A DNA stretch of 63,412 bases from Oscillospiraceae bacterium (GTDB taxonomy: Bacteria; Bacillota; Clostridia; Oscillospirales; Oscillospiraceae). The position numbers and the translations under genes are program-made. Shown here one piece after another: positions 1 to 63,412 of this stretch. The notes below the pieces were generated by a model that ran no database searches, was not told where the DNA came from, and was given only the letters and a program-made list of their open reading frames with translations. The DNA lies in the NCBI GenBank assembly GCA_017622295.1, contig JAGARK010000053.1, forward strand, positions 1 to 63,412. The letters are read 5' to 3'. Every line of letters starts with the position of its first letter. Position 1 is the first letter of the stretch.

Positions 1-1
1 C

Positions 2-33
2 AAAAAAGACGACCCTGCGGGGTCGTCTTTTTT
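2..33. terminator. intrinsic terminator hairpin at window edge
   Basis: A 12-bp GC-rich stem (AAAAGACGACCC / GGGTCGTCTTTT) with a 4-nt loop has an A-run on one side and a T-run on the other, so it can terminate in both directions. It presumably ends a gene lying before the window. Confidence 0.85.
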
Positions 34-205
34 GGTGCCAATGACCGAATAGAACGAGAACCGGAGGTTCGAGTCTGGGGAGCGGAAGGGAGCGCCGCCG
101 GTGGCGGAAGGAGCGATCCGAGCGAGTGGCTGCGGTCGGCGAGGGACAAAGGTGCGCCGTCACCAAGGACATTCGCCGGGCACCGGAACAGGCCACCGGC
201 ACCAT
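34..205. other. GC-rich stretch without a supported gene
   Basis: No convincing coding frame or RNA gene is seen. The segment resembling a T-loop (GGTTCGAGTC near 67-76) is not followed by an acceptor stem or CCA, and a small inverted repeat (CGCCGCCGGTGGCGG) is present. A 63-codon open frame here has no ribosome site and an atypical composition. Confidence 0.4.
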
Positions 206-256
206 AATAGATACCGTTATTTGATCCACCTCGTGTCAGTAACGGTATCTATTTTT
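206..256 (+). terminator. inverted repeat followed by T-run
   Basis: A 13-bp perfect inverted repeat (AATAGATACCGTT at 206-218 and its complement at 241-253) has a 22-nt loop and ends in TTTTT. It is terminator-like and isolates metY from whatever lies upstream. Confidence 0.65.
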
Positions 257-310
257 ATGCCCGCTTTTACCTGTGACCGGAGTGCTTTTTGAAAAATCTT
301 CCAAAACCGA

Positions 311-339
311 TTGACAAGGTAGGTTTTAAGTGCTATACT
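311..339 (+). promoter_or_regulatory. sigma-A promoter of metY-cysK
   Basis: TTGACA (311-316) and TATACT (334-339) are separated by exactly 17 nt. The spacer contains AGGTAGGTT (317-325), the inverse of AACCTACC just downstream of the -10, so operator-like sequence surrounds the promoter. Confidence 0.85.
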
Positions 340-345
340 TTTAAT

Positions 346-362
346 AACCTACCAAACTGGTA
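346..362 (+). promoter_or_regulatory. candidate Rrf2 (CymR/IscR-like) operator
   Basis: TACCA-AAC-TGGTA (350-362) is a perfect palindrome preceded by AACC, immediately after the -10 box. The AACCTACC core recurs between the -35 and -10 boxes of the Rrf2 gene itself (2723-2730 region). Binding there would block transcription; the assignment to the Rrf2 protein is inference. Confidence 0.55.
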
Positions 363-495
363 AGTATTAAACGAGAAGGTGCGTTCCCAGTGAAGAACTA
401 CTTTGAGATTCTAGTCAGAGCCAATTTTCGTTTTGGTCGAATGTGTGGAGGTCAGTATCCGTAACCACATTTTATAATCAGAAAGGAAATTGACT

Positions 496-1785
496 ATGTC
501 GAACTATAAATTTGAAACCTTACAGCTCCATGTTGGTCAGGAGACTGCTGACCCCGCAACCGATTCCCGTGCTGTTCCCATTTATGCCACCACTTCCTAT
601 GTATTCCACGACTGTGCCCATGCCGCTGCCCGGTTTGGCCTTGCGGATGCTGGCAATATTTACGGACGGCTCACCAACTCCACCCAGGAGATTTTCGAAA
701 AACGCATTGCCGCCTTGGAGGGCGGTGTGGCTGCACTGGCAGTTTCCTCCGGCGCTGCCGCTATCTCTTATGTTTTGCAGGCCCTGGGGCAGAATGGCGG
801 TCACTTTGTTGCCCAGAAGACCATTTATGGCGGCAGCTATAACCTACTGGAGCACACGCTGCCTAATTTCGGCATCACAGCCAGCTTTGTGAATATCCAT
901 GATCTTGTTGAGGTGGAAGCTGCTATTGGGGAGAACACCCGGGCGATCTATATCGAAACCCTGGGTAATCCCAACAGCGACATTCCCGACATCGATGCTT
1001 TGGCTGTCCTTGCCCATAAGCACGGCCTGCCCTTGGTAGTGGATAACACCTTTGCCACACCCTACCTGCTTCGTCCTATCGAGCACGGTGCAGATATCGT
1101 GGTCCATTCCGCCACCAAGTTTATTGGTGGCCACGGCACCACATTGGGCGGCGTGATCGTGGATTCCGGCAAATTCGACTGGGCTGCTTCCGGTAAGTAT
1201 CCTGCCATCGCAGATCCCAATCCCAGCTACCATGGCGTTTCCTTTGTAAAGGCAGTCGGCCCTGCGGCATTTGTTACCTACATCCGGGCAGTCCTGCTCC
1301 GGGATACCGGTGCCTGCATTTCTCCCTTTGCGGCATTTCTGCTGCTTCAGGGCACTGAGACATTATCCCTGCGCTTGGAGCGCCACGCTGTGAATGCAAA
1401 GAAAGTGGTAGACTTTTTGGCGAACCACCCCCAGGTGGAGAAGGTCAACCATCCCAGCCTGCCTGACCATCCCGACCACGCACTGTATGAAAAGTATTTC
1501 CCGGGTGGCGGCGCTTCCATCTTCACCTTTGAGATCAAGGGCGGCGTGAAAGAGGCACACAAGTTCATCGACAATTTACAGATCTTCTCTTTGCTTGCAA
1601 ACGTTGCTGATCTAAAGAGCCTGGTGATCCATCCGGCAACCACCACCCATAGCCAGCTGACGGAGGAAGAACTGCTGGACCAGGGCATCAAGCCCAATAC
1701 CATCCGCTTGTCCATCGGTACGGAGCATATCGACGACATTCTTGCTGATCTGCAGCGTGGCTTTGATGCGGTAAGGGAGGTATAA
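496..1785 (+). CDS. metY: O-acetylhomoserine sulfhydrylase (aminocarboxypropyltransferase)
   Basis: A PLP enzyme of the Cys/Met metabolism (gamma) family that makes homocysteine from O-acetylhomoserine and sulfide in the cytoplasm. The full family length (about 429 aa) is present, with the N-terminal [12 protein letters not shown] typical of MetY, the PLP-lysine context [13 protein letters not shown], and the long insertion and C-terminal PATTTHSQL expected for MetY rather than MetB/MetC. The ATG at 496 is preferred over an in-frame TTG at 490, which would sit too close to AGAAAGGAA. Two bases separate its stop from the cysK start, so both are cotranscribed from the promoter at 311. Confidence 0.95.
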
Positions 1786-1787
1786 TC

Positions 1788-2720
1788 ATGGCTAACATTT
1801 ATACTTCTGCCGACCAACTGATCGGAAAAACGCCCCTTTTGGAGTTGACCCACATAGAAAAAGAATTTCATTTGAAAGCAACGGTCCTTGCCAAATTGGA
1901 GTACTTTAACCCTGCAGGGTCCGTCAAGGACCGGATCGCCAAGGCGATGATCGACGATGCGGAAAGCACCGGAAAGCTCAAGTCCGGCAGTGTGATCATC
2001 GAACCCACCTCCGGCAACACTGGTATTGGTTTGGCTTCTGTGGCCGCCGCAAAAGGCTATCGGATCATCCTTGTTATGCCCGATACCATGAGCGTGGAGC
2101 GGCGGCAACTGATGAGGGCCTACGGTGCAGAACTGGTGCTGACCGAAGGTGCTAAGGGCATGAAGGGTGCCATCGCAAAAGCGGAAGAATTGGCAGCCGA
2201 AATTCCGGGCAGCTTTATACCCGGACAATTCGTAAATCCTGCGAACCCGGCTGTCCACAGAGCCACCACCGGTCCTGAAATCTGGGCAGATACTGACGGC
2301 AAGGTAGATATCTTTGTTGCCGGTGTAGGCACCGGCGGTACGGTTACCGGCGTTGGCGAGTATCTGAAAAGTAAGAACCCCGCTGTAAAGGTCGTGGCGG
2401 TCGAGCCAGCCGGTTCTCCGGTGCTGAGCAAGGGCACACCCGGTGCCCATAAGATCCAGGGCATCGGCGCAGGCTTTGTTCCTGCCGTACTGAACACCGG
2501 TGTCTATGATGAGATCATCACCGTGGAAAACGAGGATGCCTTGGCAACCGGCAAGCAAATTGGCCAGCGTGAGGGTGTGTTAGTGGGAATCTCCTCTGGC
2601 GCTGCCACTTGGGCAGCCATAGAGCTGGCAAAGCGGGAGGAAAACACCGGTAAAACCATCGTTGTCCTTCTGCCCGATACCGGCGACAGATATTTGTCCA
2701 CGCCACTTTTTGCAGATTGA
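1788..2720 (+). CDS. cysK: cysteine synthase (O-acetylserine thiol-lyase)
   Basis: Fold-type II PLP enzyme, 310 aa, the usual CysK length. It converts O-acetylserine and sulfide to cysteine. Visible are the PLP-lysine segment [11 protein letters not shown] (about residues 36-46), the substrate loop [13 protein letters not shown] (about 70-82) and the phosphate-binding [14 protein letters not shown]. It is the second gene of the metY operon, with a GGGAGG ribosome site inside the metY 3' end. Its stop codon lies inside the -35 box of the following regulator gene, so the two promoters are tightly packed. Confidence 0.97.
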
Positions 2721-2745
2721 AAACCTACCGGATTTGTAGTATAAT
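2717..2745 (+). promoter_or_regulatory. promoter and operator of the Rrf2 gene
   Basis: TTGAAA (2717-2722), 17 nt, TATAAT (2740-2745). CTAC-N7-GTAG (2725-2739) fills the spacer, sharing ACCTACC with the metY promoter region. This suggests autoregulation by the Rrf2 protein. Confidence 0.8.
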
Positions 2746-2769
2746 AGCAAAAGAAAGGTGGGGTTTTTT

Positions 2770-3174
2770 ATGATGATTTCATCCCGAGGACGCTACTGCC
2801 TGCGTGTTATGATCGATTTGGCTGAGCACCAGGGCGATGTCTATATTCCAATGAAAGATGTGGCCGCCCGACAGGAAATCTCTCTGAAATACTTGGAAAA
2901 GATCCTGCCTGTGTTGGTTAAAAACGGCATTGTAGAGGGACTGCAAGGTAAGACTGGCGGTTACCGATTAAGTCGAAAACCGGAGGAATATACCCTTGGG
3001 GAGATCCTTCGATTGACAGAAGGGACACTGGCTCCAGTAGCGTGCCTGGATTGCGGAGCAGTTCCCTGTGAACGTGCTGCCCAGTGCAAAACACTTCCCG
3101 TTTGGACAGAGCTTGACCGGATTGTAAACAGCTACTTGGACAGTGTAACGATTGCCGATCTGCTGCAAAAGTAA
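2770..3174 (+). CDS. Rrf2 family transcriptional regulator (CymR/IscR type)
   Basis: A winged-helix Rrf2 protein of about 134 aa, starting MMISSRGRYCLRVMIDLAEH, with the helix-turn-helix around residues 28-50 (RQEISLKYLEKILPVLV). The segment ACLDCGAVPCERAAQC has four cysteines (C-x2-C-x4-C-x5-C), so it may bind an Fe-S cluster as IscR/NsrR do, unlike B. subtilis CymR. Its place next to metY-cysK and the shared AACCTACC elements point to control of cysteine metabolism. The start is the ATG at 2770 or 2773 behind AAAGGTGGGG, not the upstream GTG at 2758. Confidence 0.9.
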   Translation: MMISSRGRYCLRVMIDLAEHQGDVYIPMKDVAARQEISLKYLEKILPVLVKNGIVEGLQGKTGGYRLSRKPEEYTLGEILRLTEGTLAPVACLDCGAVPCERAAQCKTLPVWTELDRIVNSYLDSVTIADLLQK

Positions 3175-3266
3175 CACAAAATGGCGCTGCGGTGCGATTG
3201 TCCGTTTTACGAATGCAACGTTGGGGCAAATAGCGTTGCATTGTATCAAATATGGTAGTCTTTGCC

Positions 3267-3302
3267 AAAAAGAGGATACCCCGTCGGGGTATCCTCTTTT
3301 TG
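3267..3302. terminator. intrinsic terminator after the Rrf2 gene
   Basis: AGAGGATACCCC / GGGGTATCCTCT, short loop, with an A-run before and a T-run after. Confidence 0.9.
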
Positions 3303-3335
3303 GTCCGTGATGGGACTCGAAAGGCCGGCCCGACT

Positions 3336-3488
3336 TCAAATTACAGGTTATCGGGCAGGTGCCCGAAATGCATAATGCAAAATTGAGGAGTTTTCTTCGA
3401 AAACAAATTAAATCGTGCGCTTTGCGCACACCACCATTCTGCATTTTGCATTGTGCTGCTATTGGCAGCACGATAAACTGTAATTTGA
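3336..3488 (+). repeat. MITE-like repeat, full copy 1 (153 bp)
   Basis: 18-bp terminal inverted repeats (TCAAATTACAGGTTATCG at 3336-3353 and CGATAAACTGTAATTTGA at 3471-3488, one mismatch) enclose a second inner inverted repeat built on AATGCA(G)AATGCAAAAT and ATTCTGCATTTTGCATT. No protein is encoded. A second copy of the same length and orientation lies at 16306-16458. Confidence 0.85.
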
Positions 3489-3513
3489 CACTTTCCCCGA
3501 TTCGGGGTATAGT
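3485..3513 (+). promoter_or_regulatory. promoter partly made from the repeat end
   Basis: TTGACA (3485-3490), 17 nt, TATAGT (3508-3513). The first four bases of the -35 are the last bases of the repeat's right terminal inverted repeat. The spacer holds the small palindrome CCCCGATTCGGGG. Confidence 0.75.
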
Positions 3514-3538
3514 ATAGCCAGAAAGAGGTGATGTCTTT

Positions 3539-4108
3539 ATGGATATGGAACGAATCAAAAAGCTACTGCGGCTGTATGCCTGGCCGGGCGTGCTGATCCT
3601 TTTGGGCCTGGTGCTGATGGTCAGCCCGGATACCGCTTCGGCGCTGATTTCCAAGATCATCGGCTGGGTTCTCATCGGCATCGGCGTGTGCATCGCCATC
3701 GCCACCATTTTGGGTGGAGGCTATGGCCGGACGGGCCAGATTGTGTATGCAGTGCTGTTTTTGGGCATCGGTATTTTCGTTTCGGCCTTTCCGCTGGTGC
3801 TGGCGGAAGCTCTGGGCCGGTTTTTCGGTCTGCTGCTGGCCGTTCGGGGCATCTCCGCTGTCCGGGGTGCCCTCCAAAAGAAAAACGCAGACCTGCCCTG
3901 GCAGTACAGCATGGTCATCGCCGTGGTTACCCTTGTTGCCGGTGTGATTCTGGCACTGCTGCCTCTGACCCTGAGCCGCATCATTCTGAACATTTGCGGC
4001 GCGGTGCTGATCCTCATCGGAATTGTCAATATTGTAGGTACCTATCGGGAGACCAAAGCGCTGGAAGACGGCAGCCGCCGGCCGGATGTGATCGATGCCG
4101 ATGAATGA
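3539..4108 (+). CDS. DUF308/HdeD-like multi-spanning membrane protein
   Basis: 189 aa with about six hydrophobic segments arranged as three helical pairs (starting near residues 14, 37, 64, 87, 120 and 145), each with short loops containing Gly and Arg, the pattern of the HdeD/DUF308 family. Members are linked to acid or membrane stress in enterobacteria, but no function is known in Clostridia. The tail (about residues 170-189) is charged and cytoplasmic. The ribosome site is AAAGAGGTGAT. The last 14 bases overlap the start of the phosphopantetheinyl transferase gene, so the two are probably cotranscribed. Confidence 0.75.
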   Translation: MDMERIKKLLRLYAWPGVLILLGLVLMVSPDTASALISKIIGWVLIGIGVCIAIATILGGGYGRTGQIVYAVLFLGIGIFVSAFPLVLAEALGRFFGLLLAVRGISAVRGALQKKNADLPWQYSMVIAVVTLVAGVILALLPLTLSRIILNICGAVLILIGIVNIVGTYRETKALEDGSRRPDVIDADE

Positions 4109-4574
4109 GCTGCTGGGCTGCCGGCTGGAGGGTCGGTCCGGCCATGAAGCGGGCCGGGTGCTGCTGGCGCAGCTTTACGAAAATAGAACGGGACGGCCTC
4201 TGCCGGAAATTGCCGTTACGGAGCGGGGGAAGCCCTATTTTGCAGATTCCGACCTCTATTTTTCCATTACCCACACGAAAAATCACGCCTTCTGTGTTCT
4301 GTCAGATCACCCCGTGGGCATCGACGCCGAGGAAATGGACCGAACCGTCAGCCCCCGGCTGGCAGAGAAGGTGCTGTCTTCTGCCGAAAAGGCCCGGTAT
4401 GAGGCAGCGCAGGATAAAAACGCCGCTCTGCTGCGGCTGTGGGTGCTGAAGGAGGCCTGGGTCAAGCGCACCGGAGAAGGCCTCCGGGGTTACCCCGATC
4501 ACACGGATTTCAGCCCCGACGATCCCCGGATCCGGGAGATTGACGGATGTTTTGTGGCAATTATTGAAGATTAA
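4095..4574 (+). CDS. 4'-phosphopantetheinyl transferase superfamily protein
   Basis: Transfers the 4'-phosphopantetheine arm from CoA to carrier proteins. The Mg-binding motif VGIDAEEMDR (about residues 74-83) and the second signature LWVLKEAWVKRTGEGL (about 118-133) with the W-x2-KE-x3-K pattern are intact. At 159 aa it is shorter than Sfp and closer to compact AcpT/HetI-like forms. The ATG at 4095 or 4101 could be the start; both overlap the preceding gene and no strong ribosome site is seen, suggesting translational coupling. No polyketide or peptide synthase is nearby, so it may serve acyl carrier protein. Confidence 0.85.
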   Translation: MPMNELLGCRLEGRSGHEAGRVLLAQLYENRTGRPLPEIAVTERGKPYFADSDLYFSITHTKNHAFCVLSDHPVGIDAEEMDRTVSPRLAEKVLSSAEKARYEAAQDKNAALLRLWVLKEAWVKRTGEGLRGYPDHTDFSPDDPRIREIDGCFVAIIED

Positions 4575-4585
4575 AGGAGAAAACG

Positions 4586-5350
4586 ATGTTATTCGACACG
4601 CATGCCCATATGGATGACCGGGCATTTGACACCGACCGGGAGCAGTTGCTTGCCGCACTGCCCGGGCAGCAGCTGGCGCTGGTCATGAATCCCGGCTGCA
4701 GCCTGGATTCCTCCCGGAATGCAGTGAAGCTGGCAAATTCCTGCGACTATATCTACGCCGCCGTGGGCTCCCACCCCGATGCGGCGGATGAGGTCAATGA
4801 GGAGGTCCTGGAAGAATACAGGACGTTATGTAAACTGAATCCCAAGGTCAGAGCCATCGGTGAGATCGGCCTGGACTACCATTACGAGGATATTCCCCGG
4901 GAGATTCAGCTCAGGGCCTTCCGGGCCCAGATGGAGCTGGCACGGGAACTGGGACTGCCCGCCATCGTTCATGAGCGGGAAGCCCATGAGGATGGTATGC
5001 AGGTTGTCCGGGATTTCCCGGAGGTTACCGGCGTGTTCCACTGCTACTCCGGCTCAGCGGAAATGGCCCGGCAGCTGGTGGATAAGGGCTGGTACATCGG
5101 CTTTACCGGCGTACTGACCTTTAAAAACGCCCGCAAGGCGGTGGAGGTGGCAGCGTCGATTCCGTTGGAGCGGATCGTGCTGGAGACCGACTGCCCCTAC
5201 ATGTCCCCCGAGCCCTTCCGGGGCAAGCGAAACGACCCCGGTAAAATCTACCGCATGGCGGAAAAGCTTGCAGAGATCCGGGGCCTCAGCGTGGAGGAGA
5301 TTCATCGCATTACCCTGGAAAACGGTAAACGCCTCTACCGGATCGGGTAA
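4586..5350 (+). CDS. tatD: TatD family metal-dependent hydrolase/DNase
   Basis: 254-aa TIM-barrel amidohydrolase-fold enzyme. Metal ligands visible are HTHAHMD (residues 4-10), the glutamate in IGEIGLDYH (about 92-100), H in VHEREAHED, HCYSG, and the aspartate in ETDCPYMSP. TatD/YcfH proteins are 3'-5' exonucleases or deoxyribonucleases involved in DNA repair. An AAAGGAG ribosome site precedes the ATG by 6 nt, and the gene follows the phosphopantetheinyl transferase by 11 nt. Confidence 0.93.
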   Translation: MLFDTHAHMDDRAFDTDREQLLAALPGQQLALVMNPGCSLDSSRNAVKLANSCDYIYAAVGSHPDAADEVNEEVLEEYRTLCKLNPKVRAIGEIGLDYHYEDIPREIQLRAFRAQMELARELGLPAIVHEREAHEDGMQVVRDFPEVTGVFHCYSGSAEMARQLVDKGWYIGFTGVLTFKNARKAVEVAASIPLERIVLETDCPYMSPEPFRGKRNDPGKIYRMAEKLAEIRGLSVEEIHRITLENGKRLYRIG

Positions 5351-5370
5351 GGGGAAGTGTGGTTTTGTGT

Positions 5371-5446
5371 GCTACCGATGGCAGCAAAATCCAAAATGCA
5401 GAATGATGGTGTGCGCTTCGCGCATCGACGTGATAAACTGAAATTA
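5371..5446 (-). repeat. remnant of the MITE-like repeat, partly inverted
   Basis: Read on the minus strand, GCGCACACCATCATTCTGCATTTT and the following hairpin GCTGCCATCGGTAGCAC match the right half of copy 1. The + strand then ends with TGATAAACTGAAATT, the terminal repeat. The order indicates a rearranged or nested copy. Confidence 0.6.
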
Positions 5447-5460
5447 AGATTTTAAAATAA

Positions 5461-5495
5461 AAAGGACGAAATGATTTCTCATTTCGTCCTTTTCG
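5461..5495. terminator. bidirectional terminator between tatD and the EamA gene
   Basis: A perfect 13-bp stem AAAGGACGAAATG / CATTTCGTCCTTT with a 6-nt loop, flanked by A- and T-runs. It can serve both convergent genes. Confidence 0.9.
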
Positions 5496-5497
5496 TA

Positions 5498-6340
5498 TCA
5501 CAGATTCAGCAACACCAGAGCGACCACGATGATGAATATCGCGATCCACTGGCGCTTGCGCAGCTGCTCTCTGAACAGCCAGATGCCCGCCAGAGTGGCC
5601 AGGAAGATCGTCGCCACATTGTAGCAGGGGTAGACGATCACTGCGTCCAGCTGCTCCAGAGCCCCCAGCAGGAATTTGGAGGAGAAATAGTTGGGGAAGC
5701 TGACCAGAGTGCCGAAGAGCAGCTCCATCTTGCCGGGGCGCTCTTTCTTATAGATCAGCAGGCCGATGCTCAAAAGCAGGGCCGAGGCGAAGGTGTAGAA
5801 CAGGAACTGGGCGGAAAGCTCCGTGGTGCCCCATTCCTGATAGAGCTTGGCCATGACGTCGCCCAGACCGCCGATGAGCAGCAGGGTGATCAGACCCAGC
5901 TTGAAGCTGGCCTGGGAGCCGCCGCCGGGCTCATAATTGATCAGGATGATGGAGAAGATGGCCAGGCCAAAGCCCAGAATGTGCAGCACGCCGGGCTCCT
6001 CACCGAACAGGAAGATGGACACCGCCATGGGCACCAGCAGACCCAGCTTCATGAAGGAGGCGGAAAGCACGATGCCGTTGCGGCGGTTATTCAGCTGGAG
6101 CCAGATGAAGGCCAGCAGATACAGCAGGCCCTGGGCAAAACCTACGCCCAGCGCCACGCCCATTCCGGGGGAACCCGTGGGGAAAAGACTGCCAAAGCCC
6201 GTATCAAAGGCGGCAATGAGGGTGCACACCACATAATTCATGGCCAGCATACTCATATTATTGGTGACCCGGTCGGTGCTCAGACGCATGACGACCTGCA
6301 CCATGGAGCTGCACAGGATTGCAAGGATCAGATAAAGCAT
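5498..6340 (-). CDS. EamA/DMT-superfamily transporter
   Basis: About 280 aa with ten hydrophobic helices and the internal duplication of DMT (drug/metabolite) permeases; the C-terminal half shows the typical ...GALEQLDAVIVYPCYNVATIF... and ends FIIVVALVLLNL. Substrate is unknown. The ATG at 6340 is chosen because CGGAGGAATTCC stands just before it; an upstream in-frame ATG gives an extra 14 residues without a ribosome site. It is monocistronic and divergent from potA. Confidence 0.85.
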   Translation of the reverse strand: MLYLILAILCSSMVQVVMRLSTDRVTNNMSMLAMNYVVCTLIAAFDTGFGSLFPTGSPGMGVALGVGFAQGLLYLLAFIWLQLNNRRNGIVLSASFMKLGLLVPMAVSIFLFGEEPGVLHILGFGLAIFSIILINYEPGGGSQASFKLGLITLLLIGGLGDVMAKLYQEWGTTELSAQFLFYTFASALLLSIGLLIYKKERPGKMELLFGTLVSFPNYFSSKFLLGALEQLDAVIVYPCYNVATIFLATLAGIWLFREQLRKRQWIAIFIIVVALVLLNL

Positions 6341-6452
6341 GGAATTCCTCCGAATGATACAAATGATATTATATTGTATCAAGTTCTTTTTGTCTTTGCA
6401 ATAGGGTATATTTGGGCGAGAAAAATAATGCGGAAAAATGTCGTAAACCCAA

Positions 6453-6481
6453 TTGACAAAGCGGTCGTTTTGAGATATATC
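6453..6481 (+). promoter_or_regulatory. promoter of potABCD
   Basis: TTGACA (6453-6458), 17 nt, TATATC (6476-6481), with an alternative TATACT at 6482-6487. The 5' UTR is about 55 nt. Confidence 0.7.
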
Positions 6482-6539
6482 TATACTTGTCTTAATCTAT
6501 GTTTTAAGCCCAATTAACCTACAGAAACGGGGGAGGATA

Positions 6540-7661
6540 ATGTCCAAGGAACTCATCAGACTCCGGGACCTTACCATGGAGTTCGACGGGGAGCGTATTC
6601 TCGACGGCATCAATCTTTATATTAACGATCACGAATTCCTCACTTTGCTGGGCCCCTCTGGCTGCGGCAAGACCACTACCCTGCGGATCATCGGCGGCTT
6701 TCTGACGCCCACCTCCGGCACCGTGACCTTCGACGGCAAGCGCATCAACGACGTCCCGCCCTATGAGCGGCAGATCAACACCGTGTTCCAGCGGTATGCT
6801 CTGTTCCCCCATCTGGATGTCTATGACAACATTGCCTTCGGTCTGCGGGTCAACAAGGTGCCTAAGGACGAGATCGACCGCAGAGTCCACGAAATGCTGG
6901 AAGTGGTCAGCCTGAAGGGCTATGAGCATCGCCGGATCAACAATCTGTCCGGCGGTCAGCAGCAGCGCGTTGCCATCGCAAGAGCCCTGGTCAACCGGCC
7001 CAAGGTGCTGCTTTTGGACGAGCCTCTGGGTGCGCTGGACCTTCGCCTGCGCAAGGATATGCAGAACGAACTGAAGCGGATCCAGCAGGCCATGGGCATC
7101 ACCTTCATCTATGTCACCCACGACCAGGAGGAAGCCCTCTCCATGTCCGACACCATCGTGGTGATGGACAAGGGCCGCATCCAGCAGATCGGCAAGCCTG
7201 AGGATATCTATAATGAGCCAAAGAACGCCTTCGTGGCGGATTTCATCGGCGAATCCAACATTCTTGACGGCGTCATGCTGTCCGATTACAAGGTCAAATT
7301 TTTCGGCCGGGTCTTCGACTGCGTGGACAAGGGCTTTGCCCCCAATGAACCCGTAGACGTTGTCATCCGTCCCGAGGACATCGACATCGTACCGCCCCAG
7401 CAGGGTCATCTGGTGGGCACCGTGACGAGCGTTACCTTCAAGGGCCTGAACTACGACATCATCGTCGAATTCAAGGGCTTCAAGTGGCTGATCCAGACCA
7501 CGGATTACCACGGCGAGGGCTCTACCATCGGCATTCGTTTGAACCCGGAGGATATTCACATCATGAAGAAGAGTGAATATTCCGGCATGTTTGGCGACTA
7601 CAGCTCCTACTCTGCTGAGTACGACGAGCTGACGGAGGATGCCGGGGATGAAGAAGAATAA
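6540..7661 (+). CDS. potA: spermidine/putrescine ABC transporter ATP-binding protein
   Basis: 373 aa. Walker [10 protein letters not shown] (about 38-46), Q-loop in [12 protein letters not shown], signature [15 protein letters not shown] (about 137), Walker [12 protein letters not shown] and the H-loop [10 protein letters not shown] are all present, followed by a TOBE domain (about 235-350). It energises uptake of polyamines with PotB and PotC. The ribosome site is GGGGGAGG. The acidic C-terminal tail runs on to overlap potB by 14 nt. Confidence 0.95.
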
Positions 7662-8466
7662 CTCTATCCTGCTCAGCACCCCTTATATTCTGTGGATGGT
7701 GGCATTTACCCTCATCCCCCTGGGTGTCGTGGGCTATTACGCGCTGACAGACCCCGATACGGGGGTCTTTACCTGGAGCAACATTCGGGAGCTGGGGACC
7801 TACCTGCCGGTTTTCGGCCAGTCCATTATGTACAGCCTGGTGTCCGCGCTGATCTGTCTGATCCTGGGCTATCCTGTGGCGTATTACATTGCCCACCGGG
7901 GCGCCGTGATGCAGAAGATCCTCTATATGCTGGTGATGCTGCCCATGTGTATGAGCTTTCTGCTCAGAACCCTTGCCTGGGTGGGCCTGCTTCAGGACAC
8001 CGGCATCATCAACAACCTGCTGGCGGCTGTGGGTCTTCCCCGGCTGCAGCTGATCCGCACCCCTGCGGCGGTGGTACTGGGCATGGTGTATAACTACCTG
8101 CCCTATATGATCCTGCCGCTGTACAGCACCATTGTGAAGATCGATCACCGGCTCATCGAGGCCGCCGAGGATCTGGGCTGCACCCCTGCGGAGACTTTCC
8201 GGAAGGTGACGCTGCCCCTGTCCATGCCCGGCATCCTGTCGGGCCTGACCATGGTCTTTGTGCCGGCTGTGTCCACCTTCTACATTTCCCAGAAGCTGGG
8301 CGGCGCCGACACCGTGCTCATCGGCGACGTCATCGAGCGGCTGTACAAGCAGGGCAACAACGCCAACCTGGGCGCGGCGCTGAGCCTGCTGCTGATGATC
8401 CTGGTGTTTGTGTGTACCGGCATTATGAACCGCCTGGGCGGAGATGAGGAGGCGGTCGTGGTATGA
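7648..8466 (+). CDS. potB: spermidine/putrescine ABC transporter permease
   Basis: About 272 aa with six transmembrane helices and the EAA loop [26 protein letters not shown] that contacts PotA. It forms the polyamine channel with PotC. The ATG at 7648 lies 9 nt after GGAGG; the ATG at 7639 abuts that site and is less likely. The start overlaps potA and the last bases overlap potC (ATGA), so translation is coupled. Confidence 0.94.
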
Positions 8467-9266
8467 AAAAGGCAAACAAGATCATCACCATTGCGATCTT
8501 CATCTTCCTGTATATCCCCATGCTGGTTCTGATCGTGGGCTCCTTCAACGAGGGCAAGAGCCTTGCCCGGTTTGATGGCTTCACCTTCGAGCAGTACGCC
8601 GAGCTCTTCCGGGATCCGGATCTGCTGGCGCTGCTGGGCAACTCCCTGATCATTTCCATTTTGGCCAGCCTCATCGCTACGGTTTTCGGCACCTTCTCCT
8701 GCGTGGGCATCAACAGCCTGAAGCCGAGAATGCGCAATACCGTCATGAGCCTGACCAATATTCCCATGACCAATCCCGATATCGTCACGGGTATTTCCCT
8801 CAGCCTGCTGTTCGTCTTCGTGGGCACCAAGATGCTGGGTCAGCGGAATTCTCTGACCTTCTGGACCCTGCTGATCGCCCATATCACCTTCGATCTGCCC
8901 TATGTCATTTTGAACGTGATGCCGAAGCTTCAGCAGATGGACCGCTCCCTGGTGGATGCGGCCATGGACCTGGGCTGCACGCCCATCGAATCCTTCTTCA
9001 AGGTGACCATCCATGAGATCATGCCCGGCATCGTGGCCGGCGCCATCATGGCCTTCACCATGAGTCTGGATGATTTCGTTATCAGCTATTTCGTCACCGG
9101 TATGGACTTTGTGACGCTGCCTGTTGAAATCTACAGCTACACCAAAAAGCCCATTCCGCCCAAGATTTACGCAATGTTCACCCTGCTCTTCCTGCTGATT
9201 CTGGTTCTGATGATTACCATGAACCTGCTGCAGCTGAAGAGTGAGAAGAAAAAGGCCCGGGGTTAA
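8463..9266 (+). CDS. potC: spermidine/putrescine ABC transporter permease
   Basis: 267 aa, six helices, with the EAA motif DAAMDLGCTPIESFFKVTIHEIMPGI around residues 170-195. It is the second half of the permease heterodimer. The ATGA overlap with potB and an 11-nt gap to potD fix its place in the operon. Confidence 0.94.
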   Translation: MKKANKIITIAIFIFLYIPMLVLIVGSFNEGKSLARFDGFTFEQYAELFRDPDLLALLGNSLIISILASLIATVFGTFSCVGINSLKPRMRNTVMSLTNIPMTNPDIVTGISLSLLFVFVGTKMLGQRNSLTFWTLLIAHITFDLPYVILNVMPKLQQMDRSLVDAAMDLGCTPIESFFKVTIHEIMPGIVAGAIMAFTMSLDDFVISYFVTGMDFVTLPVEIYSYTKKPIPPKIYAMFTLLFLLILVLMITMNLLQLKSEKKKARG

Positions 9267-9277
9267 GGAGGACTGCC

Positions 9278-10366
9278 ATGAAAAAAGTGTTTGCTTTGAT
9301 TCTGGCGGCCGCCATGACCGCAATGGTGCTTTCCGGCTGCGGCGGGCAGGAAGCGGTCCAGTCCTCCAATGGAAAGACCACCCTGAACGTCTATAACTGG
9401 GGCCAGTATATCGCCGACGGAAGCGATGATTCTCTGGACATCATCGCGGCCTTCGAAGAAAAATACCCCCATATCGACATCAATTACTCCACCTTCGACT
9501 CCAACGAGATCATGTACAGTAAGCTCAGCAACGGCGGCATTACCGTGGACGTGATCTTCCCCTCGGACTATATGGTGGCCCGGCTGATCGAAGAGGGGAT
9601 GCTGCTGGAAATCAACTACGACAATATCCCGAACTATCAGTATATTGACGAGGAGTTCCGGAACACCGCCTACGATCCTGAAAACCGCTACTCCGTCCCC
9701 TATACCTGGGGCACCGTGGGCATCATCTATAATTCCAATTATGTGGATGAAGAAGATGTCACCGGCTGGGAGCTGCTGTGGAACGAAAAGTATAACGACA
9801 AGATCCTGATGTTCGACAACTCCCGGGACGCCTTCGGTATCGCCGCGCTGCTCCAGGGCTACGACATCAATACCACTGACGAGGCCGAGCTGGTTGCCTG
9901 CGCCGAGGCGCTGGCGGAGCAGAAGCCCTATGTCCAGCAGTACGTCATGGACCAGATCTATGACCTGATGGAAAATGAGGAGGCCTGGATCGCCCCCTAC
10001 TACGCCGGTGACTACGCCATTATGGCCGAGGAGAACGAGGCGCTGGAGTTTTATCTGCCTCAGGAGCAGGGCTTCAACCTGTTCATCGACGCCATGTGCA
10101 TCCCCACCTGCTGCCAGGAGAAGGAAGCGGCGGAACTGTTCATCAATTTCCTCTGCGATCCCGAAATCGCGGCGGCCAACATGGATTGGGTGGGCTACGG
10201 CGTGCCTCTCAGCGAGGCAAAGAATTACATGGACCCGGAAACCGTGGAAGATCCCGTCGCCTATCCCAGCGACGAGGCGTTGGCAAATGGAACCAGCTAT
10301 GACTATCTGCCCCCGGAAATTACCCGCCATGTGGAGAGCCTTTTTATGAAGGTTCGCATTTCCTGA
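9278..10366 (+). CDS. potD: polyamine-binding lipoprotein of the ABC transporter
   Basis: 362 aa, starting with a lipoprotein signal peptide whose lipobox is LSGC (lipidated Cys about residue 21), then LNVYNWGQYI, the hallmark start of PotD/PotF mature proteins. Later motifs such as DVIFPSDYMVARL and VPYTWGTVGIIYNS match this family. It captures spermidine or putrescine outside the membrane and delivers it to PotBC. The ribosome site is AAGGAGG. A strong terminator follows. Confidence 0.95.
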   Translation: MKKVFALILAAAMTAMVLSGCGGQEAVQSSNGKTTLNVYNWGQYIADGSDDSLDIIAAFEEKYPHIDINYSTFDSNEIMYSKLSNGGITVDVIFPSDYMVARLIEEGMLLEINYDNIPNYQYIDEEFRNTAYDPENRYSVPYTWGTVGIIYNSNYVDEEDVTGWELLWNEKYNDKILMFDNSRDAFGIAALLQGYDINTTDEAELVACAEALAEQKPYVQQYVMDQIYDLMENEEAWIAPYYAGDYAIMAEENEALEFYLPQEQGFNLFIDAMCIPTCCQEKEAAELFINFLCDPEIAAANMDWVGYGVPLSEAKNYMDPETVEDPVAYPSDEALANGTSYDYLPPEITRHVESLFMKVRIS

Positions 10367-10373
10367 TGCTGAA

Positions 10374-10411
10374 AAAACGACCCGGAAGAGTGATCTTCCG
10401 GGTCGTTTTTG
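10374..10411 (+). terminator. terminator of potABCD
   Basis: A 16-bp perfect stem AAAACGACCCGGAAGA / TCTTCCGGGTCGTTTT with a 4-nt loop and terminal T-run. Confidence 0.93.
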
Positions 10412-10441
10412 GTATGATACGGATTTTGTGATACATTTCCT

Positions 10442-10470
10442 TTGACTGCATCCAAACTGTCTGTTATAAT
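10442..10470 (+). promoter_or_regulatory. promoter of trmB-mnmG
   Basis: TTGACT (10442-10447), 17 nt, TATAAT (10465-10470). The repeat-like GATAAACTGAAAA follows directly, perhaps a trace of a MITE end. Confidence 0.85.
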
Positions 10471-10518
10471 GATAAACTGAAAAGATATGGGACTTTTTCC
10501 CGTTTGGAGGATATAGTT

Positions 10519-11208
10519 ATGCGAATGAGAAAAATGAAGAATCTGGAATCCCGGATGGCTGCCTGTGCCGACCTGCGAATCACCGCCCCGGAGACCTTCA
10601 AGGGCAACTGGCGCAGCCTGAAGCCCGGCTGCAGCGCCCTTTGGGTGGAAGTAGGCTGCGGCAAGGGTAAGTTCACCGCCGAGACCGCCGAAGCAAATCC
10701 CGATGTGCTGCTGATCGCTGTGGAGCGCTGCCGGGAGGCTATGGTCGTGGCCATGGAGAAGGCAAAAGCCATGGGTCTGAAGAACGTCTACTACATCGAT
10801 ATGGACGTTGCCAACATTGAAGAAATTTTTGACCGTTTCGAGATCGATCGGCTCTTTATCAATTTCCCCGATCCCTGGCCCCGTAAGAAGAACGCCAAGC
10901 GCCGCCTGACCCACCGGAGCTTCCTGGACAAGTACTGTCGCGTCATCAGGGAGGGCGGCGAGATCCACTACAAGACCGACAACGCACCCCTCTTCGAGTT
11001 CTCCGTGGAGGAGTTTGCTGCCTGCGGCCTGCAGGTGAACAATCTGACCCGGGATCTGCACGCAAACGGCATTGTGGGCATCATGACCGGCTATGAGGAA
11101 AAGTTCCACGGCCTGGGCACTCCCATTAACCGCTGCGAAGTGGTTTGCAAGCCCTTCGTTCTGCCCCCCGAGGAGAAGAAGAAGGAATCCGCGGAGGTCG
11201 AGGAATGA
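10519..11208 (+). CDS. trmB: tRNA (guanine(46)-N7)-methyltransferase
   Basis: Class I SAM methyltransferase, 229 aa. It starts MRMRKMKN, typical of TrmB, and shows the SAM loop [15 protein letters not shown] (about 42-56), the [16 protein letters not shown] signature (about 116-131) and the C-terminal TGYEEKF...GTPINR motif. It adds m7G46 in the tRNA variable loop. The ATG at 10519 has TGGAGG 8 nt before it; a TTG 15 nt upstream is not favoured. The stop overlaps the mnmG start (ATGA). Confidence 0.95.
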
Positions 11209-13073
11209 CCACCTATCAGGCAGGCTCCTGTGATGTAGCAGTCATCGGCGCAGGCCATGCGGGCATCGAGGCGGCTCTGGCTGCCGCCCGGCTGGGGCTG
11301 CATACCATCCTCTTTACCATCAATCTGGATGCCGTGGGCAATCTGCCCTGTAATCCTGCCATCGGCGGCACCGGCAAGGGCCATCTGGTCCGGGAGCTGG
11401 ACGCCCTGGGCGGCGAGATGGGCGTGGCGGCGGACAAGGCATGCATCCAGTACCGGATGCTCAACCGGGGCAAGGGCCCTGCGGTCCATTCTCTGAGAGC
11501 CCAGGCAGACCGGCGCAAATACCAGCAGGTGATGAAGCAGACCATTGAGCTTCAGGAGAATCTGGAGCTGAAGCAGGCACAGATCGTGGAAGTTCTGACG
11601 GAGGATGGAAAGGTCACCGGTGTCCGCACCCAGCTGGGCGCCGTGTATGACGCCAAAGCCGTCATCATCGCCAGCGGCACCTATCTCGACAGCACCATCA
11701 TCATCGGCGAGTGCGTCATTGAGTCCGGCCCCGACGGCATGCATCCCAGCAAGGGTCTGGCGGACAATCTGCGGAGCCTGGGCCTGAATCTGCGCCGTTT
11801 CAAGACCGGCACGCCCCCCAGAATCAACCGCCGCAGCGTGGATTTCTCCCAGATGGAGCTCCAGCCCGGTGATGAGCAGATCGAACCCTTCTCCTTCCGC
11901 ACGGAACATACCCCCTACAACGCGGCGGTGTGCTACCTGACCTATACCAACGAGCAGACCCACGAGATCATCAAGGAGAATCTGCACCGCAGTCCCATGT
12001 ATGACGGCACCATTTCCGGCGTGGGCCCCCGGTACTGTCCCAGCATCGAGACCAAGATCGTCCGCTTTGCCGATAAGCCCCGGCACCAGCTGTTTATTGA
12101 GCCCTGCGGTCTGGACACCGAGGAGCTGTACATCCAGGGCTTTTCTTCCAGCCTGCCTGAGGACGTGCAGCTGCAGATGATGCGAACCATCCCCGGACTG
12201 GAAAATGCGGAAATGATGCGCCCGGCCTACGCCATCGAGTACGAGTGCGTGGATCCCACGGAGCTGCTGCCCACTTTGGAGAGCAAGAAGGTCAGCGGCC
12301 TTTACGGTGCGGGCCAGTTCAACGGCACCTCCGGCTATGAGGAAGCTGCTGTCCAGGGCCTGATCGCGGGCATCAACGCAGTGCTGAAGATCAAGGGGGA
12401 GGAGCCTCTGATTCTGACCCGTGACACCAGCTACATTGGTACCCTCATCGATGATCTGGTGACCAAGGGAACTCAGGAGCCCTATCGCATCATGACAAGC
12501 CGGTCTGAGTATCGGCTGCTCCACCGGCAGGACAATGCCGACCAGCGGCTGGCCCACATCGGTGCGAAGGTCGGTCTGGTTTCCTCGGAGCGTCTTAAGC
12601 AGGTGGAGGCAAAGTATGAAGCTGTCCGCCGGGAGGTTACCCGTCTGGAAAGCTGCGGCGTCCCCGGTTCCCCGGAGCTGAACGCCATGCTGGAAAAGCG
12701 GGAATCCACCCCCGTGGCCAATTCTGCAAGACTTGCGGATCTGCTGCGCCGTCCTCAGGTCACCTACGCCGACATCGCGCCCTTCGACGCGAACCGGCCG
12801 GAGCTTCCCGAAAGCGTCACCGCTGAAGTGGAAATCCAGATCAAGTACGCCGGCTACCTGGCCCGGCAGGAAAAGCAGGTGGCGGAGTTCAAGAAGGAAG
12901 AATCCCGCCTGCTGCCATCCGACATTGACTACCGCGCCATCGCCGGCCTGCGGCTGGAGGCCCAGGAGAAGCTGTCGGAAATCCGGCCCATGTCCCTGGG
13001 ACAGGCGGGCCGCATCTCCGGCGTCAGCCCCGCGGACATTGCCGTGCTCCTGATCTGGCTGGAGCAGCGGTAA
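11205..13073 (+). CDS. mnmG: tRNA uridine 5-carboxymethylaminomethyl modification enzyme
   Basis: 622-aa FAD protein (GidA) that with MnmE modifies the wobble uridine of several tRNAs. The dinucleotide fold [19 protein letters not shown] (about 13-31), the [11 protein letters not shown] signature, [11 protein letters not shown] and [12 protein letters not shown] are characteristic. The start ATGA overlaps the trmB stop. In many Firmicutes mnmG lies with mnmE, rsmG and noc/parAB near oriC; here mnmE and rsmG are absent from the neighbourhood. Confidence 0.96.
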
Positions 13074-13124
13074 ATTGAGATTTATCGAGCACCTTACAAT
13101 AAATCGTGCAATAAACTGCAATTT
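13073..13124 (+). repeat. short derivative of the MITE-like repeat
   Basis: TAAATTGAGATTTATCG at the left and CAATAAACTGCAATTTGA at the right correspond to both terminal inverted repeats of the 153-bp element, with only about 20 bp remaining between them. It begins in the mnmG stop codon. Confidence 0.6.
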
Positions 13125-13139
13125 GAATCACAGGCAAAA

Positions 13140-13173
13140 CGCCTCCGGCATAGAATTGTCGGAGGCGATTTTT
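13140..13173 (+). terminator. terminator-like hairpin that contains the next ribosome site
   Basis: CGCCTCCG / CGGAGGCG (13140-13147 and 13160-13167) is followed by ATTTTTT. The right arm carries GGAGG, the ribosome site of the peptidase gene starting at 13175, so the hairpin could both end mnmG transcription and hide the ribosome site. Confidence 0.65.
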
Positions 13174-13174
13174 T

Positions 13175-14092
13175 ATGGCAATTGTGAAAACCGATGTACC
13201 TATGACCTATGAGCTGTGCGAAAAAACCATCCTGGAGCTGGTGGCGCGGTATCCCTTCTGCCGCAGCGAGGTGCTGACCCGGACGGCCTTTGGGCGGAAT
13301 CTCAGGACCCTGGTCATCGGCCGGGGTCCGCGGAAGGTGATCTATTCGGCGGCACACCATGCCAATGAGTGGATCACGACACCGGTGCTCCTGAAATTTG
13401 TGGAGGAATTTGCCGCGGCCATCGAATCCGGCGCGGAAATCTTTGGCATTGACGCAAAGGAACTGGAACAGCGGGCGACCATTTACACCGTACCCATGGT
13501 AGATCCGGACGGGGTGGATCTGGTCACGGGGGCCATCGAACCGGGGACCATCCAGTATGAAACGGCCCGGCGTCTGGCAGATAATTATCCGGCCATTCCC
13601 TTCCCGGAAGGGTGGAAGGCCAACCTTTTGGGGGTGGATCTGAATCTGCAGTATCCCGCCGGGTGGCTTCAGGCCCGGGAGATCAAATTCAGCCAGGGCT
13701 TCACCAGGCCCGGCCCCAGAGACTACGTGGGCCGGGCGCCTCTGAATCAGCGGGAGAGCCGGGCGTTGGCGGGATATACGGAATACATTGACCCTGCCCT
13801 GGTTCTTGCTTATCACAGCCAGGGAAAGGAAATCTACTGGCAGTTTGAGGATATCGAAGTGCCCGGAGCCCGGGAGCTGGGGGAGGAATTTGCCCGGCTC
13901 AGCGGCTATCGGCTGACAGATGTAGCTTTTGAATCCAGCTTCGCCGGATATAAAGACTGGTTTATCAAGACCTTCCGCCGCCCGGGCTATACCATTGAGG
14001 TGGGGCAGGGGACCAATCCGCTGCCCATTACCCAGTTCGATGAGATATACCGGGACAATCTGGGGATTTTGGTAACAGCTGCGACGGGATAA
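13175..14092 (+). CDS. M14 family zinc carboxypeptidase (gamma-D-glutamyl peptidase type)
   Basis: 305 aa. The zinc motif is AAHHANEW (H-x2-E, about residues 64-71), the third ligand is in LAYHSQG (about 210-216) and the catalytic glutamate in YTIEVGQG (about 271-278). This matches short M14 enzymes related to gamma-D-glutamyl-meso-diaminopimelate peptidase (ENP1/YqgT group), which trim muropeptides. No signal peptide or LysM repeat is present, so it is probably cytoplasmic and works in cell-wall peptide recycling. The gene stands alone. Confidence 0.85.
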   Translation: MAIVKTDVPMTYELCEKTILELVARYPFCRSEVLTRTAFGRNLRTLVIGRGPRKVIYSAAHHANEWITTPVLLKFVEEFAAAIESGAEIFGIDAKELEQRATIYTVPMVDPDGVDLVTGAIEPGTIQYETARRLADNYPAIPFPEGWKANLLGVDLNLQYPAGWLQAREIKFSQGFTRPGPRDYVGRAPLNQRESRALAGYTEYIDPALVLAYHSQGKEIYWQFEDIEVPGARELGEEFARLSGYRLTDVAFESSFAGYKDWFIKTFRRPGYTIEVGQGTNPLPITQFDEIYRDNLGILVTAATG

Positions 14093-14137
14093 ACTGAAAT
14101 ATATCCCGAAAAAACTTGATTTTTCCCAAAAAAGAAC

Positions 14138-14166
14138 TTGACAATTTGTTTTGTATCCTATAAAAT
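14138..14166 (+). promoter_or_regulatory. promoter of rpsF-ssb-rpsR
   Basis: TTGACA (14138-14143) and TAAAAT (14161-14166) are 17 nt apart, overlapping TATAAA at 14159. Confidence 0.85.
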
Positions 14167-14172
14167 AATTAG

Positions 14173-14230
14173 GTCTGTGCAACAGACAAATCCTTGCTCA
14201 CGGCGCGACCGTGGGCCAAAAGTCCAAAAG
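14173..14230 (+). promoter_or_regulatory. structured rpsF leader, possible S6:S18 autoregulatory site
   Basis: Two hairpins lie between promoter and rpsF: GTCTGT-gca-ACAGAC (14173-14187) and CACGG-cgcga-CCGTG (14199-14213) followed by GGCC. Many bacteria have an S6:S18-binding leader at this position. The match is by location and unpaired CG-rich loops only, not a verified consensus. Confidence 0.4.
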
Positions 14231-14244
14231 GAGGTGCAATCAAC

Positions 14245-14541
14245 ATGGCTAAGATCACCGGTAAGTATGAGGTGCTCTACATCATCGACCCCACTCTGGG
14301 CGAAGAGGGCATCGCAGCACTTGTGGAAAAGTTCAAGGCAATGGTGGAAGCGGAGGGTACTCTGTCCAACATTGACGAGTGGGGCAAGCGTCGCCTGGCC
14401 TACGAAATCAACGACATGACCGAGGGCTACTACGTTCTGATGAACGTTGAGACCAATCCCGAGTTCCCCGCCGAGCTGGAGCGCGTGATGAAGATCACCG
14501 AAGGCGTTATGCGCGTTCTGACCACCGCTGTGGAGGAGTAA
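14245..14541 (+). CDS. rpsF: 30S ribosomal protein S6
   Basis: 98 aa, complete: MAKITGKYEVLYIIDPTLGEEGI with the conserved WGKRRLAYEIN (about 44-54) and Y-x2-LMNVE. It pairs with S18 in the platform of the small subunit. The ATG at 14245 is placed by AAAAGGAGGTG; a longer upstream reading frame lacks a ribosome site. Codons are those of highly expressed genes. Confidence 0.97.
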   Translation: MAKITGKYEVLYIIDPTLGEEGIAALVEKFKAMVEAEGTLSNIDEWGKRRLAYEINDMTEGYYVLMNVETNPEFPAELERVMKITEGVMRVLTTAVEE

Positions 14542-14545
14542 TCAA

Positions 14546-15055
14546 ATGCTCAACCACATCACCATCATGGGTCGTCTGACCCGTGACCCCGAACTTCGCC
14601 GTACCGGCAGCGGCATCGCCGTTGCCAGCTTCTCCGTCGCAGTCGATCGCGACTTCGGCAAGAATGAGAACGGCGAAAAGGAAACCGACTTCATCGACTG
14701 TGTCGCCTGGCGCAATACCGCAGAGTTCGTCTCCAAGTATGCAACCAAGGGCCGCATGGTGGCGGTTTCCGGTCGGCTCCAGATTCGCAGCTGGACCGAT
14801 AAGGATGGCAACAAGCGTCGTACTGCTGAGGTCGTGGCAGACAATGTCTACTTCGGCGACAGCAGACGTGATTCCGAAGGCGGCAACGCATACGGTGGCA
14901 ACACCTACGGCGGCAATGCCTATGGCGGAAACAACTACGGCGGCAGCTCCTATGCTGCTCCCGCCGCACCCAGCTACGGCGGTTACTCCGCCCCTGCTGC
15001 TCCTGCATCCGATTTCGCGATGCTGGATGACGACGACGCACAGCTGCCCTTCTAA
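14546..15055 (+). CDS. ssb: single-stranded DNA-binding protein
   Basis: 169 aa. The OB fold covers about residues 1-110 (MLNHITIMGRLTRDPELR, FIDCVAWRNTAEFVSKY, GRLQIRSWTDKDGN). A linker of five NxYGG-type repeats (about 112-135) leads to the acidic tip DDDDAQLPF that recruits partner proteins. It coats single-stranded DNA in replication and repair. It sits between rpsF and rpsR as in most Firmicutes. Confidence 0.96.
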   Translation: MLNHITIMGRLTRDPELRRTGSGIAVASFSVAVDRDFGKNENGEKETDFIDCVAWRNTAEFVSKYATKGRMVAVSGRLQIRSWTDKDGNKRRTAEVVADNVYFGDSRRDSEGGNAYGGNTYGGNAYGGNNYGGSSYAAPAAPSYGGYSAPAAPASDFAMLDDDDAQLPF

Positions 15056-15091
15056 GAACTTTTTCACTAAACTTACAAGGAGGGAAATCCC

Positions 15092-15328
15092 ATGGCTAAC
15101 GAACAGCGTATGCGTCCCCGCAAGCGCAAGAAGGTTTGTGCTTTCTGCGTTGACAAGGTGACCGTTATCGATTACAAGGACACTGCAAAGCTCCGCCGTT
15201 ACCTGTCCGAGCGCGGCAAGATCCTGCCCCGCCGTACCACTGGTACCTGCGCCGCTCACCAGCGCCACCTGACCACCGCTATCAAGCGCGCTCGTCAGAT
15301 CGCTCTGCTGCCCTACGTCGCTGACTAA
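15092..15328 (+). CDS. rpsR: 30S ribosomal protein S18
   Basis: 78 aa with the basic start [35 protein letters not shown] and the C-terminal RQIALLPYV diagnostic of S18. AAGGAGG precedes the ATG. The two cysteines CAFC resemble the zinc-type forms but only this CxxC is present. A terminator follows. Confidence 0.97.
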
Positions 15329-15339
15329 TGTGCACACAA

Positions 15340-15371
15340 CACCCCGGAATGAAAATTCCGGGGTGTTTTTT
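15340..15371 (+). terminator. terminator of rpsF-ssb-rpsR
   Basis: CACCCCGGAAT / ATTCCGGGGTG with a 4-nt loop and TTTTTT. Confidence 0.93.
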
Positions 15372-15420
15372 GTCTTTGCCAACTTAAAATTGAGCAGTTG
15401 CTTTCACTCTGCGCGCAGCA

Positions 15421-16203
15421 TTATTTTGGAATGGTGATGGTCAGCACGATCCGGTCTTCCGTTTCCCGGCGCTCGGATACCGCCGGGATGCCGGAGGACT
15501 GGATCCGGGCCAGGGACTGGTTCAGGCTGTTGAGAAAGGCTCCCACATTGACCCGGGCGGCCTTTTCGCTGCCCTGGGTCAGCAGCTGCTGGATATACTT
15601 CTCCGCCCGGGCTACGCTCATGCCCTGGCGGACGATGACGGTGATGGCAGCCAGCTTCTCCTCCTCTGTGGGAAGCTTCAGCAGTGCCCGGCCATGCCGC
15701 TCGGTCAGATTGCCCTCCCGCAGGGCCTGAAGCACCCGGGGGGAGTGGCGCAGGAGCCGCAGCTTGTTGGCAACGGCACTCTGGCTCTTACCCAGGAGCC
15801 TGGCCACCTGATCCTGACTCATGGACCACTGGCTCATCAGGTCGGAGATTCCACGGGCCTCCTCCACAAAATCCAGGTCCTGTCGCTGGAGATTCTCCAC
15901 CAGCGCCGCCATCCCGGATTCCCGGTCGTCCATGTTCATGACGATGCAGGGGATTTCGGTCAGCCCGGCCAGCTGTGCGGCCCGGAGCCGCCGCTCTCCG
16001 GCGATGAGCTCGTACCCCGCCCCCACCCGCCGCACCGACAGGGGCTGCAGGATCCCGTGCTGGCGGATGGAATCGGCCAGCTCCGCCAGAGCCTCGTCCC
16101 GGAAGATCTTCCGGGGCTGGGACGGATTTGGGCGGATGGCCCGGGGCGGCAGGAACAGCACCCGTCCCGTTTCCATATAGGTTTTCAGCTTCTGGCATTG
16201 CAT
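15421..16203 (-). CDS. ParB/Noc family chromosome-partitioning protein
   Basis: 260 aa. N-terminal ParB/Srx CTPase domain with LPPRAIRPNPSQPRK and the GERRLRAAQLAGL box (about 75-87), then a helix-turn-helix (MSQDQVARLLGKSQSAVANKLRLL, about 130-153) and a C-terminal dimerisation part. It would load on parS (or Noc) sites and act as a CTP-dependent clamp. No parA partner is adjacent; the lone location near mnmG and rpsF-ssb-rpsR recalls Noc of B. subtilis. The ATG at 16203 is favoured since GGGAGGA lies 6 nt before it. Confidence 0.88.
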   Translation of the reverse strand: MQCQKLKTYMETGRVLFLPPRAIRPNPSQPRKIFRDEALAELADSIRQHGILQPLSVRRVGAGYELIAGERRLRAAQLAGLTEIPCIVMNMDDRESGMAALVENLQRQDLDFVEEARGISDLMSQWSMSQDQVARLLGKSQSAVANKLRLLRHSPRVLQALREGNLTERHGRALLKLPTEEEKLAAITVIVRQGMSVARAEKYIQQLLTQGSEKAARVNVGAFLNSLNQSLARIQSSGIPAVSERRETEDRIVLTITIPK

Positions 16204-16305
16204 TGCCATTCCTCCCTCGTGAATTGTGTACCCATTGTAGCGAAGGGAATCCGGGAAAACCCACGAATCAGGCAGCCGCATCTGCCAAACCGCACGACAG
16301 GATTT

Positions 16306-16458
16306 TTAAATCACAGGTTATCGCCCAGAAGCGCGAAATGCAGAATGCAAAATTGAGGAGTTTCCTACGAAAACAATTTATATCGTGCGCTATGCGCACT
16401 CCATAATTCTGCATTTTGCATTGTGCTGCCTTCGGCAGCACGTCAAACTGTAATTTGA
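16306..16458 (+). repeat. MITE-like repeat, full copy 2 (153 bp)
   Basis: It has the same length, orientation and internal layout as the copy at 3336-3488: the left end TCACAGGTTATCG, AATGCAGAATGCAAAATTGAGGAG, the hairpin GTGCGCTATGCGCAC, ATTCTGCATTTTGCATTGTGCTGCC and the right end CAAACTGTAATTTGA. It lies between divergent parB and deoC. Confidence 0.85.
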
Positions 16459-16463
16459 ATTCC

Positions 16464-16492
16464 TTGCATAACGTCTTCCTTTTTGCTACAAT
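16464..16492 (+). promoter_or_regulatory. promoter of the deo operon
   Basis: TTGCAT (16464-16469), 17 nt, TACAAT (16487-16492), starting 6 bp beyond the repeat end. Confidence 0.75.
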
Positions 16493-16524
16493 AAAATCAG
16501 AAAACCAGACAAAGGAGAATGACT

Positions 16525-17190
16525 ATGGAACTTTCTGAAATTCTTTCCAAGTGCGACCACACCCTGCTGGCGCAGACGGCCACCTGGGATCAGATCCGGG
16601 CGGTCTGCGATGACGGCCTGAAATATAAAACCGCCTCCGTTTGTATCCCTGCCTCCTTTGTGAAGCAGGCCAAGGACTATGTGGGGCAGAATCTGGCCAT
16701 CTGCACCGTCATCGGCTTTCCCAACGGCTATGACACCACCGCCGCCAAGTGCTTTATGGCCTCCGACGCGGTGGCGGGCGGCGCCGATGAGATCGACATG
16801 GTCATTAATATCGGCTGGGCCAAGGAACACAAATGGGAGCAGATCACCGAAGAAATCGCCGCGGTGAAGGCGGCCTGCCAGGGTAAGCTCCTGAAGGTCA
16901 TCATCGAGACCTGCCTGCTCAGCGACGAGGAGAAGATCGCCCTCTGTGGCTGCGTGGGTGCCTCCGGGGCGGACTTCATCAAGACCTCCACAGGCTTTGC
17001 AGGCGGCGGCGCCACCTTTGCCGATGTGGAGCTTTTCGCAAAGCATGTCACCGACCATGTGAAGATCAAGGCCGCCGGCGGAATTTCCAGTCTGGAAGAC
17101 GCCGAGAAGTTTATTGAATTGGGCGCTGACCGTCTGGGTACCAGCCGTATTGTCAAGCTGGCCAAGGGTATCGAAGGCCAGGGCTATTAA
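16525..17190 (+). CDS. deoC: deoxyribose-phosphate aldolase
   Basis: 221-aa class I aldolase splitting deoxyribose 5-phosphate into glyceraldehyde 3-phosphate and acetaldehyde. The Schiff-base lysine lies in VKIKAAGGI and the second active-site lysine in [20 protein letters not shown] binds phosphate. The ATG at 16525 has an 8-nt gap to AAAGGAG; the ATG at 16519 almost touches it. It is the first gene of a nucleoside breakdown operon. Confidence 0.96.
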
Positions 17191-17204
17191 TAGGAGGTAG
17201 AATT

Positions 17205-17951
17205 ATGTTAACCACACCGACCCCTCATATTTCCGCCGCCCCCGGCGATTTCGGCAAAACCGTTCTGATGCCCGGCGATCCCCTGCGCAGCAAATTCATT
17301 GCAGAGAATTTCCTGGAGAACCCTGTTTTGGTCAACGATGTCCGGGGTGTTCAGGGCTATACGGGCTATTATAAGGGCGTGAAGGTGTCCGTCATGGCCT
17401 CCGGCATGGGTATGCCTGCCATGGGCATCTACTCCCACGAGCTGTATAACGGCTACGGTGTGGAGAATATCATCCGGGTGGGCTCTGCCGGCGCCATTCA
17501 GGAGGACATCCAACTGTATGATCTGGTCATCGCCCAGGGCGCCTGTACCGATTCCAATTTCGCCCATCAGTTCCATCTGCCCTCCACCTTTGCTCCCATC
17601 GCTTCCTGGGAGCTGCTGCGGGAGGCCGTGAAGGCATCCGAAGCGGCGGGGGCAAGATATCATGTGGGCAATGTGAATTCCTCCGACATTTTCTATGGCG
17701 ACCATGAGGGCATCCCTGAGGCCCTGGGCAAGATCCACTGCCTGAAAAAGATGGGCGTCATGGCGCTGGAGATGGAGGCCGCCGCGCTGTATATGAACGC
17801 CGCCCGGTTTGGCAAGCGGGCTCTGTGCATCTGCACCATTTCGGACCATGTGCTCACCGGCAAGGAGACCACCTCCGCCGAGCGCCAGACTGCATTTACC
17901 ACCATGATGAAGGTGGCGCTGGATGTGGCCGTGGCGGTGGAGAATAAATAA
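17205..17951 (+). CDS. deoD: purine-nucleoside phosphorylase (DeoD type)
   Basis: 248 aa. MPGDPLRSKFIAENFL is the phosphate loop of trimeric/hexameric PNPs (NP-I family), VGSAGAI follows, and ALEMEAAALY and TISDHVLTGKE complete the DeoD signature. It releases base and (deoxy)ribose 1-phosphate, which DeoB and DeoC process further. AGGAGGT stands 7 nt before the ATG. Confidence 0.96.
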   Translation: MLTTPTPHISAAPGDFGKTVLMPGDPLRSKFIAENFLENPVLVNDVRGVQGYTGYYKGVKVSVMASGMGMPAMGIYSHELYNGYGVENIIRVGSAGAIQEDIQLYDLVIAQGACTDSNFAHQFHLPSTFAPIASWELLREAVKASEAAGARYHVGNVNSSDIFYGDHEGIPEALGKIHCLKKMGVMALEMEAAALYMNAARFGKRALCICTISDHVLTGKETTSAERQTAFTTMMKVALDVAVAVENK

Positions 17952-17957
17952 AGAAGT

Positions 17958-18605
17958 ATGGGTCAACAGAGTTATACGATGCCCCTGCTGACAAACAAGC
18001 GGGAGGAAATGGGTAAAATTATCCTGTTCCCGTTTGTGGTCGGTGCGTTGGGACTGGTGGAATATTGGCAGATGCTGGACAAAGGCTGGACAGAGCATGA
18101 GATTCGGATTATGATGATATTCTTTGTGGTGTTGTTTGTGCTGCCGTTTCCTGTGATGTTATTCCAGTGCTTTGCAAGACTACGTTTTGCTCCTGATGGT
18201 ATTGTGCTGGAGCTTTTTGGAGTGATGCTCCGGCGATTTCCAGCAGAGCGAATTCGTCTGCTGGGCGGTATTATCTATATAACAGGCTACCGCGCATACC
18301 ATGTCCACCATCGAATTGCGGTCTGCGATTGTACCCTTGGGGAACTGGCGGACATCGGAGAGAAAAAGACGCCGAAAATGCTCCGCAACCTGAGAACCAT
18401 GAAGGGCTGGGCAGAGAATATGGCAGGTAAATATCTTCGTAAGCGGGGAAGATCCGACTTCCGGGATCTGGACCGGAGCTGCAAGATTCTGTGGCTGGAG
18501 TGGGATAAGGAGCGGCTGGCGCTGCTGCGGCAGATGTATCCCGCCGCTCAGTGGATAGATCTGACCGAGAAAAAAGTTTTTGAGGAACAATTAAAGCAGA
18601 GGTAA
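17958..18605 (+). CDS. unknown protein with two membrane helices inside the deo operon
   Basis: 215 aa. Two adjacent hydrophobic segments (about residues 20-36 and 51-70) form a hairpin in the membrane; the remaining 145 residues are basic and predicted cytoplasmic, with a PH-like beta-rich start (RLRFAPDGIVLELFGVMLRRFPAERIRLLGGI). That pattern resembles bacterial PH (bPH) domain membrane proteins, but the match is weak. Base composition is lower in GC than the flanking deo genes, so it may be a later insertion into the operon. No nucleoside-related motif is seen. Confidence 0.6.
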   Translation: MGQQSYTMPLLTNKREEMGKIILFPFVVGALGLVEYWQMLDKGWTEHEIRIMMIFFVVLFVLPFPVMLFQCFARLRFAPDGIVLELFGVMLRRFPAERIRLLGGIIYITGYRAYHVHHRIAVCDCTLGELADIGEKKTPKMLRNLRTMKGWAENMAGKYLRKRGRSDFRDLDRSCKILWLEWDKERLALLRQMYPAAQWIDLTEKKVFEEQLKQR

Positions 18606-18609
18606 TGCT

Positions 18610-19773
18610 ATGAAACGTATCTTCTTATTTGTCCTGGACTCCTGCGGGTGCGGGGCGATGCCGGATGCGGAACGCTTCGGCGATGCGGGGGTCAATACCC
18701 TCCGCTCCTGCGCACTGTCCGGGAAACTGAATATCCCCAATCTGCGTAAAGCGGGACTGGGCAATATTGACGGCCTCGATTTTTTGGAGCCTGTTGAGAA
18801 GCCCGCGGGGGCCTATGGTAAGCTGGCGGAAAGCTCCATGGGAAAGGACACCACCATCGGCCACTGGGAGATCGCCGGCGTGGTTTCTCCGGAACCGCTG
18901 CCCACCTATCCGGAGGGCTTCCCGGAGGAAGTGCTGGCTCCTTTTCGGGCGGCTACCGGCCGGGGAATTCTGGCCAACGCCCCCTGGTCCGGCACCGAGG
19001 TCATTGCCCGCTACGGTGACGAGCATGTGAAAACCGGCGATCTGATCGTCTACACCTCCGCTGATTCCGTGTTCCAGATCGCAGCCCATGAGGATGTTGT
19101 GCCGCCGGAGCAGCTGTATGAGTACTGCCGCATTGCCCGGGCCCAGCTTCAGGGCAAGCACGGCGTAGGCCGGGTCATCGCCCGTCCCTTTGTGGGCACT
19201 TCAGGCAATTACAAACGGACCGCCAACCGTCACGATTTTTCCCTGGAGCCCCCGAAGCAGACCCTATTGGATGCAGTGAAGGCTGCGGGGTTGGACTCCA
19301 TTGGCGTAGGCAAGATCTATGACATCTTCGCCGGCCGGGGTACCACGGAGCATGTGTACAACCGGAGCAACGCCGACGGCATGGCTCATGCGATGGATTA
19401 TGTAAACCGGGACTTCCGGGGCCTGTGCTTCGTGAATCTGGTGGATTTTGACATGCTCTACGGCCACCGGCGGGATATCGAGGGTTATGTCCGGGCTCTG
19501 AATGAATTTGACGCCTGGCTGCCGGGCTTCCTGGAAAAGCTGGGAGATGAGGATTTGGTGATGATCACCGCCGACCACGGCTGCGACCCCGGCTATACGG
19601 CCACCACCGACCACACCAGAGAATATGTACCTCTGCTGGTGCTGGGCAAGAACGTAAAGAGCGTAAATCTGGGCGTTCGTACCGGCTTCCAGCACATTGC
19701 GGCAACCATTGCGGAGCTTCTGGCGGTGGAGCTGGACACTCCGGGCGAAAGCTTTGTGGAGGAGATTTTATGA
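18610..19773 (+). CDS. deoB: phosphopentomutase
   Basis: 387-aa alkaline phosphatase-superfamily enzyme that interconverts (deoxy)ribose 1- and 5-phosphates. The N-terminal metal site FLFVLDSCGCGAMPDA, the phospho-threonine region GKDTTIGHWEIAG and the C-terminal metal ligands ITADHGCDPGY and TDHTREYVPLL are present. It links DeoD and DeoC. The stop overlaps the cdd start (ATGA). Confidence 0.96.
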   Translation: MKRIFLFVLDSCGCGAMPDAERFGDAGVNTLRSCALSGKLNIPNLRKAGLGNIDGLDFLEPVEKPAGAYGKLAESSMGKDTTIGHWEIAGVVSPEPLPTYPEGFPEEVLAPFRAATGRGILANAPWSGTEVIARYGDEHVKTGDLIVYTSADSVFQIAAHEDVVPPEQLYEYCRIARAQLQGKHGVGRVIARPFVGTSGNYKRTANRHDFSLEPPKQTLLDAVKAAGLDSIGVGKIYDIFAGRGTTEHVYNRSNADGMAHAMDYVNRDFRGLCFVNLVDFDMLYGHRRDIEGYVRALNEFDAWLPGFLEKLGDEDLVMITADHGCDPGYTATTDHTREYVPLLVLGKNVKSVNLGVRTGFQHIAATIAELLAVELDTPGESFVEEIL

Positions 19774-20165
19774 CACCTGAAAAATTGATGGATCTGGCGA
19801 AAGAGGCCATGACCCATTCCTATTGTCCCTACTCCGGCTACAAGGTGGGCGCGGCGCTGCTGTGTGACGACGGCAGGGTCTATCAGGGCTGTAACATCGA
19901 AAACAGCGCCTACGGCCCCACCGTCTGCGCCGAGCGCACCGCTATGTTCAAAGCGGTCTATGACGGTCAACGGGATTTTACCGCCATTGCCATCTGCGGT
20001 GGCAAGAATGGCGTCATCACCGGTCGCTTCCCGCCCTGCGGCGTCTGCCGGCAGGTGATGGCGGAATTCTGTAAGGAAGATTTCCGAATCTATCTGACGG
20101 ATGACCGGGGAGGCATCGAATCCCATACTCTGAAAGAACTGCTGCCCCTGAGCTTCTCTCTGTAA
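19770..20165 (+). CDS. cdd: cytidine deaminase
   Basis: 131 aa, the homotetrameric form. Zinc ligands and catalytic Glu are in TVCAERTAMF (about 50-59) and PPCGVCRQVM (about 87-96); NIENSAYG binds the ribose. It deaminates cytidine and deoxycytidine to uridine forms. It is the last gene of the deo operon. Confidence 0.96.
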   Translation: MTPEKLMDLAKEAMTHSYCPYSGYKVGAALLCDDGRVYQGCNIENSAYGPTVCAERTAMFKAVYDGQRDFTAIAICGGKNGVITGRFPPCGVCRQVMAEFCKEDFRIYLTDDRGGIESHTLKELLPLSFSL

Positions 20166-20170
20166 TACAA

Positions 20171-20207
20171 GCAGCCCTCAGCTTCATGGAGCTGAGGGCT
20201 GTTTTTT
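20171..20207 (+). terminator. terminator of the deo operon
   Basis: CAGCCCTCAGCT / AGCTGAGGGCTG with a 6-nt loop and TTTTTT. Confidence 0.93.
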
Positions 20208-20208
20208 G

Positions 20209-21066
20209 TCAGAAATCGGGGATAAATTCTTTGTCGGCGGCGTCTTCCTCCTGGACGAAGCCTTCCAGATCGTTCAGATACATCCAGCTGAGGACGGATT
20301 CATATTCCTCGTCAGTGATCTTCCGGTCCAGCGGGGCGGGGAGGCCCGGCATGGGGGTGTACTGCCGCATCAGGCTCACCATCACCTCGCCGGGGGCAAA
20401 GGTCTCGCCGATCCAGTCCAGCACCTTCAGGGAGTTTTCCACAAAGCCCGGAAGGATCAGGTGACGGAGGATGGTGCCCCGGGTAATCTTTTCGCCCTCC
20501 CACTGCACCGGGCCGGTCTGACGGACCATTTCCCGGATGGCGGCGGTGGCCACCTCGAAATAGTCAGGAGCGCCGGAGAGCACCTGGGCAAGCCGGTTGT
20601 CGGCGTATTTCAGATCCGGCAGATAGATGTCGATTTTGCCCTCCAGCGCCCGGAGGGTCTCAACCCGTTCATAGCCGCCGGAGTTGAAGACCACCGGAAC
20701 CGGCAATTTCGGCTCCAGGGCCGGGAGAATGGTGGGCAGGTAGGGCGTGGGGCTGACCAGGTCGATGTTTTCTGCACCCTGGGCGATCAGGTCTTCCATG
20801 ATTTGGCGCAGGCCGTCGCTGGTTTTCAGTGCGCCGCAGGGTTTTCGGCTGATTTTCTGGTTCTGGCAGTAGATGCAGTTCATGGTGCAGCCGCCGAAGA
20901 AAATGGCGCCGGAGCCGCCGCCCCCCGCCAGGGCAGGCTCCTCCCATTTGTGAATCATGGTCTTGGCCACCAGCGCGATGTCTGGGCAGCCGCACCAGCC
21001 ATGTTTTCCCACGCTGCGCCGGGCGCCGCATTCCCGGGGACAGAGCTTGCAGTTTACATAATCCAT
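20209..21066 (-). CDS. radical SAM protein, pyruvate formate-lyase-activase-like
   Basis: 285 aa. The radical SAM cluster motif GGCTMNCIYCQN (C-x3-C-x2-C, about 58-69) is preceded by an N-terminal CKLCPRECG...G.CGC set of cysteines that could hold a further cluster. This architecture belongs to the PflA-like/AmmeMemoRadiSam-related group (COG1313), whose substrates are mostly unknown; no formate lyase or glycyl-radical enzyme gene is in the window. It is transcribed convergently with the deo operon. Confidence 0.82.
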   Translation of the reverse strand: MDYVNCKLCPRECGARRSVGKHGWCGCPDIALVAKTMIHKWEEPALAGGGGSGAIFFGGCTMNCIYCQNQKISRKPCGALKTSDGLRQIMEDLIAQGAENIDLVSPTPYLPTILPALEPKLPVPVVFNSGGYERVETLRALEGKIDIYLPDLKYADNRLAQVLSGAPDYFEVATAAIREMVRQTGPVQWEGEKITRGTILRHLILPGFVENSLKVLDWIGETFAPGEVMVSLMRQYTPMPGLPAPLDRKITDEEYESVLSWMYLNDLEGFVQEEDAADKEFIPDF

Positions 21067-21087
21067 AACAATACCACCTTTGGACCT

Positions 21088-21116
21088 ATCTTATCATCTT
21101 TTTGTCCAATTCTCAA
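21088..21116 (-). promoter_or_regulatory. promoter of the radical SAM gene
   Basis: On the minus strand TTGAGA (21111-21116), 17 nt, TAAGAT (21088-21093). Confidence 0.65.
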
Positions 21117-21184
21117 GGCAGCCTTTACGGATTTTGAAATTTGTGATATGATAAAATTCGAAAAATACTCACGAGGTAATGATT

Positions 21185-21655
21185 ATGGAGATTCGTCTTG
21201 CTCAGGTTCGGGATATTCCCGGCATGATTGCGCTGCTGAAGCAGGTGGGGCAGGTCCACCATGAGATCCGGCCGGATATTTTCCGCGCCGGCGCCCAGAA
21301 ATACAACGAAGCTGATCTGGAAGAACTGCTGAAGGATCCCGCTCGCCCCATTTTCGCGGCGATGGATGGGGAACGGATGCTTGGCTACTGCTTCTGCGTC
21401 CTGAAGGTGACGGAGGGCAGCAGCGTCCTGTGCGACGACCGGACGCTGTACATCGACGACCTGTGCGTGGACGAAAGCTGCCGGGGGATGCATGTGGGCA
21501 AGGCCCTCTATGAGTATGCCTGCGGCTATGCCCGGGAGCTATCCTGCCGCAGCGTGACCCTGAACGTCTGGTGCGGAAACGACAGCGCTATGGCATTTTA
21601 CGAAAAACAAGGACTCAGACCCCGGAACATTCACATGGAGATGAAGTTATGTTAA
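21185..21655 (+). CDS. GNAT family N-acetyltransferase
   Basis: 156 aa. The acetyl-CoA-binding stretch LYIDDLCVDESCRGMHVGKALYEYA (R/Q-x2-G-x-G/A type) and the C-terminal LNVWCGNDSAMAFYEKQGLRPR are typical. The substrate is unknown. GAGGT stands 7 nt before the ATG at 21185; the ATG at 21179 is too close. The stop overlaps the start of rlmD, so the two are translated together. A weak promoter TTTACG-N17-TATGAT precedes it (21124-21152). Confidence 0.85.
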   Translation: MEIRLAQVRDIPGMIALLKQVGQVHHEIRPDIFRAGAQKYNEADLEELLKDPARPIFAAMDGERMLGYCFCVLKVTEGSSVLCDDRTLYIDDLCVDESCRGMHVGKALYEYACGYARELSCRSVTLNVWCGNDSAMAFYEKQGLRPRNIHMEMKLC

Positions 21656-23277
21656 CCAAAAATCAGATTTACGAAGCCGAGATCACCGACTACACCTCCG
21701 AAGGTCAGGGCGTTGCCCACATCGAGGGCTGCGCGGTGTTCATCCCCAATGCCATCCGGGGCGAAAAATATCTGGTGCGGATCGAAAAAGCCCAGAAGAC
21801 CTGGGCTGCCGGCAAGATCACCGAGATTCTGGAAAAATCCTCCCACCGGGTGAACCGGGAGTGCCCCGTGGCCAAGCTCTGCGGCGGCTGCGACTTCTGG
21901 CACATGGACTACGAAGAGGAAGCCGACCTGAAAGCCCAGCGGGTCAAAAACTGCCTGAACCGCATAGGCGGCGAAAATCTGGAGGCGGTGCCTATTCTGG
22001 ACGCTCCCACCTGCTATGGCTACCGGAACAAGGCCCAGTACCCTGTGGCCAGCAGGAAGGGCCGGGCCTATGCGGGCTTCTTCCGGGCAGGCACCCACGA
22101 CGTGGTGGAGAACAAGCGCTGCCTGATCCTGCCGGAGGAAACGGACCGGGTGAAGGATGCGGTAATGGATTATGTAAATCAGTTTCGGGTTCCTGCCTAT
22201 GACGAAATCGCCCACACGGGCCTGCTGCGGCATATCTATGTCCGCCGGGGCGCCGTGTCCGGGCAGATTCTGGTGTGTCTGGTGATCAACGGCCGTTCCA
22301 TCCCCAAGGCCCATGAGCTGATTGGCCGCCTGAAAAAGATCCCCGGCTTTACGACGCTGGTGCTGGGCGTAAACACGAAGAAGGGCAACGCCATTCTGGG
22401 GGATGAATTCATCACCCTGTTCGGCCCCGGCTATATTGAGGATACCCTCTGCGGGCTGACCTTCCGGCTGAGCCCCCGGTCCTTCTATCAGGTGAATCAC
22501 CATCAGGCTCAGCGGCTGTATGAGGCCGCGATCGATCAGGCGGAGATCACGAAGGATGACACGGTTCTGGATCTCTACTGCGGCGTCGGCACCATCACGT
22601 TGGCCATGGCCTCCGCCGCGGGCAAGGTCATCGGCGTGGAGGTGATTCCCCAGGCCGTGGAGGATGCCAAAGACAATGCCAAGCGAAACGGCATTGAAAA
22701 CGCCGAATTCTTCTGCGGCGATGCCGGTCAGGCGGCTCTGGAGCTGGAAGCCAAGGGCATCAAGGCGGATGTGGTCGTGGTTGACCCGCCCCGGAAGGGC
22801 TTGAATGCCGACACCATCGAGGCCCTGGCCCGCTTCGCCCCCAGACGGATCGTCTATGTCTCCTGCGATCCCGCGACCCTTGCCCGGGATGTAGCGCTGC
22901 TGAAGGAGCGGGGCTATGTGCTGAAAAACGCCATGGCGGCGGATTTGTTCCCGAGGTGCAGCCATGTGGAATCGGTTGTGACACTGTCCAAACTCGCAGA
23001 CACACATATCGACATTGAAATTGATCCTTTGGAACTGGAAGAAGTTGTAGACCGTGTCCATCCGACTTATCCCGAAATCAAGGAATATGTTCTTGAACAC
23101 TATGGTTTCAAAGTGTCCAGCCTGTATATCGCACAGGTCAAGCAGAAGTGTGGTCTGGATATGCGAGAGAACTACAATCACGCAAAACCTGGCGGCAAAC
23201 CCCAGCCACAGGTATCTCCCGAAAAGGAAGCTGCTATTCGGGATGCACTCCGTTATTATGGAGTAATCACAGAATAA
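21649..23277 (+). CDS. rlmD: 23S rRNA (uracil-C5)-methyltransferase with element-supplied C-terminal tail
   Basis: 542 aa. TRAM domain at about residues 3-60, an Fe-S site CPVAKLCGGC (about 68-77), the SAM fold VLDLYCGVGTITLAMA, VVDPPRKGL and the catalytic-cysteine motif YVSCDPATLARD. The catalytic-base motif CSHVESVV ends at residue 444. From codon 443-446 on the base composition drops and a 100-residue tail unrelated to the catalytic fold follows (IKEYVLEHYGFKVSSLYIAQ..., ending RYYGVITE). The tail is supplied by the integrated element; without the insertion the gene would continue into the bases after 36546 and end TLIREH, giving a normal length of about 450 aa. Catalytic residues are all on the host side, so activity may be retained. 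Confidence 0.92.
   Translation: MLTKNQIYEAEITDYTSEGQGVAHIEGCAVFIPNAIRGEKYLVRIEKAQKTWAAGKITEILEKSSHRVNRECPVAKLCGGCDFWHMDYEEEADLKAQRVKNCLNRIGGENLEAVPILDAPTCYGYRNKAQYPVASRKGRAYAGFFRAGTHDVVENKRCLILPEETDRVKDAVMDYVNQFRVPAYDEIAHTGLLRHIYVRRGAVSGQILVCLVINGRSIPKAHELIGRLKKIPGFTTLVLGVNTKKGNAILGDEFITLFGPGYIEDTLCGLTFRLSPRSFYQVNHHQAQRLYEAAIDQAEITKDDTVLDLYCGVGTITLAMASAAGKVIGVEVIPQAVEDAKDNAKRNGIENAEFFCGDAGQAALELEAKGIKADVVVVDPPRKGLNADTIEALARFAPRRIVYVSCDPATLARDVALLKERGYVLKNAMAADLFPRCSHVESVVTLSKLADTHIDIEIDPLELEEVVDRVHPTYPEIKEYVLEHYGFKVSSLYIAQVKQKCGLDMRENYNHAKPGGKPQPQVSPEKEAAIRDALRYYGVITE
22975..22985 (+). other. attL core candidate
   Basis: GTTGTGACACT in rlmD, in the same codon phase as the right end. The composition changes immediately downstream. 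Large serine recombinases usually exchange at a 2-bp core, so only short identity (GTTGT, then AC and CT) is expected. Confidence 0.7.
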
Positions 23278-23283
23278 TTCTTT

Positions 23284-23314
23284 GTGCTGGTTCAGAAATG
23301 AGCCAGCACTTTTG
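23284..23314 (+). terminator. terminator after the hybrid rlmD
   Basis: GTGCTGG / CCAGCAC (23284-23290 and 23303-23309), with additional TC/GA pairing, followed by TTTTGTTT. It is supplied by the element. Confidence 0.8.
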
Positions 23315-23337
23315 TTTGCTATATGGTTGAACACTAT

Positions 23338-23438
23338 TTTTGATACAACTGATAAATTGTGTATCAAAACACTTGACAAAAAAGAAGTCCTCTGCTATTA
23401 TCTAATTATGATACAAAATGATAATTAAGTATCATAAT
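23338..23438 (+). promoter_or_regulatory. promoter with two GATAC-N14-GTATC operators
   Basis: TTGACA (23373-23378), 17 nt, TATTAT (23396-23401). Upstream lies TTTTGATAC-N14-GTATCAAAA (23338-23369) and downstream ATTATGATAC-N14-GTATCATAAT (23405-23438). Both arms and spacing are perfect and the second is repeated exactly at the recombinase promoter. Confidence 0.85.
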
Positions 23439-23462
23439 TATAATTTAACAAGGAGGACTTAT

Positions 23463-23846
23463 ATGAAAGAAAATTCTGACCTATCCAATCTATTCCCTAC
23501 TTTAACCATTGCCAAAGATCTAGAGGAAGTCTGGCAATACCTGTGCGATGGTAAGTACCTCGTCGGTGCGGATCTCACCCTCTACCGCAGAACCCCTTTC
23601 GTCATGGAAAATGCGTTTTGCTTATCTAACGGGTTTATCCGAATGTTTAAGGTCAAATGGGCTACTGATTCCGTAAAGATCAAACTTTACACAGATCAGT
23701 CTATTGGTCTGGGTGGCGGTTTTACATACGACATTTTTAAGATTATTTTCGGCAACTGGATGGCTGAAAACTTCGACTTTTTCTTTGTTGACGATTTTGG
23801 TTTACTGGACACCAAGGATATTCGCCCTGGCAGAGAGTTTCTTTGA
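23463..23846 (+). CDS. unknown element protein, 127 aa
   Basis: Starts MKENSDLSNLF behind AAGGAGGAC. It has a mixed alpha/beta composition, no signal peptide or membrane helix, and a hydrophobic, aromatic C-terminal half (residues about 87-115, IFKIIFGNWMAENFDFFFVDD). It is not recognised. The promoter, ribosome site and codons 4-7 (Asn-Ser-Asp-Leu) are copied at 34597, so the two genes share control, probably by the GATAC-binding repressor. As the first gene after the left end it may act in element maintenance; this is inference. Confidence 0.7.
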   Translation: MKENSDLSNLFPTLTIAKDLEEVWQYLCDGKYLVGADLTLYRRTPFVMENAFCLSNGFIRMFKVKWATDSVKIKLYTDQSIGLGGGFTYDIFKIIFGNWMAENFDFFFVDDFGLLDTKDIRPGREFL

Positions 23847-23855
23847 TAAAAAATA

Positions 23856-23880
23856 CCGCTGGCTTTTATGCCAGCGGCTT
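23856..23880 (+). terminator. terminator-like hairpin after the 127-aa gene
   Basis: CCGCTGGC / GCCAGCGG with a 6-nt loop, A-run before it. The same CCAGCGGC sequence recurs at 24006-24016. Confidence 0.65.
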
Positions 23881-24108
23881 GAAGTAAAGGTAAGTTCGTT
23901 AAGACTATACTTTCGACTGGGAGAACCCCAGACCTAATCACTGATCTAATTTTACCACAAAGGAAGCCACCAATGCAAGGGATCAAAAATGCCGCCAGCA
24001 ATCCTGCCAGCGGCTATTCCACGAAAGGGGGAATAATCTATGTGAAACGAGCAAAAATACCCACCACTAGAATTATATCCCTTTTATTATCTGAAAGCAA
24101 TAGATCGC
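23881..24108. other. noncoding stretch between convergent element genes
   Basis: No supported gene. It carries a second CCAGC...GCCAGCGGC segment (about 23997-24017) and a lone ribosome-site-like AAAGGGGG at 24025, followed by only a very short frame. Confidence 0.45.
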
Positions 24109-25122
24109 TTATTTGGCAAGGTAATTCTGAACCAACACCCCACTGCGGAAGTGGGATTCCAAACTGACCATCATAACAGCGGTACGGTCAAAGGCATATG
24201 GTAGCCCTTGCTCAATCAAGTGCTGCCTATGGGAACCACGGCAATAGTATGGATGGTCAAGATTTTCTCGTAGCTCTTTGTCCTTGGCTGCAAAGGTATC
24301 ACGGATGATCTGCTGATACTCGGCTCGGGCTTCTGGACGGTTTTCCATATCTTCCACGATCCTGTTATATCGGGATTGAAAAGCTTCTGCTCTTGTTTGG
24401 TGGAAATCCGCATCATTCTTGAATAATTCACGGTCAAAGACATAATCGGTTGGCTCTTTGCCGTCTAACATATCTCGGATCTTTTCTATTTCCTCTGGAT
24501 CTCGGAAAACGGTGGTATTATGCTTGCCGCCCTTTCCGATGGTGTTCATTTCAATTTCATTCCCACGATCCTCAAAATTACTTACACGCAAACGCTGTAA
24601 TTCTGATCGGCGCAGACCTAATGTGCGGTTGGCTTCCAGAGCTTCCCCAGCACGATCCTCATTGTACTTGTCGTGTTGCCTGTCTCCACGGCTCCTGGTA
24701 ATGTCAGCGAGCCTTCTTTCGGGAATGTCATAATCCTGCATCTTGGTTTGAAAAACCTTGCAGAGGGCAGCACAGGTGGTATGGACGGAATAGGCAGACA
24801 GACCTCGATCACGCTGATAATCCAGATAGGTTTGTATCTGATCTCTGGCTTGCTCCATGGTACATTTCTTGTACCCATTCTCAGATAGCCAATCCGCATA
24901 ACGGCTGATTTCTGCCTGATATGTTTTCATTGTGCCATAGGAAAAGACCTTATCGGCAGTGTGGTCAATCCTCATGTATTCTTCTCTCGGCACACCCTGA
25001 GCCTTTAGCTGCTGGCGATCCTGATAGGTTCGTACCTGATCGTCATGCTTGCTATGACCATAGTAAGCCATCTGATTAAGTGCGGATTTCATTTGAAACT
25101 TGATGTTTTGTGCTCGTGCCAT
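24109..25122 (-). CDS. tyrosine-recombinase-like protein (degenerate active site)
   Basis: 337 aa. The N-terminal SAM-like core-binding part (about 55-135, TMKTYQAEISRYADWLSENG) and C-terminal catalytic-like part are recognisable: LGLRRSELQRLRV holds the first arginine (R171), IGKGGKHN the beta-hairpin lysine, CRGSHRQHLIEQG aligns with the second-arginine box and Tyr334 near the end may be the nucleophile. The box-II histidine (H-x2-R) is replaced by Tyr and the LGH motif reads LES-H. Proteins of this kind occur beside relaxases in clostridial elements and may resolve multimers rather than integrate. Ribosome site AAAGGAG. Confidence 0.7.
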   Translation of the reverse strand: MARAQNIKFQMKSALNQMAYYGHSKHDDQVRTYQDRQQLKAQGVPREEYMRIDHTADKVFSYGTMKTYQAEISRYADWLSENGYKKCTMEQARDQIQTYLDYQRDRGLSAYSVHTTCAALCKVFQTKMQDYDIPERRLADITRSRGDRQHDKYNEDRAGEALEANRTLGLRRSELQRLRVSNFEDRGNEIEMNTIGKGGKHNTTVFRDPEEIEKIRDMLDGKEPTDYVFDRELFKNDADFHQTRAEAFQSRYNRIVEDMENRPEARAEYQQIIRDTFAAKDKELRENLDHPYYCRGSHRQHLIEQGLPYAFDRTAVMMVSLESHFRSGVLVQNYLAK

Positions 25123-25266
25123 GTGTTTTCTCTCCTTTCTTCGATGTGTTTTTTAGGAGCGTCCTGCTCCCCATTGTTTAGTTCGGCGGTCGGCTTTGAT
25201 TCAAAGCACAAAGCCTAAAGCATGGGTAATCGCCTTTGCCACGGCGAAAACCTTGGAGAATGTACC

Positions 25267-25303
25267 CGTTAAGTGGTTATACCTGACGGTATAACCCTTA
25301 ACG
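25267..25303. terminator. long perfect-stem hairpin between ArdC-like and recombinase-like genes
   Basis: CGTTAAG...GGTTATACC / GGTATAACC...CTTAACG with a 4-nt loop and a single unpaired base. There is no T-run, so it may stabilise or process the message rather than terminate it. Confidence 0.55.
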
Positions 25304-25327
25304 AGCCGCCGATCCTATGTGTATGGA

Positions 25328-26206
25328 TTAACAATCCACCACTTTCAGATCGGTTAGACTGGTTACCCAGTCTAAGATCCCACGGGCGCACTTTTCAATA
25401 CGGCTAACCGATTGCAAAAGCTCCCGTGTTGTTCTGCTTTCCGACCATCCTGCTAAATACCCCGTTGAATAGCAGATGGTTTGGGGAAACCCCAAAGCAG
25501 AACAGCAAAGATAACTGGCTGCTTCGGCCTCAATTTCCTTGATGCCACGCTCCAATTCCTTTGCATCATCTTCCCCGTGCAGGAGCGAGTGCGCCTGTTC
25601 GTGTAAGATGCAGCGGAAGGTCTGTAAATCGGACATACCTTCCTTGATGTGGATTTCTCCCGTCACAGGGGAGAAAAATCCATTGGCAGAACTGCCAGTC
25701 AGATCGGGATCATACATGATCCGATCCTCGGAATCCATAAGCTGCTGTACCGCTCCGTGCAATTCCTCTGAATTGTCGGTTGGCACTTTCACGATGGAAT
25801 CCAATTCTCCGTCGCATTGGGAAATGTCGAACACATTGCCCAAGCGGAACCGAACGCCATTGATGGTGATGATTTCTTTCTCAATCTCTCCATCTTCGTT
25901 GGTTCGGTTTCTCTCTGCGTGATACTTGTAGGGTATCGGGCAGAGAATCTTGATCGCCTTTTCGCCTTTGCGAACCTGCATTTTCTGCTTCTTCCATGTT
26001 TGGTAGCTTGCCAAACGGGAGATGTTCGGATTCTGGCACCATGCGAGCAAGATGTTGTTGAAGCTGTAATTATGGAATCTACTGAGCATCGTCAGGTATT
26101 CGTGGAACCGCCCGCTTTCAAACATTTCTCGGACAGCGGTTTCCAACTGTTCCATGGCAGCATGAAGCTGATCTTTCCGTACAGCATCGGAAGTGGTTGT
26201 TTTCAT
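25328..26206 (-). CDS. ArdC-like antirestriction protein (ssDNA-binding plus zinc peptidase)
   Basis: 292 aa. Residues about 10-100 form the ArdC N-terminal ssDNA-binding domain (RFHEYLTMLSRFHNYSFNN, LASYQTWKKQKMQVRKGEKAIKIL). The C-terminal half holds a zincin site ILHEQAHSLLHG (H-E-x2-H, about 205-216) with a downstream glutamate EIEAEAASYL. ArdC proteins protect incoming single-stranded plasmid DNA and counter restriction in the recipient. This suggests the element travels by conjugation, helped by another element. The ATG at 26206 follows GAGAGGAA. Confidence 0.88.
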   Translation of the reverse strand: MKTTTSDAVRKDQLHAAMEQLETAVREMFESGRFHEYLTMLSRFHNYSFNNILLAWCQNPNISRLASYQTWKKQKMQVRKGEKAIKILCPIPYKYHAERNRTNEDGEIEKEIITINGVRFRLGNVFDISQCDGELDSIVKVPTDNSEELHGAVQQLMDSEDRIMYDPDLTGSSANGFFSPVTGEIHIKEGMSDLQTFRCILHEQAHSLLHGEDDAKELERGIKEIEAEAASYLCCSALGFPQTICYSTGYLAGWSESRTTRELLQSVSRIEKCARGILDWVTSLTDLKVVDC

Positions 26207-26413
26207 AATCGTTTCCTCTCTTTCGTCGTTGTTCTCATGGAACATGGTTTCTGAATTTTAGGTAACAAAAAACGAGCAGCCGCCTATAGCGATTGCCCGA
26301 ACTTCGGTACTCCTTGTACCCCTTTACTTCAATTTTTCCTTTACTTGTTGCCTGTAAAACAGGATTAAATAACTTACAACCATATTTTACCATTTGGAGA
26401 AAGTAAAAAGCAA
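26207..26413. other. upstream region of the ArdC-like gene
   Basis: About 200 bp without a gene. AGGGGTACaaggaGTACC-type and ACAGG/CCTGT inverted repeats are present; no clear -35/-10 pair stands out. Confidence 0.4.
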
Positions 26414-26442
26414 GGGCTGCCATCGTTCAGACAGCAGCCCTG
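26414..26442 (-). terminator. terminator of the lipoprotein gene
   Basis: GGGCTGC / GCAGCCC stem; on the minus strand it is followed by TTGCTTTTTACTTT. Confidence 0.8.
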
Positions 26443-26454
26443 TGACAGATTCAA

Positions 26455-27600
26455 TTAAGGCATCGGAACTTCGATGAAGGTATAGGTGGAACGAAGCTGA
26501 TTCAGATAGATCGTATCGGCTGCGTTGGTATCGGTATAGTTGCCGTTCAGTTCCACATAGGATTCATTGTAGGTCACGGAACCATCGGGATGAACGGTTA
26601 CATCGGTAAACTTATAGTAGCCGATCACATTTTCCCAAGTTTTGGTGACATTCGCATTTGCAGCCATGTCATACCATTCGTTGGTGGTGATGGTCTTATA
26701 GACAGGCACCAGCAGGAAGCTATACTCCATGTCGATCTGATTGTTGACTGCCAGCAGAGCGGTATCGCCTACATGGATGTTCTCGATGGTTGCTCCCCAA
26801 GGGGTCATGTTGCTGCTGCCATCGTAAATATCAACGCTGCCGCCGTTGGCACATTCCTGATAGGCTCTGTCAGAAATGCGCTGCAGCACATCGTTGGTCA
26901 GATCAGAAGAAGCACTTGCATACCGATCAAAGCCCTCAATGGCAATGGTAGTTTCGGTACGGGTCAGTAGATAACCCTGCTGCTGGAACTTTTCGTCCAT
27001 GGTAGCGGTAATGGTAATAACCTCGCCGTTTTTCAGATTCCAATCCTTGTCTGCCTTATAGGTGATATGACGAATGGGGTCACTCAGATCAGCGTTGTTG
27101 TACAGATACAGACACACAAAAGGATCAATGCCCTCCAAGGTGGCATCCACGATCTTGCCGCTGCCGAAAATATCTTCAGCAAAGGGATCGATTTTGATAG
27201 GCTCAGTCAGACCTTCCACGGTGAACTTCTTTTCCAGACCAGTAAAGGAGTAGCCGTATTCTTTTGCCTTTTCTTCATTCAGAGAGATCTTGACGGTAAT
27301 AGTATCGCCGTTGCTCAGACCTTCGGAAACATCGGCTGCATATGTAATGGTAGTTTCCACGGCAGTCAGTTCGCCCAGCTTTTCCATCTTGTCCTTATCT
27401 TTCCACTGGGACATGATACCATATTCAAAATCGGCAAAATCGAAGTCAATTCGAGGGGTGCCATTTCCGTTGTAGCCAGTGTAGCTGACAGAGAGATACT
27501 GGGACAGTTCGACTTTGGTAGTGCTGCCGCCGCAAGCGGTCAGGCTCAGGCACATTGCGATCACAGTCATGATCAGGAATAGTTTAACAATCTTTTTCAT
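26455..27600 (-). CDS. secreted lipoprotein with repeated beta domains
   Basis: 381 aa. Signal peptide MKKIVKLFLIMTVIAMCLS with lipobox LTAC (Cys about residue 23). The mature part contains two related segments of the type GDTITVKISLNEEKAKEYGYSFTG and GEVITITATMDEKFQQQGY (about 100-125 and 195-215), each followed by EKKFTVEGL / ETTIAIEGF, as in DUF-type clostridial lipoproteins seen in gut anaerobes; the C-terminal third is a separate beta-rich domain. Function is unknown. Its promoter (27660-27685) matches the ECF promoters of the neighbouring NERD and sigma genes. The ATG at 27600 follows AAAGGAG. Confidence 0.82.
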   Translation of the reverse strand: MKKIVKLFLIMTVIAMCLSLTACGGSTTKVELSQYLSVSYTGYNGNGTPRIDFDFADFEYGIMSQWKDKDKMEKLGELTAVETTITYAADVSEGLSNGDTITVKISLNEEKAKEYGYSFTGLEKKFTVEGLTEPIKIDPFAEDIFGSGKIVDATLEGIDPFVCLYLYNNADLSDPIRHITYKADKDWNLKNGEVITITATMDEKFQQQGYLLTRTETTIAIEGFDRYASASSDLTNDVLQRISDRAYQECANGGSVDIYDGSSNMTPWGATIENIHVGDTALLAVNNQIDMEYSFLLVPVYKTITTNEWYDMAANANVTKTWENVIGYYKFTDVTVHPDGSVTYNESYVELNGNYTDTNAADTIYLNQLRSTYTFIEVPMP

Positions 27601-27659
27601 AGTGATAATCTCCTTTGAAATGCATTTTGAGGATTTCTTTTCTCCCCTTGTACCATATA

Positions 27660-27685
27660 GACGAGTGAGCATCTCAGTAGGTTTT
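27660..27685 (-). promoter_or_regulatory. ECF-type promoter of the lipoprotein gene
   Basis: On the minus strand AAAACCT (27679-27685), exactly 15 nt, CGTC (27660-27663), preceded by TTTTTGAAACTAT. CGTC is the classic ECF -10 element. Confidence 0.8.
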
Positions 27686-27712
27686 ATAGTTTCAAAAATA
27701 TTTTGCAATTAT

Positions 27713-29062
27713 TTAGCCAACAATTTTTCGGTATGCAGCCACTGCTTCGGGAAGAGACTGGTAGCTTGCAGAAAGAGGAGTAGGTTTTCCGCTGGGCAGG
27801 GCGATGAAAATATAATTATCCATATCCAGATAAGTGATATTCTCGCCATTGTCGTGGCAAATCAAGACATTCGTTTCTTTGTCGCTGTCGGCGGTAACGC
27901 TTTCCACAGTGGCAACATAGAACTGATCCTTATTTTTCAGCAAACCTTTTTTGCGAAGCATTTTCCGCTCTTCACGCATCATCTCTCGCTGCTGGATCAT
28001 CTGCTTTTGCTCTGCCTGAGAATAATGGGCAATGCTTTCCAGCGCATCGGCAATCTGATCAACTTCTTCTCTGGTGAAGCGTCTTTTATACATATCCACA
28101 ATGTTCAGCTTCTGGTAGGAATCCTTGCCAGTTGCCATACCAAAGAAGAATTCCTTGGGGGTAATGTTGTAGGTCAGATGATCTTCGACCTCACGGGTGG
28201 TAAACAGGACAACATTGATGACATTCCACACGAAAGTAGCCTTATCTTTCAGGGAGCCGTCAGGAAGAACACGGTAAAGATATTCGAGCAAACAGTTGCG
28301 ATGACCATTGTTCTGAACCAGAGGGTTTTCCATCGGATACTCTTCGTTGCCCAGTTTCTGTGTCCATTCCCGATCGGAGATCTTGCCATAGAAGGCACCG
28401 CCTTTTGCCTTGACCTCAATTACATGGATACCAGTTTCATTGACAGAGATAATATCGATTTCATTAAAATTACCGTTGCCCTTTGGGATAAACACACTGT
28501 TCAGAATACGACCGTAAACATTGCTCTTCTTCAAGCACTGCTCTGCTGCCATGGTTGCAATATATTCGCCGTAGATGCCCTTATCTTTTTTGATCTCGGA
28601 AGGACGAATACCTGTGTTCTTCCACCATGCGGATTTCGTAAAGTTCAGATTGTATTGCAGCTTGTCCCAATCTGTAACCATAGGGATGTACCAAAGCACA
28701 ATTAACGCTGCCACAAAAATGGTACCAAACACACCTACCAGAAGCATTTTGATTGCCGCAAAGATTTCCAGAGAGAAAATATGACCGATGGCACTTGCAA
28801 TGCTGCCAAACGGAGTAAACACCAGCATCATGCAAAGAGGAAGCCAGCCCAAGTAGCCGATCATATACATCATAATGCCGCCGCTCAAGCCAATAAAATT
28901 ATTGCTTTTCAGCAGCTTTTTTGACATTTGCCGTCCATCGATCTGCCAGAAACAGTCACGCAGAGAGAGAACAAATAGGGCGATATAATCTGCTACAGTC
29001 AGATTAGGATCAAGATTGGTTTTGAAAGATTGAATCAGTTCTTTCGCATTATACTTTGTCAT
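27713..29062 (-). CDS. membrane-anchored NERD-domain (nuclease-related) protein
   Basis: 449 aa. The N-terminal part has two to three membrane helices (about residues 55-85 and 95-125, with a conserved-looking VLWYIPMVTDWDKL end). The NERD domain (about 155-260) shows GIYGEYIATMAAE, FNEIDIISVNETGIHVIEVKAKGG (E-D-E-x-K nuclease-type core) and LVQNNGHRNCL. A charged coiled coil (about 355-385) and a small C-terminal domain follow. NERD proteins are related to restriction-type nucleases, but cellular roles are unclear. It has its own ECF promoter and lies between the sigma and lipoprotein genes. Ribosome site AAAAGGAG. Confidence 0.85.
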   Translation of the reverse strand: MTKYNAKELIQSFKTNLDPNLTVADYIALFVLSLRDCFWQIDGRQMSKKLLKSNNFIGLSGGIMMYMIGYLGWLPLCMMLVFTPFGSIASAIGHIFSLEIFAAIKMLLVGVFGTIFVAALIVLWYIPMVTDWDKLQYNLNFTKSAWWKNTGIRPSEIKKDKGIYGEYIATMAAEQCLKKSNVYGRILNSVFIPKGNGNFNEIDIISVNETGIHVIEVKAKGGAFYGKISDREWTQKLGNEEYPMENPLVQNNGHRNCLLEYLYRVLPDGSLKDKATFVWNVINVVLFTTREVEDHLTYNITPKEFFFGMATGKDSYQKLNIVDMYKRRFTREEVDQIADALESIAHYSQAEQKQMIQQREMMREERKMLRKKGLLKNKDQFYVATVESVTADSDKETNVLICHDNGENITYLDMDNYIFIALPSGKPTPLSASYQSLPEAVAAYRKIVG

Positions 29063-29112
29063 AGCCGTATATCTCCTTTTTTGGGGGAATTGATTTCCCT
29101 TTCTGAGCTTTA

Positions 29113-29138
29113 GACGATTGTACTTTTTATCAGGTTTT
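29113..29138 (-). promoter_or_regulatory. ECF-type promoter of the NERD gene
   Basis: Minus strand: AAAACCT (29132-29138), 15 nt, CGTC (29113-29116), preceded by TTTTTGAAAATAT. It is nearly identical to the lipoprotein promoter in the upstream half. Confidence 0.8.
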
Positions 29139-29154
29139 ATATTTTCAAAAATTT

Positions 29155-30981
29155 TTATCCACCAAGATAATTCCATTCAATCGGTGCGCCGCCATAGAAC
29201 AGATCGTTGTAAGCATAGACGGCATCGCCATAGATTGCTTCCCCATTGGGCTTGTAGATTACAATGGGTTCTGCATTGCTGGGGCTCACACCCCGACCGA
29301 TGCACAATTCATCCTGTCCGTCACCGTCAATATCCAGATAGGTGTTCCAGATACACATGGTATAGTCACCAGCCTGCCTATGCAGCAGCATCCACATGAC
29401 ACCATCGCCCAAATGACTGTACAAGCCATCGTAGTATTCCATGTTGGAATCGTAGTCCTCCGCAGAAATCATAAGAGCAGCTTGTATATCCGTCAGGATG
29501 GAATCAAAGAAAGGTTCAGAAGCAGGGATCTCAGGAAGATCAAAGGCTTGCCACGGAATATCGGTTACTCTTTCCGCAATGGTGTCAGGTACTTCTTTCA
29601 CGCTGCAACCATCCACTTTTAGATAGGTGTGGCTCGTTTCTGTTGCGCTGCTGCTTCCAGCGAGATAGAGTGTACCATCAGCCAGGAGGGCCAGCATAGA
29701 TCGGTCTCCAAGAGTAGGCTCGTCAATCAGCTGAACTGCCCGTTCGCCGTCAAAGCCATACAGATCCACGAACCTGATATAGTCTTCAGGACCAAAACCG
29801 ATCAGCAGTTCTTCCATGCCGTTTCCATCAATATCCATATAAGCATAATAGAAGTTGTCGCCATGGTACATATGGTAATAACGGATCGCCATATGATCGC
29901 CGTTAAAATAGTTATCGGGGGCATTCAGGAAAGTGGCACTATCAACACCTAACACTGTTTGATATTCAGCAGTAATACCCCGATAGGCTTCCTCTGCTGC
30001 TACGGCGGCAACGGTTTCCACCGTGGTTTCGGGAATGGTGGTTTCCTGTTCAGCGGACAAGGTGGTTTCGCTCTGGGAAATGGTTTCGGTAGACACGATC
30101 TGTTGTGTCGGCTCAGCTTCCTCACGATCATTGGAGGAAAGTGCCAGCATCGTACCGCCGCCGACCACTGACACCGCCAGCACACCAGCTATGATTTTGG
30201 TGGTCAATGCCTTTATCCCTGCACCAGCGGCGGCTTTTGCTCCTGAGCTGGCAGCGGTAGCAGCACCAGCCGATCCAGCAGCGGCGGTGCCTGTTGCGGC
30301 GCACTCTGCGGTAACGGCCTCCAGAACCATGCCAGAGGGTATCTCTGCTGCTTCGGCATCCATACGGAACAGCCAGAGCAGGAACGGCAGAGGTGCCAGA
30401 GAGTAGAGCTTGGTTCCTCTCTTTTCCAGTTCTTTGACCTTGACTTCCACTTTCTTCCGACCGTAGTTCAGTCGGCTCTTGACCGTGTTTTCAGAGCAAC
30501 CCAAGGTTTCTGCAATCTCCCGAACGCTCATTTCTTCGTAGTAGAACATACCGATCACAAGCCGCTGATCCTCGCTCAGAGTAGAAAGGATCTCCTGCAT
30601 CAATCTGGCTGTTTCCTTACGATCAAGGACTTCTTCGGGGCAGTGGTCAAGGCAATCATCCCGAAAGTCGATTTCCTCCCCGTCCTCGTTTGCCATGTCG
30701 GTAAACAGGATGGGCTTTTTCTTTTTCAGATAGTCCTTTGCCTTGTTGGTGGCGATCCGCTTCATCCATGCCCGAAAGTTTTCGGGAGTGTCCAGTTGGT
30801 CAAGGCTCTGGAAGCCCTTGATGAAGCTGTCCTGCACAATATCCAGAACTGTATCTTCATCGGCAATCATGGATTTCACGGTTTTATAAACGCTGCTGTA
30901 TGTAAGCTCGTAAAGCTCAGTAATGGCATCCTGATCACCAGCCGCAGCTTTGCGGATCAGTTTGCCCGTAAATTCGCTCAT
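29155..30981 (-). CDS. ECF sigma factor fused to a transmembrane segment and extracytoplasmic domain
   Basis: 608 aa. Sigma region 2 (about 20-90, with DTVLDIVQDSFIKGFQSL and NFRAWMKRIATNKAKDYL) and region 4 (about 130-185, EDQRLVIGMFYYEEMSVREIAETLGCSENTVKSRL) are intact. A long Ala/Gly-rich stretch leads to one membrane helix (about 262-281), a Thr/Glu-rich linker (285-330), and an external domain with two calcium-loop-like DxDGxGxDEL repeats (about 383 and 550), as in FG-GAP/VCBS-like modules. It would keep the sigma at the membrane until an outside signal, perhaps by proteolysis, frees it. Three matching promoters nearby, one its own, support autoregulation. Confidence 0.88.
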   Translation of the reverse strand: MSEFTGKLIRKAAAGDQDAITELYELTYSSVYKTVKSMIADEDTVLDIVQDSFIKGFQSLDQLDTPENFRAWMKRIATNKAKDYLKKKKPILFTDMANEDGEEIDFRDDCLDHCPEEVLDRKETARLMQEILSTLSEDQRLVIGMFYYEEMSVREIAETLGCSENTVKSRLNYGRKKVEVKVKELEKRGTKLYSLAPLPFLLWLFRMDAEAAEIPSGMVLEAVTAECAATGTAAAGSAGAATAASSGAKAAAGAGIKALTTKIIAGVLAVSVVGGGTMLALSSNDREEAEPTQQIVSTETISQSETTLSAEQETTIPETTVETVAAVAAEEAYRGITAEYQTVLGVDSATFLNAPDNYFNGDHMAIRYYHMYHGDNFYYAYMDIDGNGMEELLIGFGPEDYIRFVDLYGFDGERAVQLIDEPTLGDRSMLALLADGTLYLAGSSSATETSHTYLKVDGCSVKEVPDTIAERVTDIPWQAFDLPEIPASEPFFDSILTDIQAALMISAEDYDSNMEYYDGLYSHLGDGVMWMLLHRQAGDYTMCIWNTYLDIDGDGQDELCIGRGVSPSNAEPIVIYKPNGEAIYGDAVYAYNDLFYGGAPIEWNYLGG

Positions 30982-31166
30982 AGCATTTCCTCTCTTTCTA
31001 GGTGTTCTATAAGAATCTCATATTTGGAATCGGATTGCAAGTTGTCCTCCTCTGCGCTTTTCAGAATTTTCAAAATCTTTTGCAGCAGTTCCGCAGCCAC
31101 ATCGGGAGCTAACTCGTACCGATTCACGATTCTTTGAAAGAGTTCCTTAAAATTTGCATCTTCCAT
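30978..31166 (-). CDS. small helical protein coupled to the sigma gene
   Basis: 62 aa, all-helical and acidic (LLQKILKILKSAEEDN), no membrane helix or cysteine. Its stop overlaps the sigma start (ATGA), and it is first in the sigma transcript, behind GAAAGGAGGAAG. It is not recognised. Translational coupling suggests it acts with, or sets the dose of, the sigma factor; it could also be a short leader peptide gene. Confidence 0.65.
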   Translation of the reverse strand: MEDANFKELFQRIVNRYELAPDVAAELLQKILKILKSAEEDNLQSDSKYEILIEHLEREEML

Positions 31167-31191
31167 AACTCTTCCTCCTTTCTGCTTCCTG

Positions 31192-31217
31192 GACGATCCA
31201 AGACGGCAACAGGTTTT
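31192..31217 (-). promoter_or_regulatory. ECF-type promoter of the sigma operon
   Basis: Minus strand: AAAACCT (31211-31217), 15 nt, CGTC (31192-31195). It has the same boxes and spacing as the promoters at 29113 and 27660, with a divergent spacer sequence, so the match is not simple duplication. Confidence 0.82.
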
Positions 31218-31251
31218 AGAATTACGAAAAAATTTCTAAAATCGTTATTAG

Positions 31252-31288
31252 GCATCATAATGTGATGCAATCGCTATTATATGATAGC
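31252..31288 (+). promoter_or_regulatory. paired palindromes before the XRE gene
   Basis: GCATCA-taatg-TGATGC (31252-31268) and GCTAT-tatatg-ATAGC (31273-31288) lie 57-93 bp before the XRE start, within the divergent region to the sigma operon. They are candidate operators for autoregulation. Confidence 0.5.
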
Positions 31289-31344
31289 ATAAAATGCCGT
31301 AGAATAACAGTACTTTGATCAAAAAAAGAAAGGGAGGGGCCGCT

Positions 31345-31689
31345 ATGACCAACGATATTGATTACAGCCAGCTCGGCAAGCGGATCAAGCGGTATCGTCA
31401 AAAGGCGCATAAAACCCAAGAGCAGCTTGCCTTTGAAATGGATATTGCGACCTCTACCATCGCCCATGCAGAAAACGGCACGAGCAAGCCCAGCTTGCCA
31501 CTGCTTCTGAAAGTAGCCAATGCCTTGAATGTGACTTTGGATCAGTTGGTATGTGACAGCTTGCCCGTGATCGATACCTATATCGAAAAGGATATTGCCG
31601 ATCTGCTTTCGGATTGTACAACCACAGAAAAGCAGATCCTTCGGGACATTATCGCCGTCACCAAGGAAACAATGAGAAAACACAGATAA
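31345..31689 (+). CDS. XRE-family helix-turn-helix regulator
   Basis: 114 aa. The HTH_3 domain occupies about residues 10-65 (LGKRIKRYRQKAHKTQEQLAFEMDIATSTIAHAENGTSKPSLPLLLKVANAL, cut here by normal family features), with a short helical C-terminus that may dimerise. It is likely the element's repressor; the palindromes upstream and the GATAC-N14-GTATC sites at 23338 and 34472 are possible targets. The ATG at 31345 follows AAGAAAGGGAGG. It is divergent from the sigma operon. Confidence 0.85.
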   Translation: MTNDIDYSQLGKRIKRYRQKAHKTQEQLAFEMDIATSTIAHAENGTSKPSLPLLLKVANALNVTLDQLVCDSLPVIDTYIEKDIADLLSDCTTTEKQILRDIIAVTKETMRKHR

Positions 31690-31699
31690 AACGCCAAAT

Positions 31700-31737
31700 G
31701 AGCTTGCAGAGAATGATCCTCCGCAAGCTCATATTTT
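31700..31737 (+). terminator. terminator of the XRE gene
   Basis: GAGCTTGC / GCAAGCTC (31700-31707, 31723-31730) followed by ATATTTTTTA. Confidence 0.8.
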
Positions 31738-31932
31738 TTACTTCCATTTTTCTTCGTCATTTTGCACTAGGAAATCAAAAAATTATTCGATTTATAACAC
31801 TTACAGTGTCATAACTTTAAGGAAATAGAGCAAAATATTGTGCGTTTTGACGGTCACTTCGGCAGGATTGTTTTTATTTGCTTCGGAGGTAGAATTGGTC
31901 GTTGGAGGAAATAAAAAACATTGTGCGGAAAT

Positions 31933-32223
31933 TTATCTTACAGTAGATTGATGATAGGAAATGCAAGTAATGCGAACATCGGAATAATCAGGATCGTCCT
32001 GATCAAGGTTTTCGATGCCGAAGCTCAATTCAACTTCTGTGTTGTTTCGGTCAAAGAGGAACACGCTTCCTCCGAATACCCATTCCTTAAATTCGTTGAA
32101 AGAGACATGATCGTGCCAGTCCTCCCCTAAAGCATCATAGAGATCGGACAAACACCATGTTTGGTTTTCTTCCAGAATCAGACCGTTATGTAGCTTTACA
32201 ATTTTATCATAAGGTTTCTTCAT
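31933..32223 (-). CDS. unknown small acidic protein (96 aa)
   Basis: Contains a predicted alpha/beta fold with DLYDALGEDWHDHVSFNEFKEWVFGG and an acidic DQDDPDYSD stretch, no membrane helix. It is not recognised. AAAGGAG precedes the ATG. It is the last gene of a minus-strand set starting at 33163. The 195 bp after it (31738-31932) hold no supported gene. Confidence 0.65.
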   Translation of the reverse strand: MKKPYDKIVKLHNGLILEENQTWCLSDLYDALGEDWHDHVSFNEFKEWVFGGSVFLFDRNNTEVELSFGIENLDQDDPDYSDVRITCISYHQSTVR

Positions 32224-32246
32224 TGTGTTTTTCTCCTTTCTTCGTT

Positions 32247-32528
32247 TTATAGTTCAGTTGCCAGATTATCCCAAAAGCGTTTCAAATCAGCAAACTTGGG
32301 ATCATCCAATAGATCCTCGCAGCCAGCTTCCAATATTGCTTGGAAAGCTCTGCAATCAGATACAGTGTAGGCTTTGTATTCGACTCCGTCACTGTCTATC
32401 AAAACATATTCGCCAGAACGGAGCCTTGTAATGCCCCTGTGATAGGGGCTATTACCGTGATCCAGATTTTCGTTGTATGATACGATACCAACGATGCGAC
32501 CAAAATCGTCATGCACATATAGCTTCAT
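32247..32528 (-). CDS. unknown small protein (93 aa)
   Basis: Begins MKLYVHDDFGRIVGIVSYNENLDHG, then LRSGEYVLIDSDGVEYKAYTVSDCRAF, a short beta-rich part followed by two helices. It is acidic with no motif recognised. It starts 2 nt after the preceding 210-aa gene's stop, so the genes are cotranscribed and probably coupled. Confidence 0.65.
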   Translation of the reverse strand: MKLYVHDDFGRIVGIVSYNENLDHGNSPYHRGITRLRSGEYVLIDSDGVEYKAYTVSDCRAFQAILEAGCEDLLDDPKFADLKRFWDNLATEL

Positions 32529-32530
32529 GG

Positions 32531-33163
32531 TTACATTCCTCCTTCCTGATGGTATACTTCGGATTCCATTGCAGCTATGGCTTGCATTTCGTCATCAGAT
32601 GGAATGTCCTCCATGTATGGTGGAGCATCTTCGCAGGATGCTTGATTTTCCTTATTTTTCTTATTTTTGCGGCTATTGTTACTCTTAATATTATTCACTA
32701 ATTTGGTGTGTTCTCTTAACTCCCAATTATAGATCTGATTGTAGGTGGTAACGACTTGTGTACCATTTACACTATCAATGATAACTAGGAATTTATTTTC
32801 CAATAGGATGTTGTACCATTCCTCTATCTTTGCGATTGGAATATTGGAATCAGCACTAATATCTCTGATTGTTTTGCGTAAATCACGACCTAGCTTAATG
32901 CCATAGCCAATTCCGATTGTCATGTATAGGCGAAGCACACAAAGGAAGCCAAGCATTTCAAATCCATACTTCGCCACAAAATCCCATTCTTCATCAGTTG
33001 ACATAAAATTCTGTTGAACTGTAAAGTATTCCAATGGGTTGCCTATATATTCTTCTCCAGCCTTTGTTTTAGCTGGTTTGTATTTCTCAAGCATTATATC
33101 GATGTAGTGATCAGGCAAATGCTTTTGTTGTCTAGGTTCTTCTATTTCTATTGTTTTCTTCAT
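32531..33163 (-). CDS. putative replication/DUF4373-like winged-helix protein
   Basis: 210 aa. Residues about 40-130 (NPLEYFTVQQNFMSTDEEWDFVAKYG, LGRDLRKTIRDISADSNI, VEEWYNILLENKFLVI-type pattern) resemble the N-terminal winged-helix domain found in Lin1244/DUF4373 and phage or plasmid replication-initiation proteins. A basic Asn/Lys-rich linker (about 155-175) and acidic tail follow. The call is from fold-like pattern only. The iteron-like array at 33378-33432, just upstream, fits a replication or regulatory role. Confidence 0.5.
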   Translation of the reverse strand: MKKTIEIEEPRQQKHLPDHYIDIMLEKYKPAKTKAGEEYIGNPLEYFTVQQNFMSTDEEWDFVAKYGFEMLGFLCVLRLYMTIGIGYGIKLGRDLRKTIRDISADSNIPIAKIEEWYNILLENKFLVIIDSVNGTQVVTTYNQIYNWELREHTKLVNNIKSNNSRKNKKNKENQASCEDAPPYMEDIPSDDEMQAIAAMESEVYHQEGGM

Positions 33164-33497
33164 AGTCTTATTATCTCCTTTACTTTTTATTCTTAGCTCT
33201 AGGTGATCTATTCTTAGGAATACACCCTGACAAGGACAACCACAGTTGCAAACACAGTGGCAAAAATATTTACAGCAGCCTATACAATGAAAACAGCAAA
33301 CACATAGCCATATTCATATAAAGATAAAAATACAACTGCAAATCCATAGTCATATTCATATTACAAATACAAGCATCACCGATATGTTACCGTAACATCA
33401 CCGTAACATCACCGTGACATGACCGTTACGCTTCATATCAGGCAAAAAGAAAAGCTCTACTACCCCATAGCGAGGTAATAGAGCTTGTTTTCTTTGC
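33164..33497. other. noncoding region with tandem repeats
   Basis: A 330-bp AT-rich region between two minus-strand genes. It contains two copies of CATA(G)(T/C)CATATTCATAT (near 33303 and 33343), CACAGTTGC/CACAGTGGC repeats and the 11-bp array described separately. No coding frame is supported. It may be an origin, a transfer origin, or a promoter region of the 210-aa gene. Confidence 0.55.
33378..33432 (+). repeat. five tandem 11-bp iteron-like repeats
   Basis: Units ACCGATATGTT, ACCGTAACATC, ACCGTAACATC, ACCGTGACATG, ACCGTTACGCT follow one another without gaps, each beginning ACCG. The 11-bp period matches about one helical turn, as in protein-binding iterons. Confidence 0.8.
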
Positions 33498-34397
33498 TTA
33501 TCTTGCTTTTCGTCTGCGCTCAGTCAGTGCCAACTTAACACGCTTTATATCCAGAACGGAAAGCAGATCATACTTCTTGCAAACATCATTCTCTGTGATC
33601 TGCCCCTGTTCCAGAGCATCCATATCACGGAGATATTCTTCCTTTTCGGGGAGGGGGCCTCTTTTTGCCACCTCTGCAATCTGGAAGTAGAAAATCTTTA
33701 GATGTTCGCCGTAGTACAATGTGCTTTCATAAGCCTGCGAATATTTGTAGAAAGTTCTGTGGGTAACACCAAGATCCTGCTTGCAAACATCGACAGCAAC
33801 TTCGGCTCGCTGCCATTTCCAATAGATTTCCAAGAAACGGTCAATGAGCTGGGGTTCGGGTCTGTGAATCAGACGGTCCAGTTCCGATACGACCTTGCCA
33901 ATAGCGGATTGAGTAGCTATGTGCATGGCAAGCTGTTTTGCTTCGGTTTCCAGATTGGAGAAGTCAAGATCTCCTGTAATGTTCTTGAAAGAGAAATACT
34001 CGTTGTCCAAGAATACATAGTTCTTGTTGTTCTCCGCAAGGGTGGTAATTGCATGGATCAGATGCTCCATGCCCTCTGCTGCCACAATATCGTGGATGGA
34101 TCGGATGTAGATCGTTCCCTGATAGGGAGCCTGACACAGAAGCTCCAATGTCTTGTTGACGGCAACTTTGCCGCTGAGAGGATCAGGAGCATTGCGCCAC
34201 AGGATGATGATATTGATATTGTCATTGAACTCCATGGGGAACTCCTGCCCGTTGTCCTGGCAATAGGTTCTCATGGCACTTCTAAATTCTTCGCAAACAT
34301 GATTGCTGATCTCCTCATAGGTCAAGGAAGAATCAAAGCTGGTATAGTCAGCGCTGGTCACACCAAAGGTGCGCATGAACGGATTGAATATAAACAT
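33498..34397 (-). CDS. resolvase-like protein lacking the catalytic serine
   Basis: 299 aa. The middle (about 85-170) has the layout of a serine-resolvase catalytic domain (GTIYIRSIHDIVAAEGMEHLIHAI then a long helix) and residues about 195-225 resemble its HTH (WQRAEVAVDVCKQDLGVTHRTFYKYSQ). The N-terminus lacks the Y-x-R-x-S motif, so it cannot cleave DNA as a normal resolvase. The resemblance is weak and could be chance. It is divergent from the recombinase promoter. The ATG at 34397 follows GAGGTG; the GTG three codons upstream is less likely. Confidence 0.5.
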   Translation of the reverse strand: MFIFNPFMRTFGVTSADYTSFDSSLTYEEISNHVCEEFRSAMRTYCQDNGQEFPMEFNDNINIIILWRNAPDPLSGKVAVNKTLELLCQAPYQGTIYIRSIHDIVAAEGMEHLIHAITTLAENNKNYVFLDNEYFSFKNITGDLDFSNLETEAKQLAMHIATQSAIGKVVSELDRLIHRPEPQLIDRFLEIYWKWQRAEVAVDVCKQDLGVTHRTFYKYSQAYESTLYYGEHLKIFYFQIAEVAKRGPLPEKEEYLRDMDALEQGQITENDVCKKYDLLSVLDIKRVKLALTERRRKAR

Positions 34398-34471
34398 AGT
34401 ATTCACCTCGCTTGATCATATTTTATCCCACAAAAACGCTTTTGTCAATATTTCTACCAAAATAATTTGTA

Positions 34472-34572
34472 TTTTGATACGATTATAAAAATATATGCAA
34501 AAACCTATTGACAAATCCAAAAGTTCTGATATTATAGAATTATGATACGGATTTGAAAAACTGTATCATAAT
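34472..34572 (+). promoter_or_regulatory. promoter and operator of the recombinase operon
   Basis: TTGACA (34508-34513), 16 nt, TATTAT (34530-34535). Downstream is ATTATGATAC-N14-GTATCATAAT (34539-34572), identical in arms and spacing to 23405-23438. Upstream at 34472 TTTTGATAC is kept, but the second half-site has decayed. Confidence 0.85.
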
Positions 34573-34596
34573 AAAAATAATTAAGGAGGACAATTT

Positions 34597-34845
34597 ATGA
34601 CTACCAATTCTGACCTAGGAGGTTCCGAACTAAATGCTAACCTAACTGCTACTACTAAGCCTTACATCACTGGATGTAATGATAAATATAAGACAGTTAC
34701 CGTTGTGAATACTTTAGCAAGCCTGATGCTGAAATATCAAGCAGAACTAGAGCTTGCTATTGATAGCCTAACCTCTGGTAGAAATGCGGAAAGCATTTCT
34801 ACTCGGCGAATCTTTAGGCAGCAACTTATTTATATAGCGGCTTGA
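34597..34845 (+). CDS. unknown small element protein (82 aa)
   Basis: MTTNSDLGGSELNANL, Thr/Asn-rich at the start, with a helical C-terminal part (LASLMLKYQAELELAIDSL). It is not recognised. The promoter, ribosome site and codons 4-7 (Asn-Ser-Asp-Leu) equal those of the gene at 23463. It precedes the recombinase by 43 nt in the same transcript; a role as directionality factor is possible from place and size, but there is no sequence support. Confidence 0.6.
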   Translation: MTTNSDLGGSELNANLTATTKPYITGCNDKYKTVTVVNTLASLMLKYQAELELAIDSLTSGRNAESISTRRIFRQQLIYIAA

Positions 34846-34888
34846 AAATAAGCGCACAATATTATAGAATCTAAGGAGAATAAAGCAA

Positions 34889-36562
34889 ATGACCACTAAG
34901 GTTTGTATTTATACTAGAGTTTCTACCATCATGCAGGTTGACGGATTCAGCCTGATCGGACAGGAAGAAGAAATCCGAAAGTACTGTGCTTGCCACAATA
35001 TGGAGATCGTTGCCACTTACTCTGACAAGGGTAAGTCTGGCAAGACCCTTGCAGGACGAGAAGATTTTCAGAAAATGATCACCGACATTGATACAGGTGT
35101 AATCAATGTGAAGTATGTAATGGTCTACAAGCTCAGTCGTTTCGGCAGAAGTGTTCTGGACATTGAAAGAACCTTACAGATCCTGCGTGAAAATGATGTA
35201 AACCTGATTTGTGTTGCCGATGGTCTTGACACCAGTACCCCTATGGGTAAGGTGATTACAACGATCATGAGTTCTCTGGCAGAAATGGAACTTGAGAACA
35301 TCCATACGCAGACCATGCTTGGCAGACAGCAGAAAGCCCGTGACGGTCTGTGGAACGGCGGTTTTGCCCCATATGGATATGCCCTTGAAAATGGGCATCT
35401 GGTTATCAATGACGATGAAGCCGATGCTATCAAGAAGATTTTTGAGCTTTACACCACTACCGAACTCGGCATTGTCGGCATCGTGAAATGGCTGTTCAAA
35501 CATGGCTACCGTAAGGAAATCCGAGCCAATGGCACAAGGGATGTGTTTACGAGAGCGTTTGTTTCTAAGGCACTGGATAACCCTGTTTATAAAGGTGAAA
35601 TTGCCTATGGCAGAAGACATATGCTTCCTCCTGATAAAAAGGGAGAGCGCAAAATGGTCAAAAGAGATGATTATATCCGTGCAGTTGGAAAGCACGAACC
35701 AATCATTACTGAGGAACAGTACGAAGCGGCACAGCAAAAGCGCAAAACCCTTGCACCCCTTGCTCATAAGAGAGAGGACAGCACCCATGTGCATATGCTG
35801 GCTACTCTGGTCAAGTGTCCTATCTGCGGCGCACCCCTATATGGAAATACCACCCGAAAGAAGAAAAAGGGTACAGAGGACGAATATACTCCATACCACT
35901 TTTATGCTTGCAAGCATCGTCTGAGAGTTGACGGCAAGCCTTGTACTTTCCGTAAGAATCTCAATGAGAAAAACATTGACGAACCTGTAATTGCAATCAT
36001 CACAAAGCTGGCTGGTGATAAAAGACTGGCAGAGCTGGTAGCGGATAAGCTGGGTGATGTTGTAGATGAACAGGAAACCGTTAAAGCAATCGAAACCACT
36101 GAGCGTGAAATTCGAATCCGTGAAAGCAGTCTGAAACGACTGTCAAGCGAACTGGATCGTATTGATCCCGAAGCACCTTATGCAGAGAGAAGAATCAAAG
36201 ATACCAATGCCCGTATTGATGAACTGTATGAGGAGCTTGCAGGATTTGAAACCGATCTGGCAGATTTCAAGCAGAAGCTGGAAGCAATCAGGCAAAAGAA
36301 ACTGACCGTAGAAAAAGTTTACACTGTGCTGCAGCACTTCGGCACCCTGATTGATGTTATCACCGAGGAGGAGTGCCAAATGCTTATGAGAACCCTGATC
36401 GACGAGATCCAGATTTTTGAAGATAAGCAGCCCGATGGGCGTATCGTAAAAAGTGTGAAATTGTCCATCCCAGTTGTCTACGATGGCGAGATTTCTGCCA
36501 GAATTGGTTTGGACAAAAATGATCACGACGAGAGTGTTGTCACGCTAATTCGTGAACACTGA
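34889..36562 (+). CDS. large serine recombinase (integrase of the element)
   Basis: 557 aa. Resolvase catalytic domain about 1-150: YTRVSTIMQ with nucleophile Ser12, YSDKGKSGKTLAGREDF, YKLSRFGRS. A recombinase domain (about 160-270), a zinc ribbon starting CPICGAPLYG (about residue 310) with later C-x(n)-C, and a coiled coil (about 405-475) follow. It integrates and excises the element. Its last eight codons (VVTLIREH) lie past the crossover and are host rlmD sequence; in the circular form the frame would instead run into the 100-residue tail now attached to RlmD. Ribosome site AAGGAG. Confidence 0.94.
   Translation: MTTKVCIYTRVSTIMQVDGFSLIGQEEEIRKYCACHNMEIVATYSDKGKSGKTLAGREDFQKMITDIDTGVINVKYVMVYKLSRFGRSVLDIERTLQILRENDVNLICVADGLDTSTPMGKVITTIMSSLAEMELENIHTQTMLGRQQKARDGLWNGGFAPYGYALENGHLVINDDEADAIKKIFELYTTTELGIVGIVKWLFKHGYRKEIRANGTRDVFTRAFVSKALDNPVYKGEIAYGRRHMLPPDKKGERKMVKRDDYIRAVGKHEPIITEEQYEAAQQKRKTLAPLAHKREDSTHVHMLATLVKCPICGAPLYGNTTRKKKKGTEDEYTPYHFYACKHRLRVDGKPCTFRKNLNEKNIDEPVIAIITKLAGDKRLAELVADKLGDVVDEQETVKAIETTEREIRIRESSLKRLSSELDRIDPEAPYAERRIKDTNARIDELYEELAGFETDLADFKQKLEAIRQKKLTVEKVYTVLQHFGTLIDVITEEECQMLMRTLIDEIQIFEDKQPDGRIVKSVKLSIPVVYDGEISARIGLDKNDHDESVVTLIREH
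36536..36546 (+). other. attR core candidate
   Basis: GTTGTCACGCT within codons 550-553 of the recombinase, matching attL at 9 of 11 bases and in the same codon phase. GC-rich chromosomal sequence resumes downstream. Confidence 0.7.
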
Positions 36563-36572
36563 CAGTAAGTAT

Positions 36573-36604
36573 TCCCCCGGCTCTTTGGAGCCGGGGGATT
36601 TTGC
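36573..36604 (+). terminator. host terminator of rlmD, now after the recombinase
   Basis: TCCCCCGGCTC / GAGCCGGGGGA with a 4-nt loop and TTTT. It is GC-rich like the chromosome and therefore probably the original rlmD terminator. Confidence 0.85.
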
Positions 36605-36619
36605 ATCCCCCCGGGGGGC

Positions 36620-36656
36620 TTCCATCTGCGTGTTATCGGTGGTATAATATCGATAA
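36620..36656 (+). promoter_or_regulatory. promoter with inverted repeat for the FecCD-type operon
   Basis: TTCCAT (36620-36625), 17 nt, TATAAT (36643-36648). TTATCG-N12-CGATAA (36633-36656) is centred on the -10 and is a likely operator for a metal or cofactor repressor. Confidence 0.7.
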
Positions 36657-36689
36657 ATATATGTTGTATATTGAGGAACGTATCGCTCT

Positions 36690-37757
36690 ATGGAAATCAT
36701 CAACAGCCTCCGTGCGAGGAACAGAAGAAATACCATCGTCATGGTGGCAATGGTCATCGCGGTGTTGGTGCTGGGTATCGGCTGCCTGTTTGTGGGATCA
36801 TCCAATATGACCGCCGCCGATTGCTGGGCGGCGCTGAATAAAACCGGCACGCCTGCCAATGTCCGAATCATCTGGAACATCCGGATTCCCCGGGTGCTGG
36901 CGGCCATCATCGCCGGTGCCGGTCTGGGCCTTTCCGGCCTGATCATGCAGACCACTCTGAATAACCCCATGGCATCGCCCTCCACCCTGGGCGTCTCCAA
37001 CGCGGCGGTCTTCGGCGCGAATCTGTCCATCATCGCTTTCGCCGGGGGGTATCTGGCCACCGGCAACAATCTGAGCAACTACACCACCGGCGCAAATCCC
37101 TATGCCACCGGCGTCATGGCCTTCCTGTTTGCGGCGGTGTCCATTCTGATGATCCTGAGCCTGTGTACCCTTCGGGCCTTTTCCCCAAATGTGGTGGTGC
37201 TGGCGGGTATGGCTCTGAGCTCCGTCTGGACGGCGGCCACCACCATTTTGCAGTTCTATGCCACGGATGTGGGCATCTCCGCCGCAGTGGTGTGGAGCTT
37301 CGGCGACCTGGGCCGGGCTACCTACCGTACCGATGCCATCATGGCGGCGGTGGTGCTGGTAGGCTTTGGGTTCTTTATGATCATGTCCTGGCAATTCAAT
37401 GCCCTGCTCAGCGGTGAGGCCACCGCCAGAACCATGGGCATCAATGTGGATCTGCTTCGGTTCGTATCCATGCTGCTGGCCTCCCTGATCACCGCCGTAT
37501 GCGTGTCGTTTTTGGGTGTCATCGGCTTCGTGGGCATCATCTGCCCCCATGTGACCAAGAAGCTGCTGGGCCAGGATCACCGGGTGACGATTCCGGTGTC
37601 TGCCCTCAGCGGCAGTCTGCTGCTGCTCTTTGCGGATACCCTGTCCCGCAGCATGGGCGGCGGTTCCGCGCTGCCTGTGGGCGCCATTACATCTCTGCTG
37701 GGCGCCCCCTTCTTCCTGACCATCATTTTTTCGAGAAAGGAGAATCGCAGATGCTGA
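36690..37757 (+). CDS. FecCD-family ABC transporter permease
   Basis: 355 aa with about ten helices and FecCD hallmarks: RIPRVLAAIIAGAGLGLSGLIMQ (about 65-87), NPMASPSTLGVS (about 92-103) and the ATPase contact loop GVIGFVGIICPHVTKKLLG (about 275-293). Such permeases import iron-siderophores, haem, cobalamin or other metal chelates. The overlap with the ATPase gene is 7 nt. The ribosome site is GAGGA. It is the first gene downstream of the element's insertion site. Confidence 0.93.
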   Translation: MEIINSLRARNRRNTIVMVAMVIAVLVLGIGCLFVGSSNMTAADCWAALNKTGTPANVRIIWNIRIPRVLAAIIAGAGLGLSGLIMQTTLNNPMASPSTLGVSNAAVFGANLSIIAFAGGYLATGNNLSNYTTGANPYATGVMAFLFAAVSILMILSLCTLRAFSPNVVVLAGMALSSVWTAATTILQFYATDVGISAAVVWSFGDLGRATYRTDAIMAAVVLVGFGFFMIMSWQFNALLSGEATARTMGINVDLLRFVSMLLASLITAVCVSFLGVIGFVGIICPHVTKKLLGQDHRVTIPVSALSGSLLLLFADTLSRSMGGGSALPVGAITSLLGAPFFLTIIFSRKENRRC

Positions 37758-38521
37758 CCTGTGAAAATCTGACCTTCCGCTATGACCGAAGTGGTCTTCC
37801 CGTCCTCAACGGCGCCAGCCTGGAGCTGAAGCAGGGCGAGATCGGCATTTTGCTGGGCAAAAACGGCTCCGGCAAGACCACACTTTTTAAAAATATCCTG
37901 GGTCTCAACAAGCCCAGCGGCGGCGCCATCCGCTTTGACGGCGAGAATCTGCTGAAAATGCCCCGCCGGGAGCGGGCCCGCAGAATCGCCTATGTCCCCC
38001 AGGATATCCGCTTCGGCGCCCTGAGCGTGTTTGACTCCATTCTGATGGGTCGGGTGTCCTATTTCGGCCTGAAGGCGAGCCCCGAAGACTATACCGCCGT
38101 GGAAAAGATCCTGCGGGATATGCATCTGGAATCCTATGCTCAGCGGAATGTGGATGAGCTTTCCGGCGGCGAGCGGCAGAAGATCGCCATCGCCCGGGCC
38201 ATGGCCCAGGAGCCCCGGCTGATGGTTTTCGACGAGCCCACCGGCAACCTGGACATCGCCAACGAGCAGCTGATCATCGAGGAAGCCAAAAAACTGGCCC
38301 GGGAGAAGAACATCAGCATTCTCAGCTCTCTGCACGACCTGAACCAGGCCATGTATTTCGGCGACAAATTCTTCTTCCTGAAAAACGGTGTCGTCAAGTA
38401 TGCCGGCGGCAAGGAGATCATCACCGAGGAAGTGATCAGGGATATCTTCGACATCGATGTGAAGATTACCGAAATTGATAACCGGAAGGTGATTCTCAAC
38501 GGTAACCTGCTGGCCTCTTAA
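37751..38521 (+). CDS. FecE/BtuD-type ABC transporter ATP-binding protein
   Basis: 256 aa. Walker A LGKNGSGKTTLF (about 36-47), signature LSGGERQKIAIARAM (about 137-151), Walker B LMVFDEPTGNLD and H-loop LSSLHDLNQA. It powers the FecCD-type permease. The ATG overlaps the permease stop and has AAAGGAG 10 nt before it. Confidence 0.93.
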   Translation: MLTCENLTFRYDRSGLPVLNGASLELKQGEIGILLGKNGSGKTTLFKNILGLNKPSGGAIRFDGENLLKMPRRERARRIAYVPQDIRFGALSVFDSILMGRVSYFGLKASPEDYTAVEKILRDMHLESYAQRNVDELSGGERQKIAIARAMAQEPRLMVFDEPTGNLDIANEQLIIEEAKKLAREKNISILSSLHDLNQAMYFGDKFFFLKNGVVKYAGGKEIITEEVIRDIFDIDVKITEIDNRKVILNGNLLAS

Positions 38522-38539
38522 AAAGGCATTCCCGGGGAT

Positions 38540-38640
38540 TCCCTGGTAGAATAAAAGGTGCCCCGGCTTGGCTGCAACCAAACCGGGGCGATGCCGACCC
38601 AAATCGCAAAATAAAGGCAGGCACTGTTATTATACACGCT
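38540..38640 (+). promoter_or_regulatory. structured segment before the binding-protein gene
   Basis: GCCCCGG / CCGGGGC (38562-38568, 38584-38590) with a 15-nt loop lies between the ATPase and binding-protein genes, and GGCAGGCAC...GCTCCTGCC follows. There is no T-run, so it may set relative expression of the lipoprotein. No riboswitch class is recognised. Confidence 0.4.
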
Positions 38641-38668
38641 CCTGCCGGAAAAAGAAAGGAAAATGTGT

Positions 38669-39877
38669 ATGAAAATGAAGAAAATGATCGCGCTGCTGAT
38701 GGCACTGGCTATGGTGCTGACCCTCTGCGCCTGCGGCGCTGAGGGGGAGGAAACCCTGCCCCTGGTGGAAACCGAGGCTCAGACCGCCCAGACTCAGGCG
38801 CCGGAAGAAACTGCTGAGATCACCGTCACCGACATGATCGGCAGAGAAGTGAAAATTATCCCCGGCAGCTATCAGAGGGTCGTCTGCATCGGCGCAGGTG
38901 CGCTGAGAATGTACAGCTACGTCGGCGATGTGGGCCTGCTGTGCGGCGTGGAAGATATTGACAATGTGACTCTCGACAACCGGCCTGCCATGTTCGACTC
39001 CGTGGCAAGACCCTATGTGCTGGCCAACGAGGAAGTGTTCAGCGCCCTGCCCTCCTGCGGCGTGGGCGGCCCCATGGCCCAGACTGCGGAGGCTGAAAAG
39101 ATCCTTTCCTGCAATCCTGATATCGTCATCTCCGAGTTTGAGGACGTGGAGAAGGAGGATGCCCTGCAGGAGCAGCTGGGCGTTCCTGTCATCACCCTGA
39201 AAGCGGGTCCTGATGGCGTTTTTGACAATGCCTTTGCCGGTTCCATGGCGCTGCTTGGCACCATCTTTGGCGCAGAAGAGCGGGCGGAGGAGCTGATTTC
39301 CTTTGTGTCGTCTGAAATGGCCGAAATCAAGGCAATGACTGCGGGCATTGACGAGGCGGAGAAGCCCGGTGTGTACATCTGCGGCCTGGGCAACTGGGGC
39401 ACCACCAACCATCTGGCCACCGCAGAAAACTACGTTTCCTTTGAAGTCGCCAATGTGCGCAATGTCCTCAGCGGTACCGGCATCCAGGGTGTTCAGTCCA
39501 TTGAAGAGGAAAAGTTCGTCTCTCTGGGCGAAGATATGGACATTATGATCATGGATGCCGCGGCGGTGAAGAACATCGCCCCTCTGTACGCAGAAGACCC
39601 TGCCATGTTCGACACCTGCAAGGCATGGACGGAGGGCGAAGTTTACCTGGAAATGGCCTACAATGCCTACTATACCAATTTTGAAATCACCCTGATCAAC
39701 ACCTGGTTCATTGCAAAGACTGTGTATCCCGAGCTGTTTGCTGACATTGATATGACGGAAAAGACCAACGAAGTCACCGAAATGTTCCAGGGAACTGCGC
39801 TGGCAGAGGAGATTTTTGCCTGTCCTTCCAGCTTCGGGGGTTACCAGAAGATCGATACGGCAGCCTTCTTCGGCTGA
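38669..39877 (+). CDS. metal-chelate/corrinoid-type substrate-binding lipoprotein
   Basis: About 402 aa. Lipoprotein signal with lipobox TLCAC (Cys about 21 from the start used), an acidic Gln/Thr-rich linker, then a periplasmic-binding-protein-2 (TroA/BtuF-like) fold: VTDMIGREVKII (about 55-66), NPDIVISEFEDVE and the hinge helix region VYLEMAYNAYYTNFEITLINTWFIAK. It delivers the ligand to the FecCD-type permease. The ATG at 38669 is favoured by its 8-nt distance to AAGGA. Confidence 0.88.
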   Translation: MKMKKMIALLMALAMVLTLCACGAEGEETLPLVETEAQTAQTQAPEETAEITVTDMIGREVKIIPGSYQRVVCIGAGALRMYSYVGDVGLLCGVEDIDNVTLDNRPAMFDSVARPYVLANEEVFSALPSCGVGGPMAQTAEAEKILSCNPDIVISEFEDVEKEDALQEQLGVPVITLKAGPDGVFDNAFAGSMALLGTIFGAEERAEELISFVSSEMAEIKAMTAGIDEAEKPGVYICGLGNWGTTNHLATAENYVSFEVANVRNVLSGTGIQGVQSIEEEKFVSLGEDMDIMIMDAAAVKNIAPLYAEDPAMFDTCKAWTEGEVYLEMAYNAYYTNFEITLINTWFIAKTVYPELFADIDMTEKTNEVTEMFQGTALAEEIFACPSSFGGYQKIDTAAFFG

Positions 39878-39894
39878 TACCTGCCGAGAGGGGG

Positions 39895-39930
39895 CAAATT
39901 GCAGTTTCGCTGACATCTGCAAACTTGCGC
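39895..39930 (+). repeat. probable remnant of a MITE terminal repeat
   Basis: GCAAATTGCAGTTTCGC resembles the left terminal repeat TCAAATTACAGTTTATCG and is partly echoed by CTGCAAACTTGCGC. The -35 of the methyltransferase promoter (TTGCGC, 39925) lies at its end. Confidence 0.4.
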
Positions 39931-39953
39931 TTTTGTCGGGAATGTGGTATGCT
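39925..39953 (+). promoter_or_regulatory. promoter of the methyltransferase gene
   Basis: TTGCGC (39925-39930), 17 nt, TATGCT (39948-39953). Confidence 0.6.
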
Positions 39954-39982
39954 GACCGGGAGAAAATACGGAGGACTGAAAT

Positions 39983-40849
39983 ATGCAGAAAAGCGACGTA
40001 ATTGAATTTTTTGACCGCTGCGCATCTACCTGGGACGCGGATATGATTAAAAGCGATGTGATCATCGGCAAGATCCTGGACAATGCGGAAGTGGAGGCCG
40101 GGCAGGATATCCTGGATGTGGCCTGCGGCACCGGTGTCATGTTCCCCTACTATCTGGAGCGGAATGTGGCCTCCGTCACGGGCATTGACATTTCTCCGGA
40201 GATGGCAAAGATCGCCGCAGGAAAATATGCGGACAACGAGGCCGTTCAGGTGATCTGCGGCGATGTGGAGGAAGTGACCTTCGAGCGGAAGTTCGACCGG
40301 ATCGTGGTGTACAATGCTTTCCCCCATTTTCCGGACCCCAAGCGGCTCATTGCCATTCTGGCGTCGCTTCTGAAGGATGGTGGCAGACTGACCATCGCCC
40401 ACGGGATGAGCCGGGAGGCCATTGATGGCCACCACAGCGGCGCAGCCAGTAAGGTCTCCAACGGTCTCATGCCCGCCGATCGGCTGAAAAAGCTCTTCGA
40501 TCCCCATTTTGAGGTGGAGATCATGATCTCCAACAGCCGGATGTATCAGGTCTCCGGCTTCAAGCGGGACCCCCTGACCCATAGTCACGGCGGCTTCTCC
40601 CACTCCCATGCCCACGATCAGGAGCATGTTCCCAGCGATACTCCGCTGGAGGAGATGCTGGCGCTGATGAAATTTATGGTCAGCCACAACGATGCCCACG
40701 CTCAGGAATTGGCAGAGCTGGCTTCCCAGCTGCAGGACGCGGGCGAGGCCCGGGCCTACAGACAGATTATGGATGTTGTTGCCGATTTTGATATGGTCAA
40801 CGCCCAGCTGGACGCCATCCGGCAGGATCTGGCTTCGCAAGAGAATTAA
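39983..40849 (+). CDS. class I SAM methyltransferase with histidine-rich segment
   Basis: 288 aa. The SAM fold covers about 1-190: ILDVACGTGVMF (about 42-53), VTGIDISPEMAKIA, FDRIVVYNAFPHFPDP. Residues about 198-213 are rich in histidine (HSHGGFSHSHAHDQEH), likely metal-binding, and a helical C-terminal domain (about 215-285, LMKFMVSHNDAHAQELAEL) follows. The placement after a FecCD-type uptake operon hints at modification or processing of the imported metal complex, or metal-dependent control; this is inference. Ribosome site GGAGGA. Confidence 0.82.
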   Translation: MQKSDVIEFFDRCASTWDADMIKSDVIIGKILDNAEVEAGQDILDVACGTGVMFPYYLERNVASVTGIDISPEMAKIAAGKYADNEAVQVICGDVEEVTFERKFDRIVVYNAFPHFPDPKRLIAILASLLKDGGRLTIAHGMSREAIDGHHSGAASKVSNGLMPADRLKKLFDPHFEVEIMISNSRMYQVSGFKRDPLTHSHGGFSHSHAHDQEHVPSDTPLEEMLALMKFMVSHNDAHAQELAELASQLQDAGEARAYRQIMDVVADFDMVNAQLDAIRQDLASQEN

Positions 40850-40855
40850 ATCCGG

Positions 40856-40888
40856 GCGCCACTCGAAAAAACGGGTGGCGCTTTTTTG
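40856..40888 (+). terminator. terminator after the methyltransferase
   Basis: GCGCCAC / GTGGCGC followed by TTTTTTG. Confidence 0.88.
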
Positions 40889-40917
40889 TTGCCTTTTCGG
40901 GGGAATCATGTCATAAT
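40889..40917 (+). promoter_or_regulatory. promoter of the histidine kinase gene
   Basis: TTGCCT (40889-40894), 17 nt, CATAAT (40912-40917). Confidence 0.6.
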
Positions 40918-40939
40918 AGGGAATAGAGGAGGTTGTGCC

Positions 40940-42442
40940 GTGAAAAAACGAACCATCGGGAGATTTCACCGGCCTGCCATCGGGGCGGGACTGGCCACGC
41001 TGGCGGTGCTTCTGGGGCTGATCACGCTGTACCAGCTGCAGCAGGATCGGCAGGAGAAGCTGCAGATGAAGTACATCGCTCAGACCATTGAAGCGGAGAC
41101 CTATGAGACGCTGGTGAATCAGTTTGACAAGAGCCGTGTTCTGGAAGGATATCTCATCGAGACCGGAGGCACCTTCGATTCCTTTGGTCCCATCGCCCAG
41201 GTGCTGCTGGAGGATAATGAAGCCATTCAGAACGTGCTGTTTGCCCCCGGGGGCATTGTTGCCAGCGCGTTCCCGGCGGAGGGGAACATAGACACCCTGG
41301 GATTGGATCTGAACAGCAGCGGACAGGGAAACTGGGAGGCCCAGGAGGCCATCCGCATGGATGAGCTGTTCATGGCGGGGCCCTTTGAGCTGGTGGAGGG
41401 CGGCATGGGAATCTGCGGAAGACTGCCTGTGTATCTGGAAAATGAAGCGGGGGAACAGACCTACTGGGGTCTGGTTTCCGTAACGCTGCGCTACCCGGAT
41501 ATTTTTGCGGAGCACCCCATCTATCAGGTCAACGAACAGGGGTTTGCCTGCCGGGTCTGGCGGATCAATCCCGATGATGGGCAGAAGCAGGTGATCCTGG
41601 AAACGGCGGAGCCCATCCCGGCAGATACAAAGGTCCTGCGCTATGAACTGCAGATGTTTAATGCAAACTGGGTGGTAGAGCTGGCGGCCCTGGTCCCCTG
41701 GTACCGCCGTCCCATGCTGTGGATTCTGATCCTGTGCAGCGTCGGCGCCGGTGCGCTGGTGACCTTTGGCGTGGAGTCGGATCAGGAGATCCGGCGGATG
41801 CGTGCAGCTGAGGCTGAGCAGCAGATCCGTCATCTGCGGCAGGAGCTGGAGCTGGAGCAGACCAATTCCCTGATCCATCAGATCAGCACCCATTTCTTTT
41901 ACCATACGCTCAATGCGCTCCAGGCGCTGATCGTGCTCAAGCCTGATGCAGCCTATAAGATGGCCGGAGATTTCTCCCGGTATCTGCGGTTCAATGTGGA
42001 TGCCATTACGGCCTCCGGCGGCATCGTGACCTTCAAGCAGGAGCTCCGGGCGGTCCGGGCCTATGCGGACATCAACCGGGAGCAGCTGGGAGACCGGCTG
42101 GAAGTGGTCTTTGATGTGCCGGATGTGGATTTCCGGATGCCCGCACTGACGCTGCAGCCCATTGTGGAAAACGCCATCATCCACGGCATCAAGCCCAAGG
42201 TGGGCGGCGGAACGGTGTCTGTGGATCTGGCGGAGGATGTGGATCACTGGTACATCACGGTCCGGGATGACGGGCAGGGCTTTGACCTTGCTGAAGCGGA
42301 AAAGAATCAGTCTGTGGGACTTCTCAATGTACGCAAGCGCATCGAGAAATTCCAGGGCTGCGACCTGTGGATCAGCAGCACCCCCGGCGCTGGAACCACC
42401 GTGGTGCTGATCTACCGAAAAGTGCTGAAAGCGAAGGGCTAG
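40940..42442 (+). CDS. LytS/YesM-type membrane sensor histidine kinase
   Basis: 500 aa. A first helix (about 14-34), an external sensor region (about 35-255), a second helix (about 258-280), a coiled-coil linker rich in Glu/Gln, then the His_kinase domain with HQISTHFFYHTLNALQALI (about 312-330) and an HATPase domain with PALTLQPIVENAIIHGIKPK (N box), DDGQGF and VGLLNVRKRIE. The start is GTG at 40940 behind GAGGAGGT. It is probably the partner of the response regulator 114 nt downstream. Confidence 0.88.
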   Translation: MKKRTIGRFHRPAIGAGLATLAVLLGLITLYQLQQDRQEKLQMKYIAQTIEAETYETLVNQFDKSRVLEGYLIETGGTFDSFGPIAQVLLEDNEAIQNVLFAPGGIVASAFPAEGNIDTLGLDLNSSGQGNWEAQEAIRMDELFMAGPFELVEGGMGICGRLPVYLENEAGEQTYWGLVSVTLRYPDIFAEHPIYQVNEQGFACRVWRINPDDGQKQVILETAEPIPADTKVLRYELQMFNANWVVELAALVPWYRRPMLWILILCSVGAGALVTFGVESDQEIRRMRAAEAEQQIRHLRQELELEQTNSLIHQISTHFFYHTLNALQALIVLKPDAAYKMAGDFSRYLRFNVDAITASGGIVTFKQELRAVRAYADINREQLGDRLEVVFDVPDVDFRMPALTLQPIVENAIIHGIKPKVGGGTVSVDLAEDVDHWYITVRDDGQGFDLAEAEKNQSVGLLNVRKRIEKFQGCDLWISSTPGAGTTVVLIYRKVLKAKG

Positions 42443-42492
42443 ATCGCATTTTGCGCCTTCCGCGCGATAGCCTGAAATTTTCAAAACAGCTG

Positions 42493-42530
42493 CAAAGCGT
42501 ACGGTTCCCGTACGCTTTGTCTGCTATACT
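42493..42530 (+). promoter_or_regulatory. perfect inverted repeat and -10 before the response regulator
   Basis: CAAAGCGTACGG / CCGTACGCTTTG (42493-42504 and 42508-42519) has a 3-nt loop and no T-run after it. TATACT (42525-42530) follows, so it may be an operator over the promoter rather than a terminator. Confidence 0.65.
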
Positions 42531-42555
42531 GGTATTATAAAAAGGAGTGAGACGC

Positions 42556-43374
42556 TTGAAGACCATTCTGGTAGACGATATGCTTCTGGATATGCAGCTT
42601 TTCGAGCTAAAGTGTACAGATGTCCCCGATTTTGAAATCGTGGGCAAATTCACAGATCCCCTGGAGGCCATCGCCTTTGCGCGGGAGCATGTGGTGGACT
42701 TTGCCATGCTGGACATCGATATGCCCGGCATGAACGGCATGGAGCTTGCAAGGCAGCTGCGGACCATCCGCTCGGATATCATCATCGTTTTCGCTACCGC
42801 CCATCCCAAATTCGCTGTGGACGCATTGAAGATGAAGGCTGATTACATCATCTTCAAGCCCTTCGACCGGGAGGATATCCTGGATGTGATGGAGCGTGCC
42901 AAGCTCTTCCGTCAGCGGCAGAAAAAGAGATTCTATTTCCACACCTTCGGCGTCTTTGATATGCGCATCGACGACAAGCCTGTCAAATTCCGTTCCGGCC
43001 GGGCCAAGGAGCTGATGGCGCTTTGCGTTTACCGCGGAGGGCGCCCGGTATCCATCTATGAGCTGGTGGAGTGCCTCTGGGGCGAAGCGGCTGCCGATGC
43101 GCCGGAGAAGACCGGATACCGCCGGGCCATCAAGGAGCTGGCGGATACACTGAAGGATTACAACGCCGAAAACCTCTTCCTCCGGGAGCGGGGAAGCATC
43201 CGGGTGAATCTGGAGATGTGCGACTCTGATTATCAGGCGCTTCTGCGGGGCGACAAGGACGCTGCCTGCCGCTTCCAGGGAAGCTTTATGGAGCAGTATT
43301 CCTGGGCGGAAGCCGGGGTCTACGGCCTGGAAGAGAGAAAGCAGATTGTGCTCTCCCGCAACGGGCAGGCTTGA
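42556..43374 (+). CDS. response regulator with winged-helix output
   Basis: 272 aa. Receiver domain about 1-120: acidic pair VDDM, phospho-acceptor in FAMLDIDMPGM (Asp about 55), Thr in FATAHP and Lys in IFKPF. The output (about 130-230) is a winged helix of the OmpR/SARP kind (FGVFDMRIDDKPVKFRSGRAKELMALCVYRG). LytS-type kinases usually pair with LytTR or AraC outputs, so this winged helix is unusual. The start TTG at 42556 is 8 nt after AAAGGAG; the GTG at 42547 overlaps that site. Confidence 0.85.
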   Translation: MKTILVDDMLLDMQLFELKCTDVPDFEIVGKFTDPLEAIAFAREHVVDFAMLDIDMPGMNGMELARQLRTIRSDIIIVFATAHPKFAVDALKMKADYIIFKPFDREDILDVMERAKLFRQRQKKRFYFHTFGVFDMRIDDKPVKFRSGRAKELMALCVYRGGRPVSIYELVECLWGEAAADAPEKTGYRRAIKELADTLKDYNAENLFLRERGSIRVNLEMCDSDYQALLRGDKDAACRFQGSFMEQYSWAEAGVYGLEERKQIVLSRNGQA

Positions 43375-43401
43375 TCATAACAGACAATCTACCTCCTGAC
43401 G

Positions 43402-43480
43402 GCGCCAACGGGGTAATGGCGCGACGCGAAAAGAACTGCTTGGTGTTCAATATACATTCGGGCAGTTCTTTTTCGCGGCA
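43402..43480. terminator. two hairpins after the response regulator
   Basis: GCGCCA / TGGCGC (43402-43422) and a long stem CGCGAAAAGAACTGC / GCAGTTCTTTTTCGCG (43425-43439, 43462-43477) with one bulged T. Their place between two genes of the same strand suggests termination or an RNA-processing structure. Confidence 0.6.
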
Positions 43481-43518
43481 GGCTGATGGAGTGAAATTAC
43501 CCCTTTGGAGGTTATTTT

Positions 43519-44886
43519 ATGGATTTTGATGTCATCATCATCGGTGCGGGCCCCGGCGGCATTTTTTCCGCCTATGAGCTGACCCGGCTGGATCCGAAGC
43601 TGAAGGTGGCGGTTTTTGAAGCCGGTCACCCTCTGGCAAAGCGCAGCTGTCCCATTGACGGCGACAGGATCAAAAGCTGCATCCACTGCAGCAGCTGTTC
43701 CATCATGAGCGGCTTCGGCGGCGCAGGTGCCTTCTCCGACGGCAAGTATAACATCACCAATGACTTCGGCGGCACGCTGTACGAGTACATCGGAAAGGCC
43801 AGAGCACTGGAGCTGATGCGCTATGTGGATGACATCAATATGAAATATGGGGGCCGGGGCACCAAGCTCTACACAACCGCTGGCTCCAAATTCAAGAAGC
43901 TGTGTATCCAGAACGATCTGCACCTGCTGGATGCCTCCGTACGGCATCTGGGCACAGATATCAACTATGTAGTGCTGGAAAACCTGTATGAAGAGCTGAA
44001 GGAAAAGGCTCTCTTCTTCTTTGATACCCCCGTGGAATCCGTAGCCGTCATGGAGGGCGGCTACCGGATTCACACAAAGGACGCCTCCTATACCTGCGAA
44101 AAATGCGTTATATCCGTGGGCCGCAGCGGCAGCAAGTGGATGGAAGCCGTGTGCCGGGACCTGAAGATCCCCACCAGGAGCAACCGTGTGGATATCGGCG
44201 TCCGGGTGGAACTTCCGGCGGAGGTCTTCTCCCACCTGACCGACGAGCTCTATGAGAGCAAAATCGTCTACTGCACCCGCCAGTACGGTGACCGGGTCCG
44301 GACCTTCTGCATGAACCCAAAGGGCGCCGTGGTCAATGAGAATACGGGCGGCATCGTCACCGTCAACGGTCACAGCTATGAGGATCCGGCAAAGCAGACC
44401 GGCAATACCAATTTCGCCCTGCTGGTAGCCAAGCACTTCTCCGAGCCCTTCAAGGACTCCAACGGCTACGGCGAATCCATTGCCCGGCTGAGCAACATGC
44501 TCGGCGGCGGCGTCATCGTCCAGCGGTTTGGCGATCTGATTCGAGGCCGCCGGTCTAATCCCGTCCGCATTGAAGAGGCCTTCATCACCCCCACTCTGAA
44601 AGCAACCCCCGGCGATCTGAGCCTGGTGCTGCCCAAGCGGATTCTGGACGGCATCATCGAAATGATTTACGCTCTGGACAAAATCGCTCCGGGTACCGCC
44701 AATGACGATACCCTGCTCTACGGCGTGGAGGTCAAGTTCTACAACATGGAGGTTCAGGTGGATGAGCGGCTCCAGTCCTGCTACCAGGGACTCTACATCA
44801 TCGGTGACGGCAGCGGCATCACCCATTCCCTGTCCCATGCCTCCGCCAGCGGCATTCATGTGGCGAGAAATATTGTCATAAACTGA
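43519..44886 (+). CDS. FAD-dependent oxidoreductase (COG2509 type)
   Basis: 455 aa. N-terminal Rossmann motif VIIIGAGPGGIFSAYEL (about 5-21), cysteine pattern SCIHCSSCSIMSGFGGAGAFSDGKYN (about 52-77) typical of this uncharacterised FAD dehydrogenase family, and the C-terminal flavin motif GLYIIGDGSGITHSLSHA (about 428-445). The reaction is unknown. It is preceded by TTGGAGG. It stands alone ahead of the purine permease leader. Confidence 0.87.
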   Translation: MDFDVIIIGAGPGGIFSAYELTRLDPKLKVAVFEAGHPLAKRSCPIDGDRIKSCIHCSSCSIMSGFGGAGAFSDGKYNITNDFGGTLYEYIGKARALELMRYVDDINMKYGGRGTKLYTTAGSKFKKLCIQNDLHLLDASVRHLGTDINYVVLENLYEELKEKALFFFDTPVESVAVMEGGYRIHTKDASYTCEKCVISVGRSGSKWMEAVCRDLKIPTRSNRVDIGVRVELPAEVFSHLTDELYESKIVYCTRQYGDRVRTFCMNPKGAVVNENTGGIVTVNGHSYEDPAKQTGNTNFALLVAKHFSEPFKDSNGYGESIARLSNMLGGGVIVQRFGDLIRGRRSNPVRIEEAFITPTLKATPGDLSLVLPKRILDGIIEMIYALDKIAPGTANDDTLLYGVEVKFYNMEVQVDERLQSCYQGLYIIGDGSGITHSLSHASASGIHVARNIVIN

Positions 44887-44931
44887 CGATTGCCAGTTTA
44901 TATATCAGGTTACCCCTGAAAACTCCTTTCT

Positions 44932-44987
44932 GATGGAGCGGCGATGATCCCGTTTTTTGGGTTTAGCGGGATATCAGCCGCCCCATC
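44932..44987 (+). promoter_or_regulatory. extended hairpin leader of the purine permease
   Basis: GATGGaGCGGC pairs with GCCGCcCCATC (44932-44942, 44977-44987); inside, GATCCCG pairs with CGGGAT(A). It lies 45 nt before the permease. It matches neither the purine (G/A) riboswitch consensus nor a simple terminator, so its role is open. Confidence 0.5.
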
Positions 44988-45032
44988 GATGGCGTTTCCG
45001 GGCGTAATCACAAAACAGAGAGGAGTTTATTT

Positions 45033-46472
45033 ATGTCCAAGAAACCCGTTGTGTATTCTTCCCCCAACGAGCTGAACGGCCGCCTGCCCATGCGTCTGGC
45101 CTTCCCCTTTGGCCTGCAGCATGTTCTGGCGATGTTCGTTGGCAACCTGTCCCCCCTGCTGATCATTATGTCCATCTGCGGCATCACTGCCGACGCCGGT
45201 ATGGGCACTCTGCGCGTCTCCCTGCTGCAGAACGCCATGCTGGTTGCCGGTATCAATACCATGATCCAGGTTCGTAAGCTGGGCCCCATCGGCTCCGGCC
45301 TGCCCATCGTTATGGGTACATCCTCCGGCTTTATCGGCGTCAACAAGGCAATTGCTGCCTCCATGATGGCTGGTGTTGCCGCCGGTACCATCACCACCAG
45401 CGCAACCGCCGGTATTTACGCCTACGGTGCCATCATGGGCGCTCAGATGTGCGGCGGTATTTTCGAAATGATCCTGGGCTTCTGCATCAAGCCCCTGCGT
45501 AAGTTCTTCCCCGCAGTTGTCACCGGTACCGTTGTTACCGCCATCGGCCTGAGCCTGTTCTCCGTCGGCATCGGCTTCTTCGGCGGCGGCAATGCCAATG
45601 CTGACTACGGCGCTCTGTGGAACCTGTTCCTGGGCCTGGTCACCCTGATTGCAATCCTGATCTTCAAGCATGGCTGCAAGGGCTTCCTGTCCGTGTCTGC
45701 TATTCTGATGGGTATCATCGTGGGCTACATTGTGTCCTTCATCATGGGCCTGTTCCTGCCTGAGACCGTCACCATCGGCGACGTCACCGTCACCGCAGCC
45801 TACATCACCAAGTGGGAGCAGGTCAAGGATGCCGCATGGTTTGCTCTGCCCAAGCTGATGCCTGTCAAGCCTCAGTTCAACATCGGTGCCATCGTTCCCC
45901 TGATGATCATGTTCATCGTTACTGCTGTTGAGACCGTCGGCGATACCGCAGGTGTCACCGAGGGCGGTCTGGGCCGTGAGCCCTCTGATAAGGAACTGTC
46001 CGGCTCCGTCGTCTGCGACGGTTTTGGCTCCTTCGTTTCCGCCTGGTTTGGTTCTCTGCCCAACACCTCCTTCAGCCAGAATGTGGGCCTGGTCAACATG
46101 ACCAAGATGGTCAACCGCTTTGCTCTGACCATCGGCGCGCTGATCCTGATCGGCGCCGGCCTGTTCCCCAAGATTGGCGCCATCATCTCCATCATGCCCC
46201 AGCCTGTTCTGGGCGGCGCAGCCGTTATGATGTTTGCCAACATCGTCATCTCCGGCATCAACCTGCTGACCAAGGAGCCCCTGGACGGCCGCAACGCTAC
46301 CATCGTTGCCATCGCTCTGGGTCTGGGCTATGGCATCGGTTCCACCACCGCGGTTCAGTCCTTCATGCCCACCTGGATGACCTACATCTTCGGCGGCTCC
46401 GGCATCGTTCCCGCTGCCATGCTGGCCATCATCCTGAATATCGTTATTCCCAAGGATAAGAAGGAAGCTTAA
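45033..46472 (+). CDS. NCS2 family purine (xanthine/uric acid-type) permease
   Basis: 479 aa, about 14 helices. Family motifs: FPFGLQHVLAMFVGNLSP (about 24-41), PIVMGTSSGFIGV (about 91-103), the NAT signature region FGSLPNTSFSQNVGLV (about 343-358) with Gln-Asn typical for xanthine transporters, and PQPVLGGAAVMMFANIV. It imports purines, complementing xpt in the same window. Codon use is strongly biased, suggesting high expression. Ribosome site AGAGAGGAG. Confidence 0.93.
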   Translation: MSKKPVVYSSPNELNGRLPMRLAFPFGLQHVLAMFVGNLSPLLIIMSICGITADAGMGTLRVSLLQNAMLVAGINTMIQVRKLGPIGSGLPIVMGTSSGFIGVNKAIAASMMAGVAAGTITTSATAGIYAYGAIMGAQMCGGIFEMILGFCIKPLRKFFPAVVTGTVVTAIGLSLFSVGIGFFGGGNANADYGALWNLFLGLVTLIAILIFKHGCKGFLSVSAILMGIIVGYIVSFIMGLFLPETVTIGDVTVTAAYITKWEQVKDAAWFALPKLMPVKPQFNIGAIVPLMIMFIVTAVETVGDTAGVTEGGLGREPSDKELSGSVVCDGFGSFVSAWFGSLPNTSFSQNVGLVNMTKMVNRFALTIGALILIGAGLFPKIGAIISIMPQPVLGGAAVMMFANIVISGINLLTKEPLDGRNATIVAIALGLGYGIGSTTAVQSFMPTWMTYIFGGSGIVPAAMLAIILNIVIPKDKKEA

Positions 46473-46511
46473 TTATCTGAATTATTCAAAACCTAGATAA
46501 ACCCTTATTTT

Positions 46512-46551
46512 ATCCCCGGCGGCTCCGGGAAAGGCACCGCCGGGGATTTTG
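46512..46551 (+). terminator. terminator of the permease
   Basis: ATCCCCGGCGG / CCGCCGGGGAT with a 14-nt loop and TTTT. Confidence 0.85.
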
Positions 46552-46626
46552 CACACCCTTTAAAAGGGCAGAATGAACAAAATACGCCGTTGGAATATAA
46601 TTAATGTGCGCATTTTGATGAAAACG

Positions 46627-46656
46627 CTTGAGAATTTCGTTCAAGAGTGCTAATAT
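46627..46656 (+). promoter_or_regulatory. promoter of the hydrogenase operon
   Basis: TTGAGA (46628-46633), 17 nt, TAATAT (46651-46656). CTTGA-N9-TCAAG (46627-46645) overlaps the -35 and spacer and may be an operator. Confidence 0.7.
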
Positions 46657-46699
46657 AACGATATCTGAAAACAATCCCACAAGAACGGAGTGAAAACCT

Positions 46700-48559
46700 A
46701 TGAGCAGATTGCTGATTCGTACCCCCAGTCAGGCTCAGGCAGTGGTTGACAACCTCTACGGCAATATGGAGCGCCGTATTGCCGCCAGCCCTCCCGGCCT
46801 GTGCCCCGTGGACATGGCTTTGAATTTCCTGAACCTGTGCCATGCCCAGTCCTGCGGTAAGTGCACCCCCTGCCGCATCGGTCTCGGCCAGCTGTCCACC
46901 CTGATGCGTCAGGTGCTGGACGGGGAAGCCACCATGGACACCCTGGAGACCATCCGCACCACCGCCCAGGTCATCGTGGATTCCACCGACTGTGCCATCG
47001 GCACCAACGCTGCCCGTCTGGTGCTGGACGGTCTGGAGGGCTTCAAGGATGACTATATTTCCCATATCCGGGACAAGCACTGCCTGGGTTCCCTGCAGAA
47101 CCCCGTTCCTTGTGTGGCGCTGTGTCCTGCCGGCGTGGACATCCCCGGTTACATCGCACTGATCGCCGCCGGTCGCTATGCCGATGCCGTAAAGCTGATC
47201 CGCAAGGACAATCCCTGGCCCATCGCCTGTGCCTACATCTGCGAGCATCCCTGCGAGGCCCGCTGCCGCCGCACGATGCTGGATGATCCCATGAACATCC
47301 GGGGCCTGAAGAAGTTCGCGGTCAACAACGCAGGCTATGTTCCCAATCCTCCCTGCGCACCCAAGACCGGCAAGAAGGTTGCCGTTGTCGGCGGCGGCCC
47401 CAGCGGCCTGAGCGCAGCCTACTACCTGACCCTCATGGGCCACGATGTGACGGTCTATGAGCGCCACAAGAAGCTGGGCGGCATGCTCCGCTACGGCATC
47501 CCCGCTTACCGTTTCCCCAGAGAGAAGATCGACGAGGAAATCGCCAACATCCTCTCCGTGGGCATCACCGTACATACCGGCATCAACATCGGCACCGACG
47601 CTGCCTTTGACGAGAATGTGGACATTACATTCGAAGAGCTCCGGGAAGAATTCGACGCCATTTACATGGCCATCGGCGCCCAGACTGACAAGAAGACCGG
47701 CATGGAAGGCGAAAACAGCAAGAATGTCATGTCCGCCGTTGAAATGCTGGGCCGTATCGGCGACGACGATATGCCCGAATTCACCGGCAAGAAGGTTGTG
47801 GTCATCGGCGGCGGCAACGTTGCCATGGACGTCACCCGCAGCGCCGTCCGCCTGGGCGCGGCAAAGGTCAGCTGTGTCTACCGCCGCCGCCAGAGTGATA
47901 TGACGGCCCTTCCCGAGGAAGTGGAAGGCGCACTGGCTGAGGGCGTCGAGATGCTGACCCTCCAGGCGCCCGTCCGCATCGAGGCCGACGAGAACGGCTG
48001 CGCCGTGGCTCTGTGGACCCAGCCCCAGGTCATCGGCCCCATGGACAAGGCTTACCGTCCCCGTCCCATGAAGGCAGACCTGCCCGAAAACCGCATCGAA
48101 GCCGATCTGATCGTGCTGGCCATCGGCCAGGGCGTCGAGACCCACGGCTTTGAGCAGATGGGCATCAAGATCAACCGGGGCTCCATCGCTGCCCACGAAG
48201 ACAGCGGCCTGCCCACCGGCGACGGCGTGTTCGCCGGCGGCGACTGCGTCACCGGTCCCGCTACCGCTATCCGTGCCATTGCCGCCGGTAAGGTGGCTGC
48301 GGCCAACATCGACGAATACCTGGGCTTCCATCACGAGATCACCACCGATGTGGAGGTTCCCACGCCCCGGTTCAACAACAAGCCGCCCCATGGCCGCGTG
48401 AACCTGCTCGAGCGCGAGGCCGGCGAGCGAAAGTGCGACTTCAGCTGCATCGAGTGCGAGATGACCGAGCAGGAAGCTCAGATCGAATCCACCCGCTGCC
48501 TGCGCTGTGACTACTTCGGTTACGGCAACTTCAAGGGAGGTCGAAGCGAAAAATGGTAA
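46700..48559 (+). CDS. GltD-like NAD(P)-dependent FAD oxidoreductase with NuoF-type Fe-S domain
   Basis: 619 aa. Residues about 1-115 resemble the C-terminal 4Fe-4S part of NuoF/HydB (SCGKCTPCRIGLGQL); the FMN/NADH part of NuoF is missing. Then comes the GltD/NfnB-like fold: Fe-S cysteines CVALCPAGVDIPGYI and CEHPCEARCRR, FAD motif VVGGGPSGLSAAYYL (about 230-244), a second nucleotide site VVIGGGNVAMDVTRSAVRLGA and the GVFAGGDCVTGPATAIRAIAAG end, with a further C-x2-C cluster near residues 588-606. It likely passes electrons between NAD(P)H and the hydrogenase encoded next. Ends overlapping hydA by 7 nt. Confidence 0.88.
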   Translation: MSRLLIRTPSQAQAVVDNLYGNMERRIAASPPGLCPVDMALNFLNLCHAQSCGKCTPCRIGLGQLSTLMRQVLDGEATMDTLETIRTTAQVIVDSTDCAIGTNAARLVLDGLEGFKDDYISHIRDKHCLGSLQNPVPCVALCPAGVDIPGYIALIAAGRYADAVKLIRKDNPWPIACAYICEHPCEARCRRTMLDDPMNIRGLKKFAVNNAGYVPNPPCAPKTGKKVAVVGGGPSGLSAAYYLTLMGHDVTVYERHKKLGGMLRYGIPAYRFPREKIDEEIANILSVGITVHTGINIGTDAAFDENVDITFEELREEFDAIYMAIGAQTDKKTGMEGENSKNVMSAVEMLGRIGDDDMPEFTGKKVVVIGGGNVAMDVTRSAVRLGAAKVSCVYRRRQSDMTALPEEVEGALAEGVEMLTLQAPVRIEADENGCAVALWTQPQVIGPMDKAYRPRPMKADLPENRIEADLIVLAIGQGVETHGFEQMGIKINRGSIAAHEDSGLPTGDGVFAGGDCVTGPATAIRAIAAGKVAAANIDEYLGFHHEITTDVEVPTPRFNNKPPHGRVNLLEREAGERKCDFSCIECEMTEQEAQIESTRCLRCDYFGYGNFKGGRSEKW

Positions 48560-50313
48560 ATCAGAAACTGGTTACACTGACGATCGACGGCCAGCAGGTC
48601 AGCGTGCCTGCCGGTACCACCATTCTGGATGCCGCCAAAACCGTCAGTATCAAAATTCCCACATTGTGCTATCTGCGGGAAGTCAATGAAATTGCCGCAT
48701 GCCGCATCTGCGTGGTTGAGGTGGAAGGTCTGGACCGTCTGGTGCCCGCCTGTACCACCCTTGTCCGGGAGGGTATGGCCGTCCGGACCAATTCCGACCG
48801 GGTCAAGCGGACCCGCCGGGTGAATCTGCGCCTGATCCTGTCCCAGCACGACGCCAACTGTCCTCTGTGCATCCGTAACGGCAACTGCACCCTGCAGGAA
48901 CTGGCCCGGGACAATAACCTGATCTACAATCCCTATCCCAAGAACATTCCCAACAAGCCCTGGTCCATTTCCAACTACATCATCCGGGACGAGAGCAAGT
49001 GCGTCAAGTGCATGCGCTGCATCCAGGTCTGCGATAAGGTCCAGACCATGGGCATCTGGGACGTTGTGGGCACCGGCAGCCGCACCACCGTGGGCATTTC
49101 CCTGAACCGGACCCTGGCAGAGTCCGACTGCGCCCTCTGCGGCCAGTGCGTCACCCATTGTCCCGTGGGCGCCCTCCGGGGCCGCGATGACACCCAGCAG
49201 GTCTATGCCGCCATCAAGAATCCCGAGATCACCACCATTGTGCAGGTGGCTCCCGCAGTCCGCTCTGCCTGGGCAGAGCATCTGGGTCTGTCCCCCGAGG
49301 AGGCTACCCCCGGCCGGATGGTGTCCGCGCTGAGAAGACTGGGCTTCGACTACATCTTCGATACCAATTTCACCGCTGACCTGACCATTATGGAGGAGGG
49401 CAGCGAATTCCTGGAGCGGTTTACCCACAGGGATCAGTACGCCTGGCCCATGTTTACCTCCTGCTGCCCCGGCTGGGTGCGGTTTATCAAGGGCCAGTAC
49501 CCCCAGTTTGTGGACAATCTCTCCACAGCCAAGTCTCCCCAGCAGATGTTCGGCGCCGTGGCCAAGAGCTACTTCGCTGAAAAGATGGGGCTGGATCCCC
49601 ATAAGATCTGCGTGGTTTCCGTGATGCCCTGCACCGCCAAGAAGAGCGAGTGCGCTCAGCCCAACCAGAATGATGCCTGCGGTGATCCCGATGTGGATAT
49701 CGTCATCACCACCCGGGAGCTGGAGCGTATGCTCCGGGGCGACAACGTGGACACCACCACCCTGCCTGAGAGCGAGTTTGACTCTCCTCTGGGCACCGGT
49801 ACCGGCGCAGCTGTGATCTTCGGCGCCACCGGCGGCGTCATGGACGCTGCCCTGCGCTCTGCTTACTATCTGGTCACCGGCTCCAATCCGGATGCAGACG
49901 CTTTCACCGCGGTCCGCGGCATGGACGGCTGGAAGGAAGCAACCTTCGCCATCCCCGGCGCAGGCGACGTGAAGGTGGCGGTGGTCAGCGGTCTGGGCAA
50001 CACCAGACGGCTGATGGAGGCCATCAACAAGGGTCTGGTGGAGTACGACTTCGTGGAAGTCATGGCCTGTCCCGGCGGCTGCGCCGGCGGCGGCGGTCAG
50101 CCCATCCATGACGGCGCCGAGCTGGCCCAGTGCCGCGGCGACATCCTCTGGGAGCTGGACAAGAACGCCCCCATCCGCTTCTCCCATGAGAATCCCGATG
50201 TACAGGCTCTGTACGCCGAGTATCTGGAGAAGCCTCTGGGCCACAAGTCCCATCATTTGCTCCATACTGATCACCACGGCTGGGAGATGCCCCTGAATCC
50301 CAAGCTGAAGTAA
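48553..50313 (+). CDS. hydA: [FeFe] hydrogenase catalytic subunit
   Basis: 586 aa. N-terminal 2Fe-2S ferredoxin domain (about 1-80), His-Cys 4Fe-4S site HDANCPLCIRNGNC (about 98-111), two 4Fe-4S motifs CVKCMRCIQVC and CALCGQCVTHCPVG, then the H-cluster domain with L1 TSCCPGW (about 302), L2 MPCTAKKSE (about 357) and L3 ACPGGCAGGGGQP (about 505). It oxidises or evolves H2 in the cytoplasm. Pairing with a GltD-like protein resembles the hydrogenase group called A2 in HydDB, whose physiology is poorly known. Confidence 0.95.
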   Translation: MVNQKLVTLTIDGQQVSVPAGTTILDAAKTVSIKIPTLCYLREVNEIAACRICVVEVEGLDRLVPACTTLVREGMAVRTNSDRVKRTRRVNLRLILSQHDANCPLCIRNGNCTLQELARDNNLIYNPYPKNIPNKPWSISNYIIRDESKCVKCMRCIQVCDKVQTMGIWDVVGTGSRTTVGISLNRTLAESDCALCGQCVTHCPVGALRGRDDTQQVYAAIKNPEITTIVQVAPAVRSAWAEHLGLSPEEATPGRMVSALRRLGFDYIFDTNFTADLTIMEEGSEFLERFTHRDQYAWPMFTSCCPGWVRFIKGQYPQFVDNLSTAKSPQQMFGAVAKSYFAEKMGLDPHKICVVSVMPCTAKKSECAQPNQNDACGDPDVDIVITTRELERMLRGDNVDTTTLPESEFDSPLGTGTGAAVIFGATGGVMDAALRSAYYLVTGSNPDADAFTAVRGMDGWKEATFAIPGAGDVKVAVVSGLGNTRRLMEAINKGLVEYDFVEVMACPGGCAGGGGQPIHDGAELAQCRGDILWELDKNAPIRFSHENPDVQALYAEYLEKPLGHKSHHLLHTDHHGWEMPLNPKLK

Positions 50314-50325
50314 TGCCCCCAATGC

Positions 50326-50359
50326 AAACGCGGCCCGGTTTCCCGGGCCGCGTTTCTTT
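50326..50359 (+). terminator. terminator of the hydrogenase operon
   Basis: AAACGCGGCCCGG / CCGGGCCGCGTTT with a 4-nt loop and T-rich tail. Confidence 0.92.
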
Positions 50360-50431
50360 GTAAAAAACCTCCATTGCCTGTTTTAACTTTCGGAAAAGTG
50401 TCAATACTCAGCTACGGAGGTGCTTGAAATT

Positions 50432-51118
50432 ATGAGCAACAACAAAAACACCGGCCGCGGTTACGGTAGGGGCTACTACATAGCCCTGATCCTGTGCGCC
50501 GCTGCCATCGGGATCTCTGGCTATTTGTACTACCGAAACGCAAACCAGACCGAAACCACCCTGCAGGAATCCCAGGCCGATACGGCCCAGGTTCCTGTGT
50601 ACGCAACCCAGGGCGATGAGGATGTGGTGGCAGTGGCCACGCAGCCTCAGAGTACCACCGCCGCGGAACCCACCCAGTCCACCACTCCCACCACCGGCGG
50701 CATCCTGAAGACGGCCATGCCTCTGGAGGGCACCACTGTGGCGGAGTATGCCGTGGACTGCCTGGCATACAATGAAACCACCCGGGACTGGCGTGTCCAC
50801 AACGGGCTGGACATTGCCGCCGAAGAGGGAACGTCCGTATGCGCTGCCGCTGCCGGGGTGGTGTACACCACCTATACCGATGACGCCATGGGCACCACTG
50901 TGGTGATCCGCCATGACGGCGGCTATACCACCAGCTACTCGAGCCTTGCGCAGGAGCTGGCAGTGCAGCCGGGGGATGCGGTGGAGCTGGGGCAGACAAT
51001 CGGCTGCGTCGGATCCACGGCGCTGATCGAAAATGCTCTGGAGCCCCATGTCCATTTCAGCGTCACCTATCGGGACGCCCAGATGGACCCGATGGAGTTC
51101 TTCGCCATGAATGGCTGA
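50432..51118 (+). CDS. SpoIIQ-like M23 (LytM) peptidase, membrane-anchored
   Basis: 228 aa. One N-terminal helix (about 16-35), a long Gln/Thr/Pro linker (about 38-90), then an M23 domain with VHNGLDIAAEEGT (zinc His and Asp, about 128-140) and PHVHFSV near the end (H-x-H). The size and layout fit SpoIIQ, which joins SpoIIIAH across the forespore septum; clostridial SpoIIQ, unlike that of B. subtilis, keeps the zinc ligands. A general cell-wall endopeptidase is the alternative. The ribosome site GGAGG is 11 nt from the ATG. Confidence 0.78.
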   Translation: MSNNKNTGRGYGRGYYIALILCAAAIGISGYLYYRNANQTETTLQESQADTAQVPVYATQGDEDVVAVATQPQSTTAAEPTQSTTPTTGGILKTAMPLEGTTVAEYAVDCLAYNETTRDWRVHNGLDIAAEEGTSVCAAAAGVVYTTYTDDAMGTTVVIRHDGGYTTSYSSLAQELAVQPGDAVELGQTIGCVGSTALIENALEPHVHFSVTYRDAQMDPMEFFAMNG

Positions 51119-51147
51119 TCATGCTTCTGTGTTTTCCTCTTTCCGAA

Positions 51148-51178
51148 GGCCGCCGGCATCGCCGGCGGCCATTTTTTG
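51148..51178 (+). terminator. terminator of the M23 gene
   Basis: GGCCGCCGGC / GCCGGCGGCC with a 3-nt loop and TTTTTT. Confidence 0.92.
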
Positions 51179-51209
51179 CAAAAAGAGCCCCCGGCTCAGC
51201 CGGGGGCTA
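51179..51209 (-). terminator. terminator of the NSS transporter gene
   Basis: AGCCCCCGGC / GCCGGGGGCT with a 3-nt loop; minus-strand T-run formed by the A-run at 51179-51184. Confidence 0.9.
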
Positions 51210-51212
51210 TGC

Positions 51213-52580
51213 TCAATTGAAGAAATCGTAAACGCCGTACAGGAAGATGCCGAAGATGATGACCGGCAGAACATAGGTCAGATAACCGCGCATCCACTTG
51301 GAAACCTTCGGGCCCCTGCCGGAATTGGCCTCGTTCACGAAATTGCCCCAGCCCCAACCCTTTTTGGAGGTGCAGAACAGGACGAAGATCAGGCTGCCCA
51401 GAGGCAGCAGACAGTTGGAAACCAGGAAATCTTCCAGATCCATAATGGTGGAGCCTTCACCGAAGGGCTGAATGCCGGACAACACGGTCCAGCCCAGGGC
51501 GCAGGGGAGGCTCAGGATCAGCAGAGTCACGCAGTCGATGAGGCAGGCTTTCTTCCGGCTCCAGCCAAACAGGTCCATGGTGCAGGAGACAATGTTCTCA
51601 AACACGGCGAAGATGGTGGACAAGGCTGCAAAGCTCAGGAACACAAAGAACAGCGCACCCCAGATCTGGCCGCCGGGGAGATTATTGAACACATTGGGCA
51701 GCGTGATGAACAGCAGACTGGAGCCGCTGCTTACTTCCACATCATAGGCAAAGCAGGCGGGGAAGATGATCAGGCCGGAGGTGAATGCCACGAAGGTATC
51801 CAGAATACCCACATTGAGAGCTTCGCCCAGCAGAGAGCGTTCCTTGCCGATATAGCTGCCGAAGATGGCCATACCGCCGATGCCGAGGCTCAGGGTGAAG
51901 AAGGCCTGGTTCATAGCGGCTACCAGAACCTGGCCTGCACCGGCCTCCTTCAGGCGGTCGATGCTGGGCAGCAGATAGAAGGCAAGGCCCTCTTTGCCGC
52001 CGGGGGTTAAGACGCTGTTGACTGCCAGGACGATCATAATGATCAGCAGCGCAAGCATCATGTACTTAGTGATCCGCTCCAGGCCCTTCTGGACGCCGCC
52101 AGAGCAGACCAGTGCACCGCTGATAACCACCACAGCGGTGTAGCCGATCTGAGAGGGAATATCGGAGCGCATGGTAATGAAAGCGGAGCTTACATCACTG
52201 GGGGTCATGCCCACAAATTTGCCGGCGGCGGTGGAGACAAAGTAATTCAGCAGCCAGCCGGAGATGGTGGAATAGGACATCAGCAGAAGGAGGCAGCCGG
52301 CAAGACAGGCGTAGCCGTGCAGGTGCCATTTGGATCCCTTGGGTTCCAGCTCCTGATACATGGCGGCGGGGCTCTTCTGAGCAGCGCGGCCCACTGCGAA
52401 TTCCATAGTCATGACGGGGATGCCGAGGATCAGCAGGAAGACCAGATAGATCAGCACGAAAATACCGCCGCCATTCTGGCCGGTGATGTAGGGGAATTTG
52501 TAGACATTGCCGATACCGATGGCGCAGCCAGCACTGAGAAGGATGAAGCCGAGGCGGCTTCCGAGATGCTCTCTTTGCAT
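51213..52580 (-). CDS. neurotransmitter:sodium symporter (NSS/SNF) family transporter
   Basis: 455 aa with 11-12 helices. The start LGFILLSAGCAIGIGNVYKFPYITGQNGGGIF (shown here only as family landmark, Na/substrate site of TM1) and the TM6/TM8 regions match LeuT-like bacterial amino-acid importers (tryptophan, tyrosine or branched-chain types). Substrate cannot be set. A consensus promoter lies at 52611-52639 and the ribosome site AGAGGT precedes the ATG. Confidence 0.92.
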   Translation of the reverse strand: MQREHLGSRLGFILLSAGCAIGIGNVYKFPYITGQNGGGIFVLIYLVFLLILGIPVMTMEFAVGRAAQKSPAAMYQELEPKGSKWHLHGYACLAGCLLLLMSYSTISGWLLNYFVSTAAGKFVGMTPSDVSSAFITMRSDIPSQIGYTAVVVISGALVCSGGVQKGLERITKYMMLALLIIMIVLAVNSVLTPGGKEGLAFYLLPSIDRLKEAGAGQVLVAAMNQAFFTLSLGIGGMAIFGSYIGKERSLLGEALNVGILDTFVAFTSGLIIFPACFAYDVEVSSGSSLLFITLPNVFNNLPGGQIWGALFFVFLSFAALSTIFAVFENIVSCTMDLFGWSRKKACLIDCVTLLILSLPCALGWTVLSGIQPFGEGSTIMDLEDFLVSNCLLPLGSLIFVLFCTSKKGWGWGNFVNEANSGRGPKVSKWMRGYLTYVLPVIIFGIFLYGVYDFFN

Positions 52581-52610
52581 AATTATACCTCTTTTCCGAC
52601 AGATGGGCCC

Positions 52611-52639
52611 ATTATAACGGATGAAAATAACTTTGTCAA
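52611..52639 (-). promoter_or_regulatory. consensus promoter of the NSS gene
   Basis: Minus strand TTGACA (52634-52639), 17 nt, TATAAT (52611-52616). Confidence 0.9.
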
Positions 52640-52655
52640 TGTCTGAATAAATGCA

Positions 52656-52687
52656 TAAAAATACCCCGGAAGGCTACTTCCGGGGTA
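52656..52687 (-). terminator. terminator of xpt
   Basis: TACCCCGGAAG / CTTCCGGGGTA with a 4-nt loop and minus-strand TTTTTA. Confidence 0.92.
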
Positions 52688-52699
52688 AAATATATCGGA

Positions 52700-53275
52700 T
52701 TACTGCTTGCGGAATACGAAGCCGTTCTCGTCTGCCTCGTCGATAATGGCCAGGGACTTCAGGTCGTAGCCATCTTTGCGCAGACCGTCGCCGCCATCCT
52801 GGAAGCCCTTTTCGATGGCGCAGCCAATGCCCACCAGTTCAGCGCCGGATTCCTTGACAATGTCGATCAGACCACGCATTGCCTGGCCGTTTGCCATGAA
52901 ATCATCAACGATCAGAACCTTGTCATTGGCCGTGATCCAATCCTTGGCGCAGATCATTGTGTAGCTCTTCTTATAGGTATAGGAGAAAACCTCGCTCTTG
53001 TACAGGCCGCCTTCAATGTTGTCACTCTTGGCCTTCTTGGCGAAGACCATGGGGATGCCCCACTTGAAGGAACAAATTGCTGCCAGAGCGATACCGCTTG
53101 CTTCAGCGGTGAGGACCTTGGTGACGCGGGAAACGTCGAACAGTTTTGCAAATTCGTCTGCCAGCTCACCCAGGAACTGAGTGTCGATCTGGTGATTCAG
53201 AAAACCGTCGACTTTGATGATATGGCCAGGCAGGATGCGGCCTTCCTGGCAAATACGCTGCTCCAGTGCTTCCAT
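52700..53275 (-). CDS. xpt: xanthine phosphoribosyltransferase
   Basis: 191 aa. The PRPP-binding loop VLIVDDFMANGQAMRGL (about 123-139), N-terminal MEALEQRICQEGRILPGHIIKVDGFLNHQ (start typical of Xpt) and AEASGIALA are present. It makes XMP from xanthine and PRPP. The ATG at 53275 follows GGAGGGTATCT; longer upstream frames have no ribosome site. Xpt is often controlled by a purine riboswitch, but only a short promoter region with a DNA palindrome is present here. Confidence 0.95.
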   Translation of the reverse strand: MEALEQRICQEGRILPGHIIKVDGFLNHQIDTQFLGELADEFAKLFDVSRVTKVLTAEASGIALAAICSFKWGIPMVFAKKAKSDNIEGGLYKSEVFSYTYKKSYTMICAKDWITANDKVLIVDDFMANGQAMRGLIDIVKESGAELVGIGCAIEKGFQDGGDGLRKDGYDLKSLAIIDEADENGFVFRKQ

Positions 53276-53290
53276 AGATACCCTCCGAGA

Positions 53291-53330
53291 TAATAGTATT
53301 GATAATACTATTATGTATGCTTTTCGACAA
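53291..53330 (-). promoter_or_regulatory. xpt promoter overlapped by a 10-bp palindrome
   Basis: Minus strand TTGTCG (53325-53330), 17 nt, TATTAT (53302-53307). TAATAGTATT-gat-AATACTATTA (53291-53313) is centred on the -10, so a bound repressor would block RNA polymerase. Confidence 0.75.
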
Positions 53331-53471
53331 AAAAGCAAGGGGGATTCATGTCCAAAAAAAGAGAAAAACAATCCGTTTCCTTGGCAAGAATTAACAAAGA
53401 CAAAATGCGGGGTCAGGATAACAGATTGTTTGCCTGTCGGAGCGGTACATTGGTGCGCCAATGGCAGAAAA

Positions 53472-54233
53472 TCAGTCAAAAGCCAGGCCAAAATAGGTGG
53501 GAGCGGGGCAATTCGCCGTCAGGGGATACAGCATGGAGAAGGGTTTTCCCTTGCCGGGGCAGCGGAAGAATCCGCTGGTGCAGCCCAGGGCCATCACAAT
53601 GCCGGGAGCAGCGCCGGGATCTCCCACCAGCTCCATACAGTGCAGCTTGTCGCCGTCAGTATTGATCGCGGCGGCAAAGCCGGGGCCGATGCAGAATTCC
53701 GCCTGGGTTTGCAAAAATGCCAGATTCTCGTCCTCCTGGATCACACCGCCCTGGGGCAGCAGGGCCCGCCGGCGCAGGGCATAGTCGGACGCGTCCACTT
53801 TGTGCAGCGGCACCGCGGGGATTTGGGGACCGCAGACGAATTCTGAAACCTCAGTACAGGGGGAGAAGCCCAGCTTTTCGTACAGCCGGATCAGATTTTC
53901 CTCCTGGGGCACCAGCAGGATGCCGTCATAGCCCCGGGTTTTCAGAATTTCCTTGGTGTCCTCCACCAGGGCCCGGCAAAGTCCACGGCCCCGGTAATCG
54001 GGGGCGGTGGCCACGGCATAGACATAGGCAAGCTTCCGGTCCTCGCAGGAGACATCGAACCAGTACAGCACGGCGCGGACCCGGCCTTCTTCCAGAATGC
54101 ACCGACCCCGGTGGGGGGCAAAGGCGGTGCTGAAAAAGGAGTCCAGGAACACATCGTCATCGCCGAAGGCCTTTTTCCACAGAGCCCGAAATTCGGGGAC
54201 CAATGCCTCCTTCAGATCAGAAAACATGCTCAT
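53472..54233 (-). CDS. GNAT family N-acetyltransferase (two-domain, about 253 aa)
   Basis: N-terminal GNAT domain with VYAVATAPDYRGRGLCRALVEDT (about 71-93, acetyl-CoA loop R-G-x-G) and LYEKLGFSPC. The C-terminal 100 residues form a second domain as in longer GNAT proteins of Clostridia. Substrate is unknown. The ATG at 54233 is 6 nt after GGAGG and overlaps the end of the preceding DUF2156 gene by 17 nt, indicating coupled expression. Confidence 0.82.
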   Translation of the reverse strand: MSMFSDLKEALVPEFRALWKKAFGDDDVFLDSFFSTAFAPHRGRCILEEGRVRAVLYWFDVSCEDRKLAYVYAVATAPDYRGRGLCRALVEDTKEILKTRGYDGILLVPQEENLIRLYEKLGFSPCTEVSEFVCGPQIPAVPLHKVDASDYALRRRALLPQGGVIQEDENLAFLQTQAEFCIGPGFAAAINTDGDKLHCMELVGDPGAAPGIVMALGCTSGFFRCPGKGKPFSMLYPLTANCPAPTYFGLAFD

Positions 54234-55134
54234 CCTCTTCCTCCCAGAGCCGTGCCCAGTGCTTTTCCAGCAGCAGGTCCGGGGCATAGGACAGCTTGGC
54301 CTTCCGCAGACCCTCCAGGCCCATGTCGTCCTCCCGGTTCAGCCAGCGAAGCTCCGGGTATTTGCTGCGCAGGTACCGGGCGAATTCCCGGTTGATGGTG
54401 GGGTAGGCGCCGTCGGCGATGTCCAGAGCCTTCTCGAAATGAACGTCAAAGGTATTGGCATTCAGTCGGGAGCCCATGGTGAAGGCTACCACTTTCCTGT
54501 CAACCGTCAGCACCAGACCCTCCAACCCCAGCTCGGCCTGGAAGGCGAAGGCCCGCTGCAGCGCCAGCTCCTCCAGATGGAAGTCGGCGTGGGGGTCGGC
54601 TTCCTTGCGGCTGCGGTACCACTGGCCCGCCATGGTGAAGGCGGCCACCCGGGTGGATGCATCCAGCGGCAGCACCTGCCAGTCCGGATGGGCCTCCTCG
54701 AAGCGGTGGATGTGGTTTCGCTTTTTCTGGTATTTGCGGCCCTTCAGGTCGGCGAGACTGTTGATGTCGTAGAGGTAGTCGAAGGTATCCCGGTCGGTGA
54801 AAAACTGGAATCTGCCGGGATAGAGGGATGCCAGGGTGTCCTTGTCCGCCTCTGTCATAGAGGTAATGTAGCAGGGGATGCCCCGCAGCTTCGCGTCATG
54901 GATCACCGCATCCAGCGCGGGCCTCACGTCCCCGGGGCCCACGGGGAAGGGATAGACGCTGCGGCGGTTGAACTGGGAGAAGATCACCAGCCGGCCATCC
55001 ACAAAGGCTGCCTTCTGCCGGCCCCAGAGGAACAGGTTGGTGAAGGAGTATTCGCAGCCCCGCAGCTCGGCGGTCATCAGGCATTCGTCATAACGGGCCT
55101 TCTGGTTTAAGTCCAGACGATAAAAATCGATCAT
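54217..55134 (-). CDS. DUF2156 / aminoacyl-lipid-synthase-like acyltransferase domain protein
   Basis: 305 aa, a pair of GNAT-like folds as in the C-terminal domain of MprF and FemX-like proteins: ELRGCEYSFTNLFLWG (about 24-39), KGRKYQKKRNHIHRFEEAHPDW (about 130, landmark K-x3-K-R-N-H), and INREFARYL...LNREDDMGLEGLRKAKLSY near the end. This DUF2156 type lacks the membrane part of MprF. It may move an aminoacyl group to a lipid or peptide. The ATG at 55134 follows AAAGGAAG. Confidence 0.82.
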   Translation of the reverse strand: MIDFYRLDLNQKARYDECLMTAELRGCEYSFTNLFLWGRQKAAFVDGRLVIFSQFNRRSVYPFPVGPGDVRPALDAVIHDAKLRGIPCYITSMTEADKDTLASLYPGRFQFFTDRDTFDYLYDINSLADLKGRKYQKKRNHIHRFEEAHPDWQVLPLDASTRVAAFTMAGQWYRSRKEADPHADFHLEELALQRAFAFQAELGLEGLVLTVDRKVVAFTMGSRLNANTFDVHFEKALDIADGAYPTINREFARYLRSKYPELRWLNREDDMGLEGLRKAKLSYAPDLLLEKHWARLWEEEDEHVF

Positions 55135-55221
55135 TTGTGTCACTTCCTTTGTCGTTATGATAACATATTTCTGAAGCGTTCTCAATCGGAAACCTGTACA
55201 AGGATTTCCATCTCCCCCGGC

Positions 55222-55261
55222 TTGACATTTTTCGGAACTGTCAATATAATGAGTTCCGAAA
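55222..55261 (+). promoter_or_regulatory. consensus promoter of dac flanked by a 10-bp palindrome
   Basis: TTGACA (55222-55227), 17 nt, TATAAT (55245-55250). TTTCGGAACT-N12-AGTTCCGAAA (55230-55239, 55252-55261) encloses the -10, a strong operator candidate. Confidence 0.88.
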
Positions 55262-55274
55262 AGGAGAAAACGCC

Positions 55275-56210
55275 ATGAACAAGCGAATCAGACAATTCAT
55301 CGCGCTGCTGTGTCTGGCGGTGCTGCTTCTGCCCTGCGTGGCTATGGCCTCGGAGGTGGAGGAAGAGACTGCCGCTTATGTCATCGACCGGGATTCACCG
55401 GTATATGCTGCCTGCGAGGCGGCGGCGGAGAGCATCGCCGCCCGGCATATTCTGGTTTATGATGCCACAGACGACGAGATTTTATACACCAGAACCGTGG
55501 ATGGCGGAAAGCTCTATCCTGCCAGCACCACGAAGCTTTTTTCCACCTATGTTGCGCTGCAGTATCTGGACGCCGGAACGGTGATCACCGCCGGAAGCGA
55601 GCTGGACCTGCTGGACGAAGGGTCGTCCGTCGCTTACATAGCCAAGAACAATCAGCTTACTGCCGAGATGCTGGTGGAGGGCATGCTTCTTCCCAGCGGC
55701 AACGACGCGGCGCTGGTACTGGCAGCGGGGGCCGGACGGGCCATCGCCGGAGACGCCGGCCTCAGCGGCGCTGAGGCGGTGCGGGTCTTCGTGGAGGAGA
55801 TGAACCGGATGGGCAAGGAGCTGGGCTTGAATGACAGCCAGTTCTGCAATCCCCATGGCTTCCATGTGGGAGCCCATTATTCCAGCATCGAGGATATGGC
55901 CCGGATGGCGAAGCTGGCTCTGGAGAATCCCATCATTTCCAGGTACATGGCCCGCTTTGAGGACGATGTGATCTACGCCAGCGGCCACAGCATCCACTGG
56001 ATCAATACCAACAGCCTGCTGGATCCGGAGTCGGAGTTCCATTATCCCGGAGCCATCGGCATGAAGACCGGCAGAACCAGCCAGGCGGGCTACTGCCTGA
56101 TGGCGGCGTTCAAGCTGAATGGACACAAGATCGTCATCGGCGTGTTCGGATACGATAACGGAAATGCCCGGTATCGGGATGTTGTGAGTCTTTTGAATGC
56201 ATGTAAATAA
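55275..56210 (+). CDS. D-alanyl-D-alanine carboxypeptidase (S11, low-molecular-weight PBP)
   Basis: 311 aa. Signal peptide about 1-25 (cleavage near AMA-SE). Active-site motifs: S-x2-K in YPASTTKLF (about 79-87), S-x-N in LPSGNDAAL (about 137-145) and KTG in IGMKTGRTSQAGY (about 260-272). It trims the terminal D-Ala of peptidoglycan stem peptides outside the membrane. The C-terminal beta domain and anchor helix of PBP5 are missing, as in DacB/DacF short types, so it is secreted or loosely bound. Ribosome site AAAAGGAG. Confidence 0.93.
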   Translation: MNKRIRQFIALLCLAVLLLPCVAMASEVEEETAAYVIDRDSPVYAACEAAAESIAARHILVYDATDDEILYTRTVDGGKLYPASTTKLFSTYVALQYLDAGTVITAGSELDLLDEGSSVAYIAKNNQLTAEMLVEGMLLPSGNDAALVLAAGAGRAIAGDAGLSGAEAVRVFVEEMNRMGKELGLNDSQFCNPHGFHVGAHYSSIEDMARMAKLALENPIISRYMARFEDDVIYASGHSIHWINTNSLLDPESEFHYPGAIGMKTGRTSQAGYCLMAAFKLNGHKIVIGVFGYDNGNARYRDVVSLLNACK

Positions 56211-56216
56211 AGGAAA

Positions 56217-56246
56217 ACCGCACCCGGCCGGGTGCGGTTTCTTGTT
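56217..56246 (+). terminator. terminator of dac
   Basis: AACCGCACCCGG / CCGGGTGCGGTT stem with T-rich tail; almost no loop. Confidence 0.85.
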
Positions 56247-56255
56247 TGAGGGGGG

Positions 56256-56353
56256 TAAATTGAAGTTTGCCGAACTGACTATCAATAGCGGATGTAGGAA
56301 GGGGCAATGCTCGCCCCCACAAGGGTGTTTGCAATCGGATCGACAAACTGAAA
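56256..56353 (+). repeat. MITE-like repeat relative
   Basis: TAAATTGAAGTTTGCCG at the left and TCGACAAACTGAAAGCTA at the right match the terminal repeats of the 153-bp family. The interior differs and carries GGGGCAATGCTCGCCCCC. Confidence 0.5.
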
Positions 56354-56372
56354 GCTACCACAATCTTCCGGC

Positions 56373-56879
56373 TTACTGGAAGAGGCTCTTATCCAGATGG
56401 CGCTTTTTCAGGACATGATACAGCAGGATTCCCAGTGTGAACAGCACGGTCAGCTCGCCCAGAGCCACATACAGCGCGTTCATCCAGAAGCCGCCGCCAA
56501 TGTAGACCGTCAGCTCCCAGCCTACCAGAGTGGCGTTGCACAGAGCGGGCATGGCAAGTCCCGGGATGGGGATGCCTTTAAAGGTCAGATGGCGGCTGCG
56601 CCACATGGCATAGGTGGCGAGGAAGGTGGCAAGAGTGCCCACCACAATGTCCAGTGGCAGAGCGCCGGCGTAGGACAGATTGAACAGAAAGCATCCAATG
56701 GTCAGGCCGGGAACAGCGGCGCTGGTGAAGAAAGCCAGCACGCACAAGGCCTCGGAAAAACGGCACTGCATCGCCCAGGAGGTGCTGTTGGGCAGAATGA
56801 AATTCTGAAGATAAGTCAGAGCCACATACATGGCGGCGATGATGGCGCCCTGGGTCAGATGATGGATCTTTTGATGCAT
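56373..56879 (-). CDS. queT: QueT family queuosine-precursor (preQ1) transporter
   Basis: 168 aa, five to six helices, matching the S-component of an ECF-type vitamin transporter: LTQGAIIAAMYVALTYL (about 9-25), MQCRFSEALCVLAFF (about 38-52, landmark RxSEAL) and GLTIGCFLFNL. It imports preQ1 for tRNA queuosine. Control by the preQ1-I riboswitch upstream is clear. Ribosome site AAGGAGG. Confidence 0.93.
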   Translation of the reverse strand: MHQKIHHLTQGAIIAAMYVALTYLQNFILPNSTSWAMQCRFSEALCVLAFFTSAAVPGLTIGCFLFNLSYAGALPLDIVVGTLATFLATYAMWRSRHLTFKGIPIPGLAMPALCNATLVGWELTVYIGGGFWMNALYVALGELTVLFTLGILLYHVLKKRHLDKSLFQ

Positions 56880-56900
56880 GGCAGCAACCTCCTTGCAAAT

Positions 56901-56929
56901 AAAAAATCACGGACAGCTTCGGTCCGTGA
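56901..56929 (-). terminator. second terminator in the queT leader
   Basis: TCACGGAC / GTCCGTGA (56907-56914, 56922-56929) followed on the minus strand by TTTTTT, between the riboswitch terminator and queT. Confidence 0.8.
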
Positions 56930-56941
56930 AACACGCAAAAC

Positions 56942-56965
56942 AAAAAACAGGCGCAATGCGCCCAT
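56942..56965 (-). terminator. riboswitch expression-platform terminator
   Basis: GGGCGCATTGCGCC-type stem followed on the minus strand by TGTTTTTTG, directly after the aptamer. Confidence 0.8.
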
Positions 56966-56967
56966 CA

Positions 56968-57012
56968 GATTCCCTAGTTTTGTTTACCGACAGGATGGTC
57001 ACGAACTGTCCT
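56968..57012 (-). promoter_or_regulatory. preQ1-I riboswitch of queT
   Basis: On the minus strand a GACAG / CTGTC hairpin with loop TTCGTGACCATC is followed by GGTAAACAAAACTAGGG. The A-rich tail AACAAAAC-AGG and hairpin layout match the compact preQ1-I aptamer, e.g. that of Thermoanaerobacter tengcongensis. Binding of preQ1 would favour termination just downstream and shut off uptake. Confidence 0.88.
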
Positions 57013-57026
57013 ATGAAGTTATGTAT

Positions 57027-57055
57027 ATTATAGCGTTTCGGCGTTTTTGTGTCAA
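57027..57055 (-). promoter_or_regulatory. consensus promoter of queT
   Basis: Minus strand TTGACA (57050-57055), 17 nt, TATAAT (57027-57032). Confidence 0.9.
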
Positions 57056-57098
57056 GGTGTCAAATACTGGTAAAAATGCACTATTTTTCAAGATGTAC

Positions 57099-57126
57099 TT
57101 GCAAAAATTTGGTAATATGATATGAT
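57099..57126 (+). promoter_or_regulatory. promoter of fbp
   Basis: TTGCAA (57099-57104), 16 nt, TATGAT (57121-57126), divergent from queT. Confidence 0.65.
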
Positions 57127-57176
57127 AATAAAGTTAAGGATATTACACAGGCCGTTCAAAGGAGGAACCACCCGTG

Positions 57177-59162
57177 ATGACCAAAAGAGAATTTACGCCG
57201 GAACAGCTGCACTATCTGCGGCTGCTGGCGAAGCAGTACCCCACCGTTCATGCCGCCAGCAAGGAGATCATTCGGCTGTCTGCCATTTTGAATCTGCCCA
57301 AGGCCACCGAGCATTTTATGTCCGATATTCACGGCGAGTACGAGGCATTCTTCCACATTTTCAACTCCTGCTCCGGTGAGGTCCGGGAAAAGGTGGATGA
57401 TCTGTTCTCCAATTCCCTGTCCCAGAAGGACCGCAGTGAGCTGGCCACTCTGATCTACTACCCCACCGCCAAGATGTCCCTGGTGGCCGAGGAGACCGAG
57501 GACATGGATGAATGGTACCTCATCACCCTCCATCGCCTGGTGGAGATCTGCCGCTATGTCTCCTATAAATACACCCGGGACAAGGTCCGGGGCATCATGC
57601 CCGAGGATTTCGCCGACGTCATCGACGAGCTGCTCTACACCCAGACCAGCGAAGGCGCCCAGCAGAACTTCTACGACGATCTGATCCGCACCATCGTTTC
57701 CATCGACCAGGCACCCCAGTTCATCGAAGCCATCTGTACCTGCATCAAGAAGCTGACGGTGGACCATATGCACATCGTCGGTGATATTTTCGACCGGGGT
57801 CCCCGCGCCGATATCGTTATGGATTCCCTGATGGCTTCCAACTCCGTGGACATCCAGTGGGGCAACCATGACATATTGTGGATGGGCGCCGCTGCCGGTT
57901 CCCGTGCCATGGTGGCCATCGTCCTGAGCAACGCCATCCACTACAACAACATCGACGGCATCGAGACCGGCTACGGCATCTCCCTGCGTCCCCTGTCCGT
58001 TCTGGCCAACGAAGTTTACAAGGACTGCGATACCCACCGCTTCAAGGTTACCATCAACGGCCCCGACGCTGACCAGTACACCGAAAAGGACCGGCTCCTC
58101 TCTGCCCGGATGTACAAGGCCATCACAATCATCCTCTTCAAGCTGGAGGGCCAGATGATCCAGCGCCGCCCCGAATTCGGCATGGACGACCGTCTGCTGC
58201 TGGACAAGATCGACTACGAGAACCAGTCCATCACCATCGGCGGCGTCACCTATCATCTTGATGACTGTGATCTGCCCACTGTGGATCCCGCTGATCCCTA
58301 CAAGCTCACCGACGAAGAGCTGAACGTCATCAACCAGCTGGCCGAGTCTTTCCGTCACAGCGAGAAGCTCCAGCGCCACATTCGCTTCCTGTACTCCAAG
58401 GGCAGCCTCTACAAGATCTACAACGGCAACCTCCTGTTCCACGGCGCCATTCCCATGACCGAGGACAAGCAGCTGATGGAATTCACCATCGGCGGCAAGA
58501 CCCGCCGCGGCAAGGAATTCCTGGACTTCGCGGACACCACCGCCCGTAAGGCCTACTACGCCAAGCGGGGCACTCCTGAGTGGCAGTTCGGTCTGGACTT
58601 TTTGTGGTGGCTGTGGTGCGGCCGCAACAGTCCCATCTTCGGCCGTGACCGGATGACCACCTTTGAGCGCCGCCTCATTGCCGATGAAAGCGCCTGGACC
58701 GAGCCCAAGAACGCCTACTACACCCACTACAATGACGCCCAGGTCTGCGATATGATCCTGGCGGAGTTCGGCCTCTACGGCCCCCACTGCCACATCATCA
58801 ACGGCCATGTGCCCGTCAAGACCAAGAAGGGCGAGAGCCCCATTAAGGGCGGTGGCAAGCTGGTGGTTATCGACGGCGGCTTCTGCAAGGCCTACCAGAA
58901 GACCTCCGGCATCGCCGGCTACACCCTGATCTATAATTCCCGCAATTTCCGCATCGTTTCCCACCAGCCCTTTGATGGCCGAAAGGAAGCGCTGTACCAC
59001 GATCATGATATCGCCAACGATTCCTATGTCTTCGAGCGGCTGGAATCCCAGGCGAAGATCGCCCAGACCGACCACGGCCGGGAGCTCCAGGCCCGGATGG
59101 ATGATCTGCTGATGCTGCTGGATGCATACCGCGCCGGCGCCGTCACCGAAGACCACAAATAA
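57177..59162 (+). CDS. fbp: fructose-1,6-bisphosphatase class 3 (Firmicutes type)
   Basis: 661 aa, the usual large size of class 3 FBPase. Calcineurin-like phosphoesterase metal motifs: MSDIHGEYEAFFHIF (about 48-62), VGDIFDRGPRADIVMD (about 200-215), WGNHDILWMGAAAGS (about 227-241) and INGHVPVKTKKGESPIKGGG plus VIDGGFCKAYQ. It makes fructose 6-phosphate for gluconeogenesis. The start is the ATG at 57177 behind AAAGGAGGA. It neighbours galK-galT but has its own terminator. Confidence 0.96.
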   Translation: MTKREFTPEQLHYLRLLAKQYPTVHAASKEIIRLSAILNLPKATEHFMSDIHGEYEAFFHIFNSCSGEVREKVDDLFSNSLSQKDRSELATLIYYPTAKMSLVAEETEDMDEWYLITLHRLVEICRYVSYKYTRDKVRGIMPEDFADVIDELLYTQTSEGAQQNFYDDLIRTIVSIDQAPQFIEAICTCIKKLTVDHMHIVGDIFDRGPRADIVMDSLMASNSVDIQWGNHDILWMGAAAGSRAMVAIVLSNAIHYNNIDGIETGYGISLRPLSVLANEVYKDCDTHRFKVTINGPDADQYTEKDRLLSARMYKAITIILFKLEGQMIQRRPEFGMDDRLLLDKIDYENQSITIGGVTYHLDDCDLPTVDPADPYKLTDEELNVINQLAESFRHSEKLQRHIRFLYSKGSLYKIYNGNLLFHGAIPMTEDKQLMEFTIGGKTRRGKEFLDFADTTARKAYYAKRGTPEWQFGLDFLWWLWCGRNSPIFGRDRMTTFERRLIADESAWTEPKNAYYTHYNDAQVCDMILAEFGLYGPHCHIINGHVPVKTKKGESPIKGGGKLVVIDGGFCKAYQKTSGIAGYTLIYNSRNFRIVSHQPFDGRKEALYHDHDIANDSYVFERLESQAKIAQTDHGRELQARMDDLLMLLDAYRAGAVTEDHK

Positions 59163-59168
59163 TGGATG

Positions 59169-59205
59169 CAGGGCTCTTCCCGCCGGGAGGAGCCCTGATT
59201 TTTTG
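59169..59205 (+). terminator. terminator of fbp
   Basis: CAGGGCT / AGCCCTG with an inner CCCG/CGGG and TTTTTTG after it. Confidence 0.85.
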
Positions 59206-59217
59206 TCAAATTGGGTA

Positions 59218-59246
59218 TTCCGTTTTGGCAGATTCAATAGTATAAT
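59218..59246 (+). promoter_or_regulatory. promoter of galK-galT
   Basis: TATAAT (59241-59246) with a poor -35 TTCCGT (59218-59223) at 17 nt. The weak -35 suggests activator dependence, but no operator is evident. Confidence 0.55.
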
Positions 59247-59281
59247 AGATGCATCATTATGTTATTTTGGAGGAGATTGCC

Positions 59282-60493
59282 ATGTCTGCCAATGTACTCG
59301 TCCTGGAAAACCATAAAAAGCAGGCCCTGGATGCAGGGTTTGCAGCTGCCTTCGGCGGCACTCCCGAATGCTATTTCTCTGCCCCCGGCCGTACCGAGAT
59401 CGGCGGCAACCACACCGACCATCAGCGGGGCCGGGTCCTGGCGGCTGCGGTGAATCTGGATACTGTGGCTGCGGTGCGCCTGAACGGCACTGACACCATC
59501 CGCATCCTGTCCCAGGGTTATCCTCTGTGCCAGGTCAGCGTGGATCAGCTGGAGCCTGTGGCCTCCGAAATCAATTCTACCCCTGCCCTGATCCGGGGCG
59601 TGGCTGCCCGCTTTGCCCAGATGGGCTGCCAGGTAAAGGGTTTTGACGCCTATGTGGAGTCCACCGTTCTGCCCGGCTCCGGCCTCAGCTCCTCCGCCGC
59701 TTACGAGGTCCTGATCGGTACCATCATCAACCATCTGTTCTTTGATGCAAAGGCCACCCAGCCCGAGGTCGCCCAGATCGGCCAGTATGCCGAGAATGTG
59801 TTCTTCGGCAAGCCCAGCGGCCTGATGGATCAGACGGCCTCCGCCGTCGGCGGCCTGGTCACCATCGACTTCGCCGACAAGGAAAAGCCCGATATCCGCT
59901 CCGTCAATTTCGATTTCTCTGCCTGCGGCAATGCCCTGTGCATCATCGACAGCCGGGCCAGCCATGCGGACCTGACCGATGAATATGCCGCAGTCCCCAA
60001 TGAAATGAAGCAGATCGCTGCATATCTGGGTAAGGAAGTGCTGACGGAAATTCCTGAGGAGGATTTCTACGCTGCCATGCCGGAGCTTCGCGAGAAGTTC
60101 GGCGACCGGGCTGTGCTTCGCGGTGTTCACGAGTATCAGGAGAACGCCAGAGTGCTCAAGCAGGTTGCTGCGCTGGAAAGCGGCAATTTCCCCGAATTCC
60201 TGAAACTTATCAAGGAGAGCGGCTTCTCCTCCTGGATGTATCTGCAGAACGTCATTCCCGCAGGCTATAAGGAGCATCAGGAAATGGCCGTTGCTCTGGC
60301 CCTGTGCGAGAAGTATCTGGAAGGCAAGGGCGCCTACCGGGTCCATGGCGGCGGCTTTGCCGGTACCGTCCAAGCCTTTGTTCCCAATGAGATGCTGGAT
60401 TCCTTCGTGGCCGGCGTGGACGCCGTGCTGGGCGAGGGTGCCTGCCATGTCCTGTCCATTCGTCCCCAGGGTGGCGTCAAGGCGGAGGTGTGA
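59282..60493 (+). CDS. galK: galactokinase
   Basis: 403-aa GHMP kinase. Galactokinase signature GRTEIGGNHTDHQRG (about 36-50), ATP loop LPGSGLSSSAAYEV (about 126-139) and C-terminal HGGGFAGTVQAFVP (about 354-367). It phosphorylates galactose at C1 in the Leloir pathway. The ATG at 59282 has TTGGAGGAG before it. The stop overlaps the region before galT. Confidence 0.95.
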   Translation: MSANVLVLENHKKQALDAGFAAAFGGTPECYFSAPGRTEIGGNHTDHQRGRVLAAAVNLDTVAAVRLNGTDTIRILSQGYPLCQVSVDQLEPVASEINSTPALIRGVAARFAQMGCQVKGFDAYVESTVLPGSGLSSSAAYEVLIGTIINHLFFDAKATQPEVAQIGQYAENVFFGKPSGLMDQTASAVGGLVTIDFADKEKPDIRSVNFDFSACGNALCIIDSRASHADLTDEYAAVPNEMKQIAAYLGKEVLTEIPEEDFYAAMPELREKFGDRAVLRGVHEYQENARVLKQVAALESGNFPEFLKLIKESGFSSWMYLQNVIPAGYKEHQEMAVALALCEKYLEGKGAYRVHGGGFAGTVQAFVPNEMLDSFVAGVDAVLGEGACHVLSIRPQGGVKAEV

Positions 60494-60495
60494 TC

Positions 60496-61992
60496 ATGAA
60501 AATTGAAACCTGTATCGATTCTCTTGTTTCCTATGCCATGAACTGCGGTCTTGCGGAGCCCGTGGACCATCAGGTGCTGCTGAACCGGCTGCTGGACCTT
60601 CTGCGCCTGGACGGCTACGAGCCTTCTGACGAGGCCCAGACCGAAGACCTGGAAGAGATCCTGAAGGGCATCCTGGACTACGCCTGCGAGAAGGGCCTCT
60701 GCGAGGATAACATCACCGCCCGGGATATTTTCGACACCCGTGTCATGGGCGCCGTTACCCCCATGCCCCGTGAGATCGTGAAGACCTTCTGGGATAAGTA
60801 TGACAAGGACCCCGTGGCGGCCACCGATTGGTACTATAAGCTCAGCTGCGACACCGACTACATCCGCCGCTACCGCATCGCCAGGGACATGCGCTGGAAG
60901 TACGACAGTGACTACGGCGAAATCGACATCACCATCAACCTCAGTAAGCCTGAGAAGGACCCCCGAGCCATTGCCGCCGCCAAGAACGCCCCTCAGTCCG
61001 GCTATCCCAAGTGCCAGCTGTGCCGGGAGAACGAGGGCTATGCCGGCCGTATGAACCATCCCGCCCGGGCCAACCACCGGATCATTCCCATTGAGGTGGC
61101 GGGCAAGAACTGGTGCCTGCAGTATTCTCCTTATGTATATTATAATGAGCACTGCATCGTCTTCAACGCCGAGCACATCCCCATGAAGATCGACCGGGCG
61201 GCTTTTGAAAAGCTGCTGGACTTCGTGACGCTGTTCCCCCATTATTTTGTGGGCTCCAATGCGGATCTGCCCATTGTCGGCGGCTCCATTCTGAGTCATG
61301 AGCATTTCCAGGGCGGCCACTATACCTTCGCCATGGAAAAGGCTCCCGCGGAAATGAGAATTGCCTTTGAAGGCTACGAAGATGTGGAGGCTGCCATCGT
61401 CAAGTGGCCCATGAGCGTCATCCGCCTCAGCGGCAAGTTTCCTGAGCGTATTGCCCAGCTGGGTGAGAAGATCCTGAACCTGTGGCGGGGCTACTCCGAT
61501 GCCGAGGCCGGTGTTGTGGCCTTCTCCGACGGCGAGCCTCACAACACCATCACTCCCATCGCCCGCAGAAGAGAGGGGCTGTATGAGCTGGATCTGGTGC
61601 TGCGGTGCAACATCACCAGCGACGAGCACCCTATGGGCGTGTTCCATCCCCATGCGGACAAGCACCATATTAAAAAGGAGAACATCGGGCTCATTGAGGT
61701 CATGGGCCTGGCGGTACTGCCCAGCCGTCTGAAGAAGGAGCTCGGCGATCTGAAGAACGCCATCCTCTCCGGCAGCGACATTGTCGCCGACGAGGTACTC
61801 TGCAAGCATGCCGCCTGGGTGGAGGAGCTGAAGGACAAGTACAGCTTTACGGAAGAGAACGCACTGGAGATCCTGATGCGGGAGACCGGCAGCGTCTTCG
61901 CCGCCGTTCTGGAGGACGCTGGTGTCTACAAGTGCACGGAAGAGGGAAGACGGCAGTTCCTGAAATTTGTCGATGAAGTGAACGCAAATTAA
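60496..61992 (+). CDS. galT: galactose-1-phosphate uridylyltransferase (class II, Firmicutes type)
   Basis: About 498 aa. Class II GalT features: ARANHRIIPIEVAG (about 188-201), YYNEHCIVFN, PIVGGSILSHEHFQGGHYTF (about 256-275) with the active-site His triad-like HEHFQGGH. It swaps UMP between UDP-glucose and galactose 1-phosphate. Two nt separate it from the galK stop, with GGAGGTG before the ATG. No galE is in the window. Confidence 0.95.
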   Translation: MKIETCIDSLVSYAMNCGLAEPVDHQVLLNRLLDLLRLDGYEPSDEAQTEDLEEILKGILDYACEKGLCEDNITARDIFDTRVMGAVTPMPREIVKTFWDKYDKDPVAATDWYYKLSCDTDYIRRYRIARDMRWKYDSDYGEIDITINLSKPEKDPRAIAAAKNAPQSGYPKCQLCRENEGYAGRMNHPARANHRIIPIEVAGKNWCLQYSPYVYYNEHCIVFNAEHIPMKIDRAAFEKLLDFVTLFPHYFVGSNADLPIVGGSILSHEHFQGGHYTFAMEKAPAEMRIAFEGYEDVEAAIVKWPMSVIRLSGKFPERIAQLGEKILNLWRGYSDAEAGVVAFSDGEPHNTITPIARRREGLYELDLVLRCNITSDEHPMGVFHPHADKHHIKKENIGLIEVMGLAVLPSRLKKELGDLKNAILSGSDIVADEVLCKHAAWVEELKDKYSFTEENALEILMRETGSVFAAVLEDAGVYKCTEEGRRQFLKFVDEVNAN

Positions 61993-61999
61993 TATAAGG

Positions 62000-62029
62000 A
62001 AAGGGGCAGCAGAAGCTGCCCCTTTTGCC
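62000..62029 (+). terminator. terminator of galK-galT
   Basis: AAAGGGGCAGC / GCTGCCCCTTT with a 4-nt loop and T-run. Confidence 0.92.
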
Positions 62030-62048
62030 TGATATAATCCATACAAAC

Positions 62049-62080
62049 AAAAATCCCCAACCTTGCGGTTGGGGATTTTT
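62049..62080. terminator. terminator of rpsB-tsf (minus), bidirectional
   Basis: AAAAATCCCCAACC / GGTTGGGGATTTTT with a 4-nt loop. Confidence 0.92.
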
Positions 62081-62108
62081 ATCAGTTTTTGCAGTGCAGA
62101 TTGCTCAA

Positions 62109-63038
62109 TTACTTGTGAGCGCCTGCGATCTGAGCAGCGACTTCGTCAGCGAAGTTCTCTTCCTTCTTCTCGATGCCCTCACCCTTGATGTAGTGGATAG
62201 CGTCGATGAAGGTGATCTTGCCGCCCAGCTTCTTGCCGGCGTCGGCGATGTAGCCGGCGACGTCACCCTTGAACAGGTCAGCGCGGACGAACTCCTGCTG
62301 CAGCAGGCAGATCTCCTTGTAGAAAGCAGCCAGCTTACCGGCAGCAATCTTCTCCTTGACCTGAGCGGGCTTGCTAGCCATCTTGGGATCGTTGTCCATC
62401 AGAGCGACCTGAACAGCCATCTCCTTGTCAACCTCAGCCTGGGGGACCTGAGCCTTGTCCCAGTACTTAGCGCCCATAGCAGCGATCTGCATGGCGACGT
62501 TCTTACCGACCTCGGTAGCGTCGATGCCGCCTTCGACAGCCAGGTTGACCAGAACACCGTGGGAGCCGCCTGCGTGAACGTAAGCGACGGAAGTGTTCTC
62601 AGCAAAACGGGAGAAGCGGCGGATCTGCATGTTCTCACCGATGGACATAACCAGTTCCTGCATCTTCTCGGTGACGGACAGGTTGGTGCCGGGATAGGTG
62701 CAAGCCTTCAGAGCTTCCACATCAGCGGGAGCGTCCTTGGCAATGATCTCACACAGGCTCTTAACCAGGCCCATGAAAGCATCAGTCTTGGAAGCAAAGT
62801 CGGTCTCAGCATTAACCTCGATGACAACGCCGGCGCCATCGATGACGGTAGCGTAAGCAACGCCTTCAGCAGCGATGCGGTCAGCCTTCTTGGCAGCCTT
62901 GGCCAGGCCCTTCTCACGCAGCCAGTCGATGGCAGCGTCCATATCGCCGTCGGTAGCCTGGAGAGCCTTCTTGCAGTCCATCATGCCGACGTTGGTCATT
63001 TCGCGGAGCTTCTTAACGTCCTGTGCAGTAAAAGCCAT
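62109..63038 (-). CDS. tsf: elongation factor Ts
   Basis: 309 aa. N-terminal UBA-like domain with MAFTAQDVKKLREMTNVGMMDCKKAL (landmark V-G-M-M-D-C-K-K-A-L, about 14-26) and the core motif VIEVNAETDFAS (about 72-83). It exchanges GDP for GTP on EF-Tu. It follows rpsB by 37 nt with GGAGGATAC before the ATG. Codons are strongly biased as in translation genes. Confidence 0.97.
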   Translation of the reverse strand: MAFTAQDVKKLREMTNVGMMDCKKALQATDGDMDAAIDWLREKGLAKAAKKADRIAAEGVAYATVIDGAGVVIEVNAETDFASKTDAFMGLVKSLCEIIAKDAPADVEALKACTYPGTNLSVTEKMQELVMSIGENMQIRRFSRFAENTSVAYVHAGGSHGVLVNLAVEGGIDATEVGKNVAMQIAAMGAKYWDKAQVPQAEVDKEMAVQVALMDNDPKMASKPAQVKEKIAAGKLAAFYKEICLLQQEFVRADLFKGDVAGYIADAGKKLGGKITFIDAIHYIKGEGIEKKEENFADEVAAQIAGAHK

Positions 63039-63075
63039 TTTTCGTATCCTCCTAAGTTAGTGGTAAATCTAAATC

Positions 63076-63412
63076 TTACTCAGCAGCGGTCTCGGCCTCT
63101 GCGTCCTCACCCTGGCGGCCCTCGATGGCAGCGTTGGCCATGGTGGCAGCGATCAGGCGGATGGCGCGGATAGCGTCGTCGTTACCGGGGATGACGTAAT
63201 CGATCTCGTCGGGATCGCAGTTGGTGTCAACGATAGCGACCACGGGGATACCCAGCTTGCGAGCCTCAGCAATGGCGTTGCGCTCCTTGCGGGGGTCAAC
63301 GATGAACAGAGCAGCGGGGATCTTCTTCATTTCCTTAACGCCGCCCAGGTACTTCTCCAGCTTCTCGATCTCGCCCTGGTGCTTGATGACTTCCTTCTTG
63401 GGCAGCATAGCG
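63076..63412 (-). CDS. rpsB: 30S ribosomal protein S2 (C-terminal part, cut by window end)
   Basis: The frame is open to the last base. LPKKEV...[43 protein letters not shown] (landmark D-P and V-D-T-N-C-D-P) and [12 protein letters not shown] are diagnostic of S2; the N-terminal half lies outside the window. An acidic, Ala-rich tail ends it. The rpsB-tsf order is universal in Bacteria. Confidence 0.96.

Follow-up and report, generated by a model that had tools for sequence, protein, structure and literature searches.

Within the 63,412-nt stretch of DNA analysed here (the window), a compact module on the minus strand encodes an ECF sigma factor with a predicted membrane anchor, a small protein, a NERD-domain protein and a putative lipoprotein, and lies on what appears to be an integrated element. 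The features of the locus are as follows.

About 22980..36550 (~13.6 kb), no strand: putative integrated element, lying within the 3' end of a gene read as rumA/RlmD-like
26413..26441, minus strand: terminator-like stem-loop and T tail, following the lipoprotein gene, at the end of the module
26455..27600, minus strand: 381-aa putative lipoprotein, candidate target; signal peptide with LTAC lipobox, by eye
27660..27685, minus strand: ECF-type promoter 3 (predicted), 27 nt past the NERD stop and upstream of the lipoprotein gene
27713..29062, minus strand: 449-aa NERD protein, candidate target (PF08378, E 2.9e-19)
29113..29138, minus strand: ECF-type promoter 2 (predicted), 16 nt past the sigma stop, before the NERD gene
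29155..30981, minus strand: 608-aa ECF sigma, regions 2 and 4 at about residues 1-182 by profile matches
Sigma residues 189-206: conserved juxtamembrane motif GTKLYSLAPLPFLLWLFR, then an Ala/Gly-rich linker
Sigma from residue 263: single hydrophobic (transmembrane, TM) segment; by predicted topology, exported part at about 290-608
30978..31166, minus strand: 62-aa small gene, its stop overlapping the sigma start (ATGA)
31192..31217, minus strand: ECF-type promoter 1 (predicted), AAAACCT-N15-CGTC, before the operon of the 62-aa gene and sigma
31252-31268: palindrome GCATCA-N5-TGATGC, in the control region common to the HTH gene and the sigma operon
31342..31689, plus strand: divergent HTH (Cro/CI-type) regulator (PF01381, E 1.2e-15)
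34889..36562, plus strand: large serine recombinase, at the element's right end

The sigma factor contains regions 2 and 4 only (Sigma70_r2, PF04542, E 6e-12; r4_2, PF08281, E 6e-15) and scores 105.7 bits against the TIGR02937 sigma70-ECF profile, for which the cut-off is 42.9, which places it among the ECF sigma factors. A TM helix after region 4, followed by a part predicted to be extracytoplasmic, is the arrangement of the ECF48/52/53 type. The fusion of sigma, helix and exported part proposed in an earlier, sequence-only reading of this DNA is real and is a family trait; 44 of 47 members have a TM segment after region 4, and among the three exceptions L054 and L059 are truncated at the end of a contig. 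Two DxDGxGxDEL loops had also been described in the exported part: that at residue 550 (DIDGDGQDEL) is exact, while that at 383 (DIDGNGMEEL) has E for D. The exported parts of relatives are long and varied, with at least leucine-rich, Ig-like, RCC1-like and other types recognized by eye, and a piece of the window's exported domain is also found in two frames read as BlaR1/M56-type receptors (L129 and L130). No zinc-finger anti-sigma (ZAS) segment was matched in the sigma by Pfam up to E 0.1, and the 426-residue extension contains four cysteines. The AlphaFold2 model was too poor for use (mean pLDDT 39.7).

In the NERD protein, two hydrophobic segments start at residues 63 and 106, and the NERD domain contains EID...EVK; the lipoprotein matched no Pfam family above cut-off. 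Searches of 299 other genomes of the same family revealed no homologue of the NERD protein, and domain-level matches were found in 7 of 393 other genomes of the order. In neither set was a trio of NERD, lipoprotein and sigma genes found.

The window contains exactly three copies of AAAACCT-N15-CGTC, each on the minus strand and with a different spacer, against 0.04 expected, bearing out the three boxes noted from the sequence; none of 100 shuffles gave three matches. The spacing and layout of the boxes are those of classical ECF promoters, and the ATG lies 25 nt (62-aa gene), 50 nt (NERD gene) or 59 nt (lipoprotein gene) from the end of CGTC. Promoter 2 is similarly placed in the stretches of seven relatives. 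The NERD and lipoprotein promoters have about 20 bp of upstream sequence in common, TTTTTGAAA[A/C]TATAAAACCT, and so may be copies of one promoter. The module had been read as three separate transcription units; three box-preceded genes or operons are indeed present, but "separate" is too strong, as the module's transcripts may be nested rather than independent. No terminator-like stems were found on the module strand in the gaps between its genes, in a scan that detected 6 stems against 4.8 in shuffles and hence carries little weight.

A scan of the host genome had been suggested as a check. In the window's own assembly (1.99 Mb, 75.55% complete) there are four copies of the exact motif and two of its reversed control; for the relaxed form RAAACCK-N15-CGTY the counts are 6 and 10. 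The sole exact copy beyond the window's three lies within a long frame, as do all three exact or relaxed sites beyond the element, each within a long open frame of coding length, and counts of AACCT-N15-CGTC by itself are close to background (29, with 24 for the reversed control). On these observations a chromosome-wide regulon was rejected.

Relatives of the module were then examined for sites upstream of their own sigma genes, with 450 nt scanned in each; the panel of 46 excludes L056 (no sigma start, at a contig edge) and L057 (the window itself), and L107-L114 were read as the larger L115-L122. AACC-N16-CGTY was found in 17 of 46 relatives, compared with a mean of 0.42 and a maximum of 2 in shuffle controls, 0 for the reversed pattern and 2 for the antisense; each of 13 other spacings was found at 0 to 2 loci. 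On these self-sites and the window count, a chance origin of the boxes was rejected. All 17 belong to one 29-row clade that includes the window (SH-aLRT 98; 17 of 28 relatives in the clade), and none of the 18 relatives outside it has a self-site. Among the 11 clade members without one, six have a site elsewhere in the locus (L044, L045, L048, L049, L051 and L115), two have sites only without a convincing gene (L120, and L077 read as L124) and three have no site in the locus (L065, as L123; L116; L118). In L117 the distance from the self-site to the small gene is 122 nt, greater than in the others. Some of the relatives therefore have a similar arrangement, with corresponding sites.

The exact AAAACCT-N15-CGTC was absent from all 15 relatives whose genome contigs were scanned, which have a GCAACC/CGTT variant or none. 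Of five relatives searched for the clade form TGCAACC-N15-TCGTT, two have a single copy in the genome, located at the sigma operon, and three have none. The looser AAACCT-N15-CGTC was not enriched genome-wide in ten relatives (33 against 79 for the reversed control); five of its matches lie in G062, two of them at the sigma.

Sites also recur downstream of sigma. In 13 of 33 stretches there are 17 same-strand sites, compared with one antisense and one reversed-pattern match; loci with short flanks only were set aside, the 33 still include short stretches (59 nt in L083, 917 in L043, 1401 in L050, 2067 in L117), and some share a genome (three from G648, two from G217). Seven of the 17 lie before genes whose products, by eye, have a signal peptide, a lipobox or a membrane segment, and five have no convincing gene (L047, the first in L048, the second in L115, L120 and L124).

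The letters of the boxes vary with the recognition helix of the sigma. Among the 18 sigmas with a site, the helix E[NG]T[VI]KSRL[NS]Y is paired with [AG]AAACC/CGTC in 6 of 6, and E[SN]AVKSRL[MLF]Y with [GA]CAACC/CGTT in 12 of 12. The change of box is one event on the tree, so this agreement counts as one comparison, not 18; L062, L063, L115 and L116 have the ENTVKSRLN helix without an AACC-N16-CGTY self-site. The pattern supports the view that the boxes behave as promoters of this sigma. It had been argued that conservation of boxes and distance indicates function, and the single spacing within the clade, the recurrence of boxes before neighbouring genes and the agreement with the region-4 helix all uphold that argument.

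Of the 17 site-bearing relatives, 15 have an open reading frame of 40-67 aa between the site and the sigma gene; it is broken in L043, and none was found in L122. The window's 62-aa protein is probably helical and matched no Pfam family above cut-off. The relatives' small proteins are 14-39% identical to it, so their common descent rests on position and pattern. With respect to the suggestion that the system has no usual anti-sigma, the absence of any regulator partner is unsupported, as the small gene could encode one.

The module had been placed on mobile DNA, and it does look like part of an integrated element: there is a recombinase, GC is lower, and 7 of 7 congener loci compared lose homology at 22970-22991. 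The right end, placed by the C-terminus of the recombinase, is a predicted one; none of the seven congener loci matches the window's right flank or provides an empty site with both flanks. The element gave no megablast match in phage or plasmid collections, and no record in them covers 80% of the sigma; in the best 20 of 59 and best 20 of 77 such records it was the sigma part that was matched. On these grounds a described phage or plasmid was rejected as its identity, as was a known defence system, for which PADLOC gave partial matches only. Scans of viral contigs yielded no confirmed relative. One unverified faecal 'phage' scaffold, MT837799.1, encodes in a 508-aa frame a family member that has a TM segment followed by an exported part containing DxDG; no AACC-N16-CGTY site is present on either strand of the scaffold.

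The sites in the window, the clade-limited self-sites, the helix agreement and the downstream sites together point to an autoregulated local ECF regulon, characteristic of its clade, as the most likely interpretation. We consider it probable that the integrated element carries a self-contained regulon, in which a tethered sigma drives its own operon and the NERD and lipoprotein genes. The sigma would be a single polypeptide of cytoplasmic regions 2 and 4, juxtamembrane segment, TM helix and exported part, and would direct RNA polymerase to AAAACCT-N15-CGTC; the self-promoter would drive the small protein and sigma, and the promoter copies 16 and 27 nt past the preceding stops would drive the membrane-anchored NERD protein and the lipoprotein. 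The exported part may sense something outside while the sigma is kept inactive at the membrane. Its release could come about through proteolysis, which is shown for IutY and has been proposed for SCO4117, or through a conformational change passed on by the juxtamembrane segment and perhaps the small protein. The output may remodel or protect the cell surface.

Other readings assign control differently. If the boxes were bound as operators by a different regulator, for example the divergent HTH protein, the sigma would read something else; the divergent position of the HTH gene (31342-31689) and the palindrome between it and the sigma operon are in keeping with this. However, the palindrome (31252-31268) lies outside the boxes and none is seen in the NERD and lipoprotein promoters, the letters of the boxes follow the sigma's helix and clade, their geometry is classically ECF, and in G062 the operon's neighbour is a frame read as LysR-like rather than this HTH gene. 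We regard operators as highly improbable.

It is also possible, if rather unlikely, that sigma and promoters form a constitutive system whose membrane part senses nothing and is a leftover or serves only to localize the sigma. No relationship is apparent among the exported parts, and L048, a 251-aa frame without a TM segment, still has downstream sites; against this, the TM segment is retained in 44 of 47 members with long, varied exported parts, and a piece of the window's exported domain recurs in the receptor-like frames L129 and L130. Alternatively, the small upstream protein might control activity as a soluble anti-sigma or co-factor, the exported part being secondary, a reading that we find doubtful. 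Its presence in 15 of 17 site-bearing relatives and the overlap of its stop with the sigma start speak for it, and the low identity (14-39%), the lack of a family match and the broken gene in one of the close pair L042/L043 speak against it.

If the tethered-sigma regulon is correct, it would allow a direct study of the way in which a sigma joined to a membrane receptor is kept silent and then set free, and would be an instance of mobile DNA that brings its own sensing-to-surface circuit rather than borrowing the host's. Two variants of the likely promoter are defined base by base, together with the matching recognition helices, which opens the way to orthogonal sigma/promoter pairs and to a chimeric receptor assay. 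The chances are about even that the module represents a widespread and hitherto undescribed class of single-polypeptide transmembrane sigma receptors in Clostridia. These would combine one conserved chassis of sigma, juxtamembrane segment and TM helix with swappable exported sensors, each having a small partner and promoters of its own that activate the sigma and nearby surface proteins; here such a circuit would have been made portable on an integrative element.

The SigI/RsgI systems of Clostridia are similar in their variable exported sensor domains, single helix, autoregulated sigma and surface-protein targets, but there the sensor, an anti-sigma, is a protein separate from the sigma, which does not belong to the ECF class. 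The literature searched contained no account of this sigma family or of a mobile version. The kind of system, which had been thought undescribed, is not new, because ECFs with membrane-spanning extensions are already known (PMC8999054). In the portions of that source drawn on here, the Clostridia examples ECF262 (SFB89493.1, Ruminococcus albus) and ECF288 (WP_018594055.1, Blautia producta) appear in Table 2 with regulatory extensions under 'Others'. Judged by table rows and description, either may contain this sigma family, although the ECF288 extension is cysteine-rich and that of the window has 4 cysteines in 426 residues. In IutY (ECF243) of Pseudomonas putida, sigma and a membrane-bound regulator are one polypeptide, an arrangement that resembles the window sigma; there proteolysis frees the sigma, and according to that review IutY is the only case in which proteolytic activation has experimental proof (PMC8999054). 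Its fused part is the anti-sigma of an iron cell-surface-signalling system, whereas no such part was recognised in the window sigma. Also similar in layout are ECF52 (SCO4117), ECF48 and ECF53 of Actinobacteria, whose C-terminal extensions contain one or two TM helices; that of SCO4117 has an extracytoplasmic domain as well, and proteolytic activation is proposed (PMC8999054). As described there, these share with the window sigma a TM-bearing extension after the ECF sigma but contain a zinc-finger anti-sigma-like part, none of which was found here, and the window system differs further in its lineage, its small upstream gene, its local set of promoters and its place on an integrated element.

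The motif AAAACCT-N15-CGTC was found as an exact match three times in the 63.4-kb window, against 0.04 expected, and none of 100 shuffles contained three; this bore out the sequence-only reading that the motif precedes three genes.

27660-27685, minus strand: exact AAAACCT-N15-CGTC site; lipoprotein ATG 59 nt past CGTC
29113-29138, minus strand: exact AAAACCT-N15-CGTC site; NERD ATG 50 nt past CGTC
31192-31217, minus strand: exact AAAACCT-N15-CGTC site; ATG of the 62-aa gene 25 nt past CGTC

The host-genome scan proposed in that reading was carried out on the organism's own assembly (1.99 Mb, 80 contigs, 75.55% complete); a single further exact match was found outside the window, and a relaxed form of the motif gave 6 sites versus 10 for the reversed control, the 3 lying outside the putative integrated element all falling inside long open frames. 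A terminator scan, whose total was near that of its shuffles, placed a terminator-like site past the module end and none between the module genes on their strand, so that the three promoters probably yield nested transcripts, rather than the three separate transcription units originally claimed. The lipoprotein and NERD promoters (27680-27705, 29130-29160) have about 20 bp in common, reaching past the -35 box on its upstream side, a pattern that looks like the copying of one promoter from the other. A palindrome, GCATCA-N5-TGATGC (31252-31268), lies in the gap that separates the sigma operon from the divergent HTH gene and may serve the HTH protein as an operator.

The 608-residue product of the sigma gene (29155-30981) contains Sigma70 regions 2 and 4. 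Behind these come GTKLYSLAPLPFLLWLFR, a linker rich in Ala and Gly, a hydrophobic helix that starts at residue 263 and a long exported portion; lysine ahead of the helix and acidic residues behind it fit an N-in topology. Two loops had been described in the exported part as DxDGxGxDEL; both are present, at 383 and 550, but the pattern they share is DIDGxGxxEL. No Pfam family was named for the exported part, which found partial matches only, in 7 of 299 other family genomes; by eye, the matching proteins were lipoproteins, S-layer-type proteins, M56/BlaR1-type receptors and a zinc-ribbon transmembrane protein. At two loci (L129, L130), frames resembling M56/BlaR1-type membrane receptors contain part of this domain type.

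The stop of the 62-aa gene overlaps the sigma start, which suggests coupled translation of the two. The NERD protein carries two hydrophobic segments and EID...EVK residues, which match the expectation for a nuclease-type fold; it had no relative in the 299 other family genomes, and in the order only domain-level relatives, in 7 of 393 other genomes.

Relatives of the sigma were drawn from one scan of the genome_contigs collection (15 loci), from a scan of 250 family genomes (matches in 19 others) and from one of 394 order genomes (matches in 7 others, under a stricter cut-off); those named belong to Lachnospiraceae and other Clostridia. A transmembrane segment past region 4 was present in 44 of 47 proteins, the window's counted, the exceptions being two truncated at contig ends (L054, L059) and one short frame (L048); by eye, the exported parts differ widely. 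The short frame (L048:5917-6672, 251 aa) lacks the segment yet has 2 sites downstream, and may be either a natural soluble form or a frameshift. The three sigma paralogues of one genome, G648 (L115, L116, L117), all have exported parts that by eye resemble BspA-type leucine-rich repeats. The sigma N-termini of L042-L047, L050-L054, L060 and L061 carry a zinc-ribbon-like CxxC...CxxC stretch, which the window sigma lacks. An unverified faecal 'phage' scaffold (MT837799.1, L150:1878-3404) encodes a transmembrane-fused sigma of the wider family, without a site.

The search for homologous modules, also proposed from sequence, was made in 46 relatives (14 of the 15 genome_contigs loci, 24 family-scan loci and 8 new order-scan loci) by scanning 450 nt upstream of the sigma match, with 100 shuffles as control. 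AACC-N16-CGTY, the self-site, was present in 17 (shuffles: mean 0.42, maximum 2; antisense 2; reversed pattern 0), and when spacings of 10 to 23 were compared, 16 alone stood out, every other giving 0 to 2 loci. All 17, together with the window, fall in one 29-row clade (SH-aLRT 98), and none of the 18 rows outside it has the site. Of the 28 relatives in the clade, 11 have no self-site when judged by this pattern: five have a site behind the sigma gene (L044, L048, L049, L051, L115), L045 has one elsewhere in its locus, the only sites of L120 and L077 lack a convincing gene behind them, and L065, L116 and L118 are without any site in the loci scanned. In 15 of the 17 site-bearing relatives, a small ORF separates the site from the sigma gene; it is broken in L043 and was not found in L122. 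Its products are 14-39% identical to the window's 62-aa protein, and the small protein is a possible sigma partner.

The exact window form is present in genomes G062, G635 and G385; the 15 genome_contigs loci all lack it and bear the GCAACC/CGTT variant or none. The genomes of G128 (a single contig) and G013 each contain TGCAACC-N15-TCGTT a single time, at the sigma operon; three other relatives searched do not contain it. Genome-wide in ten relatives, the looser AAACCT-N15-CGTC gave 33 matches versus 79 reversed; given this lack of enrichment, there too the regulon is not chromosome-wide.

Downstream of the sigma, 33 stretches were scanned, from 60 nt before its stop to at most 2.5 kb after. 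Same-strand sites numbered 17, in 13 stretches (controls: 1 antisense, 1 reversed-pattern), and eight lie 16-57 nt past the sigma stop (L044, two overlapping; L046, L048, L049, L051, L052, L082); the window's NERD promoter begins 16 nt past it. Seven of the 17 precede exported or membrane proteins by eye (L042, L048 second, L051, L052 both, L115 first, L117), and L045 and L054 have an exported/membrane-type gene that follows a site in another part of the locus. Pfam gave a transglutaminase core in L048, LRR_5 in L054, low-complexity matches only in L042 and no family at E 0.01 in L117 and L045. Five sites lack a convincing gene (L047, L048 first, L115 second, L120, L124), no gene was called at those of L044, and the genes behind those of L046, L049 and L082 lack a clear signal peptide.

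The box letters vary with the region-4 helix: [AG]AAACC with CGTC accompanies E[NG]T[VI]KSRL[NS]Y in six loci, the window included, and [GA]CAACC with CGTT accompanies E[SN]AVKSRL[MLF]Y in twelve. One change is needed on the tree, so the agreement amounts to one concordant switch; it fits boxes read directly by the sigma, short of proof. Four loci have the ENT-type helix yet no self-site (L062, L063, L115, L116), and such cases weigh slightly against the circuit proposed below. Upstream of the sigma, the more distant L062 and L063 (G015, G135) have AAAACTT-N15-TGTC in common, which may be a third variant of the promoter.

The element has a GC content of about 0.40-0.49 versus mostly 0.52-0.62 in its flanks. 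Its left flank was matched in 18 of 21 genus genomes, its own included, and in seven congener loci compared, homology in a gene read as rumA/RlmD-like ends at 22970-22991; in L139 (G661) a further short match follows at 23104-23187, so that this congener shares some of the gene's extension on the element side and the site may be a hot spot for insertion. Within the DNA compared, the right flank was unmatched in all seven, and no complete empty site was seen among them. At the right end lies a large serine recombinase whose last codons, ESVVTLIREH, resemble the ESVVTLS that ends the rumA-like part at the left boundary, a likeness that suggests insertion at this gene. Two further proteins are encoded in the element, one with an N-terminal domain of the ArdC anti-restriction type (25328-26245) and one that weakly resembles tyrosine integrases (24109-25122).

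Together these data make it likely that the module is an ECF circuit, local and autoregulated, whose sigma is fused to a membrane part and which lies in a putative integrated element; such a circuit is most likely typical of one clade of Clostridial sigma factors, and sensing, release and the role of the targets are parts of it that we infer. The literature searched, mostly judged by title, held no account of this sigma family or of such a mobile-element circuit, and nothing on ECF262 or ECF288 beyond PMC8999054, which places these groups, exemplified by Ruminococcus albus and Blautia producta respectively, under 'Others' with regulatory extensions. The module had been called undescribed; this holds for the family and its mobile version within that literature, but not for membrane-fused ECFs as such, since PMC8999054 describes ECF48, ECF52, ECF53 and IutY, all of them sigma factors to which membrane parts are fused. 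Like these, the window sigma combines sigma and membrane part in one protein.
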